DNA from: Isoetes taiwanensis
Lineage: Eukaryota > Streptophyta > Lycopodiopsida > Isoetales > Isoetaceae
Length of the DNA: 64,000 nucleotides
Direction: 5' to 3'
NCBI GenBank assembly: GCA_021234155.1
Contig: JAJEKV010000071.1
Coordinates: 6,260,236-6,324,235 of the forward strand
The notes under the pieces: model-generated
What the model saw: the letters and a program-made list of their open reading frames with translations, nothing else
What the model was told of the DNA's origin: nothing
Databases searched by the model: none
Shown: positions 1 to 64,000 of the stretch, one piece after another
How positions within the stretch are numbered: position 1 is the stretch's first letter
Layout of the letters: each line of letters opens with the position of its first letter
Program-made: the position numbers and the translations under genes

Positions 1-764
1 AAGCAGTAGAGCAAAGCACGAAACAGGGGATGGATTGATTGAGGAAGGGAGTCACGTGGGGCTGGCTCCTCCTCAATAAATGCAAAAATGCAAAAATGTT
101 CCCCCAAAAAAAAATTTGACATTTGGCGCGCATGCAATGGAGCATCAAGGAATCTTGAAGAATAGAATCAAAGTGAATGCTTTATATATGTTTTGATAGT
201 GGTTTGGTGGTTAATTATGATAATTGTTTTTGGAGGCCTTATGAGTAATCACTATAGATAGCCAAGTCTCTTAGGCGAATATCTATGAGTAATTACCATG
301 ACAATTAACTTGGTATTGAAATTATGAAATAAACCACAACCATTTTATTATAACATACACCATGATAATAAAAAACTAGCATGAATAACCACCATGGCAT
401 TTAAGTTGGTATAAAAAAGCACGCCATAAAGTACTTCAACTTTGTGACAGTAGAAAACCAACATAAACAACCATTGCCACATTAAAGTTGTGTTGAAAAA
501 CCATGTTACACAACTCTGTCAATTTAATAAACCATGTGACATTAGAAAACCAACATGAATGACCACTGTTGGTGCTAGAAACTATGTAATAAAACAATAT
601 CGATTTTAATAAACCACGCTATAATAAAAAAGTAACATGAATAACCACGCTCTAGTTATGAAAACCACTATGTTATGTGGTTTTCATTAGGAATGAAAAT
701 TTTGATATAAAAAACCACATCTATAGTGGTTTTCTAGTGATTTATTATAGTGGTTAAATTTTTG
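1..764. repeat. AT-rich non-coding DNA with AAACCAC repeats and two small hairpins
   Basis: No gene is visible. From about 310 to 760 the sequence repeats short variants of AAACCAC and AACCAACATGAATAACCAC. Two inverted repeats AAACCAC...GTGGTTT stand out at 661-681 and 709-731, with 7-9 base loops. The homology of the neighbouring pseudogene copy A stops at about 765, so this block is either the DNA that truncated that copy or an unrelated element joined to it. Confidence 0.45.
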
Positions 765-1105
765 GGTGTCTTGTGTATGATGACACATTCCCTAAGCCTG
801 AAGTGCAATATCAGAGAAGCTTTCGGTGGCCTTCCTTAAGTCCTCGAATTGCTTGTACATAATGCCAATTTGATCGGAGATGAAGTGCGATTATCTCCTT
901 CTTCATATAAGCAAGAATTCTTAAGTTCTCAGGTTTTGTCTTGAAAAATTTTTCGCCTTTGTTTGTAACGAGGGTGACTTTGACGATATGTTCCCACTTA
1001 ATGTTTCTTGAGGACCTTTCGACAATCATCGTAGTTCAAGCCCCTCATGCATCTAAGGTAGTTGTCGCTAAAGTAATCTTTGTCTTTTGCCCAATTGATT
1101 ACTAT

Positions 1106-1976
1106 CATTGGATCCAAGCAGAATTCCATGAATATGCCAAATAAAGGGCTGTGGAATTTCCACATCAGACCCACGTATAAGTTTGTGCACCCTATACAGC
1201 TGTTATACCTACATACATACATGATATACTTCAATCTATCTGGCGTAAAAATGCACGAACACCATTGCATTCACAAAAGAGAGATAAGAACAAAGGAGAT
1301 TGAAGAATAGATAAGAAAGAGAGATAAGAACAAAGGAGACCAAGAATGATAAGAATAATTTAGCACCGCAATTTCAAAAGACGAAGAGCTTTGCAACTCT
1401 CGCCAGATGCTCGAACAACGGAACTCAGCAAACTGGGTTCGCAAATTTGGTCGAAGAAGAACTACAACACAGAAGGCAGGCCTGGCTTACCACCCGAACA
1501 ACAAGATCCTCGCTTATCTTGTCTATGTAGAGTCATGTCTATCCCGAGGCCCGCCGCCAACAACAATCCTCGGAAACCATAGCCATAGCTGGAAACCGAA
1601 AGTAGCCATAGCTGGAGTAGCCAAAGCTAGGAAACCGAGTAGCCTATAGCCGGAGTAGGCATACCTAAAAACCAATCGCCACAATTCCGAGCAAAACCGG
1701 AAACAAGGGCACGTTGTTTTTATGCCCAAGCAAAATCGAAACCTCATACCGCACCTCCCCCAAAGCGAGAAACATGCTTCAAGGCCGACACGTGCATCAG
1801 ACGCCCACATCTGCATCATCGCTTACATCTCAGATCGCCTCATCGCCCATCATGCTCCTGGACGGGCCACGCCAATCGTAGAATTACCCAAGCTCCAAAA
1901 ACTACTAACAAAACCCTAACCCCCATTTTCCGCTACACCATTAACAAAAGCATTGTAAGAGATAATTTGCCAACCT
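1106..1976. mobile_element. 871 bp insertion inside copy A, flanked by TAT
   Basis: Copy C reads continuously from GQAI to NFAKDKDYFSD. In copy A the same two pieces are 0.87 kb apart. The inserted DNA is flanked by TAT at 1,103-1,105 and 1,977-1,979, a possible 3 bp target duplication. It holds a degenerate tandem repeat of AGCCATAGCTGGA (about 1,579-1,662) and short ORFs without recognisable similarity. I see no clear terminal inverted repeat, so the class is unknown. Confidence 0.5.
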
Positions 1977-2163
1977 TATAGCTTGACCCCTATTGTCCTT
2001 AAGCTCACCCTTCCTCCATTTATTCCACATTTGATTTAATAATGTATAAACATCATCGGCATGAAGAGCGAACCTATTTACGTGCCCTCGGAATCTTTCT
2101 CGCCATTTGAAGGTAATCTTTTGCAATAGAACTCACAATGTTAGAAGCGGGAGATGGCAAATG

Positions 2164-2185
2164 AAATAGCACAACGGCGCCATTT
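2164..2185. repeat. GCGC-type interrupted palindrome in an intron of copy A
   Basis: The arms AAATAGCAC and GCGCCATTT are separated by four bases (AACG). It sits between the segments homologous to DEYK and HYLEMAEK of copy C, which is the intron position of the much better preserved palindromes at 43,987-44,069. It has decayed by two mismatches. Confidence 0.6.
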
Positions 2186-3214
2186 ACCCACTAATATATG
2201 GCAAAACAGATATAAACATACCTTGTACTCGTCATTTCTTGACGCCCTTTTCAAATGGAGCCGGTCTTCCGCACCTCGATATTGCTTCCGCGATATGGTG
2301 GATCTGATCCGCATAAGGTTCCTTGAAGCAGTCTTGGCCACAATGTCATTGGCATCCACACTGAGCTAAAGAAGGTTCAGGTCACTAACTCTGCATATTC
2401 TAAAATTATAGATCTTCCTGAGCTCAACTCGCATCTTGTCCCCAACTTATCAGCATAAAGGCGAAAGCAGCAGGATCGAATGATTACCATTGATAATGTA
2501 GAAACGTTCCCTACGGATCAGATTCATGTGACCGGTCGGCAACACCTTTGTGTAATGGGATCAAAGGGCACCACATTTCTTCGGAGTGAACATCGGATGT
2601 GGACCTTCTCCAAAAATTTGCGTGAGCTTCCTTACATGCTCGGGATTAATAACCCTGGCGGTCATATTAGGTAGTGCCTCTTCTAGATCCCAAATGGATA
2701 TCCTCCTTGTGTATGTGACTCCAAGAGGAAATATGTGGTCCTGCTTCTGTATTTTTTTCAATGTTTCTTCTGCCATTTCCTCTTCGGCATTCCGGTCCAT
2801 CTTCAGTTCCTCGGGCACCTCAAGGTCTGCTATCTTTTGCAATTTCCTAGCCCGGTGCACTCTCTGCTGTGGAAGCTACCACTTTGTGTGTTTTGGAGCC
2901 TCCTTATTGTCACTAATAGTCCTCTTAGAATCATGCTTCCAAGTGGACTTCACAGGAGAATGATGTTGCTGCTCCTCTTGCTCATCCCTCTTCTCCTCTT
3001 GATGCTCGTCCCCCTTCGCTTCCTCCTGAGTCCGCTCTTGATCTGCCTGCCTTTGTCCTTCTTCTCCTCCTGCCTTCGTTCCTCGGGCTACTCTGGTGGC
3101 TGATTTGACCTTCACCCCCTTTCTAATCACCTCTCCCAGCATCCATCTGCTGTCCATTAGTGCTGGCATGTTGCCTGAGAGCTTCGCTCTAACAATGTAT
3201 GACATATTTAGCAA

Positions 3215-3980
3215 ATTTTAGACTTATTCAAGTCTAACAATAAGTGTTCGTGTAGTTTTTTAGCAAGAAATGTAATTGACAACTTTGCAAAATAAGTATT
3301 TTAGTAAATGACGAATTATAAACGCACAAAACAAATTGTCGTAGCATGAACTTATGATGGCTAGACAAGTTCTTAGTTTTGTTTTTGTTTTTTTTTTTTT
3401 TTCCTTTTTTTTCTCTTTGAAGAAAGGATGTAAAAAGGGAGGGCGGGAGTGTGGAAATGGAGTCAAACATAGATTTAAAAATAAAATAAAATGTTAGATC
3501 AATACTTAAAGAAAAGGATTGGATTGTGTTTTACTATATTGAGCATGTAAAACACAAATAACCTTGGAACTTAATAAGCATATGATAAAAGACAAATATT
3601 TCAATACTAACATTGATATATCATTTCCAAATAGGCATGTGAAATACGAACATTGATATATCATTTCCATATAGGGGAGGGAAAGGGAATGGAATCAAAC
3701 ACAAATAGAATGGAAGGGGAAGGACACTTTGGATGTTCATTACATACCAACTGGTCCATGAAACAACACAAGCCACTACTTTATGGGTCTTGCATCCATT
3801 TCTTGATCTTATACAAAACATATAATGCCTGAGTCCACCAAATATCTCTGTTTTATTATTACAGCAAACTGGATATCTCTATTACAATGAACAAAGTTTA
3901 CAACAAAGATAGTTTGATACATCTCCATATTACAATGAACAAAGTGTACAACAAAGATAGTTTGATAATAATCCAAACTA
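3215..3980. other. Intergenic AT-rich DNA with local duplications
   Basis: No gene seen. A T-rich tract lies at about 3,380-3,415. A short direct repeat containing CATTGATATATCATTTCC occurs near 3,611 and 3,651. A 48 bp tandem duplication with ATTACAATGAACAAAG occupies about 3,881-3,976. Confidence 0.4.
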
Positions 3981-6900
3981 CTAACTATTGTTTTTTCCAT
4001 TTTTTGATTCCAAATATTGTCTTGCTAAGCTTGCACTGATGCGTCTACCTTGAAATCCTGAGTTTAAGGCCAATAACATTGTCGCCGCATTTGACATTCT
4101 AATGTGGCCATCTGTAATTCTACGCCTTTGGAGAGCAGGTCCAACGTGTGACCTCGTATGATGAGAGTTGCTTCCTTTACTATCACTATGGTCATTATAC
4201 GTAAAATTAGTCTTCGTTTCGGATCCGTGGAGTCGATCCAACATTTTCTCTAGGTGCCCAATACTCTTGAGCATAATATAAAGATCTTGAACATCGTTTT
4301 AATCTTCTTCCCATCTTTCATGGAAAAATTCCTTCTTAAAGTTCATGGTAGTAAAAATCTTGGGTGCTTGCCACTATTACATGCTTCTTGTAAATAAGGC
4401 AATAAAACTCCTAACAAAAAGTTATCTTCCTTACTTCCAGCATATTGAAAAGGATGCAAAACAACATGCTTTGGATTTCGAAATGATTTTCTGTGATCAT
4501 CATCAACCATGATAGTGTTATGCACACCATACTCTGGATATCGTCTCCATCCTATATTATAATGTTATGTCGTAATTCCTGGATTTGGATCCAGCCCTAG
4601 ATCGGACGGCCACAGATGGCCTAACCAGATCGAAGGGTCCAAACAAAGCCCCTTTTTTTTAAATATAATCTCTTTTTTCGATGGTCCAAATGCCCTTTAT
4701 TCTGCGAAGCCCTTCCGAGTCTGACGGCCATGACCACATCAGCCTGTAAACACGTTTTTTTTTCCTTGCCCTAGCTACCGCTGTGAGCACAGCAACCCAG
4801 GCCTTGATCGATTCATGAAGTTGCCCCATGGCCGTTTTTGCTTGCAGGATTTTCCGGAGGAGAAGCAAGCGACTTCATGCCTTTTTTTAGCTTGGCTTTT
4901 CAGGATTTCTCGCCAGAGAAGCAAGTTGCTTCATGCCTGTCATTGGCTTTGAGGTAGATATTCCGGAGGAGAGACAAACTGATAATGAGGGTTCATCTCT
5001 CAAAACCTCTGTTCATGGTTCTAGAAAGCAGGATTCTGGAATGCGTGGTTTCTGGCTTCTTATTATAAGTATAAAATGGCATGATGCCATGTCCAGCACT
5101 TGGCATGGATATATTCTGCCGAAGTCTTCTACAGTGCAAGGCCTTATATTTAGCGAGATCATGTAATACAGATTCATGGCTACTATCTCTGGAACCTCGA
5201 TTGGGTATCTTCTGAATCCAGACTCCTGATTTTCGTTTGGGTTTTGTTGAAGAAAACAGTGTCGTTTCTTAGTGGGGCATTGTCTGGATAAACTGGAGTT
5301 GGGGAAGTATATGCTCCTTCGTATCTCAGAATTGCCGCTGGTGGTATAGGCTCCCTGTCTCTCAAAGGCGGAAACCACTATGTAATATTGGCCTATTGGG
5401 GTTGATCTGCAGTGACTAAGAAAGTGTATGTCTGGCTTGGATGGATCTGAGATGAGGTATTTTTAATTTGCTTTGTGTAGGATGCATCAATTTCTACCAC
5501 TGTTAGACTGTAATTTGCTATCGTGATAAAGAGATTTGGAAGCTTTTTCTTTGTTAGGTTGAAGCAACTAACGCTGCATTTTCTTATAACAAAAGCAGCA
5601 AAACAAACCAAACCAGCAAACCACCAGGCCAGCAAATCACCAGGCCAGCAAATCACCAGCAAACGTGTAGAACAGCAGCATGTGCATAGTTTTTCTTCTG
5701 CTTCGTGTGAAGGTAAATACAATCTCTTCTGGCATTATAGCATGTCGATGTAAATATGCAAAAAGTGTAGGTTCAGGGATCTTATTTAGGAGATGGAAAC
5801 TGGCCATGGAATTGTCATTAGTGTTTGGTTGATTTGCAGGTCTGTCCATCCAAAAGTGCTACAAACCAGTTATGTTGTTTCAAGAGAAATTGACGTCTAC
5901 ATTTTGCTGAATAATCCATGTTTGAACTATAAATAAAGCTATCTGAATAATCCATGTTTGAACTATAAATAAAGCTATCGGAGTTTAACTATTGTGCGTT
6001 TGCTTTCCAATTGAAATAAGTTTCTGCCTGTTGTGCTACATCAATAATGCAAACATAATAATATGCATGTGTTTTTAGGATGCACATCATTAGTGTGGGT
6101 TGCTTTGCAGGTCTGTCCATCCAAAAGCGGTACAAACCAATTGTGTTGTTTCAAAAGAAATTGACGTCTACATTAAATTGACGCCTACATTTGCTGAGTA
6201 ATTCATGTTTGAACTGGAAAAAAAAGCTATTCTGAATCTAAATCCGAAGCTGCAAATTGGGGTAAGCTTTGCTTTGCTTTTTAATTTGTTTTTGAACAGC
6301 TAAGCTAGGGCTTGAATAGGACAATTTTCTCTACTGTTGTGGTACAACATTTAACCTCTAGACGTTTCTCTTTTCAGGATTGCATCATTTAGTCTGGTTG
6401 AATACCTCATAGAAATTGCACTATGATCTTCGAAAAATAGAAGTTTGTGCGTTTGGCACAAGCCAGTCTATGTCTACTGCCACATAAGTTCAATACAAAA
6501 GAAATTCCTACTTATATCATCCAGCAAAAGGTCATGGAAGTAAAAAATTTGAGATTCCTGTAACATTATGGATATTTATGCACATCCAATAGTATTTGAA
6601 TTGTACTCTTCATTCTTTATAATACATTCCATCTTGCAGTTATTGTTAGTTCTTACAAGGCAATATAACCATGCCCGGTGTGACTCAAATGTGGATCTGA
6701 TTGTTCAGTTGGTTGCATCACTTATTGTACAGGTACTTATTGGAAGCTTGATACACTTATTGTACTTTTGGAATTCTTTATTCGATTCGAATGTTGGCTG
6801 AATTGCCAATGCAAAACCAAATTTAAGAACATTGATGGTGTTATTTGAAATGCCATGGTGAAATGGCAAAATAGAAAAGCATTATCATAGATAATAAATA

Positions 6901-7696
6901 ATAACACCTTACAAAATACTTTGCATGCATAAGCAACATCTGAAGTCGTATATTTTTCTTGCATGCATAAGCAACATCTGAAGTCTTATCGATTATGTAC
7001 AAAGCTTACACAAACTAAAGCGGTACAAAAATACTAATGGACTAAATTATTGCCCAAAGCTACGTGAGAGCAAAGAACCCTTGCTATGTGAGAGCAAACA
7101 ACCCTTGACATTTTAAATGTTGGGTCAACTCTAATATTATAATTTTTTGCATTTAAAAGGACATTTAAAATGTACAAGCTTGAGATCATATACCTAGGCC
7201 ACAAGGTTACATAGGAAATTGTTTCTCCTTATGCCATTACGATTGGTAAGGGCTTGAAGAGTTTGTCATGGTCTGTAATGGTTCGCTTTTATCATTGCGG
7301 CCATAATATTTACATGCCCCCAACTTATGCCCAGCAACGCTGGGCACCTTTACTAGTACTTTGTTAAGATCTTTGATAAGAAATGGCCTCTTATGAAAGA
7401 GATAATCATACCCTATGTTTGTGCATTTCCTTTGACACCATAAGAATTTGAAAACTTTATCATTGGGCACAATCTTCTCCAAACAAGTCAATAAACTTGT
7501 CTCTGACATTGTTGTCCAAATTGCAACCTCTGCAAACTTTAAAAGGTGTTCGATAAAAGCAAGACAGTTCGGTCTGACTATGATTTCATGTCTATTATCT
7601 TCCTTACGAACACATTTTAATAGAACCCCATTCATATCAAGAATAATAAGATTCCTCGAGGTCTCTTGAAATGGTGGTGTTGCTTGTACAACTTCA
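3981..7696 (-). pseudogene. FCP1/NIF-type phosphatase-like gene remnants
   Basis: The piece at 7,348-7,696 has IILDMNGVLL followed by IIVRPNCLAFIEHLL, AIWTT and LIKDLNKVL. This order is that of the FCP1/NIF (HAD) phosphatase fold, in the plant subgroup where the catalytic DxD is DxN. The piece at about 4,343-4,551 has TIMVDDDHRKSFRNPKHVV and a terminal leucine-rich helix, matching the C-terminal VDDs..NP part of the family. They lie in the right order on one strand, about 2.8 kb apart. The piece nearer the window start continues as a charged tail ending at 3,981 after a frameshift near 4,350 and an in-frame stop near 4,300. No 5' exon was found, and the splice junction by eye is out of phase. 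I read it as a decayed gene; an intact gene with undetected exons is possible. Confidence 0.55.
4560..7230. repeat. Repeat-filled interval between the phosphatase pieces
   Basis: This interval would be an intron or an insertion. It holds a 16 bp unit (CCAGGCCAGCAAATCA) repeated three times at 5,613-5,659. A duplication of about 271 bp period begins at about 5,815 and 6,085, both copies containing TTTGCAGGTCTGTCCATCC. An inner duplicated unit with CCATGTTTGAACTATAAAT lies at about 5,908-5,980. A 38 bp period direct repeat starts at 6,923 and 6,961 (GCATGCATAAGCAACATC), and a 24 bp tandem pair lies at 7,060-7,107. No coding region is recognised. Confidence 0.45.
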
Positions 7697-8004
7697 ATAT
7701 CTATTAACAAATTAAGAGTTAATTAGTTCATTACGCAAGAACTAATTCTACGGGATATGAAAAGAGCATTTTATGATTACATTGCACTGGAAACTATATA
7801 ACAAAAAACGGTCACATTCTTGCCTTCTCAATGGCAAGAAATCTACAAAACTTATTTATGCATGATAGAGTTTATGAACATTTGGATATAACAGCGTTTG
7901 AAAATTTGTAACGTCTCTTTAATCCTTCATTGAGCCATCATCATATTCCTACGCATGCAAAAAACAATCAGTTGAAACATCGAACATATGTTCGAAGTGA
8001 TACA
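7697..8004. other. Spacer between phosphatase remnant and copy B
   Basis: AT-rich spacer of about 300 bases with no recognisable coding. The minus-strand sequence TTAATTTGTTAATAG just right of 7,696 looks like a 3' splice site for the phosphatase piece. The copy B gene would end its transcript in this spacer. Confidence 0.35.
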
Positions 8005-11000
8005 TCATGCTTCACCTAAATCAAGGCTCAAGTATGAACCATATTCATCAAGCTGAAAATCATCTAGCATTTTTTTAACCTCACAATAAGTCGTAGAGTC
8101 ATGAGCTTGAAAAGGAATTGCATTTGGCTTATGGGTATAGAAAAGATTTTCACCTGTATTTTTGTTCTCTTCCTCTTGAGCTTGCTTTGGAGAGTGCAAA
8201 CCTTCCTCTTGCAACTGTACGTCACGCTCTTCTTCTTGTGCAAGCTTTGGGGAGCACAAACCTCCCTCTTGCAACTGTACCTCATGCTCTTCTTTATCAG
8301 TATGTTCTACCTCCCTTCTCTTCCTCATGGAGTTGTACGTGATGTGTTTCTAGTTCTATGTTTTGGTCTCCAGACTTTTCCTTTTCTACATCATGTGCAT
8401 CTGCATCCTCGTCTATATCTTCAATGTTCTGTACTTGTTCTTCCTCCCCTTCCTCTTCCTCTTCATCTACATCTTCATCTTCCTGACCAAGGGAGTCATT
8501 ATCAGAATGATCTTTTGGAGATGGTGTAGAGAGAACTTGTTGTGCAGTCTGAAAATCTGTAGATGTAGATCCTGGTTCTTGGACTACATTCAGTGCACCA
8601 GAATCTACCTGTACTTTTTTTTTTCAAAATATGAAATAATGGTAATTTTGAAAATCCAGATATAATAGCTTCAATTGCAGTTTTCTGAATAGAATTATCT
8701 GTCAAGACAATTGCTTGTCTACCCAAAAGCAATGCTTCCCGAGCAACATTGCCTCCACAATTAACCTCCATAATTGTTTGGTTTGGCCTAGAAAGAGAGT
8801 CAATAGACCTAAGTATACCGTTTCGCAATATCAAACCTTTGACAATTATTCCACGTTGCAGTCCACTGGCCATTGAATAACTCATCGGCTTCCTATATAA
8901 ATCCAATTATTTGGAGTCTTCACTTTGCAAGACCGGATCATAATCTAAATCTGGGTCATCTGTCCTAAAGTAAAGTGAGCAGTTCTTGTATAATAAGGAT
9001 TCCAGTGATCCTTTTACATCCTTTGAAACACGTGCAAGAATTACAAAGGTCTTTAGGGCATGAACACCTTTCTCTGTTGTGTTAGCTTCATGGTAGCCAA
9101 AAAGAATGTGCACTTTTCCCTCAATAGCTTCTAAGGTTTCTAAGCAAACATGTATCTCATACGGTGTCAAGAAAAAGAGATATGAATATGAGCTCTGCAA
9201 ATTCAAGAAACAACGCACTGACTATAAGCAATAACATGAAAGAATAATAGTATTAGAATTAAAAGCAAAATCACAAAGTACCTCTTTATTAATATCAGCA
9301 ACCAAACTGATGATGTCTTCAAAATCTTTTTTGTTCCACCCTTCTTGCGTGTGAACTACAATTAAATCTATAGCTCTATCTTTCTCAAAAATCCTGACAT
9401 CTTTCGTCTTAGTGACCTTTGGCCCTATGCTATACACAACAACAGCTTTATGGTGCATTATAACACGACCATGATCTGTATCCCACATAGCTTCAAGCTG
9501 ATCAGTGGCAAGGCTTGGCATATTGCCACTTTTACTTTTATCCAAAACCTTTTTACACCAACTTGAGCAATAACCTCTAAGTTGCTCCCATGATGAGGAT
9601 ATTGTAGGACTCTCTGCAAATAATCTTGATAAAGTCAGAGTTTGGTCACGGGTATAGTTTCTCATGTGAGTTAGCATGCCCTTTTTCAACACCCGACATT
9701 CTTTAATCCGATCAGCATAATCTGTCACATATTCTAACTTTTGTCCTTGTCCAGTCTTCCCTTTGCTCCAAGTAATTGAGCCTTTCAACAACGCATCAGC
9801 CACATCTTCTAACTCCTTAATGGTCAATTGTTGCGTGCAACGAAATAATGATAAGTTTATGTCTTTTCCACTTCTAGCACTTCCCATATTTCCCTGTGCA
9901 TCTGGCAACTCACCTTTGTTATAGAGATCAATTGCTCTACTCCACTTATCAAATATATGCCTCACTGTCGTTAGAAGATTGTAGATCACAGAAACTGTTG
10001 CCTTCCCCCCGAATGTGACTTTTGCAATTTGGTCAAACTCCTGTATTGTGAAGATTAAAAGCCACTAAGAAACCTCAAAACATGTGGGAAAATAAAAAAT
10101 AAATCAAGACGAAATAAAAAATTAATAATCACCTTAAATTCTGCACTTGTTGCCTTTCCTTGAACAGACTTTGGAGGCCATTTCATTATCTCAAATTGCG
10201 CTCTCGCTTGCTCAAACTGATCTAGAGAAGGTGAGACAAACTTATTTTTTTCATTTTTCTTGTTCGCCTCAGATGAGATTTCCATTAGCTTTAGCATTGG
10301 AGTGTCATGTGCAATGATCCTGGCCGCACGCATGCCCCACCTTTGCCTATATTCTGAGCTTTCTCCTGAAAGCAACTGCATTGCCCTCATTGAATGTTGA
10401 CCAGCAATTACTACAAACCTCGTATCTTTACTGCAAGCTTCACTCAAATTCTTTATGGAACGAGGTTGCAAAGTAATAGGATCTATAGGCAATAGATCAG
10501 CTGTCTCAGGAGTGCTAGTAGGATGTCGTAACATTTCATTCCTTAGCCATTGCATGTGACTTGGATTATACTTCCTATAGTTCCATTGGGCAAATTCCTT
10601 CGATATACTAAGGTCGGGAATGATGCAGTTATCGACATTAATCATAATAGGAAGTGGAAAACCAAATATAAAGTAATCTGAGCCCCTTTGGACTGCATCT
10701 TCAATGTTAAGCTGTTGTTTGTTCTTCTTACTCTTCGAACTCCCTGTCTCAATAACTTGCTTCCCTTTAGATGCCACATCCACAACCCTTACATCATCAT
10801 CTAACTTCTCAATAATAGCAGATCCTTCGTTTATAGAACTGGCATCAATACGTCTTCTTTTTGTTAAAGGTTTCTCCTTCCCCTCTTCTTGAGATTTCCT
10901 TTTTTTATTCACTGCATCCTCTTTGTCATTTGAGGTTTTTTCCTTCTCTGCTTCTTGAGACCTTCTTTTCTTCTTTTGTACATCATCTGTACCCTTCTCC

Positions 11001-13866
11001 TTCTCTCCGTCCTGTGACTTTCTAACCTTCCTTTGTGCATCATTTGTACCTTTTTCCTTTTCCCCTTCTCGAGACTTTTTATTTTTCTTTTCATCATCTT
11101 CCTTCTCTCCTTTTGAAGCATCTTTTTTCTTCTTCAATAATTTCGAACAGTTTTGAATACCGTTAGGCTTCTTATTTGCAAATTTTGCATAAACTTGAGA
11201 ACCTGTATCCTCTCTCGATAATTTGACACAAACCATACGTAGCCCATCCTTAAGATCATCATGGGAAGACAAACCAGCTGCTTTTAAATTGTTATAGCTA
11301 GACAACTTCCAACCATAACGTCTACAACTGACCTTAATTTCTTCGGTCTGTGCCATCTTAGTGATATCAAAATTTTCAAAGGACAAAGTATAACCATAGA
11401 CTTTATTATCTGTCGTATCTTCCACCAAGGCTTCAAGGACACAATTGCCATCTTCTCCGGGCACATCTTCAAGTTTTAACAATATTCCATAGATGTGTCT
11501 ATCTTCATCCAACAAGCAGACCTCATTACATGTTGTATACCCTTCTATGACTTCAAAAAACCATTTCTTCTGTAATAGATCTTGCTTCATATCATACCCT
11601 TCAAAACTAACATCTTCCAATGAGATTGCTCTGAATTTTGCATTCATATCTGTAAGGAAAAAACATAGGGACAAATATTAATAAAAATTGATGCCACAAC
11701 TTAATTTTAGAAAAACGAAACTTCCAACTTGTGTTGGAAGTCAATTCAACCATAAGATTACAAAACCAACTTGTGTTGGAAGTTCTACGAACATTCAAAA
11801 CCTCCAATTAAACATCAAACAAAAAATGACCTTTTAGACAATCCACCTACAATCTGGAAGATCCGTCTCAAAAATTAACTAGAGCTCTCACTAAGAAGTG
11901 TTGCACCCAACTTGTCTTGGAAGAACAAATATTAATTTTAGGAAAACGAAACTTCCAACTTGTGTTGGAAGTTCTATAAGATTCCAGTTCAACCATAAGA
12001 TTACAAAACCAACTTGTGTTGGAAGTTCTAGGAACATTCAAAACCTCCAATTCAACATCAAACAAAAAATGACCTTTTAGACAATCCACCTACAATCTGG
12101 AAGATCCTTCTCAAAAATTAACTAGAGCTCTCACTAAGAAGTGTTGCACCCAACTTGCCTTGGAAGAACTTCAAAACTCCAGTTCAACCAAAAAACTAGA
12201 AAATCAAACCTCCAACACATGTTGGAAGAAAGCAAACCTCAATTTTGTATACCTATGAACTCAACCCTAAACCTTCACAAAGATAAGGACCTCTATACAA
12301 AAAAACTTCGGATGTTGAAAAACAAGCAAAACCTCCATTTTGTATACCTAGCAACTCCATTCATAATTCATTCTAGAAGTTAATATGACCATGACTCAAA
12401 GACTTCCAACTTGTGTTGGAAGCAAACCCCAAATTTTATTCTTTGAAACCCTAACCAAATTTAAGAAGACAAAACCCAAGTTTCTAGGAACATTCAAAAC
12501 CTTCAAACAAAAGATGACCTTTTAGACAATCCAGCTATAATCTAGAAGACCTATCTCAAAAATTAGCTAGAGCTCTAGTTCAACCAGAAAGCTACAGTAC
12601 CAAACTTCCAACACATGTTGGAAGCAAGCAAACCTCAATTTTGTATACCTATCAACAAACTTCAAAAGGTTGGCCACAACAAATATATGGAAAAAAAAAA
12701 AGGGTTCAAAGTAGGTGGTGCTTCATTAAATGAACCTCACTTGGTATGAGAAGCTTACTTCCAACTTGCGTTGGAAGTTCTTTGCAACTCCAATTCAACA
12801 TCAAAAAAATGTTGGGAGGTGGTTGCTAGTTTATTAAAGTTAAGCATGACTATAAAGCTATGAAACCAAACTTCCAGCACATGTTTGAAGCTAGGTTAGA
12901 GAATCTAGTTTTAACTTCCAACTTGCGTTGGAAGTTCTTTGCAAATCCTACTCAAACCCAACAAATGTTGGTTGCTAGTTATTAAAACTATGCATAACTA
13001 TAAAGTTACAAAACCAAACTTCCAACACATGTTGGAAGCTAGCTAAGAGAATCTAATTGTTCTAACTTCATGTTGGAAGTTAGCAACAACTAAGATCTTA
13101 GAAATATTCATTTCCAAGCACATAGTGCTTCACTTGGATCTCACTTGGAATTAAAAGCTTACTTCCAACTTGTGTTGGAAGTTCTTTCCAAATCCTACTC
13201 AACCCCAACAAATGTTGGTTGCTAGTTATTAAAACTATGCATAACTATAAAGTTACAAAACCAAACTTCCAACATGTGTTGGAAGCTAGCTAAGAGAATC
13301 TAGTTTTAAACCTCAAGACATTATAATATGTAACTTCCAACTCATGTTGGAAGTTAGCAACAACTACAAAACCAAACTTCCAACACATGTTGGAAGCTAG
13401 CTAAGAGAATCTAGGTTTAAACCTCAGACATTATAATATGTAACTTCCAACTCATGTTGGAAGTTAGCAACAACTAAGATCTTAAAAATCCATTTTCAAG
13501 CACATAGTGCTTCACTTGGATCTCACTTGGAATTAAAAGTTTACTTCCAACTTGTGTTGGAAGTTCTTTCTAAATCCTACTCAACCCCAACAAATGTTGT
13601 TATGTTGGTTACTAGTTTATTAAAACCATGCATGACTATAAAGCTACAAAACCTAACTCAATAAATTATAAATCTAGGCAAAAACTAAACCTCAATGACT
13701 AAGACCTTAAAAAAGACATAGCAGGAAGCAATGCTTTATTGTCTAAAGCAAGAAATCTCATTTATTCATAAACTCAGCAAAATATAATGCACAGAATTCT
13801 TAAATTATTATTGTCATGCTACATAGTTTTGTGAAAGAAAGAAAACACACCTCTTTTAGTTGCCAT
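8005..13866 (-). CDS. ParB-like plus methyltransferase-like element protein, copy B
   Basis: Exons by eye on the minus strand: 13,866-13,851 (start MATKR), 11,651-10,133, 10,040-9,282 and 9,194-8,005, with donors and acceptors in phase; about 1,150 residues. Exon 2: N-terminal domain (residues 1-180), a basic Lys/Glu-rich repeat region (180-275, units like SQDGEKEKGTDD), then a ParB-like domain (about 345-510) with LLPIDPITLQ, RFVVIAGQHSMRAMQLL and SLDQFEQAR. Exon 3 matches the middle of copies A and C (KGELPD, then RC at the DNYLRCM position). Exon 4 has TIMEVNCGGNVAREALLLGR, aligned to VLDFFSAGAFSRASLHVGR of copy C, resembling motif I of N4/N6 DNA methyltransferases; no DPPY-like motif IV is visible. 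The tail is acidic. Lesions: an in-frame TAA at 8,907-8,909, a frame change at an A10 run (8,615-8,624) and one near 8,316. Either recently broken or with small missed introns. Domain calls are inference from motif order. Confidence 0.65.
11721..13563. repeat. Array of CTTCCAAC-N4-GTTGGAAG palindromes in copy B intron 1
   Basis: Thirteen copies have perfect 8 bp arms, starting at 11,721; 11,952; 12,403; 12,605; 12,758; 12,915; 13,019; 13,162; 13,266; 13,334; 13,377; 13,444 and 13,544. Degenerate copies lie near 11,764, 11,906, 12,007, 12,150, 12,209 and 12,871. The central four bases vary (TTGT, ACAT, TTGC, ATGT, TCAT) but the spacer length is always four. Distances between copies are irregular (about 45-450 bp). 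Some copies are carried in larger duplications, for example about 11,703-11,920 against 11,937-12,158, and about 13,261-13,360 against 13,372-13,470. Constant arms with a fixed spacer of free sequence fit a bound dimer better than an RNA hairpin. Confidence 0.9.
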
Positions 13867-16750
13867 CAATATGCAATAGCCTCAATATCCAATAGCCACA
13901 AATGATCTGTCATAATTTTAGGTGAAGATTGTCATTGGGTATAAAGAAATTGTAATCTCTTACGGTTCTATAGAATAGAACCGATGTTAATTCTTTATTG
14001 TGTATCTGAGAAAACATATGTGTTTATTGTGTGTCTAAGAAAACATAATGAAAATTGATGAGGATACCTGGGAAGAAATCTTGCAGTTATCACTACTCTG
14101 GACCTGTTTAGTATTTCTTTGCAACAGTTTAAGCACTGATTTGCACGAGATTAATGCTTCTTTGCACCAACTAAACCAGGATTACGCTTCACAAACACTT
14201 AAGAAGCTGATGTTTTGCAACAATTTTGAGAGACAGAAACGTATTTTTATGCTGTATTGCAGTAATCCTTCAGCCACAGTACTTAAGCCACAGTAAAAAG
14301 ATACATACTTCTCCACCTTTCTTGCAGTAATCCTTCTGTTACAGTAAACCTTCCTTCTGATACAATAATCACTCCGACACAGTAGCCATAGTAGAAAGCA
14401 ACATGTGCACTCCGCCCTTAGCCAAAACACGGCCGCCAAACACAATGGCAGAGCAAAAACGAATCGGAACAAAAAGGAGGAAAAAAAAAAAAAAAAAAAA
14501 GAACGAAAAAATCGGCATGTAATTCAAACTTTGATACACGTGGCATATAACCGAAAGAAATAATGGCATTAAAAATATATTAACGTTAATAAAACACACA
14601 TGGAATTAAAAACGTTTGTGGCAACGAATCTTGTAATTCAAAATTTCTTTTCCCGCATTCGAAGATCAAGGCCCAAGGCTGAAAGCATCTGAATCCTACA
14701 GCACTTCCACGATCATGGATCTGCAAGAGGTAAATCATAGCAAACTAATAAAATAAACACATTCAAAGTATGATTTGAATACTCCAAACCATTTCTTGAT
14801 TCGCAATATTCAATTTTATACTTTCTTGGGGCCGATCTCATGTTTAGACCAGCCCTATCCAAAGATTTACAGTTAAGAAATGCAACCAGGAATCTTGATC
14901 TGTGCGCGCTGATGCATGGTCGAATCTCCATTATCTGTTACCTGCAATGTTGTCCCCAAAGATCAGAGCGCTGAGAAACAAATGGTGTGACAAACTCGGC
15001 ATACAAAATGGAAGATTGAAGCAATCAAAAAGCAAACCAAACTTAGCTTACAGATCTTAGAACAGATGGCATGGCTTCGGCAAACGATTTGGCAAACAGC
15101 AGCAGTTCTGCCATGATAATGCACCCATACCAATCCCGTCACATTTTACAACAGATAGCAAGGCTTCGGCACAAATTTTAGAATAGATGGCATGGCTTTG
15201 GCAAACAATCTGGCTTCAGCACGATTTGGAGCAAAGGATTTGGCTTCAGCACGATTTGGGTGCTCCAACTGAAGCGCAATCTCTGGATGTTGAGCCCTCC
15301 AATTCAACATCAAAAAAATTCACTCCGCCCCATCATAAAGATCAAGCAATTTCTGAGATGATTTGCTTCAAGAAATCCAAGAAACAAACCCTCGCCGTGA
15401 GGAAAGATTCGAAAAACAGAAGATTCAGGTGTAAGAGAAGACATAGAACGGAGGTGGAGAAGAAGGGACTGGATCAAGGGCAAAATCGATGGAAAGAAGG
15501 GCAAAAAAGGGTAGAATAAGGTAAACGATTTGGCTTCGGCCGCGATTTGACCCATGATTACGCCATGACCTAATGGTTGACCCATGCCAGACCTCACCCT
15601 AGTTTTAGAATGCATAGAGTTTAGAGTTTTTCCAACCCTAACCCTAAATCCGAAAAGTCCCATTCATGCAGTTTGTTGTGATTTTTTTTTTTCCCTTATA
15701 ACCAACGTATGTTGGATGCAGCTTTGGTGTTGGGTTTTTTTTTTTTTTTGTCTTATAACCAACATATGCTGGATTTGCACCTTAAATTTCATTTCATTTC
15801 GACTCCTCATTTAGTTAGGCCTAGGCTTTAAATTGTTTTTTTTAATTACCTAACCAATATATATTCTACGCAATTTAAAAGCGGGTCCTAATTTTATTAT
15901 TATTATTATTTATCCAGCCCATGTTGGAACGTTGCGTTTTTTGAAATATTCAAGACATCAACATTGCACCCTAAATTTCATTTCGACTCCTTATTCACCC
16001 ACATGCTTTAGATTGTTTTTTTTCTTAATTATCTAACTAATATCGTGCCATGCTATTTAAGGCTATTAGTTTCAGTTTTCTTACTATTCCTGTTGTATGT
16101 TTCAGTTTTCTTACTATTCATCCAACGTGTGTTGGAAGTTTGTTCATGTGTTTCTTGAGTACTTTCTATAAACTAACCATTTTCACTAATTCTCGTCACT
16201 TTGGTATTTGCATAGGTTGGAGCTAAGAGAAGCGAGCCATGTCATTGTGGTCTTTAAGGTGCATATAACTACTTATTTTCATTAAGTAGGTCATGCAAAT
16301 TGACTTAGCTTTAGAGTAATATTTGCATTTTCTTTGACACCTTTGAGCAACGCCTTTTGATATCAATGTGTGTCAATGGGGGCATGGTCTAAAGAGTAAC
16401 ATTAGTTGGACATAAGTAGCCTCAATAATGCAAGAAAATGTATTATTTTTCTTCCTTTGTGGCTAGTAACAATTTGATAGTCTAAGGCAGCCGACAAGAT
16501 TTTGGAAAACTTAACCTCTTTTGTCAAATGTAAGCAAAAGAACCTAAGACTTAATGAGGTGTCTTATGTAGTGCTTTGTTATATATGGTTCTGATGGATT
16601 GGCCTTGTAACATTCAACATGTGTTGGAACTCTTTTACTATAGGTTCAAGAAGCTTGAAACAAATACATATTGGCATACCTATACAAAAATCAAGGCCAC
16701 TATGGCATCTCAGGTGTGTACGCCAGTAACCACTCAAAATAGGATATGTA
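13867..16750. promoter_or_regulatory. Divergent promoter region between the two pair-B genes
   Basis: This 2.9 kb separates the start codons of the ParB-like gene (13,866, minus) and the DUF7869 gene (16,751, plus). It contains weaker palindromes of the CTTCCAAC type around 15,702-15,715, 15,759-15,772, 15,913-15,928, 16,119-16,138 and 16,613-16,630. Direct repeats of GGCTTCRGCACGATTTGG-like sequence lie at about 15,059-15,260 and again near 15,530. A repeated TTGCAGTAATCCTTC occurs near 14,259 and 14,324, with an A20 run near 14,480 and T runs near 15,690 and 15,740. ORFs here (for example 14,048-14,296 and 15,187-15,519) show no family resemblance. Start sites cannot be placed. Confidence 0.5.
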
Positions 16751-19700
16751 ATGTTTTATTATGACCATCATAACCGAACAGAAGTGCTACTTATACAGAG
16801 CGAGAAAGTAGAAGAAGGAATGCATGTTATGCTGGTGGCAAATGGTGCAAACATAGCCGAAGGAACAATATTCACCATGGACCCAAATAGATATTGCCAC
16901 AACCAAATATTAGGCGATGGATATGCCAGCATTTCTCTAAAGGTTGTCTATGAAAATCCGATTACTCCATCACATGATTATCTACTAGAGCACATTGGTT
17001 CTTTTGTGAGATGGAAGCAGAGCAATTTGAGACCACATTTTGGAGAAGCATCGGTGATTGAAGTTCATGCTTCTAGTTCCAAAGATACAGCATTTCCTAT
17101 AGAACATAGTCAGAAGTTCGATCGAGGTAACAGATCTACATGGCCAGGGCATACGGTCGTCGTCCTCGACAAGGAGAAAAATAAGTTGGGATTTGCTTTT
17201 ATTGTTGTGGCTTTTACAAATGAAGTTGTTGATGGTGCCTATTTAGGAGAAGATGACCTCGGGATTACGGTGTTTGAGATCGTAGTTGGTGTTAAGCCAT
17301 TCGAGATTGGAAAACTGATACGGTGGCCAATCAATAATTTAGCATTGCTCAATGGAGAATCATTGCTTAGACCAGTTCATGCAATTGATGAAAAAGATAA
17401 TAGCAACATGAATAAATACAAGCGTCCTTACCGTTTTATAAAGAGGAAGAAGGCTAAATCAATAGTGAAAGAAGTCAAGAACGATCCTTGTGATATGGAG
17501 AATATTGCTAGCGTGGCATCTATTGATTGTTGTCCAGATCATTGTTGCCAATATGCTGATAGAAAGAAAATTTTCATTGCACGAAGTGAGTATCATTCTT
17601 TAAAATTTGAAGACCAAACAACTTTTACCTATGATAGTTTGGCAGCAAGTGTGAAAGACGAAGATGGAAAATACAAGGGCATGTTATTTGATGGAAACAT
17701 TGTGTGTTGTAAAGGATGGTATACAATCTACGGAATTTGTAAGGCCACTTTTTATAATAGGAGAAATAAGTGGCTTAATGGAGCAAAAAAGGGCGTGCAT
17801 GGAAACAAACTTGTAATGCGATGTACAGAAAGGATGGAGGCTGCAAAGGTGGCACTTACACAATTGGTAGATGTTACAGCTAATCAAATGCCACACCGAA
17901 GCAGAATTACATGTGATGGAGAGAGAGATTATCAAAAGGTGATGCCGCCGACTTATAATATGAAGTCCATGTTAAAGGAAGTGAATGAATCTCTAAGCAT
18001 GCAAGGGCTACCCCACATCTCCCAATCTAGTTTTAGTCGAATGTGGAATAAGGATTTTAATGATGTCCTTGTTTCAAGAGAAAATAGCAGCTTCTCAAAA
18101 TGCGAAACATGTACAGATTTGAAGAACAAACTGGACAGCACAAAAAATCCACAAGAGAGGGAGATACTTCTTCATAAAATTGACAGACACAACATGGAGC
18201 AAAAAAGTTGTCGTAATGTTTACTATTCGTGGAGATATTTGTCTTTTGGCAGTCCACAAGAATATCTGTGTTTGATACATGATAAGATGGATCAAAAGAA
18301 GACATGCATTCCGAGACTAAGACCAAATCCAAACACTACAAAGAATGCTATGCAATTGCCTATGGCTTTAACAGGAATTCTCACTCATGGGCATGGCCCT
18401 TCTGCTTATGGCCATTTTGCCACATGGAATTGGTCATTTGACCCAAACTTTACAATAGGTTCTATTGCAAAATGTTTGTGGAGTTTAGAGGGTTTTAATG
18501 ATGGAGATAGAGGGGATTTGACTCCAACTTTTACTTCAGCAACGCAACCCCTTCATAAAGCATTGTTGACAAGAACAGATGGTAAGCAATTAGCGAGAGA
18601 AGAACATGGTGATTTTAAGCCCCTGCCAAAAGTTCTACTTTTACAGGTGGACAATTGTGTCTCTGAGAATAAAAATAGATATGTCTTGGCATACTTGGCG
18701 TTGTTAGTAGCAAGGGGACATTTCAAAGAAATATTGATGGCATTTCTTATGGTTGGGCATACACACGAAGATATTGATGCTTTCTTTAGCAGAGTTGGAG
18801 AAAGCTTAAGAATGCGACATGCTCACACTTTGCCTCAATTATTTGAAGTGTTTGAAACATGTGTATCTGCTAAAAATGTTCCATATCTCATACAAGAAGT
18901 TCCTGACTTTAAGAAATTTGTGGATGGCTATATAGAAGATGGACGCAATAAGTTGGTAGGGCATACCAAGCCATTACACTTTCGTTTTTATCTAGATGAT
19001 AAAGGAGCTCCAAAAATGCAGTATAAGGTGCACCCTAAGCAGGCATTATGGGAACCCGAAGCCGGTGTTGAACTTTTTAAAAAAGATGGAGATGTACAAA
19101 TATTACCTGAAGGTGAACCTGAGCCAGTGCCACTTACTGAACATATGAGAGAGGAGGAAAATATTATATCAGGTATTTCAAAATATATAGATTTTTGGAA
19201 AATAGGCTTGGAACGTCGTTATGGACAATCTTCCAATTATCATGAGGTAGTGAGACCAATTATTGCCTATTGGGAAAATGTTATAAAAGAGATAAAGGCA
19301 TCTCCAATAAAAAATACCAAGTTACAAGACGGATTTTGGCCCCGCTCACAATGGATGCTCCATCATGAGGCACATTTAGCTCCTACAATGATTGAATACG
19401 ACGAAGAACAGCATGAAGTGGTATATTGTGGCCCTGCAAGTGGTAAACCAAAAGAGGAATTTAAACCCGAAAAAGACATCATGGAGGGTATGTTTGTCAT
19501 TGTGAGGCCTAATGACGTGAAAGAGACTCCTTTTTGGCTAGGGGCTGCATTTACTAAACCGACTAAACACAATGACGGACAAAAAGATTGTCTTCGGATT
19601 CACGTTCAATGGTGGAAGCCACTCAGTAGAGGTAGCAAAACTTTGAAAGCTCAATACAAAGATTGTTGGACAAAAAAGTGGAAACCAAATCCAAGTGAAC

Positions 19701-19843
19701 AACGACAATGGGTAGACGTCCAATCAGTAATCTATAGTTGGAAAGCAAAATCCTCTGCTGTTTCTATGAAATGTCTTCAAGCGATACCTGAAGATGTTGT
19801 TGCAATTGTTCAAAATCATTTGGAATTATGTACTGCTGAGTGA
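16751..19843 (+). CDS. DUF7869-type transposase-like protein, intact
   Basis: Uninterrupted ORF of 1,030 residues. Two similar N-terminal modules (about 10-100, ending IGSFVRWKQ, and 120-200, ending IGKLIRWPI) precede a Cys-rich stretch (CCPDHCC near 260). Then come FDGNIVCCKGWYTIYGI, a CETC motif at 451-454, DKMDQKKT (D511, D514), LTHGHGPSAYGHF (about 544), LLQVDNCVSENKNRYV (D634) and VGHTHEDID (H670 to D676). These motifs are typical of the DUF7869 family, common in non-seed plants and invertebrates and usually found as mobile genes. I infer an RNase-H/DDE-like catalytic core from D511 or D514, D634 and E673 or D674/D676; this is not demonstrated. An in-frame stop lies upstream at 16,726-16,728, so ATG 16,751 is the simplest start; a small upstream exon starting at ATG 16,690 (MASQ) cannot be excluded. 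Best preserved gene in the window, paired divergently with copy B. Confidence 0.8.
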   Translation: MFYYDHHNRTEVLLIQSEKVEEGMHVMLVANGANIAEGTIFTMDPNRYCHNQILGDGYASISLKVVYENPITPSHDYLLEHIGSFVRWKQSNLRPHFGEASVIEVHASSSKDTAFPIEHSQKFDRGNRSTWPGHTVVVLDKEKNKLGFAFIVVAFTNEVVDGAYLGEDDLGITVFEIVVGVKPFEIGKLIRWPINNLALLNGESLLRPVHAIDEKDNSNMNKYKRPYRFIKRKKAKSIVKEVKNDPCDMENIASVASIDCCPDHCCQYADRKKIFIARSEYHSLKFEDQTTFTYDSLAASVKDEDGKYKGMLFDGNIVCCKGWYTIYGICKATFYNRRNKWLNGAKKGVHGNKLVMRCTERMEAAKVALTQLVDVTANQMPHRSRITCDGERDYQKVMPPTYNMKSMLKEVNESLSMQGLPHISQSSFSRMWNKDFNDVLVSRENSSFSKCETCTDLKNKLDSTKNPQEREILLHKIDRHNMEQKSCRNVYYSWRYLSFGSPQEYLCLIHDKMDQKKTCIPRLRPNPNTTKNAMQLPMALTGILTHGHGPSAYGHFATWNWSFDPNFTIGSIAKCLWSLEGFNDGDRGDLTPTFTSATQPLHKALLTRTDGKQLAREEHGDFKPLPKVLLLQVDNCVSENKNRYVLAYLALLVARGHFKEILMAFLMVGHTHEDIDAFFSRVGESLRMRHAHTLPQLFEVFETCVSAKNVPYLIQEVPDFKKFVDGYIEDGRNKLVGHTKPLHFRFYLDDKGAPKMQYKVHPKQALWEPEAGVELFKKDGDVQILPEGEPEPVPLTEHMREEENIISGISKYIDFWKIGLERRYGQSSNYHEVVRPIIAYWENVIKEIKASPIKNTKLQDGFWPRSQWMLHHEAHLAPTMIEYDEEQHEVVYCGPASGKPKEEFKPEKDIMEGMFVIVRPNDVKETPFWLGAAFTKPTKHNDGQKDCLRIHVQWWKPLSRGSKTLKAQYKDCWTKKWKPNPSEQRQWVDVQSVIYSWKAKSSAVSMKCLQAIPEDVVAIVQNHLELCTAE

Positions 19844-20959
19844 TTTATATGAATTCAAAAGTCTTTTGCATTTATTCATTTTGTTATATATATGTATCTT
19901 TATATAGTTTTTTTCCTTGAATATTTAAATAAATATTGAGATGTGATGAAGATCAAGCAATCAAAGTTTCAATTTGAAAATATAGATATGTCTAAAAACT
20001 TTGAATAAGTCTAATTTTTCCTAAATAAGTGGGACACAGAGTTTTTGACATGTCCATAGCTGCTCACAGAAGAATACCAAATCCCCAGGGATCTCTACCG
20101 TGCCTTTGATATCTGCTTGCTTCTTGGGACTCATATGATGGCAGCGGCCACCCTTTTTTTTTTTGGCCGACAAAGGCACGGTTCTTTATGTTGGACTCCC
20201 ATCATTGTCGGTCGTAAGCTTCGCCATTCCATACAATAGAGATCAATGCTAGCATTGACGGGGATCCTCCATGTGCGACCAAGAAAGTCAAGTCTTCCCC
20301 GCTTCTCGACTTCCCTCATGTTTACTATGATGCCCATCCGGGGCCATAAATTCCTCTCTCACCTCACCAAAGACGGGACTTGACAACAAGGCAAAGCTCT
20401 CGCCTTTTGTCGCCCTTTGTTGGGTCCACCGACTTCCCCAAAGGTATGGCTATAACAATCTCCATGAACCAAGACACGCCGACCGGGACGAGGGGTCTTT
20501 GATGTAACTACATTTTGTGCCTTGGTAGCAACTGGCTTCTAAGATAAACATGGTAAGAAAATGGCATGTATCCACTTAGCACGATGATTAACGTGATATA
20601 TGAAATGGGCAAGTCGCCATTTGAAGAAAATAAAAGACGTCGCCATTTGAAAATGCCTCTCTAATCTTAATGAGGTGCATGAGTTGCGCCATTTCCTATT
20701 CATGCACCTCATTAAGACCGAGAGGAGACTTCGTAGGCATCCTCGAGATGGCACACAAGCCATTTACATGAAATGGTGCACCTCGCCATCTCGAGGATGC
20801 CTTCATCAGTCTCCTTGTCTAATGAGTGCATGGAGGAAATAAGCCAATATGCACCTCATTAGACCAAAGGGAGATTTCGTAGGCATCCTCGAAATGGCAC
20901 AGATGCGTCATTTCATATAGCTACGGCTACTTAAGTTAAACCTCCTAAATACCGAGGTC
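19844..20959. other. Downstream spacer and unrecognised, GCGC-palindrome-bearing DNA
   Basis: 19,844-20,040 is an AT-rich 3' flank of the DUF7869 gene. 20,040-20,960 reads weakly coding-like on the minus strand (for example RLDFLGRTWRIPVNASIDL at about 20,230-20,300, with stops), but I do not recognise it. Degenerate GCGC-type palindromes lie at 20,603-20,622 and 20,892-20,913. The latter sits in a duplicated sequence containing GTAGGCATCCTCGARATGGCAC, seen near 20,735 and 20,878 and in inverted form near 20,785. Confidence 0.35.
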
Positions 20960-21600
20960 ACGCTATTTCTATATGGAAGGGGTGGCCACGGCTTGACCAC
21001 GCACTCCATGATATAGAAATGGCGTGTCCAAGCACCATTATAGTAGCCTATGCTAGTCTAAAAAGATAAGAATCAAACAAGAGAGAGACTAACCCGAGCG
21101 GCTCACGGATTTTCAGCGAAGATTGCGCCATTGTATTTGTATGTCATATAAATACACGTCCATATAATTATTACTCCAACTTTTTTTGGCCGCTCCCGGA
21201 TCAAAAGCTAGAGAGAGAAGGCAATTGAATAGGAGAGAGAGAATGTTGCGCTAGGCGTTGAAGGGGGCGAGGAGAGGCAAAAAAGAAATGAAATGAAATG
21301 AAAAGTGGCACAAAAGAAAAAAGATAAGTCCCTAAAAAGGAAATGAACCCGCGAAAAGAATTGTTTTCCCGCTTGGCGTGGTCGCCTCTCAAATTTTTCA
21401 AATTTGAATTTGCCTTGATCCGCCTCTCCAAATTTTTTCAAATTTGAATTTGCCGTCTGCCTCTCCAAATTTTTTCAAATGTGAATTTGAATTTGCTTGT
21501 CCGCCTCTCCCAAGTTTGAAATTTGAATTTCCCGCCTGCTCATCTATCAATTTTAAAAAGTGCCCGCCCGTATTTTGAAGTTTGAATTTTCCCGTCTGTA
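20960..21600 (-). pseudogene. Promoter and first-exon relic of a ParB/methyltransferase-type gene, copy D
   Basis: On the minus strand this block matches 43,110-43,710 of copy C. The first exon is 21,131-21,094 (MAQSSLKIREPL, against MAQSSLKIQEPG in copy C), followed by the same donor GTTAGT. A TATTTATA box lies about 16 bp upstream of the ATG. Further upstream (21,350-21,600) is the same kind of minisatellite: AATTTGAATTT units separated by C-rich DNA. Beyond intron 1 the homology ends near CCATTTCTATA at about 20,960-21,020. The body of the gene is absent or unrecognisable. Confidence 0.65.
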
Positions 21601-21633
21601 GACTTGCCTTCATAATGAGGGCCTTTCATTGTC

Positions 21634-23500
21634 TTGTGTCAGAAGTCAAACATAGTGAATAGAAGGCGCTTCCGTCCTCGACTCCCTAGGTTGCGATTTT
21701 ATGCTCCACGTCCTCGCTTCAATATTCGGGTGCTTTTTTTTTTACCTACTCAATTTCTCGATGCTCCAGCACTGGCTCAGCACCTATTTTCAGCATTTGC
21801 TCGTGACGTGAAGGACGCCTTCATCATTTTTGAAGGATGCCCTTCATCATTTTTGCAGGGTGTGCAGGCCTGCGCGCAAAAACTTTTCGCAGGCAGAATT
21901 GATTAGGTGTAGGGTGCTAGGGATTCTCGATTCCTGATCATTTCGATTTTGAAGCTTGATTGAAAGTGTAATTGGGAAGTTCGGTTTATTCCGCTACTCT
22001 TACGAGTTCCAGCATCTAGCTATGGCGCTCAAGTAAACGAGGTAAAATCCCTCTATTTCTCATGCGTTTTCTTTATCTCTTCGATATTGAACTAAAAAAC
22101 ACTGTTTGATGTTATAAAGGGAACTACTTTTGGCAAGAACAGAAGCGAGTTAATTTCATACAAACAGAGGGTTTGTGTAATGAAGGGAAGAAGCCAAAGG
22201 ATTTGAAGGCCAAGGATGTTTCCGACCGTGATTTTCTTGATGTCCGGCGTGCCCCGCCGGAAAGGAAAGATAAGCGAAAATTTGTTAGGCCCGGTTCGCC
22301 ATCGTGGCCATATGACCCTCTTTGGAAAGAATCATCGAGAAAAGCAAGCCTACCAACAATGAGGTTAGGGTAACCTTTGCTCGAGCTTTTGCACGGAGTA
22401 ATACCCAATGAGCTTTGTCAAACCACGGGCAATTCAAAGTAAACCGGGCTAGTTTTCTTTCTGAAGCTTATCGAACATCTGAAAATGATTTCTAAGGGGA
22501 GACCAGCAGCCTCTTGTTTGAATAGCAATGCTTTTTTTGGATCACTTGGGTAAGCTTCTTTGAAATGAAGAGAGATGAGAGGAGTTGCTATTATCAAAAC
22601 AAAAGTCTTTATTGAGGAAAGAAGGTGTTGTTGCTGGAGCGCATACGGCTTGCAAAGCTATATATGAAAATATCTGGAGTTCAAGCAAAAGTCCGAGAAG
22701 ACCTTGAGCGTGATTTTCGAGGAAAGAAGTTCTTTGCTATTGCAAAACTAAAGAATGATGAAGAAGTTATCGAGCTTTTGGAGCGACATACGCAAATAGA
22801 TTCTAAAGGGGAAGAACACATTCGTGCTGAAATTTCTGTGTTAAAGGATGAAATAGCATCCTATGAGGCATCAATGGCGAAGTGGCATGCAAGATAGTGA
22901 AAGTACCAAAACTCGGATGGAGTTGGGTATGGGTGTCTATTCTTTGCCTTTGCTAACTAGTGATGTATGTCGGACATGTGGCCTTTGTTTTCCTCAAGAA
23001 TATGACCTAATTTGTTAAAATAAACCAATGTGAACATAAATACCATGTCTTTTGCTTTTCCCATTTGTCTTTGAAAACTATGCTTTGTGTGGTTCCCTGT
23101 TTTGGAGAGGAAGTCCCAAGCAATTATTTTGTGGGAACCGGGATTCAAAAGAATTGATCTTGTTATTGAAGAGGACTCTAACTATGAAGATGAAGAAGAA
23201 AAACTGAACTAATAGCAGTGCTGAAGATAAGAAGCGAGAAGGATGAAGTTGATCGCAAACACCACTTTGTACAATAAGCGTGCAAGTATTGATTTAAAGC
23301 GTAAAGAATTTGGAAAAATTAAGAAAAGGAAGACAAGGGCCAAGCAAAAAAGACTTCGAAACTTGTTTCAAGTAAGTATTCTTGTTCATTGTATCTTCTA
23401 ATGTTTTTGTTTTGTGCTAACTTCAATTCTATTTGGCGGTTATAGATATTGACAAGGCGAGTCATGTTAAATTTGCTCACATATCTCCCATAAAAGGTAC
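21634..23500 (+). CDS. Unrecognised coding-like pieces, possibly one spliced or broken gene
   Basis: Several plus-strand pieces look coding but match no family I know. 22,117-22,372 encodes a basic, charged segment (KDRDFLDVRRAPPERK-like). 22,625-22,897 encodes a helical, charged segment likely to form a coiled coil (LLERIRLAKLYMK, then ELLERHTQ), ending at a stop. 23,130-23,210 has an acidic run (EEDSNYEDEEE). 23,243-23,371 is a very basic piece (GKIKKRKTRAKQKRL) ending at a consensus donor CAA|GTAAGT, and TTATAG at about 23,450 could be the next acceptor. The pieces are in different frames, so either introns or frameshifts separate them. The long ORF at 21,634-21,906 is less convincing. Confidence 0.25.
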
Positions 23501-26500
23501 ACATTTAGTTTTAGTATTATAACTTCTCTTTAACACTAGACACATCCCACGATGGACCATTAAAGGGGCATTTGAAGGTTTACAAAAAAATCATATAAAA
23601 TCAAAGGGCACAAAAGCGGCCAAAGCCTTTCTAAAAGTTTATATATGGCAGTTATGGTTCACATAAAAATACACAAAAATATATCAGCTCTCGTTCTTGT
23701 GAGTTATGCACTAGCAAACCCAAGGGGTCAAGTACCAAAAAGCTTCATGTTCACACAAAGTAAAATTGTCTTAATGAAAAGATTTTTTGATTTTTTGGCT
23801 ATAATGTGATTTTTCTACACGAGATATAGAGCAAGACACAAAAAGCGCATCTCAATCGAAGTCCGTGAAGGAAGATATAGCCATTCAAACATGGCGAGGT
23901 CGGAGCGTTTTACGCTTTACGAGAACCGAAGATTGGTTCCTTAAAGCAGTTGTGGTATAAAAACAACAACTTTTGGAAGGAGATAAATTTTGAGCTCAAA
24001 TTTGGCATATAAGTAGTTCACGAGGTCCTCCATCCTAGAAAAATGTTTGTTGAGTTTTGAATTTGATGTTTTGACTTTTTACTTCTAATTTTAATTTTAG
24101 GGAATTTATACAAATGGGTAACATTGATACATATGACTCTAGGTTGTCCTCCAAAAAATCACATTATGAAAGTTTATAAGAATATGAAACCAATGCAAAA
24201 ACAAGCTCGTGAAAAGAGTAAAAGACATGGTAAATAAAAATCAAAAACGATTTCTGTACCTGCCCATTACTGGTCCATAGTCCATTTAAAAATCAATAAT
24301 ATACTTATGTTAGTCCATCTCACGTTGAGTTTTGGGACATGAGTAGCTCCTGAACCACTTTGTTCAAAAAAATATATGTTGGTCATTATCTTGAAGATTG
24401 TATTAAAATAAATAGCATCAATTATATTATGTCTTCCATGTTTATTCTAGATTTGTGCCTTAAAAGGTGTGACTTTACAAAATCACATCTCGAAGTATCT
24501 CATATCAAGAAACAAATGCAAAAGAACCAAGGAAAAATATGAAAAAACTTTTTCTATAAAACATCAAGATGGTACGCTATCTGCTAGTCGATTCTGAACT
24601 CATCATTGGTCCAAATGATTGAAAGTTTAAAAAATCAATAATGGCATCACTTTAATCAATTTTGATCTCAACTTTGTGCATATAGTTTACTTGTATGATT
24701 CTCGTGGGGAGAAAATTAGTTGACTATGTGAGCTGCGTAATTTAAGGGGTAAGATTGAAGCACAAAGAATTGAGAATTTATGAGGTACTTATGACCAATT
24801 GAACCTCCATGGACCTCCACTTACACCTTTCAAAAAATCATGTGATCGAAGCTAAAAAGCCATAGTATTATTCTATGGGGCAAAATGGATAAGGCTAGTG
24901 AGAGATATATGCTCTATACAATTGGTCTCATGGACCATAAATGGTGATGCATGCTTATATAAATTAAAACCTTAGAAATAACATGTTACTTTAACATGCA
25001 ACTAGAGATTTATATTGCCAAGAAAGGTATGCATCCATGAAAATATAATATACATGAAAGATAACCTACATGTAACATTATTCTACTTAGATGACAATGC
25101 TTTATAGCAGCAACACAGATATAAAGTTTATGCTAGTAAGAAATAAACAGATTTCTTTGTATTTTTTTTCAATAAGGACATGCAACCTATATAAGAGATC
25201 TCCATATAAGTCAATGTTCACATTTTCAACTATTTTATAGGCTTATATGGGGAAAGGTAGTGTCTCTTCCATGAACTAAAGAACCATACATATAATGTCA
25301 TATGGTCTAATTACATATTGTCATGGCTAAACTTCACAACATTCACTTAATTCATCAATAAACATCACTAAGTATGACCATTGTGGAGTTTTGGAGCTAT
25401 AATTGTGGAGTTAACTCAACTTTTATACTCTAATGTGTTACTGCAGCTGTACATCATGTTTTAATCCCAAAAATTGCATGGTTACACTCTAGTTACCCTA
25501 TATGTAAGTTGATAAGAGTTATATTCTATGTAGATATAAGTAGGCGCATCACTTATTACCCTCATGGTATTATGGATGGTTGTTATTTGAGCATTTTAAC
25601 ATATACTTGTGTCCTAAATTGCGTATCGTGAGATTCTTTTAGTAAATTGTGAGGTTAACATGACTTATGAACACTCCAAAAAATCATGAGACTATAGCTC
25701 GTATAGTTATCAACTCATGGCCACAAGAATTAAGTTAAAACTTGTTATAATAAGAGAGAAATAATTCTCAAACCTCAAGCGACTTTTTGACCAAAATAGG
25801 GTTTGGCGACTTCCACCAATGTCAGGATGATAGCAAGAAAACATGGGAACATAAAACTCAATGTGGTCTATGATAAACAGGGCAAATACCTCCACCTTTA
25901 GCAAGGTTTAGGTCACTTTATGCTAGAAAAATTGAAGAAGGCGGAGTTACGGGCAAAAGTGAAACTGCCAAATTCTCTAATGTTTGAGCAATCACCACAA
26001 GGTAGAGGTGACCCCATTGGTCTTGAAATTCTCAGAGGTCATCAAGAAACAAGTGAAGACTCAAATGGTGGCGGTATAGTTCAAAATCGAAATTTCTGTT
26101 ATGAGTTACATGGGTTTAAGTGGCAGAGGTCATGTGGGCCAGTTCAGGTCCATGGATCAGGAATGGTTCTAGAGACAGGTCTAGTGTTAAGTTACATTAA
26201 TTTTAAATTAATCTGCGGACAAGAAGACCCCCGGCAACACCTTGGACCGCGACAAGAAGACAAGAAGACCCCTGCAAGAAACAAGCATTGTTAAGCAAAA
26301 AAAATGGTAAGTCTAAGCGAAAATTTGAATAGTAGTCCATGTTCAATTTAATTGTAGTTAATATTGAATTCTTATTGCAGGAAATTTGTCTAAGATTGCT
26401 GCAAAAGCTTCTACTGAAGATGCAAGGATGGAGCATATAGAAGATCAAGATCTTTGAGAAGTAGATTTGGAGATGTAGAATAAAAAGGATCTTTGAAGAG

Positions 26501-27126
26501 GTGCTGAACTTTGAGAGTTAACGGTTACCAAATTGGTGAAGTTCTAGCGGCGGGTGTATCGAGGAGGATTATGGAGTAGATTCTCAAGAAGAAATCCTTC
26601 CAGTGGTACACGAGGAGAAAATTATCTTGCTTTTTAAAAAGGCAAGACTTTCGAATTTAGATCTCTTCGAAGCAGCTTGTCTCAATGCAGAACTAGCATC
26701 TTAACAGAACCAAAGATCTTATCAAAGATCTACCGTGCTTGTTTTCTTTTAAAATATTCCGAGGATCTTGTATACATACAACACAATTATGTTCCATAGT
26801 GTTGACATGTTTTTGTATATTTCGTGATAGCAATATGATTGCTCAAACATTCCAAGTGATATGAATACAAGTTTTGTTTGGGTACTTAAGTTAAATTTGT
26901 TCCTCTTTTTTCAAGCATCTACATCATGTTTTCAAACTAAAACAATCATGTTTCATTCATGTTTACATATTTCATTATGACAACTAATTTGATCAACAAA
27001 TTTGAGATAAAAATGTGATCAATTGTGACAACTTCAATATGATCCTACATGATCATACATGTTTCATTCAATATGACAATGTTCTGCCCAATATTTCAAT
27101 ATTCCATTCATTCATATTTCATATTT
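23501..27126. other. AT-rich DNA without recognisable genes
   Basis: About 3.6 kb in which I see no gene, RNA or clear repeat array. The longest plus-strand ORF (25,920-26,294) resembles nothing known; its 3' part contains a locally repeated GACAAGAAGACCCC near 26,218 and 26,257, so it is probably a chance frame. Texture resembles decayed transposon or intron DNA. Confidence 0.4.
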
Positions 27127-27447
27127 GGGTAAAAGCATGTTAGGGTGTACCACTTTTGGAACCTGCAAAAGTACATACACTAGGTACTTCAGAACTGGGT
27201 ACTTTCTCATTTTTATTTTCATTAAAACTAGTACAAAGGTCCAAAATAAAAGTCAAGGACGCATTAATATTCAAAGTTAAGATAAAGATAATGCTACCGG
27301 AGACCAAAATATATATAAAAGTTCTAAAATGTAACTTTTATTGAGATATTACACGGGTACCCAGTACCCAGTCCTGGGTACCTTTTTAGGTACTTTTTTG
27401 GTCACTAAATAATACTTTTTAAGGGACACCCTAACATGCTTTTACCC
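27127..27447. mobile_element. MITE with 25 bp terminal inverted repeats and ATTT duplication
   Basis: A 321 bp element starts GGGTAAAAGCATGTTAGGGT and ends with the reverse complement ACCCTAACATGCTTTTACCC. The inverted ends match over about 25 bp with one or two differences. ATTT flanks both sides (27,123-27,126 and 27,448-27,451), a likely 4 bp target duplication. The interior has no ORF and contains clustered GGGTACC/GGTACCC words near 27,356-27,390. The superfamily is not assigned. Confidence 0.75.
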
Positions 27448-27619
27448 ATTTCATGTTTCATTCAATGTAACATATTTTGTATCCATACCAATATGACAAC
27501 AAATGTTTACCAATTCATAATGTTTCACATGATTCGAATACATATTCACAATGTTTAAAAAGAATCACACCATTTACATTATTTACAATTTACAATTTAT
27601 AGTTTGAATCATAAAGCAT

Positions 27620-28942
27620 CTTTGCCTTTTGCTGCTTTTTCTTTTGATTTCTTCTTTCCTTTCAGCTCATTTCCTTTAGACTCTAAAACTTCCCGAAAGC
27701 ATAAATGGATGTCCTTTGATGCAAAGTCCATAATATGAACTTGCACAATGTGGGGGAGCTCAAACAGGTTGTTCTCAATCGGTCATATCAAAATTAACAC
27801 CAAAACCAAATGGTTGTATACAACACCTCTAGCTCATGTTCTAGCAATTCATACAAGTTACCATTAATTAACTTGTAATATTTTCCAGTAACAACTACTT
27901 CATTCCTACCAAACTTTTGCCCCCAAGGATCCTTGTATGCTTTCTCTATAACATGCTTTGTTCTAGTGCATTTTAAAATATAAAAGTCTACTTTTCTTTG
28001 TTGTTAGGCTCGGCATTGACAAAGAAAGTTATCTCCAACAAACAATGATATCTCGATTTCCACTCATGATCTCCTTCAAAAGCAGGGCCTTCAACAACTT
28101 CCTCAACATAGCCAAGACACATAGGTTTCAATTCAGAGTATGACCACGTGCCTATTCTAGCAATGTAGGGACACTTTGCATATTTCCCTAACCAACAATT
28201 ATGACAGAAACATGTGAAGTTCATATGTGCCACTTGAATCGGGTCAGTTCTTTGAGTAGGCCTGATGGAGTGAAATTTGCTAGAGCCAGATAGAGTTGCA
28301 CAATCATACCTTTCACTTCTATCAATATCTCCTATGCCAACTTCCCAAAAATATCTGTCAAACACAAGCATTCAACAACACACCTGTATCTGTCCTTGCC
28401 TTCCATTGTCATGTTGTCACTGAAATGTTTTTTGCAAAAAACCACTACATCATGTGCATTTCTAAGTGGCACAGAATTTCGTTTTAACATCTAATGAGTT
28501 CCAGCACAGAATTTCGTTTTAACATCTCACAGAATGACAGCTCCAGCACCATCATGTTCACCTGTTTCTCTATCAGATTAGTGCTGGAAATGAACATTAA
28601 CTCTAATTAAATGACAATATGAAAGTTACCTTTCCCATGATAATAAGCAAAATAATTCCAAGTTATTGGGATGCCACTAGCTTGATAATTTCTTCCTAGA
28701 AAGTAAAATGTTCTACTTCCTTTCCACTGGCTAGAACATCCATCAGACCAAACAATATGTCTGTTGTACTTAATTTGTTTCTTTGGACAAAAATCTTTGC
28801 ATGATTTGTTCAAACAATGTTGCATAAACAAAGTGTCATGTTCCCTATCATCTGAAATGTAGAAATGAGTTTCTTTGATGATTCTTCTCTCATCTTCATC
28901 CAATTTAGGGTCATCACTTTTGGTGGCATGTCTGTATAAGAC
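27620..28942 (-). pseudogene. Transposase-like family with WSDGCSSQ motif, C-terminal half
   Basis: On the minus strand the exon 28,942-28,630 reads from VLYRHATKSDDPKLDED to HIVWSDGCSSQWKG and WNYFAYYHGK, ending at a donor GTAACT. After it come HDGAGAV, LRNAHDVVVFCKKHF, RYFWEVGIGDIDRSERYDC and FTCFCHNCWLGKYAKCPY (28,580-27,990), then WGQKFGRNEVVVTGKYYKL (about 27,900). This order is that of a large uncharacterised plant and invertebrate family that I regard as transposase-like; the D of SDG and the Cys pairs are its landmarks. A stop and a 34 bp duplication at 28,469-28,537 break the frame, so it is a pseudogene. A Cys pair (RCEVCEEY) near 29,130 may be an upstream piece. Confidence 0.55.
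28469..28537. repeat. 34 bp tandem duplication inside the 27.6-28.9 kb pseudogene
   Basis: The unit begins GCACAGAATTTCGTTTTAAC and is present twice, nearly identical. It introduces a stop between HDGAGAVIL and LRNAHDVV. Its freshness suggests a recent replication slip in an otherwise old copy. Confidence 0.7.
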
Positions 28943-29939
28943 CTATGCAATTAAATTGAGAGATATGACATGTTTTTGCAAGTAAGAACTATATAAATCT
29001 CTATAGTTACACAAGTTAGTTTCCATAGTGTCCTCCAAAAGTTAGCTTAAATATAAGTAAAAAATAAGTGCACTTCGAATAACTCTCAAGTCATCCCAAT
29101 AATCTTCTCAATATTCTTCACAAACCTCACATCTGATAATATCTTGCCAATGTTCATTTTCGTCTTAAATCAATATTGCAAGCTTACTAGAAATAACGAA
29201 TCTAGGTTTCATGTCTTATCGTTGCACTCTAGTAGTACCAACAATCATTACAATTGCCACACCAGGATTTTGGACATGACATGTTGACATCAAATTGCTT
29301 ACTGAGTTTTGCACTTACAACATACGACTCAGCTTCTTCCAATATCTTCTCCTATCTACAAGGAAATGCTCATGTAATACCCAACATATTAAATGTTCTC
29401 CATATACAAACTTTGCAAATTGAAAAATGGCTCCGAGTTCCCTGTCCAAAATAATATTTTCTAGAGCATTACGTCCCATCCAATATCTTCCTTAGTCATC
29501 TATCTTGCAATTTGATCATGCCTTTGTGCACCTAATTGCGTCGAATCATTTTCAACTATCAACTATCAAGTGCTCAATTGCATCCTGCAAAGCACTTGCA
29601 AATACTCATGATTGATACAATTGCAGATATTTTCAACTAAACATTAAGACCAACTTGTTTATCCATTTCGAGTCTTTGAAAGAAGGCATTGCATCTCGCT
29701 CAACGTATGTTGCCGCAATTGCTCATTCACCTACATCAAATGCATGTTATATCAGTTGGTGTATCCGAAATGCCTGAAGTTTCCTAAATAAAATCAAAGC
29801 AAATAAAAATCTACCATAAGGATGTATATGTATAACTTTTCATAGTAATTTATGTTAAATAAGCAGAGTTTCGTTAAATTTGGAATTCTGAAGACAAGTT
29901 GGAATAATTTTTATATAGTATACCTTGGAGGGTTATGTA
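28943..29939. other. AT-rich DNA without recognisable genes
   Basis: Possible further minus-strand remnants of the WSDGCSSQ family (a CEVC pair near 29,130 and CGNCNDC near 29,240) are the only coding hints. Nothing else is seen. Confidence 0.3.
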
Positions 29940-30125
29940 TACCTCAATACTTATAGTATGGTTATGTGTATTACAAAAGGTTATGTATACCTGTTGCATA
30001 CTAGTATACCTCAATACATATAGTATGGTTATGTGTATTACAAAAGGTTATGTATACCTGTTGTATACTAAGACAACCAGATTACAATAAGATAACAAGT
30101 ACTATTATTCTTCTACTATTATTAT
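29940..30125. repeat. Left flanking repeat of the LINE, itself partly duplicated
   Basis: A 62-65 bp unit containing TAGTATGGTTATGTGTATTA occurs twice in tandem (about 29,940-30,003 and 30,005-30,070). The second unit plus the following 55 bp (ACAACCAGATTACAA and so on) recurs at 36,916-37,024 on the other side of the LINE. Confidence 0.8.
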
Positions 30126-31529
30126 GTCGATTGTGTCTAGGTCGGGGCCGCCATCTTGCATTAGGCTAGCGGGCGGAGTGCCTTGTTTATCTGACGACAA
30201 TCCACCATGCTCAAGATATCGCGGGATAATGGTTACACTTAGGGCTGTTGGAGGTGCTTGGGGTGCTAGGCGACAAAAGCGACTCGATAAAGGCGCCGAG
30301 GATTTGGGACGAGAACCATGCGATTGCTTTTAATCGTCTGTGATTCACTCGACAATTCAGCGGCCGCCAAGATATCAGCATAATCTCACAATATGCGATC
30401 TCGGTAAGGTCTGTATATATTGTTGTGAGAAGAACCCAGTGGATTTCGTGTGCCGAGCATATGTTGGAAGAAACTTGGAAAAGGTCAGAAAGATCGGAGA
30501 GCCGTCGGAAGGGAAAAGCCCCAATAATTGAATTGAACGTGCAGGATAGGGAAGGAGGATGGGCGGCATGTAATCTCCTTTTGCATGATTTCTGTTTTTA
30601 ACTCTTTACTTTTTACTTTTACTCTCCTCGTTTTCTGTCATGAATCCAGTCTGTCAAATAGGTAAGTTGTATCAGCAGAATGTTCTATCAGCAGAATGTT
30701 CTATGAAAAATAGTTGAATGACGCGGGGGAAGCCCAGACATAGTAGAGACAAGTTAAGCCGGACAGAAGTGTCTTTTTGTAGCTGAATGCATAGCAGAAT
30801 TATGCAGAAATAGACATAGCCGAATACCTGAACATGTTTAAAGGATACAGGTTTAAATATGCTTTAATATGTAATATCTCTGTATGGAGAAAATTTTTGA
30901 AAATTTTTGAGAATTTTTGAATGAAGGAAATATATGGTAATAGTTGTCTCAATAGAATCTGAAGTGATATCTGTTACTGATAAAGTAGCTCCTTTATGTA
31001 TTCTAAACACCGCCCCGATGATGAAACGATCCCGATCCATAGGATTATACTCCACGGGGGCAATGCACGAACACATGGGAAATTATAGAAATTATGGACT
31101 CTAGTAATTTAGAGCATGAATGAGGACTACTGAAGACCTACTGAAGGAGCATAATGCGGCTGTTAAGCGACACCAGAAGACAGAAGATAGAAGATAGAAG
31201 ATATAAACATAGGGAAGGAAAATATTACAGGCGTAGCAGGGCGATATTGGGGCATGGAGCAGGAAATACACCATGCAAAAATAGACAAAAAGAACTATAT
31301 CGCGGGAGATATCGTTTCGGGAGGAGAAGGGTGACTAAAAACACTCAAAATAAAGGGAAATACAAAATAATGGGTGGCCACAGTAAGTGATGATAGAAAA
31401 GGAACAAGAATAATTTGACTGAGAGATAATAAGCCCCAGTAAAAAGATGGCGAGGGCCCGATGAAAGGGACACGAAATACCTTAACGCAGAACAAAAATG
31501 ATTTGCAAAAAAGCGGCCGGGGGGCAAGA

Positions 31530-31860
31530 TCACGGAACCAGAGGCTATGCCTCCGTAGGTGACACCGAGGATAGCGAGGGCTAGACCCACCAACCGGTAA
31601 CGGACCACCAAAACTCATCAACACATGGGAGAACGGCATATGACTTGTGCAGTGAGGGGTATGAAGAATACCTCAACCGGAATTCTTGATGTATGGCACC
31701 ACAGAGTAAAAGGTGGGACGGGAACAAGATACGGGACAGTGAGGCCAAGCCTCCGCCGTACACCGAGGATAGCGAGGGCAAGACCCACCAACCTGGTAAA
31801 CCCGGACCACTAAAACTCAATATAACTAACGGTACAATATATGTATGAAGAATACCCGGA
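31530..31860 (+). repeat. Direct repeats in the LINE 5' region
   Basis: The segment with ACCGAGGATAGCGAGGGC and CCCACCAACC at about 31,550-31,610 recurs at about 31,757-31,805. GTATGAAGAATACC occurs at about 31,660 and 31,843. A repeat period of roughly 180-200 bp is suggested. Tandem 5' monomers act as promoters in some L1 elements; here that is only an analogy. Confidence 0.55.
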
Positions 31861-32251
31861 AGGATCTAAACTGGACACCGGGGATCGGGGAAAAGTATGG
31901 ACAAGGGGGAGCAAAAAAAGACAAACGAGCGATACATGCCGCAAATACAGAAACACGGAGAACCACAAAAATACTAGCGCCAATCAATACAGACAAGCAT
32001 CTACCCAACCACTTGCGGACTTCGAAAACCGAGAGGATCAACCTTGGGCAACGGACGAAAAGAATCGAAAGTGACAATAAAAGGGACGGGCAAAACTAAT
32101 TAGGGCCTTTTTGAATTTTGAATTTTAAAATTTGAAATTCAAATCAGAGAACGGTAATCGCCAATAAAAATACCGTTTAGAAGCGAAAGAAATATATATA
32201 GCCTTAGGGGAAACGACGGTTATTCCACAAGCAAGAGTCTATACGAACGCT

Positions 32252-33136
32252 TTGCATGGGAGTCTTTACGCAGCGGTGATTCTCTTGCAAAGCGAGGGCG
32301 ATGGTGATAGCATCAACCGCAGCCGAGAGGAGATTGGAGGCGGCAAGAGCCCGGTGAGCCAACAAGACCTTAGGGACTTTTTGGCACAAATGGATAAACG
32401 GCTAGAGGCAAAGATCCGAACCTGGATGCACTCAACGATTGGCCGAGACTTGTAACAAAGAACAAAGCAGCCATCACTAGCATGGGCGTGAGAGTAGGAG
32501 GGGTGAAGATGAACGAGGAAATGCACGGCCAGAATGGACGAGATCGAAGAGGAGAAAGCAAAGATCCCGCAAAGGTTGGTTGAATTAGAGAAATCAAATG
32601 TTGATTTGGATGCATGGGAGTCATATGATAGGATAAAACCACATTTATTGGAATATGAGGAGCGAGAATAAGATTAAACATGATGTTAGGCTAATTGGGA
32701 TAGCAGAGGCCTAATGAGGATATATATCGAGCCACTGCAGAAGTGATAGAGGCGGTGTTCAAGGAAACAGGGGCGGCGTCATCGTCAAAGCCCTCCGTCG
32801 GGCCAATGGAGGGGAGATCGGAGACATAAACTTGACATTGAGGGACATGGCAACCAAGGAGAGGATCTTACGAGGATGGGATCCGGGGATTGAGGAATGG
32901 AATCAAAAATCACGGGAGGCATTAACGCGGTGATGCGAGGCGGGGGCTACACGGGGGAATTGGCCAAAGCCGTGGAACCGGAACAGCTGTGGATACAAGC
33001 GAGGGTCAAGAATGGCAAGGTATACATACACAAAAGGGTAAGAGAGCAAGGGACTCAACCGAGGGAGCGAGGCGGAAGGGTTGCGGGGGGTAGCAAAACC
33101 AACGGGAGCGAGAGAAGGAAAATTCACATCTCGTGA
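32252..33136 (+). pseudogene. LINE ORF1-like region
   Basis: The first part (32,252-32,455) is charged and helical (DLRDFLAQMDKRLEAKI). After frame changes comes a second helical stretch (MDEIEEEKAKIPQRLVELEK, about 32,535-32,600), then KHDVRLIGIAE (about 32,676), which resembles the NxRIxGIPE start of the L1 ORF1 RNA-binding domain, and MATKERILRGWDPG (about 32,848), which fits the same domain. The end is basic (32,897-33,136). Several stops interrupt it. Confidence 0.5.
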
Positions 33137-33315
33137 AACCCATGCAGCAGATGCAGGGGAGAACGTAATGCGAGAGAGGCACTAAGATGGGAGCGAGAAC
33201 AGAAAGCAATAGGAGGAAGCGAAACGGGGAAACGAAGAGCCGAACAAATCAAGCGGGGGTTTCGAAGGGCCAACCCCGACAATGAAAACCGTGGGGAGGC
33301 CAAGGAGAATGGGGA

Positions 33316-34085
33316 ATGGCACGGAAACATGGAGACCGGAAGGAGCAACCTCGGGGAAAAAGAGCCGATATTATGGTCTTTGGAACTGTACAGGGTACCC
33401 ATGGGATGATGGAGAAAAGACTGGAAGGTGCCTACCACTGTGACATAATATGTTTGGCGGAGACATGGGAGCATAACACTAAAAAAGGTTACGAGAGGAG
33501 GAAGGGTACCAATTTGTTTACATGTTGGAAAGACAGGGATTTCAAGAAAGGGAGAGGGAGTGCAGGTCTGGCTTGTTATATAAAGAATAGTGCGACTCAC
33601 AATGCATGTATGTTACATTAGGATATCAATAAAAGATATATGGTTTTGAATATTCAATTGAAAAACAAACAAGAGGTAGTTCGATAATTGCATATTACCC
33701 GGCGAAACAAAATATGTTGGAATTGCTGGAACTGGGAGAGAACATAACGAAATGGAAGGGACAAGGACCAATGATTATAGTAGGAGATCTAAATGCCAGA
33801 ACCAGACAGGAACAAGCACAAATTACGACGCGGATGAGGCGGATGGTCGATAGTGTACACGGCGAGGACCACGAGGAATGGCGAGGGATCGAGAAGATAA
33901 GGCTGAGGTCAACGCGCTAGGGGTGAGCTATTCTTTGGAAGTCTGCGCGGCAATGAGGGTGATCATAGCTAATGGCACGAAAAGATGGAGGGGATCGGGA
34001 GGTTTTCACGAGCCAAAACTCACATGGTAAGAGCATAATGGATTATATAATTTTGAGCGACCAAGCAGAGAAAAGGTAGAAGGGC
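33316..34085 (+). pseudogene. LINE ORF2 endonuclease domain
   Basis: APE-type endonuclease landmarks occur in order but in several frames: IMVFGTVQGTHG (about 33,373), DIICLAETWEH (about 33,440), GRGSAGLACYIKN (about 33,552), AYYPAKQN (about 33,690), MIIVGDLNART (about 33,772) and SIMDYIILSD (about 34,030). The E of AETW and the D/N of GDLN are the expected catalytic positions. Frameshifts lie near 33,620, 33,690 and 33,910. Confidence 0.75.
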
Positions 34086-34749
34086 TAATGCTACTGGGAA
34101 TGGCCGGGGGAAAAGGGAAAGCCATAGACCGATCAAACTAACATTTAGATTGGATGAGGCGCCACAAAAGGATGGCAAAATAAAGAAGGATAACAAAGGC
34201 GAGGGTAAGAATTCAATTCGGGAAAGGTGCGTAAACCTTTACCCAAATGATCAAGGATGAAATGGGAAAATGGGACTGGGGAACACAATGCAATTGGCGA
34301 TGGGAATACCCTCAATGACATAATGATAAGGGTAGCGGCCGGATGTGTTTGGGAGAAGGATCAAAATTAGGAAGAAGCGGGGCATTGAGCTTGTATGGTA
34401 TGATGACGAGTCGCGAGGAGAACACAAGAGGAAATTAAGAAAGCATAAGGGGAGGGGAGACATGCAGAAGAGAAGGCAGCATACATAAGGTTACTAAAGA
34501 AGAAAAGATACAATAACCTGCTACAACACCAATGGTACATGGGGGCCGAGAAAAAACAGCCAGAAGATTCTGGAAAGGATTCAAAAAACAAAGGAGGGGG
34601 TAGCAATGTAAAAGCAAGGGGCGAACAAGATGACATTGGAACCGAGGATGGGAGACATATCCCGGACAAATTATATAAGGCGTATGCCGGTTTTTAATAC
34701 CAATCTGACATGACCGGACAAACCATGCTTCAATATGTTGGAAGTAATG

Positions 34750-36200
34750 TTAGCCCTAAACAAAATGGCTAATCACAAAGCACAGATTTTATACGGCGGA
34801 CAGGTGGAATTGCTGAAAATCTTGTAGAGGCGAGAAATAAAGCAGGCATGTGCAATGAGACATTTTAACGGCATCATACATCACGGGGGCTCAGACGGAT
34901 GGACGCCACCGCGAGAGTCATACCCCTACATAAGGCGAGGGAATAGAAAAGATCGAGGGAACTATAGGGCGATAATGGTAAGCTTTCGATTTTAGCAAAA
35001 TGGTTTTGGAAAGGTGCTTGGATAACAAACTAAAGAAATGGGCGAGGAAGGAAATGTGAAAACACAAGGGCAAAGGCTGGGTTCGAACGGAAGCACTCAA
35101 CCACGTGAATCATCTCGTGACCCTTCGGATACTAATAGAGCGAGAACAAAGCGCATGGAAAGAAAAAATAATTCGCTTTGTAGATTCCGAGAAAAAGCGT
35201 TCGATCTGATCGAGAGAAAATTTGCTAAAAGACTAATGGATATACAAGCCAGAAGCATGGTAGGATCGTCGCAAAGCTGTACCACAAAGGTGTATGCAAA
35301 GATGGAGCAGGGAAGGGCGTACCGATAATATGTGACGAGGTGTAAGCGGGGATGCCCGTTATCCCCAACTCTGTTTTGGAATATACATAGATGCACTACA
35401 GGGGATACATAACAGTCGGCAAAAGGGGCGAGTATGCCCCAACACTGGGAGACACTAAGGTACCAATAATGCTATATGCGGACGATCTTGGTATGATGGC
35501 AACAAAAAACAAAGGAATGCACAGATTGCTCAAAATTCTGGAACAATTTTGTGAAGATACAGGGCTAACAGTGAACCTAGCAAAAACAAAGATAGTGATC
35601 TTTGGACACAGGAACAGGCATAAACCTTTCAGATATAAAGAGAAGGAGATAGAGGAAGCAACAGAATACAGATATCTAGGTTATGATGCACATGGCGAGG
35701 GAAGTGGGCCAAAAGGAGCTAACATGATTGTCGGCTATAGGAAGTTACTTTAACATGAAAACTTACGTAATGTAAGTCGAATAACTGATTGGGACATCAA
35801 ATGCTACCTATTTAGTGCAGCGATAGCCACCACCCAGTTGTACGGAGCAGAAGCATGGGGGCCAGGCTTAACAGAAAGAAACTGGGAAAAGCAGGAAGGA
35901 ATTTTTAGACAATGGCACAGACAGGAATTCAGGGTAAGGACAAACACGCCACTGACAGTCATGGTCCTCGAAACAGGGCAAAGGCCGATGGAAGTGAGAG
36001 CATGGGAGAGAACCATAAGATACCGCTTTCGGAGACAATATTTGGAGACATCAGTGAAAACCGCCCGGCATTGCAATCACCGAACCAGCAAAATCACACA
36101 TCCTTGAAGGCAATTGGATGGTTGGAGAGGTGGCAACATGGACCAGGAAGATGGGACTAAACCCTGAAAGTAACCCGATAGAAGAAGAGCGTGGAATGAG
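34750..36200 (+). pseudogene. LINE ORF2 reverse transcriptase and C-terminal domain
   Basis: Landmarks of non-LTR reverse transcriptase: GNYRAIMV (about 34,957), AFDLIERKFAKRLMD (about 35,198), RGCPLSPTLFWN (about 35,346) and LYADDLG with the YADD box at 35,475-35,486. LTVNLAKTKIVIFG and TEYRYLGYDAHG follow to 35,753. A C-terminal segment with LYGAEAWGPGL and VLETGQRPMEVRAWER (35,838-36,107) is usual in plant LINEs. Stops and frame changes show it is inactive. Confidence 0.85.
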
Positions 36201-36915
36201 GATTGGACGGACATAGCGACAAAGCATGGCTCGGTGAGACATCTGAGACCCAAGACGGGCGGCTCGCATTACAAGTTTTTAATCAGACCAACAGATGGGA
36301 CACCGGGGTACCGGGATAACATATTGGGGAAGAACGAAGGGACATACGGGTCGGTCGGGATGGGAAGCCACGACCTAAGAATCGAAAAGGACGGATGGAG
36401 AGGGATAGACAAGGAGGATAGGATATGCGGGAATATGTGACGGGGGGAATAGAGGATGAAAACCATATGATTAACGAACGCCCGATCTATGGGGACATCG
36501 GGGTGATGATATAGAAATATAAAGTGGGGAACCAATCCACGTGATGATGAAGATGACGGAAGATAGACGGACGGGATGCAGCGAATCATCCAAAGAATGA
36601 TGACCCATAATGAGACGCATTACACGATTGAAAGAGGGCTTGTAATATGATGCATACCACTGGGTCATATAGCCCCACACAAATTGCTCAGCTAAAAGCT
36701 GATTGATAACGACGCGATCACCGCACCCGCCAAGAAGCCGAGGTAAAGCGGGGTCTTTGGTATAAAGGAAAAAGTCGCCTTCCGAAAAGGCTACATTAAA
36801 ACAAATGTGATGTGCTAGTAGCACCCTTGTAGGGAGCTTTCGCCCATGCTACACAAGTCCGGGGGCCTTACGGCACAAAGGACATAAATGTATTCTATTC
36901 TATTCTATTCTATTA

Positions 36916-37024
36916 CTTATAGTATGGTTATGTGTATTACAAAAGGTTATATATACATTTGTATACTAACACAACCAGATTACAACAAGATGATAAGTAC
37001 TATTATTCTTCTACTCTTACTATT
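36916..37024. repeat. Right flanking repeat of the LINE
   Basis: About 108 bp, from ACTTATAGTATGG to CTACTCTTACTATT, matching 30,018-30,125 at roughly nine bases in ten. It directly follows the TATTC tail, as expected of a target site duplication, but is unusually long for one. Confidence 0.8.
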
Positions 37025-37223
37025 CTGAATCATCGGAACCAGCCAGAATATGCGTTCCAGAGATCCTTTCGATCATGAACATTTGATACTCTCTATTCCA
37101 TAGGAGATGGATGATAACATCGGCGGGATGGGATAATGGCGAGGGATTGAGAGCAACAAGCAGGAGCCAGTCTTCAAGCGGTACATCTGGCGGCGGCACC
37201 GCTTTGAAGTCCTCATGATTCAT
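37020..37223 (-). CDS. Short ORF of unknown identity beside the LINE
   Basis: A 67-codon frame (starts MNHEDFKAVPPPDVPLEDWL) with protein-like composition, directly next to the right LINE flank. A segment DVIIHLLWNREY is faintly like VVIHLYWLHDRD and VMIHLIWLPGQ readable in the duplicated units at 37.4-38.2 kb. I do not recognise a family, and it could be chance. Confidence 0.2.
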   Translation of the reverse strand: MNHEDFKAVPPPDVPLEDWLLLVALNPSPLSHPADVIIHLLWNREYQMFMIERISGTHILAGSDDSE

Positions 37224-37319
37224 CTTGCAAGTGATAGAATCACATTCAAGACCGAATCGTTATAGCTAGGCGGAGGCCAATGTTGTTTGCACTTTCGGCA
37301 ATTTGATGTATATTTATAC

Positions 37320-37397
37320 CCACCAAAATTATTGATGGTATATACCCACCAAAATTATTGATGGTATATACTCACCAAAATTATTGATAGTATATAC
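37320..37397. repeat. 26 bp unit, three tandem copies
   Basis: ACCAAAATTATTGATGGTAT recurs at 37,322, 37,348 and 37,374 with small changes. AT-rich minisatellite without coding. Confidence 0.85.
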
Positions 37398-37454
37398 ATA
37401 GAAATTATTGGATCATATACATGTATGGTAATTTCGTATAATGGCAATGAACAC

Positions 37455-38190
37455 CAATAATTCACATCAATAATTTTACTTCACTATAAAAGCGGCTCCA
37501 TCGGGTGGTAGAGGTCATTCATCTCCCATTCTTTCCTTCGATCGTCAGGAGAACATCCAGAACCATCAAGTGCTACATGAGCTATAATGATCCGTATGAT
37601 TGCGCAATAAAGGGTGTCAAGATGGATCCATGGCTGCAATCCAAAAGCGAGATGGTCCTGCGGTGCTTTGCGGGAAGCTCACTCGTGTTGTGATCCACCT
37701 ATATTGGCTTCACGATCGAGATCTATGAGTTGAATGCCATCACCTCAAGGTGTTGATGATGAGTGAATCGATGATGATCTGTATACACGTTAAGGATATA
37801 ATAATATATAACATTATGATTTGTGTATCCGTTAATGTATAGAAATGCGAGTAATTAAATATTTCATACTTTAATGCGAGTACATGATACGTGTACACGC
37901 TTCAATGATGGCCACGGTCTACCCCAATAATTCACATCAATAATTTTACTTCACTATAAAAACGGCTCCATTAGGGGCTAGAGCTCATTCATCTCCCATG
38001 GATTATTTGCCTTCTTAATTTCACCACATCGGCGATCAAGTGCTCAATGAGCTACATCGATCTTGTGGGTTGCGCTTGATAGGGGTATTCTTCTTGATCC
38101 CTACCGCAATCCAAAGCCAATGGTGTTGAGATTCGTTGCCGGGCTGATTCGTGTTATGATCCACCTCATTTGGCTTCCCGGCCAATGTTG
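37455..38190 (+). repeat. Tandem duplication (period about 460 bp), each unit with a TATA box
   Basis: Units begin CCAATAATTCACATCAATAA and contain TTCACTATAAAA; the TATAAA boxes are at 37,495-37,500 and 37,955-37,960. Each is followed by CTCATTCATCTCCCAT, a diverged stretch with AGTGCTNNATGAGCTA, and GTGATCCACCT/ATGATCCACCT. A short frame in unit 1 (KCYMSYNDPYDC to SLVL) is interrupted in unit 2. The arrangement suggests a duplicated small promoter-gene unit of unknown product. Confidence 0.5.
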
Positions 38191-38219
38191 TCCGTCTGGC
38201 CGCATCGATTCAAATGCGT

Positions 38220-38545
38220 TTGGACGTATTTTTTGAAAAAATAACGTATTTTATACAATCACGTGCTTTAAAGTGCTTAAAATACGTTTTTTAAAAAAAT
38301 TGAGAAAAAGCTTAAATATAACAAATTATGCAATATAAACACAAACAGACTATTGGAAAGTTGGTTAGCATGTTTGTTTGCCATCTGGGAGGCCCAGGTT
38401 CGAATCTTAGTGGGTGCAAATTGAGTCTGTTTTGAGAAAACTGTATTTGTTTTTTTGAAAAAAGCATTAAGCATATTTTTTAAAAAATACGTGTACATGC
38501 GGTACGGTATGTATGGATTATAAAAAATACGCGTATTAGTACAAC
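38220..38545 (+). mobile_element. SINE-like, tRNA-derived sequence between inverted ACGTATTTTTT repeats
   Basis: TTGGTTAGCATG (38,361-38,372) and GGTTCGAATCT (38,397-38,407) have the sequence and spacing of RNA polymerase III A and B boxes. No intact cloverleaf forms, so it is not a tRNA gene. Inverted copies of ACGTATTTTTT/AAAAAATACG lie at about 38,224-38,300 and 38,475-38,535. Could be a SINE, or a MITE containing one. Confidence 0.45.
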
Positions 38546-38699
38546 ACTGTCCCCAGCGCAATAGCTATGAGATAAGTGGGATCACCACAGTAGATAATGA
38601 TGATGAGTGAATCACCATATAAGCACTTCTGACCATCTTATCTATGAATCATGTATGCATTTATATATTAAAGATGTAAGCAGTTATATATGATCACAA

Positions 38700-38785
38700 A
38701 TATAGTAATGTACAAGATCTTATGTATTAAGATGAAAGATATGTATTACAAGTACAAGATCTCATGTATTAAGATGAACAATGTG
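38700..38785. repeat. Tandem duplication of about 42 bp
   Basis: GTACAAGATCTYATGTATTA occurs at about 38,711 and 38,752 followed by AGATGAA. It lies just past the 3' end of the decayed DUF7869 gene. Confidence 0.6.
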
Positions 38786-41700
38786 CTATGTCTTTCCACA
38801 TGTCTACAATATATTTCGGAATTTGGATTGTTTTCGGCCTCTTGCCATTGGCATCCCAAGCATAATGAATAGCATCTAAATTCTCGTACCTTGAAGGATC
38901 GGAAGGATTAGGCCGCCAACGCTTAGTTAAGGTCCTTGTAGTCCCCTCCAAAGGCTTCCACCGGGATACAAAAATATGGCCAAAATATGTAGATTCGGAT
39001 CAAAAACGGCATTCTCCCTGCATATCCTAACCAAGTGGCGGTGTTATCATCTCAGGTCGACTAGAACAAACATGCCCTTTGTCACATATGCGTGAGGATC
39101 AAACTCTTCAAGAGGCAACACTGGGCGGCCATCGGCGGGCCACAATATGATGGTAAAGGTCGGCGTGACCAAAGGCGAATCGCCGACCTCGGAACAAATC
39201 TTTGTTTGTTCTAGAGGAGCTTGTCTTGTTTGTGGCCAAAATGCATCATTTTGAGGGCGTCCCGAGCAACATCCTCCAAAGAGATAAGAAGTCTGGTTCC
39301 AATACTCAACACTTGCCGGTGTATTGCCTTGCAAACAAGCTACTTTCTTGATTCTTACATATGTCCTTCCATAGGGGAGATGTATTTGTTGATGCTATCC
39401 TTCAACCCCGGAAGATCCTTCAATGTTGGTCTAGGAGGAATATTTTGTGGCACACCACTTGGTAGCATTGGCTGACCATGTTCATCCTCTTTCCACATTC
39501 TAACTCACGGAGAATCTGGCTGGAAGCCACTCTTTATGTGTAGGACGATGTTGTATTGCATAACGGGCCAATCTCCGCCATCTTAAATTTGAAGAGCAAT
39601 GGTTCAAGTATGTCCAACTAGCGTTGGCCCTTATCGGGGATGAATCCCTTCACAAAAGCCTTCCAATTTGGAACTTCATCAATAAAGTATGGAATTGGAG
39701 ATTTTGCATTGCACTTATTTGAACAAGTAAAGTAGCTCGGTAGTGTCAAAGCATCCAGATGAACTCATCAAGGTTGAAAAATTTCCAAATAAAGCATCAA
39801 TATCATCATGGGTGTGGCCGACCATCATAAAGCCCACTTGGATCTCATCAAAGACCTTAAGCCAAGTCAAATAAGATAAGTATGAAAAGACATACCTATT
39901 TTTGTTTTGCCTTACGATGCATTATCAAGTTGCAAGTAGAGATTGGGGGAGAGGGTTGAACACCTCGGGATTCGTTGTAGTTGAAGCATTTGGCAATACT
40001 TACGCCATAGAAGCATGTTTGTTCTTCAAAGGATTGGTATCCTTGATTTGCTTGCATCCATTTGCAATCTGCGGGCTTACTTCCACATAAGTCACCTATC
40101 TTGTCCTCTTGTACCAATTCCAAGTTATGCAATATCCTAGAAAGTGAACCAATGTGGAAGTTTGAATCATCTTTCCATAAATCAAGTGAGAAATGACCAT
40201 AGGCACGACCACCATGCCCATGAGTGAGCTCTGTCAAAACGCTCTTCAAGCGATCACCTCTCCATACAGATTTTGCTAGATGATGACTTTCTAGGCACTA
40301 AAGTCTTAACCCGATCCATCTTATCATGTATTATACATAGATGATTTTCGGACACCGATGTGACAATGCTCTCAATGCCAATATTGACTTCTGCAAGAGC
40401 GTTGCTCTAGCATATGAGCCCGGCGTTGAATTGCAAGATTTCGATCTCTCTCTTGTATCTTTTGTTTTTCCAGCTTTTGCTTAATTACCACTTGCCAGAT
40501 GTTGCATTTAGAGAAGGCTGTATTTTTGCAATGCTAACATCACGGAAATTCTCTTTTCCATATACTATAAAAAGAGTTCAAGGCTACAGATGTTCCTGTA
40601 AGCTCTTCAACCACAGCACCAACTTCTTTATATATAAGCTTCTTATTAAGAATGGAAGGAAGCTTGCGTACATTTTCTCTCACATCATCTCTACCTCTTT
40701 TGCTCCTATGGGGAATATTTTCAGCATTCTCTGAATGAATGAATCCTTCTAGCACACATTCGGTGTGGCCAATGTAGAAGATCTAGGCTAAGAGCCAGTA
40801 TTACCATGTTCAGCTACCTTTCCACCTGCTTCAAATCTATTTCTCCAATTGTAAAATGTTGTTGGTGATACCTAAAGCCATGCGCCAACCAGCCAGACAG
40901 AATTCCATCCCCTTGAGCACTATCCTGTCCTCTCCTTCTCCTGTGTAAGTCACACTCAGCACGTCAAAAAAATATGTAACCCTTGCATTGTATGGTTGGG
41001 ATAAAAATTCTTTTCTTAATTCACATACTTGATGCTTGGTAAGTTTCTTGTTGCAAGTATTTTTGCAGCAGCTTGACTTCATAAACTTGTTGATGGAACT
41101 TGTGGAGCATAGCCTTTCATCTTTGGTCTTTCCCTTGGGCTCTCTTGGAATTCTTTTTGTGTAAGTATACTTCCTTTTTCGTTTGAATTGAGCCTGAATG
41201 TTATCCTCGAATGATTCTAGCTCTATATCCTCATTTTCTTTAGCTTCTCGAGCTTGCAGATGTTGTGAGACAGTCCTTCCATCCTGCAGCACCACATCGC
41301 TATTTTCCCATTGTACAAGTGCATTTTCTGCTGGCCTTTCTGCACAAGCATGACATTTGAGATCCTCTGTAATTAGTGCAGGAAAGACCTTTCCCACACA
41401 GAGGCCCACCTTTGAGTCTCCTAAAAATTCATCGTCAACAGCATCCTGGGGATCACTAAAGAGAATTATGGCCTCTGCATATTTACTTCTGTCACATGCA
41501 TGAAGAATGTGGCAATGCTTATCCAAGAGATCTGTTCTTGAGAAACTAGCTGGTGGTTCATCATCATCTGATGCTATTCTGCGAGGAAATCGAGTAGCTA
41601 GATCCACTGTAGGATCAATTTCTTCATCTGCATCTTACACTGCCTCTACAGATTCTATATTCGAGGTCAGTGGTGGAGTAGCTAAATCAATGGCATTCCA

Positions 41701-42330
41701 TCTTATATCCTGCCGAGGCCATTCGATATACGTCCCCACAGCCTCTTCAATGTTGTCCGCACTAGCACATGGAATCGGAAGGATGTGGGTAGGCACTACA
41801 GCCTCGGTAACTTGCACTGCTACGTTGAGTGCGTCAACATTCTTCCCATGGATGGAAGTTCTATTCACCCAGACACCCTTACCAACCACAGTATTATTAC
41901 TGACAAGGTTCACCACCATATTCTACGTCTTTAGCGTCTTTGTTTGAAGGAGCGGGCGTCGAATCGAAGTCGATGATGTTGTGGAGGGACTACTAGGCAA
42001 GTTGGGGGTTTCGATTATCGAGGCGTTCCGATGACACGGGTGAGGCGGTTTCCACAGTATTTTACTTGATTTGAGGCCATTCGATAAATGTCCCCACGGC
42101 TTGGCAATGTTATCGCTCCCTCACTGCGGAATGGGAAGCACATGGGTGGGCACTATGGCTTCGGTGACCTCCGACCACATTGCACCATGGAATGTTCTGC
42201 GCCATGCGAGATGGCCTCTATGCAATTCATGTCCCCCCGGCAGCTACCACATCCCCATCGACAAGCCACGCGGGGCCTTTTCTGTAAGAATCAATACACA
42301 TACATACTTGTTAAAGACATGCAACCCTCC
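38769..42330 (-). pseudogene. DUF7869-type transposase-like gene, decayed copy of pair C
   Basis: Minus-strand segments line up with the intact gene at 16,751-19,843 from N- to C-terminus: an N-terminal module with VPTHILPIPC and GTYIEWPRQD (about 41,700-41,800) and a second tandem copy of it at 42,060-42,210; a Cys-rich part KSSCCKNTC (41,070); FCLAGWRMALGI (40,890); KRGRDDVRENVRKLPS (40,680); LCIIHDKMDRVKT (about 40,310); LTHGHGGRAYGHF (40,215); VGHTHDDIDALF (about 39,810); PNWKAFVKGFIPD (39,680); KGMFVLVDL (39,060); and KRWRPNPSDPSRYENLD (38,910). The aspartates of DKMD and HTHDDID are kept. Stops and frameshifts between segments show it is inactive. It is divergent from the ParB/methyltransferase-type gene at 43,585. 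Confidence 0.8.
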
Positions 42331-42971
42331 ATGACATATGCATAGTAAAAATAGTTGAAAATTTGAAAGAAATTAGGCGACATGGGACAAATGGCGCGGT
42401 ATTTGCTCCATTTTTTAAATGGCTAGTCGGCGCCATTTACCTTTAAATAAGCGCGCAGGTAGCGCCATTTAATTTTACAACAAATGGGCCATTTTCCTTT
42501 GCCGGGTAAAGTGGGGGGCTTGCATTTTTATCGAACGCGGAAAATTTGCGCCATTTAAAGCAAAATGGCCATTTACCTGGCAAAGGAAAATGGCCCGTTT
42601 ACACGTACATGGCATCTTTAATCTAAATGCTATATCTAATGTTATGGTATCTTATTACTACAAGATTCAGCAATCAAAGAAAATGTACCCTTTAAGACAT
42701 CAATTGTTGAGAACTTATCTACTGACGCAAAATAGAGAAGATGTACCCTTCAAAAACTTAATCTGTTTAGAATTATGGTCAACGAGCAACACACTGAAAA
42801 GAATTCTCAGTAAATACACAACATTAACCTATACAATCTACCATCTCCAGATCCATCCTACATCAACTACAGTGGGAGTACATATTTAACATACTAAAAC
42901 TGCATAGCCTCTAACCTGGAGGTCATTGAGGATTCCGGATCTGCCATCAAGATTGAATGCGCCTCAAGATT

Positions 42972-43116
42972 GAAGACGAGCGCCTGAAGAATGAGGACGA
43001 GCGCCTGAAGAAGGAAGACGAGCGCCTGAAGAAGGAAGAATGCGCCTGAAGAAGGAAGACAAGCGGCCAAGTGAGAAAGCAAGCGGCCAAGTGGGAAAGA
43101 CAAGCGGCTAAGTGAG
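42972..43116 (+). repeat. 21 bp minisatellite (GACGAGCGCCTGAAGAAG unit)
   Basis: Three to four full 21 bp units, then three shortened variants (GAAAGCAAGCGGCCAAGTG, about 20 bp). Because the period is a multiple of three, the plus strand reads as repeated DERLKKE heptads, but a stop follows and no gene is attached. The related relic copy D lacks this array. Confidence 0.8.
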
Positions 43117-43330
43117 CGGGAAATTCAAATTGCAAATTCAAAAGTCAAAAGGGCTGGGGGGCCGGGAAATTTGAAGAGACGACGGGCAAGCGGATTTATG
43201 AGGGGGAAAATTCAAATTTTGAAATTTGAATTTGATTTGACGGCGGGGAGGGGGGGCGGGAAAATTTAAATTTTACGAAATTTGGAGCCTGATTTGGCGG
43301 GGCGGAGGGGGCGGGCAAATTCCGGCGGCG
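43110..43330. repeat. AATTTGAATTT minisatellite shared with copy D
   Basis: Repeated AAATTCAAATT and AATTTGAATTT words alternate with G-rich stretches such as GGCGGGGAGGGGGGGCGGG. The reverse complement has the same texture as 21,350-21,600 upstream of relic D, so this is the distal promoter of that subfamily. Confidence 0.6.
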
Positions 43331-43679
43331 GGTGAAAGTGAAAGCCCGTGGAGTTTATCTTTTTCTTTTCCCTCCACTTTTCATTTCATTACTTTTGCGC
43401 CAGCGCCTCTGCCTCCCACCTTCGCCTTCCTCCAGCGCCCAGCGCCTTCCGCCTGTTCTCTCTCTAGCGCCTGTTTGATTCAAACATTTTCTCTCTCTAG
43501 CGCCTGTTGATCGGGGGCGTTAGGAAAAAAAAAGTGGGTGACTTTTATCACGGTCCAGTACTTTTATCTTTGTCTACGAATACAATGGCGCAATCTTCGC
43601 TCAAAATCCAAGAGCCAGGATCAGGTTAGTTTCTGATGTTTCTATTCTTAGCTAGTTTGAGTAGCGTTAGATAAACTAT

Positions 43680-43699
43680 AATGGCGCGTCCGCGCCATT
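43680..43699. repeat. GCGC-type palindrome in copy C intron 1
   Basis: AATGGCGC, four bases (GTCC), then GCGCCATT: perfect 8 bp arms. It is followed by TCTATA, shared with relic D. Confidence 0.85.
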
Positions 43700-43986
43700 T
43701 CTATAGGAGAGGCCGGGGTTGTGACCACTCAGGAAGATCTATACTATCAGAATATGCAGAGTTTTATCTGGACAGATCAGTGACCTGGACCTACTTCAGC
43801 TCAGTGTCGATGTCAATGATATTGTTGCCAAGACAGTTTTCAAGGAACCCTATGTAGACCAGATTCATCATCTGCGAAAGCAGTATCAGGAGTGCGGAAG
43901 ACCAGCTCCTGCCGGAAAAGGCCAGTCTAGAAGTGACGAGTACAAGGTACGTTCACGTGTGGTACAGTTTTACGTTTACATTTACT

Positions 43987-44069
43987 ATTAGTGGTAAATA
44001 GCGCAGCGCGCCATTTACCACTAATAGCGCAGCTGCGCTATTTGTAGTTAATGGCGCAGCTGCGCTATT
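43987..44069. repeat. Cluster of three GCGC-type palindromes in copy C intron
   Basis: The first (43,987-44,025) has 18 bp arms beginning ATTAGTGGTAAAT with one mismatch around AGC. The second (44,023-44,042) is perfect: AATAGCGC-AGCT-GCGCTATT. The third (44,050-44,069) is AATGGCGC-AGCT-GCGCTATT. They occupy most of the short intron between DEYK and HYLEMAEK. Confidence 0.9.
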
Positions 44070-45735
44070 TGATTTGCCATCGCTAATTCTAACGTCGCCA
44101 ATTATATTGCAGCACTACCTTGAAATGGCTGAGAAGATTCTCAGAGGCAAACACCCGAAGGACGTCAATAGGTTTGTCTTTATGCCAGATGATGTTTATG
44201 CACTTTTCCGTCAGATGTAGAACAAATGGAGGAAGGGAGAACTTAAGGACAATAAGGGTCAAGCTATAGTAGTCAACTTTGCAAAAGACAAAGACTACTT
44301 TAGTGACAACTATCTTAGATGCATGAGGGGCTTGGACTACGATGATTATCGAAAGGTTCTCGAAGAAACATTGAATGGGGACATATACGTCAAAGTCACC
44401 TCATATTACAAAGGAGAGAATTTCTTCAAGACGAGAGCGCAGAACTTAAGAACTCTAGCATATATGAAGAAGGAGATTCTGCATTTCATATCAGATGAAC
44501 TAGGCACTAAGTACAAGAAGTTCGAGGATCTAAGGAAGGCCACCGACCATTTTTCAGATATGACACTTCTGGCTTGGGGAGTATGCCACCATAAGTGGGT
44601 ATCGGAAGGAATACTCAAAGAGGGAGTTCATGGTAACATGCCATTCTCCTTGGCCAGATCTATTAGAAAAATCCTTAAGCCCGAAACAGAAAAGGACTTG
44701 CCAAGATACTTTGTTGAACATGTCACTGCCGGGGGGATTCCGCTGGAAAAGGCAACGCTGCCTGCAAGCATGATATGTTTAGATGCAAGGCAACTTACTC
44801 CTGTTTGGAATAGTGAGACTGTAACAGCATTCTTCGACAGCGTCTCACAGATGACAGATGTAGAGACTTACTGGATTCTATGTTTCGTCAAGCCGGAGCA
44901 AAACTTTCTATTCGCCACTGCGCTTGAACGACTAGAATCCAGGTCAAGAGTTTTTGTGGGAATGTATGAAGAGGAGGCTGGAGCTACAGGTGCCACAAGC
45001 TCTCGTTCTTGCTACGAGGATTTCTGCACACACGGGAGAGCCTGATGAAGACCTGGATCTCAGGCTGTATGGTAATCATCCTCGGAATCTCCCGGCAATT
45101 CCTCCTATTCCTAAAGAAGCCATCGGAAGTGAGGGAGATGTTATGGCTAAAACTCACCGCAAGGCGGGTTTAAATTCGGTTGGCAAGGTATGGAAGGAGA
45201 ATACCTGGTTCATAAGCAGATTGGTCCTGCAACTGCGTTCTACCTTGTTGATAAGCTCTGCCCTCCAGGTAACATCGTACTAGATTTCTTCTCTGCTGGA
45301 GCCTTCTCTAGGGCATCACTTCATGTAGGAAGAATCAGTGCGACATATGAGCATGACTTCGGAAAGATCAAATGCATAATGGGCATTCTGGGTAGGGTCG
45401 AGAACGTCATATACCCCTTGCTTGACCCAAAGGCCATTGGCGCACGCGAAGTTCTGACTATCAAAGATGGTGGAGCAGCCGGGGCAGAAAATGAGGGGGA
45501 CGAATCAGGTGCTCATGCAGAGAAGGGTGAGACATCCGGCCAAGGTGGACCTGAGGGGGAGGAGCAAATTGACCGCAGTAAGATTAACATTGAAGACTAC
45601 GAGAAAGTCAATGATGAGCACTTTGCCCACGACTACTAAAAAAATTGTATCTCCATATGAAAAATTGTATACAAATTGTATTTTTGTTAATATATAACTA
45701 CATGGACTTGTGTATAAAATGTGTTCTCTATAGGG

Positions 45736-45845
45736 AAATAGCGCGAGCGCACTTTTTGCTTATTCTTTTCGTGATAGCAAATAGCGCGCCTGCACCATTT
45801 GTTTGGTTTCACGTTAAAGCAAATACCGCGTCCGCGCTATTTGCT
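45736..45845. repeat. GCGC-type palindromes downstream of copy C
   Basis: Three copies: 45,736-45,755 (spacer GAGC, decayed arm), 45,779-45,800 (AAATAGCGC, spacer GCCT, GCACCATTT) and 45,818-45,845 (12 bp arms AGCAAATACCGC / GCGCTATTTGCT around GTCC). Half-sites follow near 45,855, 45,940, 45,965 and 45,990. Confidence 0.8.
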
Positions 45846-48300
45846 TCGTCATTAATATCGCGGTCAAGGCCATTTTGTTGCCGTTCACCGGACTTTTTTT
45901 CGCATTTCAATGTATACGCTTTTGAGGTTTTCGGGGCGCTATTCCTTACATTTTCCTAGTAAATCGCGCCATGGTTCTCTTCTAAAAATCTAAAACCGCG
46001 CTGTTTTATATCAAATGTAGCGGTTTTGGCATGATAACCAGTTTCTTCTTAAGTAAATAGTGCCATATCTATCGATAAGTCTGTGATAAAACAGGGAAGA
46101 AACTGATTTCGCAAGAAATTGGAATCACGAAATTTCCAAATTTAATGAAACTCTGCTTAAATTGTTCATAATAGAAGAACGCTAGAGGGATCCACAACCT
46201 CTCATATTGCTAATCCATCATAATGTCATAATAGAGCAATGGACTCACGTCCGTGATCTAACCATCCAATCCAACAAGATTCAGTGCCTTAGACTTGAGT
46301 CCGTGAAATACACACAAAAAGAAGAAGAGAATAATCGAGGTGTATGAAATGGTGCAATGCAAAAACTCAATAAGGAAATACGAATCAGTGCCCGAGCAGT
46401 CAGATCATGATTAAAATCAAAGGTGAGTTGGCCTATTTATATCCGATTACATTCCCAGGTTATGTACACAACCTGCTGGCATTAAAATCCCTAAATCACA
46501 AGAAAATAAAATTTATCCTCCCTGATGTAGATGCTCCCTGGTTGTTCTTTAAGATTGCGTAAAACTCTGATGTGATCATGTGATGACAGTTTAAGACAGT
46601 CATTAAAAAGACCTGGTTTGGTACATACTTGGAGATGAAACGAAGTAGCCATCTTAGTTCAATTTTGTGTAACTCTTGGAGCTCTGCAATGATGATTCAA
46701 ATCTCTCAACGCATTTCTTAAAACCAAGAAAAGGAACTGCCAAGAACATGTCCTTCAAAAATTTACTATTTTTGGTAATAAAAGGCATTAATGATAGAGC
46801 ACAAAAATACAGCTTTGAAATTGAGCGCGATGAAAAACCTAATCGGATTCTTTGAGATAGGTAAGAGGCTCTGTGTGATTCTTCCTTCTTGCTTCTGGTA
46901 ATCTGCATGACACACTCTCTCGAAAATCCAAGGGCTCAAACACCAAACAAAAGTCGGTTCTATCAAAACCGAATCAATCCTGGATGCTGCAGCCCCATCT
47001 ATCCTCCTATTTTCTAATGTCATCGCCTCATCTCGCATGATCTTGCCGCCACTATTTGTGAAGCACCGAACCGGGAACCTTAGGGCAAGCGCCAGAATTC
47101 AAAAGCGCCCACGAAGTCGATGTTAACTGGGAATAGAATTTTGGGGCTGCCACGTGGCACTGCCCAATAATTCGGAATAGAAATCAGGGGCTTGATTCCG
47201 CTGATCCCGTCGAGCACATGCCATTTTGTTCAAACATCAGGTAATTTTTCTCTCCCCCTCTTCAGCAGATCCTCCCTCTTCCGCCGGTTGTGGGGCCTTT
47301 GCTGCCGATTGTAGGGCCTCTGGCGAGCTCCATTCCCCTGCACATCATATACTTTGCATCATTGCAATAATGGTCTAGGTTGGTGCCAATTATTGGTCAA
47401 TTCATGTGTAAATTATCCCTCACACACACAGACAGAGACTCAAAAGTAGAGAGTCTTAAATAGTTAAGCTTTGAGTTAACCAATGGAGTGGGCATAGTTC
47501 ACAAACTTGAGCTTGTGTTTCAAGTTTTAGGCATACAGAACTCATAGAATTGTATCCATTATCTAAGATTTGGATAGAATTCACGGACTTCAGTCCGTTA
47601 TCTTAGATTTGGATAGGCCTATCCAAATCTAAAATTGACTGTAGCATAATTCCATTATTGTTGCTTGAGATTGTGTCGATTATCTAAGATTTGGATAAAA
47701 TTCACGGACTTGAGTCCGTTATCTAAGATTTGGATAGACTTGACTGTAGTATTATTCAATTATTGTTGCTTGGGTTTGTCACTTTCTACTCTTATATAAT
47801 TTATTCACACCAAGATTCGATTCCTTGATGCCTTAGATTCCCGAGTGAGGGAAAAAATCGCGAGGGAAAAATATTTAGGGAAAAATAGCAGATGAAGCCA
47901 CGTTCTTATCCTTATCCGCTTCAACTAGCATCTACTTCAGCACGCGTTTAGGCGTGGTAGTCCGATCTGAGGTTTGAAGCCCCAGGTGGCGAAATCCATG
48001 AGGAAGGATTCACCGGCGTAGCCATAGCTTGCTGCCTATATAAGCCGAATCTTCCTTATTTTGTTTGTTCGAAGGCTTTATTGGATGAAAAGTATGTCTT
48101 TATTCCATTGCTTCTTGAATCTTCTACAATATGGTCTGAATAGCGATTATTTTGCCCGCATTACAGTAAAATACGATTCAGACGGAAACCAAGGTGATTT
48201 ATTTATTTGTATAATCCGCTACGGTTAAATTATGGGTTCTTTTCTTCTACTATTCAACCGTTTTGTGATAAAAGGGCTTGATTATGAAAGCCCGATCTTT
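45846..48300. other. Non-coding DNA with inverted and direct repeats
   Basis: No recognisable gene. ACGGACTTNAGTCCGT-like words occur near 46,250, 46,290, 47,582 and 47,701. A tandem duplication of about 120 bp (TTATCTAAGATTTGGATA...TTATTGTTGCTTG) spans about 47,560-47,775. 47,995-48,070 contains CCTATATAAGCCG, a possible TATA box without an identified gene. Confidence 0.35.
47603..47632. repeat. Perfect 30 bp palindrome
   Basis: The left half is TTAGATTTGGATAGG and the right half its exact reverse complement, without spacer. It arises where two copies of the locally repeated AGATTTGGATA meet in inverted orientation. Confidence 0.9.
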
Positions 48301-50052
48301 GGACAATCGCCGAGAAAAATTGGTGAGAATATACTTTGTTAGTTGAAATGTACGGATTGTTTCTAACGGAGCAAGAACATCTTACACGAATTGCAGGTAA
48401 TGATTTGTTAACTAAATGCTTACTCTACATCTTTGAATGGTCATATTTACAGAGCTTACTCCGCAATATGGTTGGGTTCGTAGATGATAGTTTTGTGGAA
48501 GTTTTAGTTGAACAGACTCTAGAAAACCAATTTTGGTTTCGTGTTAGATGGCAATGTTCTTCCCCCAAATGGTTGAGTCGTCCAAATTGTGTGCATCAAA
48601 AGTCAAAAGATTGATGTTAACTTAGTGTTCAACCCAAAAATACAAAAAGTGTTAATACAAAAGTGTTAAGATTCGATCCAAGTTGATGTAGGCATGAGAA
48701 GTACAAATCCCCATTCTTATGTATGAATCATTTGAGAATGCTCGCATTTTATTTGAACTACATGAGAGAAGAGCTTTTCTCATTTTCATAGTTAGTCTTT
48801 GAAATCTAAGTAATGTTTAAATTTGCCTAATATTTTATTGAATGCTAGTTTACTCACGTTACCCATGCGGTGCTATGGCGATGAGTGGCGGATCTGGATA
48901 AGAAGGTAATATTTGTGGCTTTTTGAGGATCCAACTGTTAAGGAATTTTTTATTTTAAGTGGGATCACCTCTATAGAATGGATTATCAAGTGTTTATCAA
49001 GCATCATCGTAGATCAAAGGCCGATATTATCATGGCGGGTACTGTGTGCTCAGATTCGAAGACAAGGCAACTTCCTTGGTCTAATGAAAATAAATCCTGA
49101 AGGAGATATTATTTAGTTTGCAGAAAAACCAGAAGGAAGTGCGTTAAAAGCAATGAAGGTAAAGCGTGAAGACCATAGGTTTTAATCTCAGCATTTCATG
49201 AACAATAAAGAAGACATTATTATGCATTCTTGAGCTTCATAGATTTGGCAATCTGGTCAGCAAAGAGGCCATGGTGAATTTACTCATGAAAAAGTTTCCA
49301 ATGAAGCCTCTGATGATCAGAAATTTGTGATCGGTTTCTTTCCAAGAAGGACCAGCTTGATTTTAAGCTGGGTAAAATTAGCTAACGTTAAATTTGCTTT
49401 TACAATTCTCATGCGCCATGACCGTTTATCAGCCTACTCTAGAAACTTCTGAGCTATCATGGGTATAAGGAGCCAGATTCATTTCAATATCTTAAATAAG
49501 AAGGATTGTCAGACCAAATGGGCAAGAAAAGGACCGTTTATTTTGTTTTCGCATATGATTCTCTTAATGCTTTTTTAACAGAAGTAACCTTACTTATTTT
49601 TCATAGATACGCTGATGAAATTGGCTGAAGGGGTTTTGGAAAGAAAGAGGCTAAAGCAAAAGTCGATGCTATACAATAGACCTGTCCGATTACAAAAGTA
49701 TTAATGGAGCATTTGAAGCAAATGGATTTATTTGGGTCTGTGGAAGTGTTGGCCAGTTTTCTCAGTACATGATTTCTAGTCTATTATCCACATGAAATCA
49801 CCATTTGTTTAACATTGCATCTTGGGAGGTGTAACATTGGTGCTCCATTAACCCGGCCGCCCGAAATTTATGGAAACTAGTGTTGAGATGTTCAGTGAGG
49901 GTCTTCTTTATACCTTCGATGGGGGCTTTATGGTCATTTGCACAATCATAATATGGCAGCTTCATACCGGGTTTTTATCGAGTCATAGTGCCTTGCAAAG
50001 CGGTCTAATGCAACATGTTTGAAATATGAACGTCCAAGGTCCTTTGGATGCC
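48301..50052. other. No recognised gene
   Basis: Short plus-strand frames at 48,336-48,614 and 48,913-49,116 have plausible composition but match nothing I know. A stretch near 49,607-49,680 (possible acceptor TTTTCATAG followed by a basic frame) also remains unidentified. Possibly degraded exons of the plant gene whose KLCR-like part lies at 50.8 kb, but this is not shown. Confidence 0.25.
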
Positions 50053-50476
50053 TAATGATTTGGGCAAGATGCAGCTTATTTGTAAACATATAAAGTGGTG
50101 TTACCAACATAAATTCGATGTTGCAACAATGCAACTCTTATTTCCTTTCCAAGCAAAAAAATTAGTGTTTGTGCGTATGAAGTGAGCTTTTAGTGATGGT
50201 TATTGTTTTATGATGTAAACTACTTGGGCAATGCATGCCATTTTGCGACTTCCACTTCCGATGTGTAATGATTTGGGCAAGATGCAGCTTATTTGTAACA
50301 TATAAAGTGGTGTTACCAACATAAATTCTGATGTTGCAACAATGCAACTCTTATTTCCTTTTCCAAGCAAAAAATTAGTGTTTGTTTGTATGAAGTGAGC
50401 TTTTAGTGATGGTTATTGTTTTATGATGTAAACTACTTGGGCAATGCATGCCATTTGCGACTTCCACTTAGATGTG
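50053..50476. repeat. 213 bp tandem duplication
   Basis: Two units (50,053-50,265 and 50,266-50,476) start TAATGATTTGGGCAAGATGC and differ by only a few bases and short indels, so the duplication is recent. No coding function seen. Confidence 0.9.
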
Positions 50477-50859
50477 TAATGTCTTCCAACCGTCAATTGG
50501 AATTGTTTGACAATGACATGCTTTTGGGCCCCTGCAAGGGTGTCCTGACATGAAGACTTGCAGTAAGACATAACAGGTTATTCTCCTTTTAACTTCTGGA
50601 TTTAATTAGAACAAATGGGAATTTAAACATTAGTAATAAAACATTTATCATTTAAAACACGTTTTGTATAATACTTAAGCCAAACAATGAATATCAGTGG
50701 AAACTGTTGGTCCTATCGAAAGCGATTCATCGTGTAACCGGTCTATTAAAAGGGAGAACCATGCATCTATTGCCTCAGATTTGTAAGTCCGCCATATCTT
50801 TGAGGATTTGGGCATGAAAGCAAGTGTCGAGAATTTTTGGGAGACATGGGGCTGGTCAT

Positions 50860-51230
50860 GTGCCAGATGATCTTGCAAGTGGCTTGGTAAAAGTTGCATC
50901 AAATTATGAAGCCATGAATGAAAGAGAGCAGGCCTTATGCTTATGCACCTTCGTATAGGCACTTGATATTCTCAAAGTTGCTGGAGAATAGAGTGTACCG
51001 CAGTGTAGAAGCTTCGAGATGGGAGTCGTGCTTTATATGTTAGGAAAGTATTCTAAAACTTATGTCGCCTTCAAGAATTCCAAAAAGCGAAAGTGAGGCG
51101 AGAAAACAACCCTGTTAGGGATCCTCCTAAATGAGATGGGACTGGCAAGCATAGAATTATATCAAATTCCAAACGTTGTTGCATTCTTTGAAGAAGCAAG
51201 AAGCATTCTGGAAGAGATCATCTAGATGAA
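50860..51230 (+). pseudogene. KLCR-type (kinesin-light-chain-related) TPR pseudogene fragment
   Basis: Plus-strand reading, with stops, gives LASGLVKVASNYEAMNERE, then ALDILKVAGE, MGVVLYMLGKYSKTYVAF, GILLNEMGLASIELYQI and VVAFFEEARSILEE. This order is the consecutive TPR repeats of plant kinesin-light-chain-related proteins, where the equivalent piece reads LNQMGLACVQRYAINEAA and FEEARSILE. At least four stop codons and one frame change show it is dead. N- and C-terminal parts are not recognisable. Confidence 0.7.
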
Positions 51231-51239
51231 GGCCTTAAC

Positions 51240-52910
51240 ACAAAGGTGAAGACCTTTGTACAACCTTATCTTTGTATAGGTTAAATATTGACATGTGCAG
51301 TATAGCTTCTCGAAATGCTCATGTTCCATGTCTATCAAGCAAAAATCTAGTTTAAAATACTAGCAGTGTATGTTATATTATTTGATGTTATATTTGTGTG
51401 GTTAATTCAAGCAGGCATTGCATTGTCAAATGTTAGACATTATGATTTCATACAGAAAGATTTTTGTATACTGATGCCCAAAGGGAAGATAAATGTTCGG
51501 TTTGAGATCCAATTGGAGATGGTTTTCACGCCAATTCCAAGTTGACACAAACTCCCTCATAGTGCATTTAGGAAAGAGAACGTCGCTGGCCTTGGCCGCC
51601 GCGATAAGTTTCTTGTAGAAATAAAATACATAGAGTCATATGGTTCATGGAATTTCATCCATTTCTAAATATATGGCTCGTCCCATAGTTTAACATAAAG
51701 TTCAAGCTATCTTCACGGACTTAAGTCCGTGATTGAGCTGCTTGCTCATAGGAATTTTCACAATATTGAGCTCGTAGTTCATAGATTTGAGTCTATAACT
51801 TGGGGCTCAAAATGTAGGACTTAACATTAGCATGTAATTGTTGGTTTGGGATTTGCTTGTTGTGTACTATAACTTCTCAACTTGATTGTTGGCTATGTTC
51901 ATCGTTACTTGTTGGTTGGGGCTCTTCTTATATTGCATATACTATTGTCTGTACATGATTGATTTTAGAGAATTTATGACTATAATTCGCAGGAACATTA
52001 TTGTAGCTTACATCGATGTTGTTGGATTTAGATTGGGAAAACATTGTAGATAGCTCCGTAATATTAACCTAGCCAGAATATCCCAACCCTAATCCTTATC
52101 ATTCTCCTCACCTTGACCCTAAAACCTGACATGCAAAGAGAGGCTTATATTACAATCTCTTGGGGTCATGCCTAGGATTACATTTAGGGGGTTATCATTT
52201 TCATGCTCTCTATATAAAATAGGTTTTTAAGTTAGGTTTTTTATCATGTTAAACTCGAAATTTGCAAGCTCACTTTGTCACCCATATGGATTAGGATTAG
52301 GGCCAAGGCATATAAGGGATAGGATTATGCTAGACGTTATTAGGTTTAGATACACATTAGGACTATCTACAACCCTTTTTTTGTATGCCAATGCCATTAC
52401 TTAGATTTAGGCATGTAGCCATTCATATTGTTTTTTTGTGGCATTTTTATGAGGGATTAGCGTCCTAGAAAGAAGATGTAAAATTTTTGCAAAGCAATCG
52501 CACAACAAAACCTGCATTTTAGCCCCTCTTTTTCTTATCTGCAATCAAAGCATTCACAGATCCTTTTTTAACTGCAGTCAAGCATTTGTAGAAATATAAA
52601 ATGGTCTTCTTGCCACTTGTGCCATAACATGTAACATTTCTTGTTGTAGACATATAAATTATTTTTAGGTTCACGGAATTAAATATGCAGCTTTGACTTC
52701 TTTTTTATCGTGGTACTATACAAATCATGTTATATATAAATATGTCTAAAATGGTAGACATCCATCTGAAATGTAGTGTCCAATGGACGATCAATGATAT
52801 TCATGGTGCACTTGAAGAATAAGAGTCACTGAAGACTTTGTTTGAAACATAGGGAAAAACTCTGAAATACCCTTATGTTTTGCTAAAATTAACAAAACGC
52901 CCCTAGTTTT
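51240..52910. other. Non-coding AT-rich DNA
   Basis: No gene. It contains the palindrome at 51,714-51,731 and several stretches resembling degraded 3' flanks. Nothing else is supported. Confidence 0.35.
51714..51731. repeat. Perfect 18 bp palindrome CACGGACTTAAGTCCGTG
   Basis: It reads identically on both strands. Related imperfect copies occur 4-5.5 kb away near 46,250, 46,290, 47,582 and 47,701, so it is a dispersed short motif rather than a chance event. Confidence 0.85.
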
Positions 52911-53237
52911 GGGGGTATTTTTATGGAAATGATCATAACTTTTTTGTGATGATCCAAATAAGAATAAATTTTCCAGATATATTGTAGAAGAGGTTGAGAT
53001 CTTTCCATGAAAGTTAACATATCCTGAATCGGATTCCGAAACCTCAAATTTAAATCCCTCTGAAATTTCTACAATTTTCTTGTGTATTAAAAATAGCATA
53101 ACTTGTGATTTAAGACTCCGATTTATATGATCTTACATTTGATAGAAAGATCTCATCCTCCTTTACAATAGTTCTGAAAGGGTCATTCTCATTTGGATCA
53201 TCACAAAAAAAGTTATGATCATTTCCATAAAAATCCC
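52911..53237. mobile_element. Foldback element with arms of about 125 bp
   Basis: The left arm starts GGGGGTATTTTTATGGAAAT; the right arm ends with its complement ATTTCCATAAAAATCCC. Matching continues inward through ATCATAACTTTTTTGTGATG and GAGATCTTTC to about 53,040 and 53,120, with scattered mismatches. The loop is about 80 bp. Such a structure is a MITE or foldback transposon, and its transcript could form a long hairpin. Confidence 0.75.
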
Positions 53238-53471
53238 TTGAACATAATGTGACGAGGCTTGTGGAGAGGGATGGCTAAAAAGAGTCTCTGTTTTATGAGA
53301 TCAACCTAGTTTAGCATGTCCGAGAATCATGGTAGCAGTGCATCAAATTATTAACTGCAACTATCAAAATGCAGACTAGATTGTAAGATAAAACATGTAT
53401 CAAACTTGATGCAGACTTGTTTCAACATTTTATATCGTTGCTAAATAACATTAAATACTAACCAAATGAAG
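53238..53471. other. Spacer, nothing recognised
   Basis: AT-rich spacer between the foldback element and the transposase-like pseudogene. The C-terminal part that should follow that pseudogene is not found here. Confidence 0.3.
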
Positions 53472-55791
53472 TTAAAATGGGAAGTGGGATTCTCTCAATT
53501 TAATTGCATAAGGCTTGTATGTTATATGCACTAAAATTGTGCACTGATCATTGCTCCAATGCAGACTTTGAATTTCTTGCTGAATCTTAAAGCTGTAATT
53601 TTCAGCAAAATCAATCATTGAAACTATTGCATCCTTTAGAAATGTTTCCAAACACTCCTTGAATTGCCTGGCCTGCCATCTACCCTCATAGTTGTGTGGA
53701 ATGAATTCCTTCAAAGACTTTTTCGACATTCGGAAAATATCAAACACTTGTGGTCTTGTAAACCAGTTTAGTGACTGGTTTTTTTCCCAGCTTATAACCT
53801 CTTTTGTCAATAGGTTCTTCTACAGATTCATATATCTACAACAAATACCGAAATTAAAAATAAAGCTACACGATAATGAAGCATAACAAACAGCAACAAT
53901 CTTAGTACCTTGTGATATGTCTTCCACTCCACACGCACACCGGTTTTGAAATTCTCTTCTTTTTTGGACATGTTGGGTCCTTGCTAGGTCCACACTTATT
54001 ACACTTGAGAGTTAGGTAGTGATGTGCATACCATTCTTCACTTTCATCTCTTGGACAAACAAGAGACCTCCAAAGCTCACTTGTTGAAGCATAGGTGCTC
54101 TTCCTTGCCATGCATGTTGGTCCAGGACCACAAACTTCACACGTGCATTTACAATTTGGACCATGATTTTTTTCATCATGTCTTACTTTGTTAATTGCAA
54201 GTCGAATAAAATCTGCTCTCATATGATAGACACAACATCATGTCTCTCGTCTCTTTACTTTCCTAACATAAGGGGTTTCAAGGCATGAAAAAGGAAAGAA
54301 ACCTCAAACTTAGGATACTCCCTTCAAACACCGGGTAAAATGAAACCGCAATAACGGACACCCGAAGCGTGAATTACAAAGAATTGTAACAACATCCAAA
54401 GATGTGCAATCAAACTAACCTCGAGTCTCCTCCGAGGGAAGTGTAATGGATGCATGATCTTGAATCCTTTAGCCAATCTAATCCTTATAACATGTTTCTT
54501 GCATGGAGACACTCGTGTGTTATCTCTCCAAAAGTCAACTACTAGTTTCCTCTCATCACAAGAGAGTCATCACATCTAGTATTCTTCTTGAACATGGACC
54601 ATGGTCCACTACCATGCTCTGCGACCAATCTTCTATTGAGAACCGGACTAATCTTCCTATTCAGATTCATTTGCTTGGCAAAAGCAAACTTGTTAGTTTC
54701 ACCATTGACTGTAAAAGTCATTGCAGCACTTCTTGCTCTCCACACATCTATAGTTTTTGAATACTTATGAGCTGCAAAAGACTCCCTCAAATTGTTAATG
54801 ATTGTTTTCATTGTGTTTAATTCTTTCTTTGTTTGAGAGATCTAGTTTGGTATCCACTTTCTAGCACCCCCTAGAATTTCCCACTCATTCTTGGGATGTA
54901 GCATTCTCACACAATTCGTTCACAAGCTTGCCTAATTCTTTTGACAACTTTCTTTTTTTCCAACTGCTGAATGAACCTTTCTTACCAACAGTAGCATCAT
55001 TTGCAACTGCATCTTTGTTGCCAGTTGCAGCATCCATTTCTCTTTTCTTCTTTCTTTGAATCCTCCTGGCCCCGCCTGTCTTTTTTTTGAAAGAGGCTTC
55101 ATATTTCTTTTGGTTTGCAAGCCCCGTGATGGTTCATAGCACCTACATTGATGAAACAATTCTACCTACGGTCGAGCGAAATTTATCAATGCAAATACCT
55201 CTATTATAGCAAGTATCTGTATTATGAGAGTCAAATCCAAGCTCTACAGCATCCTCAAATGAGATTCCACCATATTCTCCTGTAATTTTAGCATGTCAGT
55301 TTAGTTTTTATAAACCAAGTAACAAATTTAAATTGCATACTCGATATGTTGAAATCGTGTTCAAAGTCCATAAATTCAAAGACCCATCTTTGAAGCAAAC
55401 ACCATTGATGGAATTCTGTTCCACTGAAAGCAGTACATTACATCAGTCAGCAATTTAGAACAAAAAAATTCAGCAATTTAATAGCATAAGCATTTAACAA
55501 GGACTACCTTATCTTTCATCTTCATGATGGAATTCTTGATCTGAATTTTAGACTTCATATGTAGTTTCTTCATTCCTTGTGAAATCCACGTTTTCGAGAT
55601 GAAATGTGAGTGTCGCCCGATTTGTATAGGTGATTCTTCGAGGTAATTTTACGCAAATTGTGAACAACACTCCAGAATCGTTTGGAATTGTTGACGAACT
55701 CTTGCATGGCTGCCAGCATTCTCCAGACATCAAATTGCGCACAATGCTTGGACACAGAAGCAAGGAATTCATCTTTCAACTCAAGAACCAT
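53472..55791 (-). pseudogene. Transposase-like family with DFAENY motif, N-terminal half
   Basis: On the minus strand, in order: DEFLASVSKHCAQFDVWRML (55,750), a basic stretch KKKTGGARRIQRKKREMD (55,080), FAAHKYSKTIDVWRAR (54,770), RVSPCKKHVIRIRLAKGF (54,500), EYPKFEVSFLFHALKPL in a shifted frame (54,300), a Cys cluster (CKCTCEVCGPGPTC, 54,150; CNKCGPSKDPTC, 53,990), then SLKEFIPHNYEGRWQARQF, MIDFAENYSFKIQQEIQSLHW and CTILVHITY (53,700-53,500). This is the N-terminal half of the family whose C-terminal half lies at 27,620-28,942. The D of DFAENY is the probable first catalytic residue, by analogy only. Stops, frame changes and the missing second half mark a pseudogene. Confidence 0.55.
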
Positions 55792-57619
55792 AGCTGTGCT
55801 TCAAGAAACGTTGAAAACCATGATAATTACGAAGGTGCAAACATTTGAATTGGGCAGGGAAATTCCAATTCGAATTGGAGATTGCAAACTAAAATTTTGG
55901 GATCGGTGACTTGGCCAAAAATAGCGATTCGATGGATCTTGACTCCGCTCAAATCGGCTATGGCGGTGAAGTGCCCGGATTTAAACGTGAAGGGCCCTCG
56001 AAAAAATTTGATGGCTGTATCGACACCTTACCAAAGACCAATGTCGTGACCCTGATTTTTTGAGTAGGTAAAAAAAAAAAAAAAAAAAGGCACCCATTCA
56101 TAGGTACTTGCGCACGAGATCACTTGGAAGAGAAAGCAGGGCGCTCTTCCGGACGTCTATTCCGCCTTAGACGTTGATTTTTAGACGAAAAAAACGAAAA
56201 AGCTTAGTTTTAGGGCGGAACAATATTACCCTATCTGCTATCAAGAGGAAGGCAGTGAGAGATGGTTAGAGAAGGGGATAATTCCTCAAAATACACATCC
56301 AAACCAATTTAGTACATCCAACCCATGAGCAAAACGTTTCTAACCAACCATTATGCAACATACATATACAATTGGAGATGAGCACATATGCACATGGTTT
56401 TCTTAGCAGTGCAAGGAACATAGGTTGGAGGATCCCAAGCATGTTTGCAAGTACCCTCCGAGTCATGTGTGCGCCATCACAAGCCATAAGAGCAGGAAGA
56501 GGGGTCTTGCTCGGAAGGGAGGGAGAGTGCACGATCTAGTGATGATTTCGTCAAGCCTTGGCAAACCCAAAAGGCTAGAAGGACAGAGAGGTCAAAAGTT
56601 GAAGATGGAGCAACGTAGGCTCGAAATATCGAGGTGCAAGGAGGAGGAGTCATCGAGAAACACCCCCTATGATGGATCGGATGCGACAACACGGTAGTCC
56701 TTTATAGAGCCCTATTATGGGTGACGGGCCAAACAAGATGATGAAGATGTGCAAGTCATATGCAGCCATAAAGACACACACACATTTACTTATTATGCTC
56801 GAAAGTGGTGGCAGTTGTAGGCATTGAGGGATACTTACCTATGGTTAGACATGTGCCAAACTCAATCAACACACTTAGGTCACCAATTAAGAGATAGAAC
56901 TTGGCCGACAAGGAGGTAGAACCCCAACAAAATGCTGACATTGGCCATGGCAATTCCATGAGCTAGACACACAGGGGGTTAGGTGAATTATCTTTAGCTA
57001 ACGATTGGAACCCAAATACGACGTGATAGGGCCGTGGATAAGGCAAGGATTATAAAAGGAGATGGTGAAAATTAGAGTGCACTCAGATCCCGGGGGTATG
57101 ATTCCGGAGGATCGATCCACAAGTAAGCATGCCTTATTGCGCATGAATCAGGCAAAAATCTTTGCAAAATCAAGGTAAAGTTAGATGGGTTTCACCGATC
57201 CTCCGCGAATCGGATGGGATACGTTCATGGGTGGTCGGAATCAGTTGGAGGAGAGGATTTCGAAATGGCGGAGGAGGAAGCGATGCAGAGCTGCCGCAAT
57301 GGAGCAGCTCAAAACTGGGCAAAATATCCCAAAACCGCGCAGTGAACCCATTAATCGCGGCGGTTGATAGTGGGATCCCGAGGAGGGGATCCCATTTAGT
57401 GATCCCCGAGGGCGGGATCAGCCCAAACCAAGGTACATTTATCTTCACCCTCTATAGCTCCGTAGCTTCATCCGTATACCTTAGACAATTGCACCCTAGC
57501 ATTCGAAAGCCATAGATCCGTTCTAAATAATCAAAGAACTAAGCAATATGATGCATTGGTTTCCGTTTATTCATGTAAACATGTATAGATAGATACCTTT
57601 AAAAGCAATTTTAACCGTA
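55792..57619. other. Upstream flank and non-coding DNA
   Basis: 56,060-56,095 holds TTGAGTAGGT-A(n)-GGCACCC, the reverse complement of a block at 21,728-21,753. 56,150-56,200 has repeated AGACGT words. Long frames at 56,425-56,697 and 57,162-57,515 show no family resemblance. A hairpin TGGGATCCC...GGGATCCCA lies at 57,371-57,394. No gene is supported. Confidence 0.35.
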
Positions 57620-59274
57620 CTAGTAACGGGTGCCCGGCGTTGCCGGGCATACTTATGGGTCTATCGTAGGCAATGAAGTTGTAGTTATGTGGAGCAAACA
57701 TCTTGATGCTATGTATATTGAATTGCTCTGGTGTAAAATTTGTGAAATTTAGAGATAATGGTGTCATCTAGAGATAATGGAGATGAACCGTAGTTGATGG
57801 ACAATCGTGAGTATTCTTGTACTATTTCTTGTTGGTCGCAAGGATAGAGGAGCCTAGGTTAGGCAGAATATGGTTGCCGGGCTTTAGCTCGAGGTTTTGT
57901 AATATTGTCTTATCTTGGTATTAGAGTGTAGATGTTGTGGAAGCGCTACATGGAACACTATTTCAAATATATGCAATGGAATTTTGGTTTGCCATGGTTG
58001 ATCAGGTGTCGTATATATGTTTAGCTTTGAAATTTGAATGGTTGTGATTAGAACCTATTAACTTTTGCATGTAGTGGATGGAGCATAAGGGAATGATTAA
58101 TAATTAAGTTATTCAAGACTTACCATTGGGTTGCTAAAATGTATAGAAAATCCAATTAATATAGACACCTTGAGAAGGAACAACGTCTATGTATTTGCAA
58201 ACCCATATGATATGCATAGCATGCATAATAAACAAATGATTTGCTCTTGTTGGATCAAGAATTTGATATGCATGACATAAATAATAAGCAAACGATTTTT
58301 TCTTGTTGGATCAAAGAAATCATTATGAGCTATGAGGTGATCTAGTAATTATGATTTGGATGCAAACTTGCTTATCACATAGATTGATAAAAAAAAACAT
58401 TTATAAAATATATAAGTGGCAATATGCTATTTCACAATGATAATTACAACAGTGCATGAGACAACAATGATCTCGCAGACTATGTCTATTAGCCAAAAAA
58501 TGGACAACTACTTCTAAAAAGATGTGATCAAGAGAGCTTTGATGGAGCATGTATGCTACAATCCAATATAACGAAATAGACTTACAACTCAGGATTTGGC
58601 TTTTGCCATCACTTAGCAATTTCATGCAGAAAGGCAAAATCTATTTAAATGAGTCTACAACTCAGAGCATGACTCCTGTGTGTACCAGGCCCTGGTTTCT
58701 AACAGCATCTACAAACTGACCAACTGTTTCATAGAATTGTTCAAGTGCAAAAACTGGCAAAATAATAGCCGATCGATCATTTCCTATTACCTAAATCAAG
58801 TTGCAAGTAATGCAAGGATCGTTAAGTCTATAGAGGTAATAAAAAAGCATCAAAGCCATAAGAACAAAAATCCACGCCCGATATAATGCAAGTATTGGCC
58901 ACATGTGTTACTATCAAGGTCAAAGAAGAATTTTTTTGTGGTCTACACGAAGAACACCTTCGCATTCCATTGCTCCATCAGCTCCCAGATTCACCGCCCA
59001 TTTTCCAAAGAATCAGATTTTGATTCGACCAAGCTTGTAAGGTATCCATAGAAACAGATTCTCGGAGCTTTCGATGTGATTCTGATGTACTTGATATATG
59101 TCTGTAAAATATAAGCAAATTGTTCATTTGAACAGATTGAGATATTATTCTCTTCCTAAAAATCATTATACTTTTGCAACTATAGTGACAACATCCGAAC
59201 ATCTCCAATGACTACGTAAAAGCCATAAGAACGCCGAGAAAACCTAGTGTTGGAGAAACTTTCAGATCTAACCT

Positions 59275-59460
59275 GGGGAAGAGACTCCATCTTCTCGAGG
59301 GAGGATGTCAGCTTGAGATGCCTCACATGCACTTCAGCCTAATATGTTTCTAAATGTCGTCTAGCCTTCATGCTTAGTGTCCGCTGAACTATAATTGTAT
59401 CAGGAATAGAACTTATGGATGCCTCGGATACACGAAAGCACTCCAAATAAGCTTTGATTA
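59275..59460 (-). pseudogene. Captured exon-like piece of unknown gene
   Basis: The minus strand reads KAYLECFRVSEASISS, then LSMKARRHLETY, a stop, and AEVHVRHLKLTSSLEKMES, ending LPQ at a donor-like GTTAGA. It is helical and charged, as a coiled-coil exon would be. The in-frame TAG shows decay. A downstream exon-like piece may be at about 58,978-59,105. Family not recognised. Confidence 0.35.
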
Positions 59461-59951
59461 ACAAAGGACAAAAGCATGATCTATTTATTACAATATATAG
59501 AAAAATGATCCATTAACATAGCATATGAACATGATTAAGAGAGTTTTTAAAAATAAAGCCATAGATCTGAAATGCTTGTTCAAGAATATCTATATAGTCT
59601 CGCTTGATTATGAAATATGTACTTCTAAAGCAAGAAACCAAATCCTCCCCGATAAGTATATGGAGATGGAATGTGATACTTACTTTTAAGAAGACGCAGT
59701 TTTGGTTTTCTCCAATATCAAAATAAAAGGTTTGCATATTAAACGTAAATCGTGGTCAATTACCATAAACGTTATTTTGTTTCCACTCAATAAGGAATTG
59801 AAATTGTAGCTTGCCTTAGTATCCAAATTTAATTCCTTACTATCTGTTCATCGTTATTAGCATAAGAATTGAAACTTTTCAATAACAAAGCAAAAGAGGT
59901 ACCGTAAGGCTACCGTATAGTATATAGTGGTATGAGAAATGTGAAGACATT

Positions 59952-60038
59952 GCTTAGCTTCATCATAATCCTGCAAGGTATATATGGAGTAACACATCTA
60001 TTAACCACATACGTTGCAGGATTACAATGAAGCTAAGA
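59952..60038. repeat. Inverted repeat with 24 bp arms
   Basis: CTTAGCTTCATCATAATCCTG (one strand, near 59,953) is matched by CAGGATTACAATGAAGCTAAG near 60,018, two mismatches, loop about 38 bp. It could be a small foldback or an inverted duplication. The ORF at 60,014-60,337 begins inside the right arm and is not recognised. Confidence 0.6.
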
Positions 60039-61379
60039 AGTATCTTCAAACAAACTGTCTTCAAGATTTATATGTTATAGTTCAGAAACGGTTATGCACA
60101 ACTCTGCAACCCAAAGCATCAAAAGCGGATCAAAAGCTTCAAAAGCGGATCAAAATAACAAAAAGGATATCTTACCAAAGAAACATTAAAGAAGTCTGTG
60201 CAATGAAGAAGCCGTTCAGTCGTAGAAGCATGCGTCAAGCACAACTGTTACACGTCTTAACATTGAAGATTGAAGTCTTTTATGCCTATGACATGAAGCA
60301 AAGGTTGCTTGATCTGTACATAGCATTTACAGCATGAATAAAACAACTTCAATAAAATTGTAAGCTACATAATATTCTCAACTAAGCAAATGGCACACCA
60401 CCTTTTATAAGAGAATTGATCTTCTGGTTGAACATACCTTCGTCTGAATATCTATTGTTTAAATTTGAATATACGCATCAAAATCAAACTCCAGAAAATA
60501 TCTAAAGCATACAAATATTTCTTATCTTGAAACTCTGTTTCCATAAAATAATCTGCTTTTATTGAGACCATCAACTGAAGGGAAAAAATGGTAGCCTCAG
60601 ACACAATTTCTATGCTCACAAAAAACATCATGCTGGGACATACCGGAGAAATAGAAAATGCAAATATTGCCTCTTTAAGGAACTAATTCATGTCTTCAGA
60701 TATTCCATCTGCTCCCACATGTACCTACATTGAGATGATGACTACTTAATTAGACTATGAATAAAGTAAACAGTTCGAAGAACTGTTCCATTCAAGGAAT
60801 ATCAAAGACAAAAAATCATATGGGTAAAAGAAATGATTCTATCGATGGCAAGGATAACCTTCTTCTAGTGCTCAAATAGACCCGTAAAACAGTTTTTGTC
60901 ACGAAAGTTAGAGCCATTCCTGAATAGCTAACTTATACACAGAATTTATACCCAGAAGAAAATATCTTCTACGACACCACTTTCAGCAAGACTTCATGAA
61001 CGACATCAAGGTAAGGGATGATGTAATTGCACCAAAATCAACGAAGCAAAGCTCGATTTGAACCATATTGGCAAAGAGCATGCAATACCAAGCCTACCAA
61101 CCATTTCTTTACCTGGGAAAGACCTACCTGCAAAGAACTTTATTTGCAATCGCGTATGCATTTTATGAAATGAGTGAGTACCTCAAAGCTTAAAGCAATG
61201 ACTGTTGCCTGTTATTATCACAAATTTTCAGAACTAATGGAGTAACACCGATACGCAAACTTGTGCATCAAATCCACATCTTATTGTTCTGTGGCTACCA
61301 AAGAAAATTTATGTTGCAAAAGAAAGACAGAGTTATGAAGACGGGCATAAGCTAATATCAAACCCAAAAATGGAGCAAG

Positions 61380-61537
61380 CACTGACCTTCCTTCTGCTCC
61401 AACCTATGATAATGCAAACACAAATATACGAAGATCCCTAAACCCAAATACTTCGAAGCACTAATCTTCCTTCTGCTCCAAGCTATGATAATGCAAGCAC
61501 AAATATACGGAGATCCCTAAACCCAAATATTTCAAAA
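61380..61537. repeat. 79 bp tandem duplication
   Basis: Two units with CTTCCTTCTGCTCCAA and GATCCCTAAACCCAAATA differ at only a few positions. Non-coding. Confidence 0.85.
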
Positions 61538-61949
61538 ACATGAAGGCAGCTGGGAAAAATCCTGATCAACCCTGCAAGAATCAACAGGTAGCTTTGATGC
61601 CTTCAATGTATCCGGCATCATCTGGGCAGAGCTTTAGGTTCAAACGATCTCAAACGATCAGAAAAGGGATGAGGTCGTACTAAGAATAATCGAAGATGTT
61701 CTTCTTATAGCTCCAGAATCTGCATGTGCCGAATTTGCATGTAGCTCCACCCTGCCAGCATCCCTATCGATCTCTCGACAGACGTGAACCCCTAATTTTT
61801 AGTTTGGTCTCTGTTTTTTTCCTTCATCTCATTTTTGGTTCACCTGAAAAAACTTCCGGCAACCAAAAAACCCCAAACCATAGGAAATCAAGTTAAAACA
61901 AAAATCTAAAAGTTTTTTAAAAGTCGGAAAACCAAATTTAAACAATAGA

Positions 61950-61980
61950 CTAGTATCAGTGCCATGCTGGGCATAAATAT
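61950..61980 (-). other. Second Helitron-like 3' end
   Basis: CTAGTATCAG followed by TGCC-atgc-TGGGCATA aligns with CTAGTAACGGG and TGCCCGGC...GCCGGGCATA at 57,620-57,651, same orientation. The stem is imperfect, so this copy is older. Further GCCGGGGATA similarity lies near 61,996. Confidence 0.4.
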
Positions 61981-64000
61981 TTTTTGTGTTTGTTGCCGGG
62001 GATAAGTATGATTGTGTTTGTACTGGGCGGGACGATGAAGTAATTGATGTTGTTTACAAATATAGGGAAAACGTTGATGCTAGGGTTGTTCGAGCTTGCG
62101 TAAGACACGTGAGAGCATGTGTTTAAGTCAATTTATGCAAAGTACTTGGGAAGCTTCAAAATTGTTTTTGCTCGTAGCAATCCTTTATGGACTTGTAACC
62201 TAATAGTCAAAGGTCCAATCAAATTACTTTGTGTTGGAAATTTGAAAAGATGACTTGAATTTGAAGGATGTATTTTAAGGGGGTGGGGTTTTTTTTTCCT
62301 TTTGGAGTGGTAGACTTATGTATGTATGTTGATGATAAGTACTTTTGAAAGTTGCAATTTGTTTCATTTTTAGAATGATGGAATGATCTTGAAAGGTTTG
62401 TGTAGATATGAAGGTACATCACTACAGAAGTAAGAATATTTACCCTCGATATAATGAAAATCATCAAAATCATAGATAACAAAGAGAAAAAAAAAGAGAA
62501 AGAAGGCAAGCAACATCAAAATCTATAGGTAGCAAAAAGAGAAATGGGTAGTCCTCTACGTGTGTTAGAATGGAGGAGTTGTATTTGCTAAACAACATTG
62601 AACTCCCAAGTTAATTGTGCATATGTGTGCTTTCGAGGTTCATTTCGTTGGTTGGCTGTATTTAAATTTCATAACTATGATATATGTTATTTTCTGTCTT
62701 TAAGTATCATTGACTACTACTAATACGACTTGTCATTTATGCATTCTTGGCCTCACAAAGGCCTGAAGTACTGAATAACATGAATAACTTTGCATGATTC
62801 CCATCCTTGCAAATTGCATGAGCTCCTTGATCTATCAGTATATTTGATCAAGGTGTGTAGTTCAGGAGTATGCATGTACAACTTAGATACATCATCATCC
62901 TTAGGTTCAGTTGTTTGTCTCTTCAGTTATTCTTTCTCAAAACGTAATTCGAAGGAAGTGAGTCTTTAGAGAGCTTTGATAAATCATTAGAGGAACTCAT
63001 TGTTCTTGGTCTGTGTTGTGTTGTTGACTTTAAGAATGATGCATCCTATTTTGTAAAAGTTGAAATGCATGTTAGGAAGCATATAACTATACCTTCCTGT
63101 TGCGGTGTTGGTCCAGTGGAAGTTTGAAACATGTGATTGTCTATCATGCTGGTGGTCATCGGAATAATAGACAAAAATGTAAATTGACCTCTCGGGTGTC
63201 ATTGATGTGCTGCCTCATAATTATAAGTACATGCTGGATTTGCTTACTGTACAAAAACATTAAGGTTAGGTTCTGGAATTCAAAATGTGGGAATATATAT
63301 TTATATTTGAAGAAAGAGCTTACATGCAATGTCAACGATGAAATTGACAATGTTGCAAGTGATATTCATTGCCATAATAATATGGTTGTACGTCATCAGT
63401 AGTAGGGATAAGGATTCCATGGCATCCATGAAAACTGCTTTCCGTGCTTCTGAATTGGCAAAATATACAGATCTCTCCTTTCTTGCTTCGAAAGACCTTC
63501 TACAGAGGAAAGTCTGATTTTTTCAGCAAACATAGCATGGGAAAACAATGAATTGTGTACATTAGAAGAAGAGAGACATGAACATGCCAAATTCAAAGTA
63601 TACATAGAGAATAGGCATGAAGCATACCTAGTATTAATCTAATTTATTAAGAATGAAGAATGGTATTGATGACTATGTAGAGTGAAATGCCTGTATATGC
63701 ATTTCCATGAGTCTACTTACTGGATGAAAAAGGGAGGGTGCAATAACTCATGCTCATATTGCAATTAATATTGTGTCTTCTTGATCCTTGGATGCCATCT
63801 CCATCTAACGGGCAATTTTTCCTTCTCCTAGAATCCAGCAAAACAACGGCATGTGGTGACATTGAACATGCAGATGCAGGAACTTATTGTAGATATTACG
63901 AAAGGAATGGAGCTTAAAAAAATAGCGTTGAAACTTTCAAGGACTCTTTTACAAACTTGTCACTGTAAGAAAGGTTTTTAAGCAAAGACTGGACTGGAAG
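61981..64000. other. AT-rich DNA without recognised genes
   Basis: Only short frames. 63,832-63,920 could be an exon (acceptor TTCTCCTAG, then NPAKQRHVVTLNMQMQELIV), but I do not recognise it and it stops soon after. Nothing else is supported. Confidence 0.3.

Follow-up and report, generated by a model that had tools for sequence, protein, structure and literature searches.

How might a mobile element's own protein tell that element from the rest of a genome? The question is raised by 64,000 nucleotides of Isoetes taiwanensis DNA (this whole stretch is the window referred to below), in which homologous elements carry palindromes of the same build and different spelling. The palindromes have arms of 8-9 bases around a 4-base spacer. 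The word in copy B is ACTTCCAAC-N4-GTTGGAAGT; that in copy C is AATRGCGC-N4-GCGCYATT, which C has in common with two relics, A and D. Each of the loci B and C comprises two genes, one for a DUF7869 protein and one for a ParB/methylase-like protein, arranged head to head; this layout is new here (Table 1). The best explanation for B and C, together with the relics, is that they are two old lineages of one kind of element, presumably a mobile one.

Table 1. Genes, relics and palindromic sites of the two element types (positions are those of the window)
Feature	Position	Strand	Context and evidence
Copy B ParB/methylase-like gene	8910..11647	-	predicted exons 10133-11647, 9282-10040, 8910-9194
Element B intact DUF7869 ORF, 1030 aa	16751..19843	+	Pfam PF25273, E 7e-49
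Copy C ParB/methylase-like gene relic	43585..45640	+	predicted introns about 43627-43776, 43949-44112
Element C DUF7869 gene relic	38790..41952	-	tblastn of intact DUF7869 ORF
Copy A, C-type ParB/methylase-like relic	776..2393	-	blastn 80-84% to copy C
Relic D, 5' end of C-type copy	20560..21141	-	start codon and first intron; left limit approximate
B-type palindrome array	11720..13564		upstream of B ParB/methylase-like gene
B-type site	7977..7998		3' flank of B ParB/methylase-like gene; score 16.8, null maximum 14.8
B-type site	16118..16139		upstream of B-element DUF7869 ORF; score 22.8, null maximum 14.8
B-type site	16610..16631		upstream of B-element DUF7869 ORF; score 16.1, null maximum 14.8
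C-type palindrome AATGGCGC-GTCC-GCGCCATT	43680..43699		predicted first intron, copy C; exact match
C-type palindrome, 3-base spacer, perfect arms	43996..44016		predicted second intron, copy C; matrix scan and convergent half-site pair
C-type palindrome	44023..44042		predicted second intron, copy C; exact match
C-type palindrome	44050..44069		predicted second intron, copy C; exact match; aligns with the single site of copy A
Three C-type palindromes (45737, 45780, 45822)	45737..45841		3' flank, copy C; 1-2 mismatches and matrix scan
Element C intergenic region	42389..42600		half-sites 42390, 42430, 42462, 42548
C-type palindromes in element C intergenic region	42417 (spacer 4), 42448 (spacer 5)		matrix scan
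C-type palindrome	2165..2184		matching intron, copy A; 1 mismatch; aligned to copy C
Decayed C-type palindromes, relic D (20771, 20892, 20947, 21017)	20771..21040		spacers 3, 4, 4, 6; matrix scan

No copy here is clearly working: an in-frame stop interrupts B, and the other three (C, A and D) are relics. The ParB/methylase-like relic of copy C is interrupted by an in-frame stop (near 44219) and by a break in the frame (after about 45045). Of the DUF7869 relic beside it, the main pieces were recovered at E 1.6e-46 and the C-terminal ones at 2e-7. Coding remains in copy A may extend to about 3200, and relic D matches copy C at 77% (blastn) over 21012-21141. Where C, A and D can be aligned, their DNA is 77-84% identical. 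The B gene has its stop after the third predicted exon, with the same frame open on to about 8502. Predicted introns in the genes of the window are 87-164 bases long; together with a reverse transcriptase fragment and the DUF7869 protein described below, they give the window a eukaryotic look. Relic D also contains a fold-back (20668-20861, about 194 bases, 76% self-complementary).

The rest of the window has features of its own. Just outside the last site of element B is a fragment of an NLI-interacting-factor-like phosphatase (7237-7710; PF03031, E 4e-11), which is either a host gene or captured cargo. A MITE-like inverted repeat of about 325 bases (75% self-complementary) lies at 52913-53237, and a direct duplication of about 220 bases (95% identical) at 50047-50481. 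The region 31000-36900 is strand-biased and LINE-like and contains part of a reverse transcriptase (35391-35753; RVT_1, E 4e-10); neither palindrome family has a matrix match in it.

What kind of gene is the DUF7869 partner? In a Pfam scan at E 0.1, the intact ORF matched DUF7869 alone and no Mutator-like transposase. It has 62 homologues at E 0.001, the named ones coming from Riccia (a liverwort), Ceratodon (a moss), Mytilus and Branchiostoma. The predicted model resembles DDE integrase/transposase cores in a second-look aligner and has a BAH- or chromo-like barrel near its C-terminus. Foldseek with this model gave no significant match, and a comparison of the DUF7869 alignment with solved structures gave a single hit, at E 0.29. 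Judged by the predicted fold, the gene is probably a DDE-type transposase. A limited literature search found no publication on DUF7869, and no IMG/VR locus was confirmed for DUF7869 or for the ParB-like piece.

An alignment of about 340 residues shows that the B and C proteins encoded by the other gene are homologous (its score is 142, against 38 +/- 5 for shuffles, and 0 of 200 shuffles reached it). B and A proteins can likewise be matched in the ParB-like part (58 against 32 +/- 4.5, 0 of 200). By eye, B has the motif VVIAGQHSMRAMQLL (GQH) and A has IINGNHSILLL (GNH), both of which we take to resemble the ParB signature, and it is from this reading that the putative ParB label derives. Pfam, PHROGs and NCBIfam gave no ParB family match, and in Pfam the B and C proteins had no confident match of any kind. 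In a ParB profile comparison, the A piece was equalled or exceeded by 77 of 100 shuffles; the B piece was equalled or exceeded by 1 of 100, but its alignment lay away from the GQH motif. Every real piece scored below some shuffle in an HMM search, and a single-sequence fold of the ParB-like piece reached a pLDDT of just 33, too low to use. That piece had no match in phages and six plasmid records at E 5-10 (the one examined was uninformative). For the B and C pieces, solved structures gave nothing above chance level. Searches of 5.8 billion proteins, in which 7,996 and 7,997 candidates were scored, found no relative of B or C at E 1 or better among these.

Methylase identity, as far as alignments suggest it, has some support in C and none in B. 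The end of copy C reads like methyltransferase motif I. An 81-residue methylase-like piece of C matched 48 phage records (45 of them Gordonia, best E 0.6), and 15 of 15 among the matches listed were annotated methylases; a methyltransferase was present in one of four plasmid records matched. The top phage gene has the Pfam domain N6_N4_Mtase and no ParB match at E 0.01, and its relatives include annotated ParB-domain methyltransferases. When C was compared with methylase profiles at motif I, 0 of 100 shuffles scored as high for the methylase part, and 1 of 100 did so when the whole reading was used; the corresponding figure for B was 26 of 100. The in-frame stop in B precedes the motif I-like part. 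A DPPY-type motif, [DNS]PP[YFWH], is absent from the readings of B, C and A and from three frames of B and C (there is one DPPY in A, but in another frame), and the catalytic motif of the protein has apparently been lost.

The C-type palindrome had been described in a first-pass annotation of this DNA, and it exceeds chance in each of three counts. Exact copies of the word number three in the window (43680, 44023 and 44050), against a shuffle mean of 0.00. Allowing up to three mismatches brings the count to 10, whereas 100 shuffles of the window averaged 0.39 and never exceeded 3. The half-site AATRGCGC occurs 20 times exactly; simulated windows, 100 in number, had a mean of 2.24 and at most 7. 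Every one of the 20 falls within the zones of copies A, D and C and none in B, these zones having been drawn with the sites already known. When blocks were set by homology and open frames, 11 of the 20 fell within 3.8 kb (binomial P 3e-9). Eight of the nine coordinates originally proposed are real to within 4 bases: the three exact sites, and five with 1-2 mismatches and small offsets (2165, 20893, 45737, 45780 and 45822, the last of these given as 45,818). The ninth, 20,603, is absent at up to three mismatches, and its symmetry is limited to the outer AAATGG/CCATTT. To these we can add 43996, 42417 and 42448, and the decayed sites 20771, 20947 and 21017 in relic D.

Copies of the C-type element differ in their sites. 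The same intron holds three in copy C and one in copy A (a single copy-to-copy comparison). In A and D a number of the arm changes turn CpG into TpG or CpA, which would fit methylated dead copies, but two sites in the 3' flank of copy C show the same kind of change. The ratio of observed to expected CpG is 1.60 in this flank and 0.71 in copy A. For the B array it is 0.12, a value partly due to the B word itself, which contains no CpG. A half-site at 43584-43591 overlaps the start codon of copy C, and in relic D one at 21125 overlaps the start codon likewise.

Do B and C really have the same layout? It had been claimed that they do, with unrelated arms, and both halves of the claim are borne out. 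We scanned for 8-base arms with at most one mismatch around a 4-base spacer and found 74 palindromes, where 30 block-wise simulations averaged 37. Among recurrent families the B word came first, with 16 sites (largest simulated family: mean 3.3, maximum 6). The C word was next with 4 sites at this stringency, a number that the simulations also reach; the case for its significance is therefore made by the exact, three-mismatch and half-site counts given above. Exact convergent pairs of B half-sites within 30 bases have a spacer of 4 in 13 of 13 cases; among the five such C pairs, the spacer is 4 in three, 3 in one and 30 in one. Sites with unrelated flanks have arms that are alike and spacers that are not, a comparison that is partly circular because the sites had been picked by their arms. 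A one-arm test escapes this circularity. Half-sites were chosen by one exact arm, and a partner matching at at least 6 of 8 bases was looked for at spacers of 0-12. At spacer 4, a partner was present for 28 of the 35 half-sites of B and for 11 of the 20 of C; each of the other spacers gave at most 2.

Each word is also confined. Matrices were built from the B and C sites themselves and run over the window at spacers 3 to 6, with a threshold of about one chance match per window. Of 24 B-type matches, 23 fall in the interval 7977-16631; the remaining one, which has a spacer of 5, is at 50482, outside both elements. The C-type matches, 16 in all, are confined to copies A, C and D and the flank immediately upstream of D. 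These scans of the window gave no B-type match in A, C or D and no C-type match in B. Exact B half-sites outside the elements number 3 of 35, each of them single. Placement follows one pattern in both elements: intergenic DNA, introns and flanks. B-type sites flank both genes of their element (7977, the array, 16118 and 16610), and 1 of 31 half-sites in element B starts in coding sequence, which makes up 44% of it. In element C, which is 42% coding, none of the 17 half-sites starts in coding sequence (P 1e-4; one overlaps the start codon). The two families of sites, alike in layout but not in spelling, each keep to their own element type save for stray B-like matches. The first-pass annotation had seen in these words subfamily-specific codes that diverged together with their binding protein. 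The two confined words of one layout are there, and the interpretation is partly supported: C, A and D have one code in common and their distant homologue B another, which amounts to one lineage split only.

What might such words be for? The best explanation, to which we give roughly even chances, is lineage-specific self-recognition by the element's own ParB/methylase-like protein. It is the nearest candidate binder, because it is common to both elements and its presumed kin bind DNA. A dimer of this protein would bind the dyads and so recognise its own element; that recognition could keep the genes expressed or the chromatin open while other DNA is spared; and if the word changed in step with the protein, the lineages would be kept from serving each other. 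An effect on silencing is suggested by analogy with the VANC proteins (PMC5735166, PMC10398659) and with a proposal made for algal ParB-methyltransferases (PMC12477816), within the excerpts of these papers available to us. A more specific version seems doubtful to us. It would have a DUF7869 transposon, probably a land-plant one, whose ParB-methylase has lost catalysis and become a factor that recognises its own element by sequence; each lineage would have invented a 9-4-9 word of its own and spread it through promoters, introns and flanks as a code against silencing, independently of VANDAL/VANC and in convergence with it.

Other explanations have to be set beside self-recognition. The dyads could be the DUF7869 protein's own sites, comparable to subterminal repeats and serving synapsis or excision rather than gene control. 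We think this unlikely: 22 of the 24 B-type matches and 6 of the 10 in element C lie between genes or in introns, the matrix scan has no own-type site 3' of either DUF7869 gene, and no convincing terminal inverted repeats of B, C or A were found in the flanks searched. A host DNA-binding protein, its sites captured or amplified as promoter elements, would suit the B array, which begins some 70 bases upstream of where the B gene is predicted to start translation. It is nevertheless quite unlikely, as two words in homologous elements would require two host factors with the same dyad geometry, and B-like matches elsewhere in the window are only stray.

The palindromes could also act as RNA stem-loops or cruciforms, for example in small-RNA production or replication, with a 9-base stem and a constant 4-base spacer that suits a tetraloop. 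Pairing in the C-type sites is 83.3%, against 81.4% in shuffles (37 of 500 as high). Yet changes in the arms are mostly one-sided, and compensatory pairs are not above shuffles in these small samples of 12 B and 10 C distinct sites (1 of 108 cells in B, with 116 of 500 shuffles as high; 3 of 90 in C, with 127 of 500). The lack of a compensatory excess favours a protein-bound dyad over a hairpin, and the B array lies outside the predicted coding region; we judge the hairpin the less likely of the two, and improbable. Equally improbable is a short repeat with no function, spread by tandem duplication and then left behind: the B array is partly tandem (148-base period, 82%) and several B-type sites have flanks in common, but the array sites fall into six flank groups, and an unrelated second word with the same geometry is found in a homologous element. 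MITE-like fragments were set aside as a source of the C-type sites because the flanks of these are unrelated.

How does self-recognition by a ParB/methylase-like protein compare with what is known? Bacterial ParB binds parS, palindromic sites that lie near the gene of the binding protein. En/Spm encodes a second protein, TnpA, that binds short subterminal repeats and affects promoter methylation. TnpA sites are near the element ends; for B and C, no terminal inverted repeats were found in the flanks searched. With the ParB-methyltransferases of phages, the methylase-like piece of C aligns at motif I; DPPY is present in 11 of 11 aligned phage proteins but absent from B, C and A, whose genes have predicted introns.

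The VANDAL transposons of Arabidopsis are Mutator-like, whereas the elements here carry DUF7869. VANDALs and their VANC anti-silencing proteins (PMC5735166, PMC10398659) had been named as the closest precedent for this locus, and within the excerpts of these papers they do serve as a functional analogue, by the placement of their motifs; membership of the same family fails, as the partner gene's only Pfam match at E 0.1 is DUF7869. In the available portion of one report, VANC21 motifs are short, subfamily-specific, located in introns and in intergenic and terminal non-coding DNA, and gained and lost through tandem repeats (PMC5735166). The B and C dyads resemble these as lineage-specific words in introns, an intergenic region and flanks. 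The turnover of VANC motifs may have a counterpart in the three sites of C against the one of A (a single copy comparison) and in the partly tandem B array. As described in the same portion, the VANC21 motif is a 9-base word, whereas the dyads here span 20-22 bases.

By gene content there is a closer relative than VANDAL, one missing from the first-pass annotation: the ParB-methyltransferase transposons of algae, as presented in the excerpt available of PMC12477816. Among the matches listed in our literature search for ParB-like proteins in transposons, this Ectocarpus study alone was relevant. Sola1-1_Ec32 of Ectocarpus has an accessory gene for a ParB plus N4/N6 methyltransferase protein on the strand opposite the transposase (Dinatale et al. 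2025, PMC12477816), and in that excerpt the authors propose that the protein binds and epigenetically modifies its own transposon. As there, ParB-like and methylase-like parts would be joined in one protein in B and C (labelled here by motif), and the accessory gene is on the opposite strand in both elements that have both genes (2 of 2), if DUF7869 is the transposase. The elements here differ in their DUF7869 partner, in the absence of a DPPY-type motif from B, C and A, and in a ParB domain that profiles do not confirm. The excerpt of PMC12477816 names no target sites, whereas here there are two dyad families. The dyads of these two homologous elements, laid out alike but spelled differently, offer concrete candidate sites for a ParB-methyltransferase-like protein and allow a direct test of whether transposons evolve private address codes. 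Should self-recognition prove true, a second and unrelated kind of protein would do what VANC does in Arabidopsis, and the dyads would become a route to studying sequence-specific escape from silencing.
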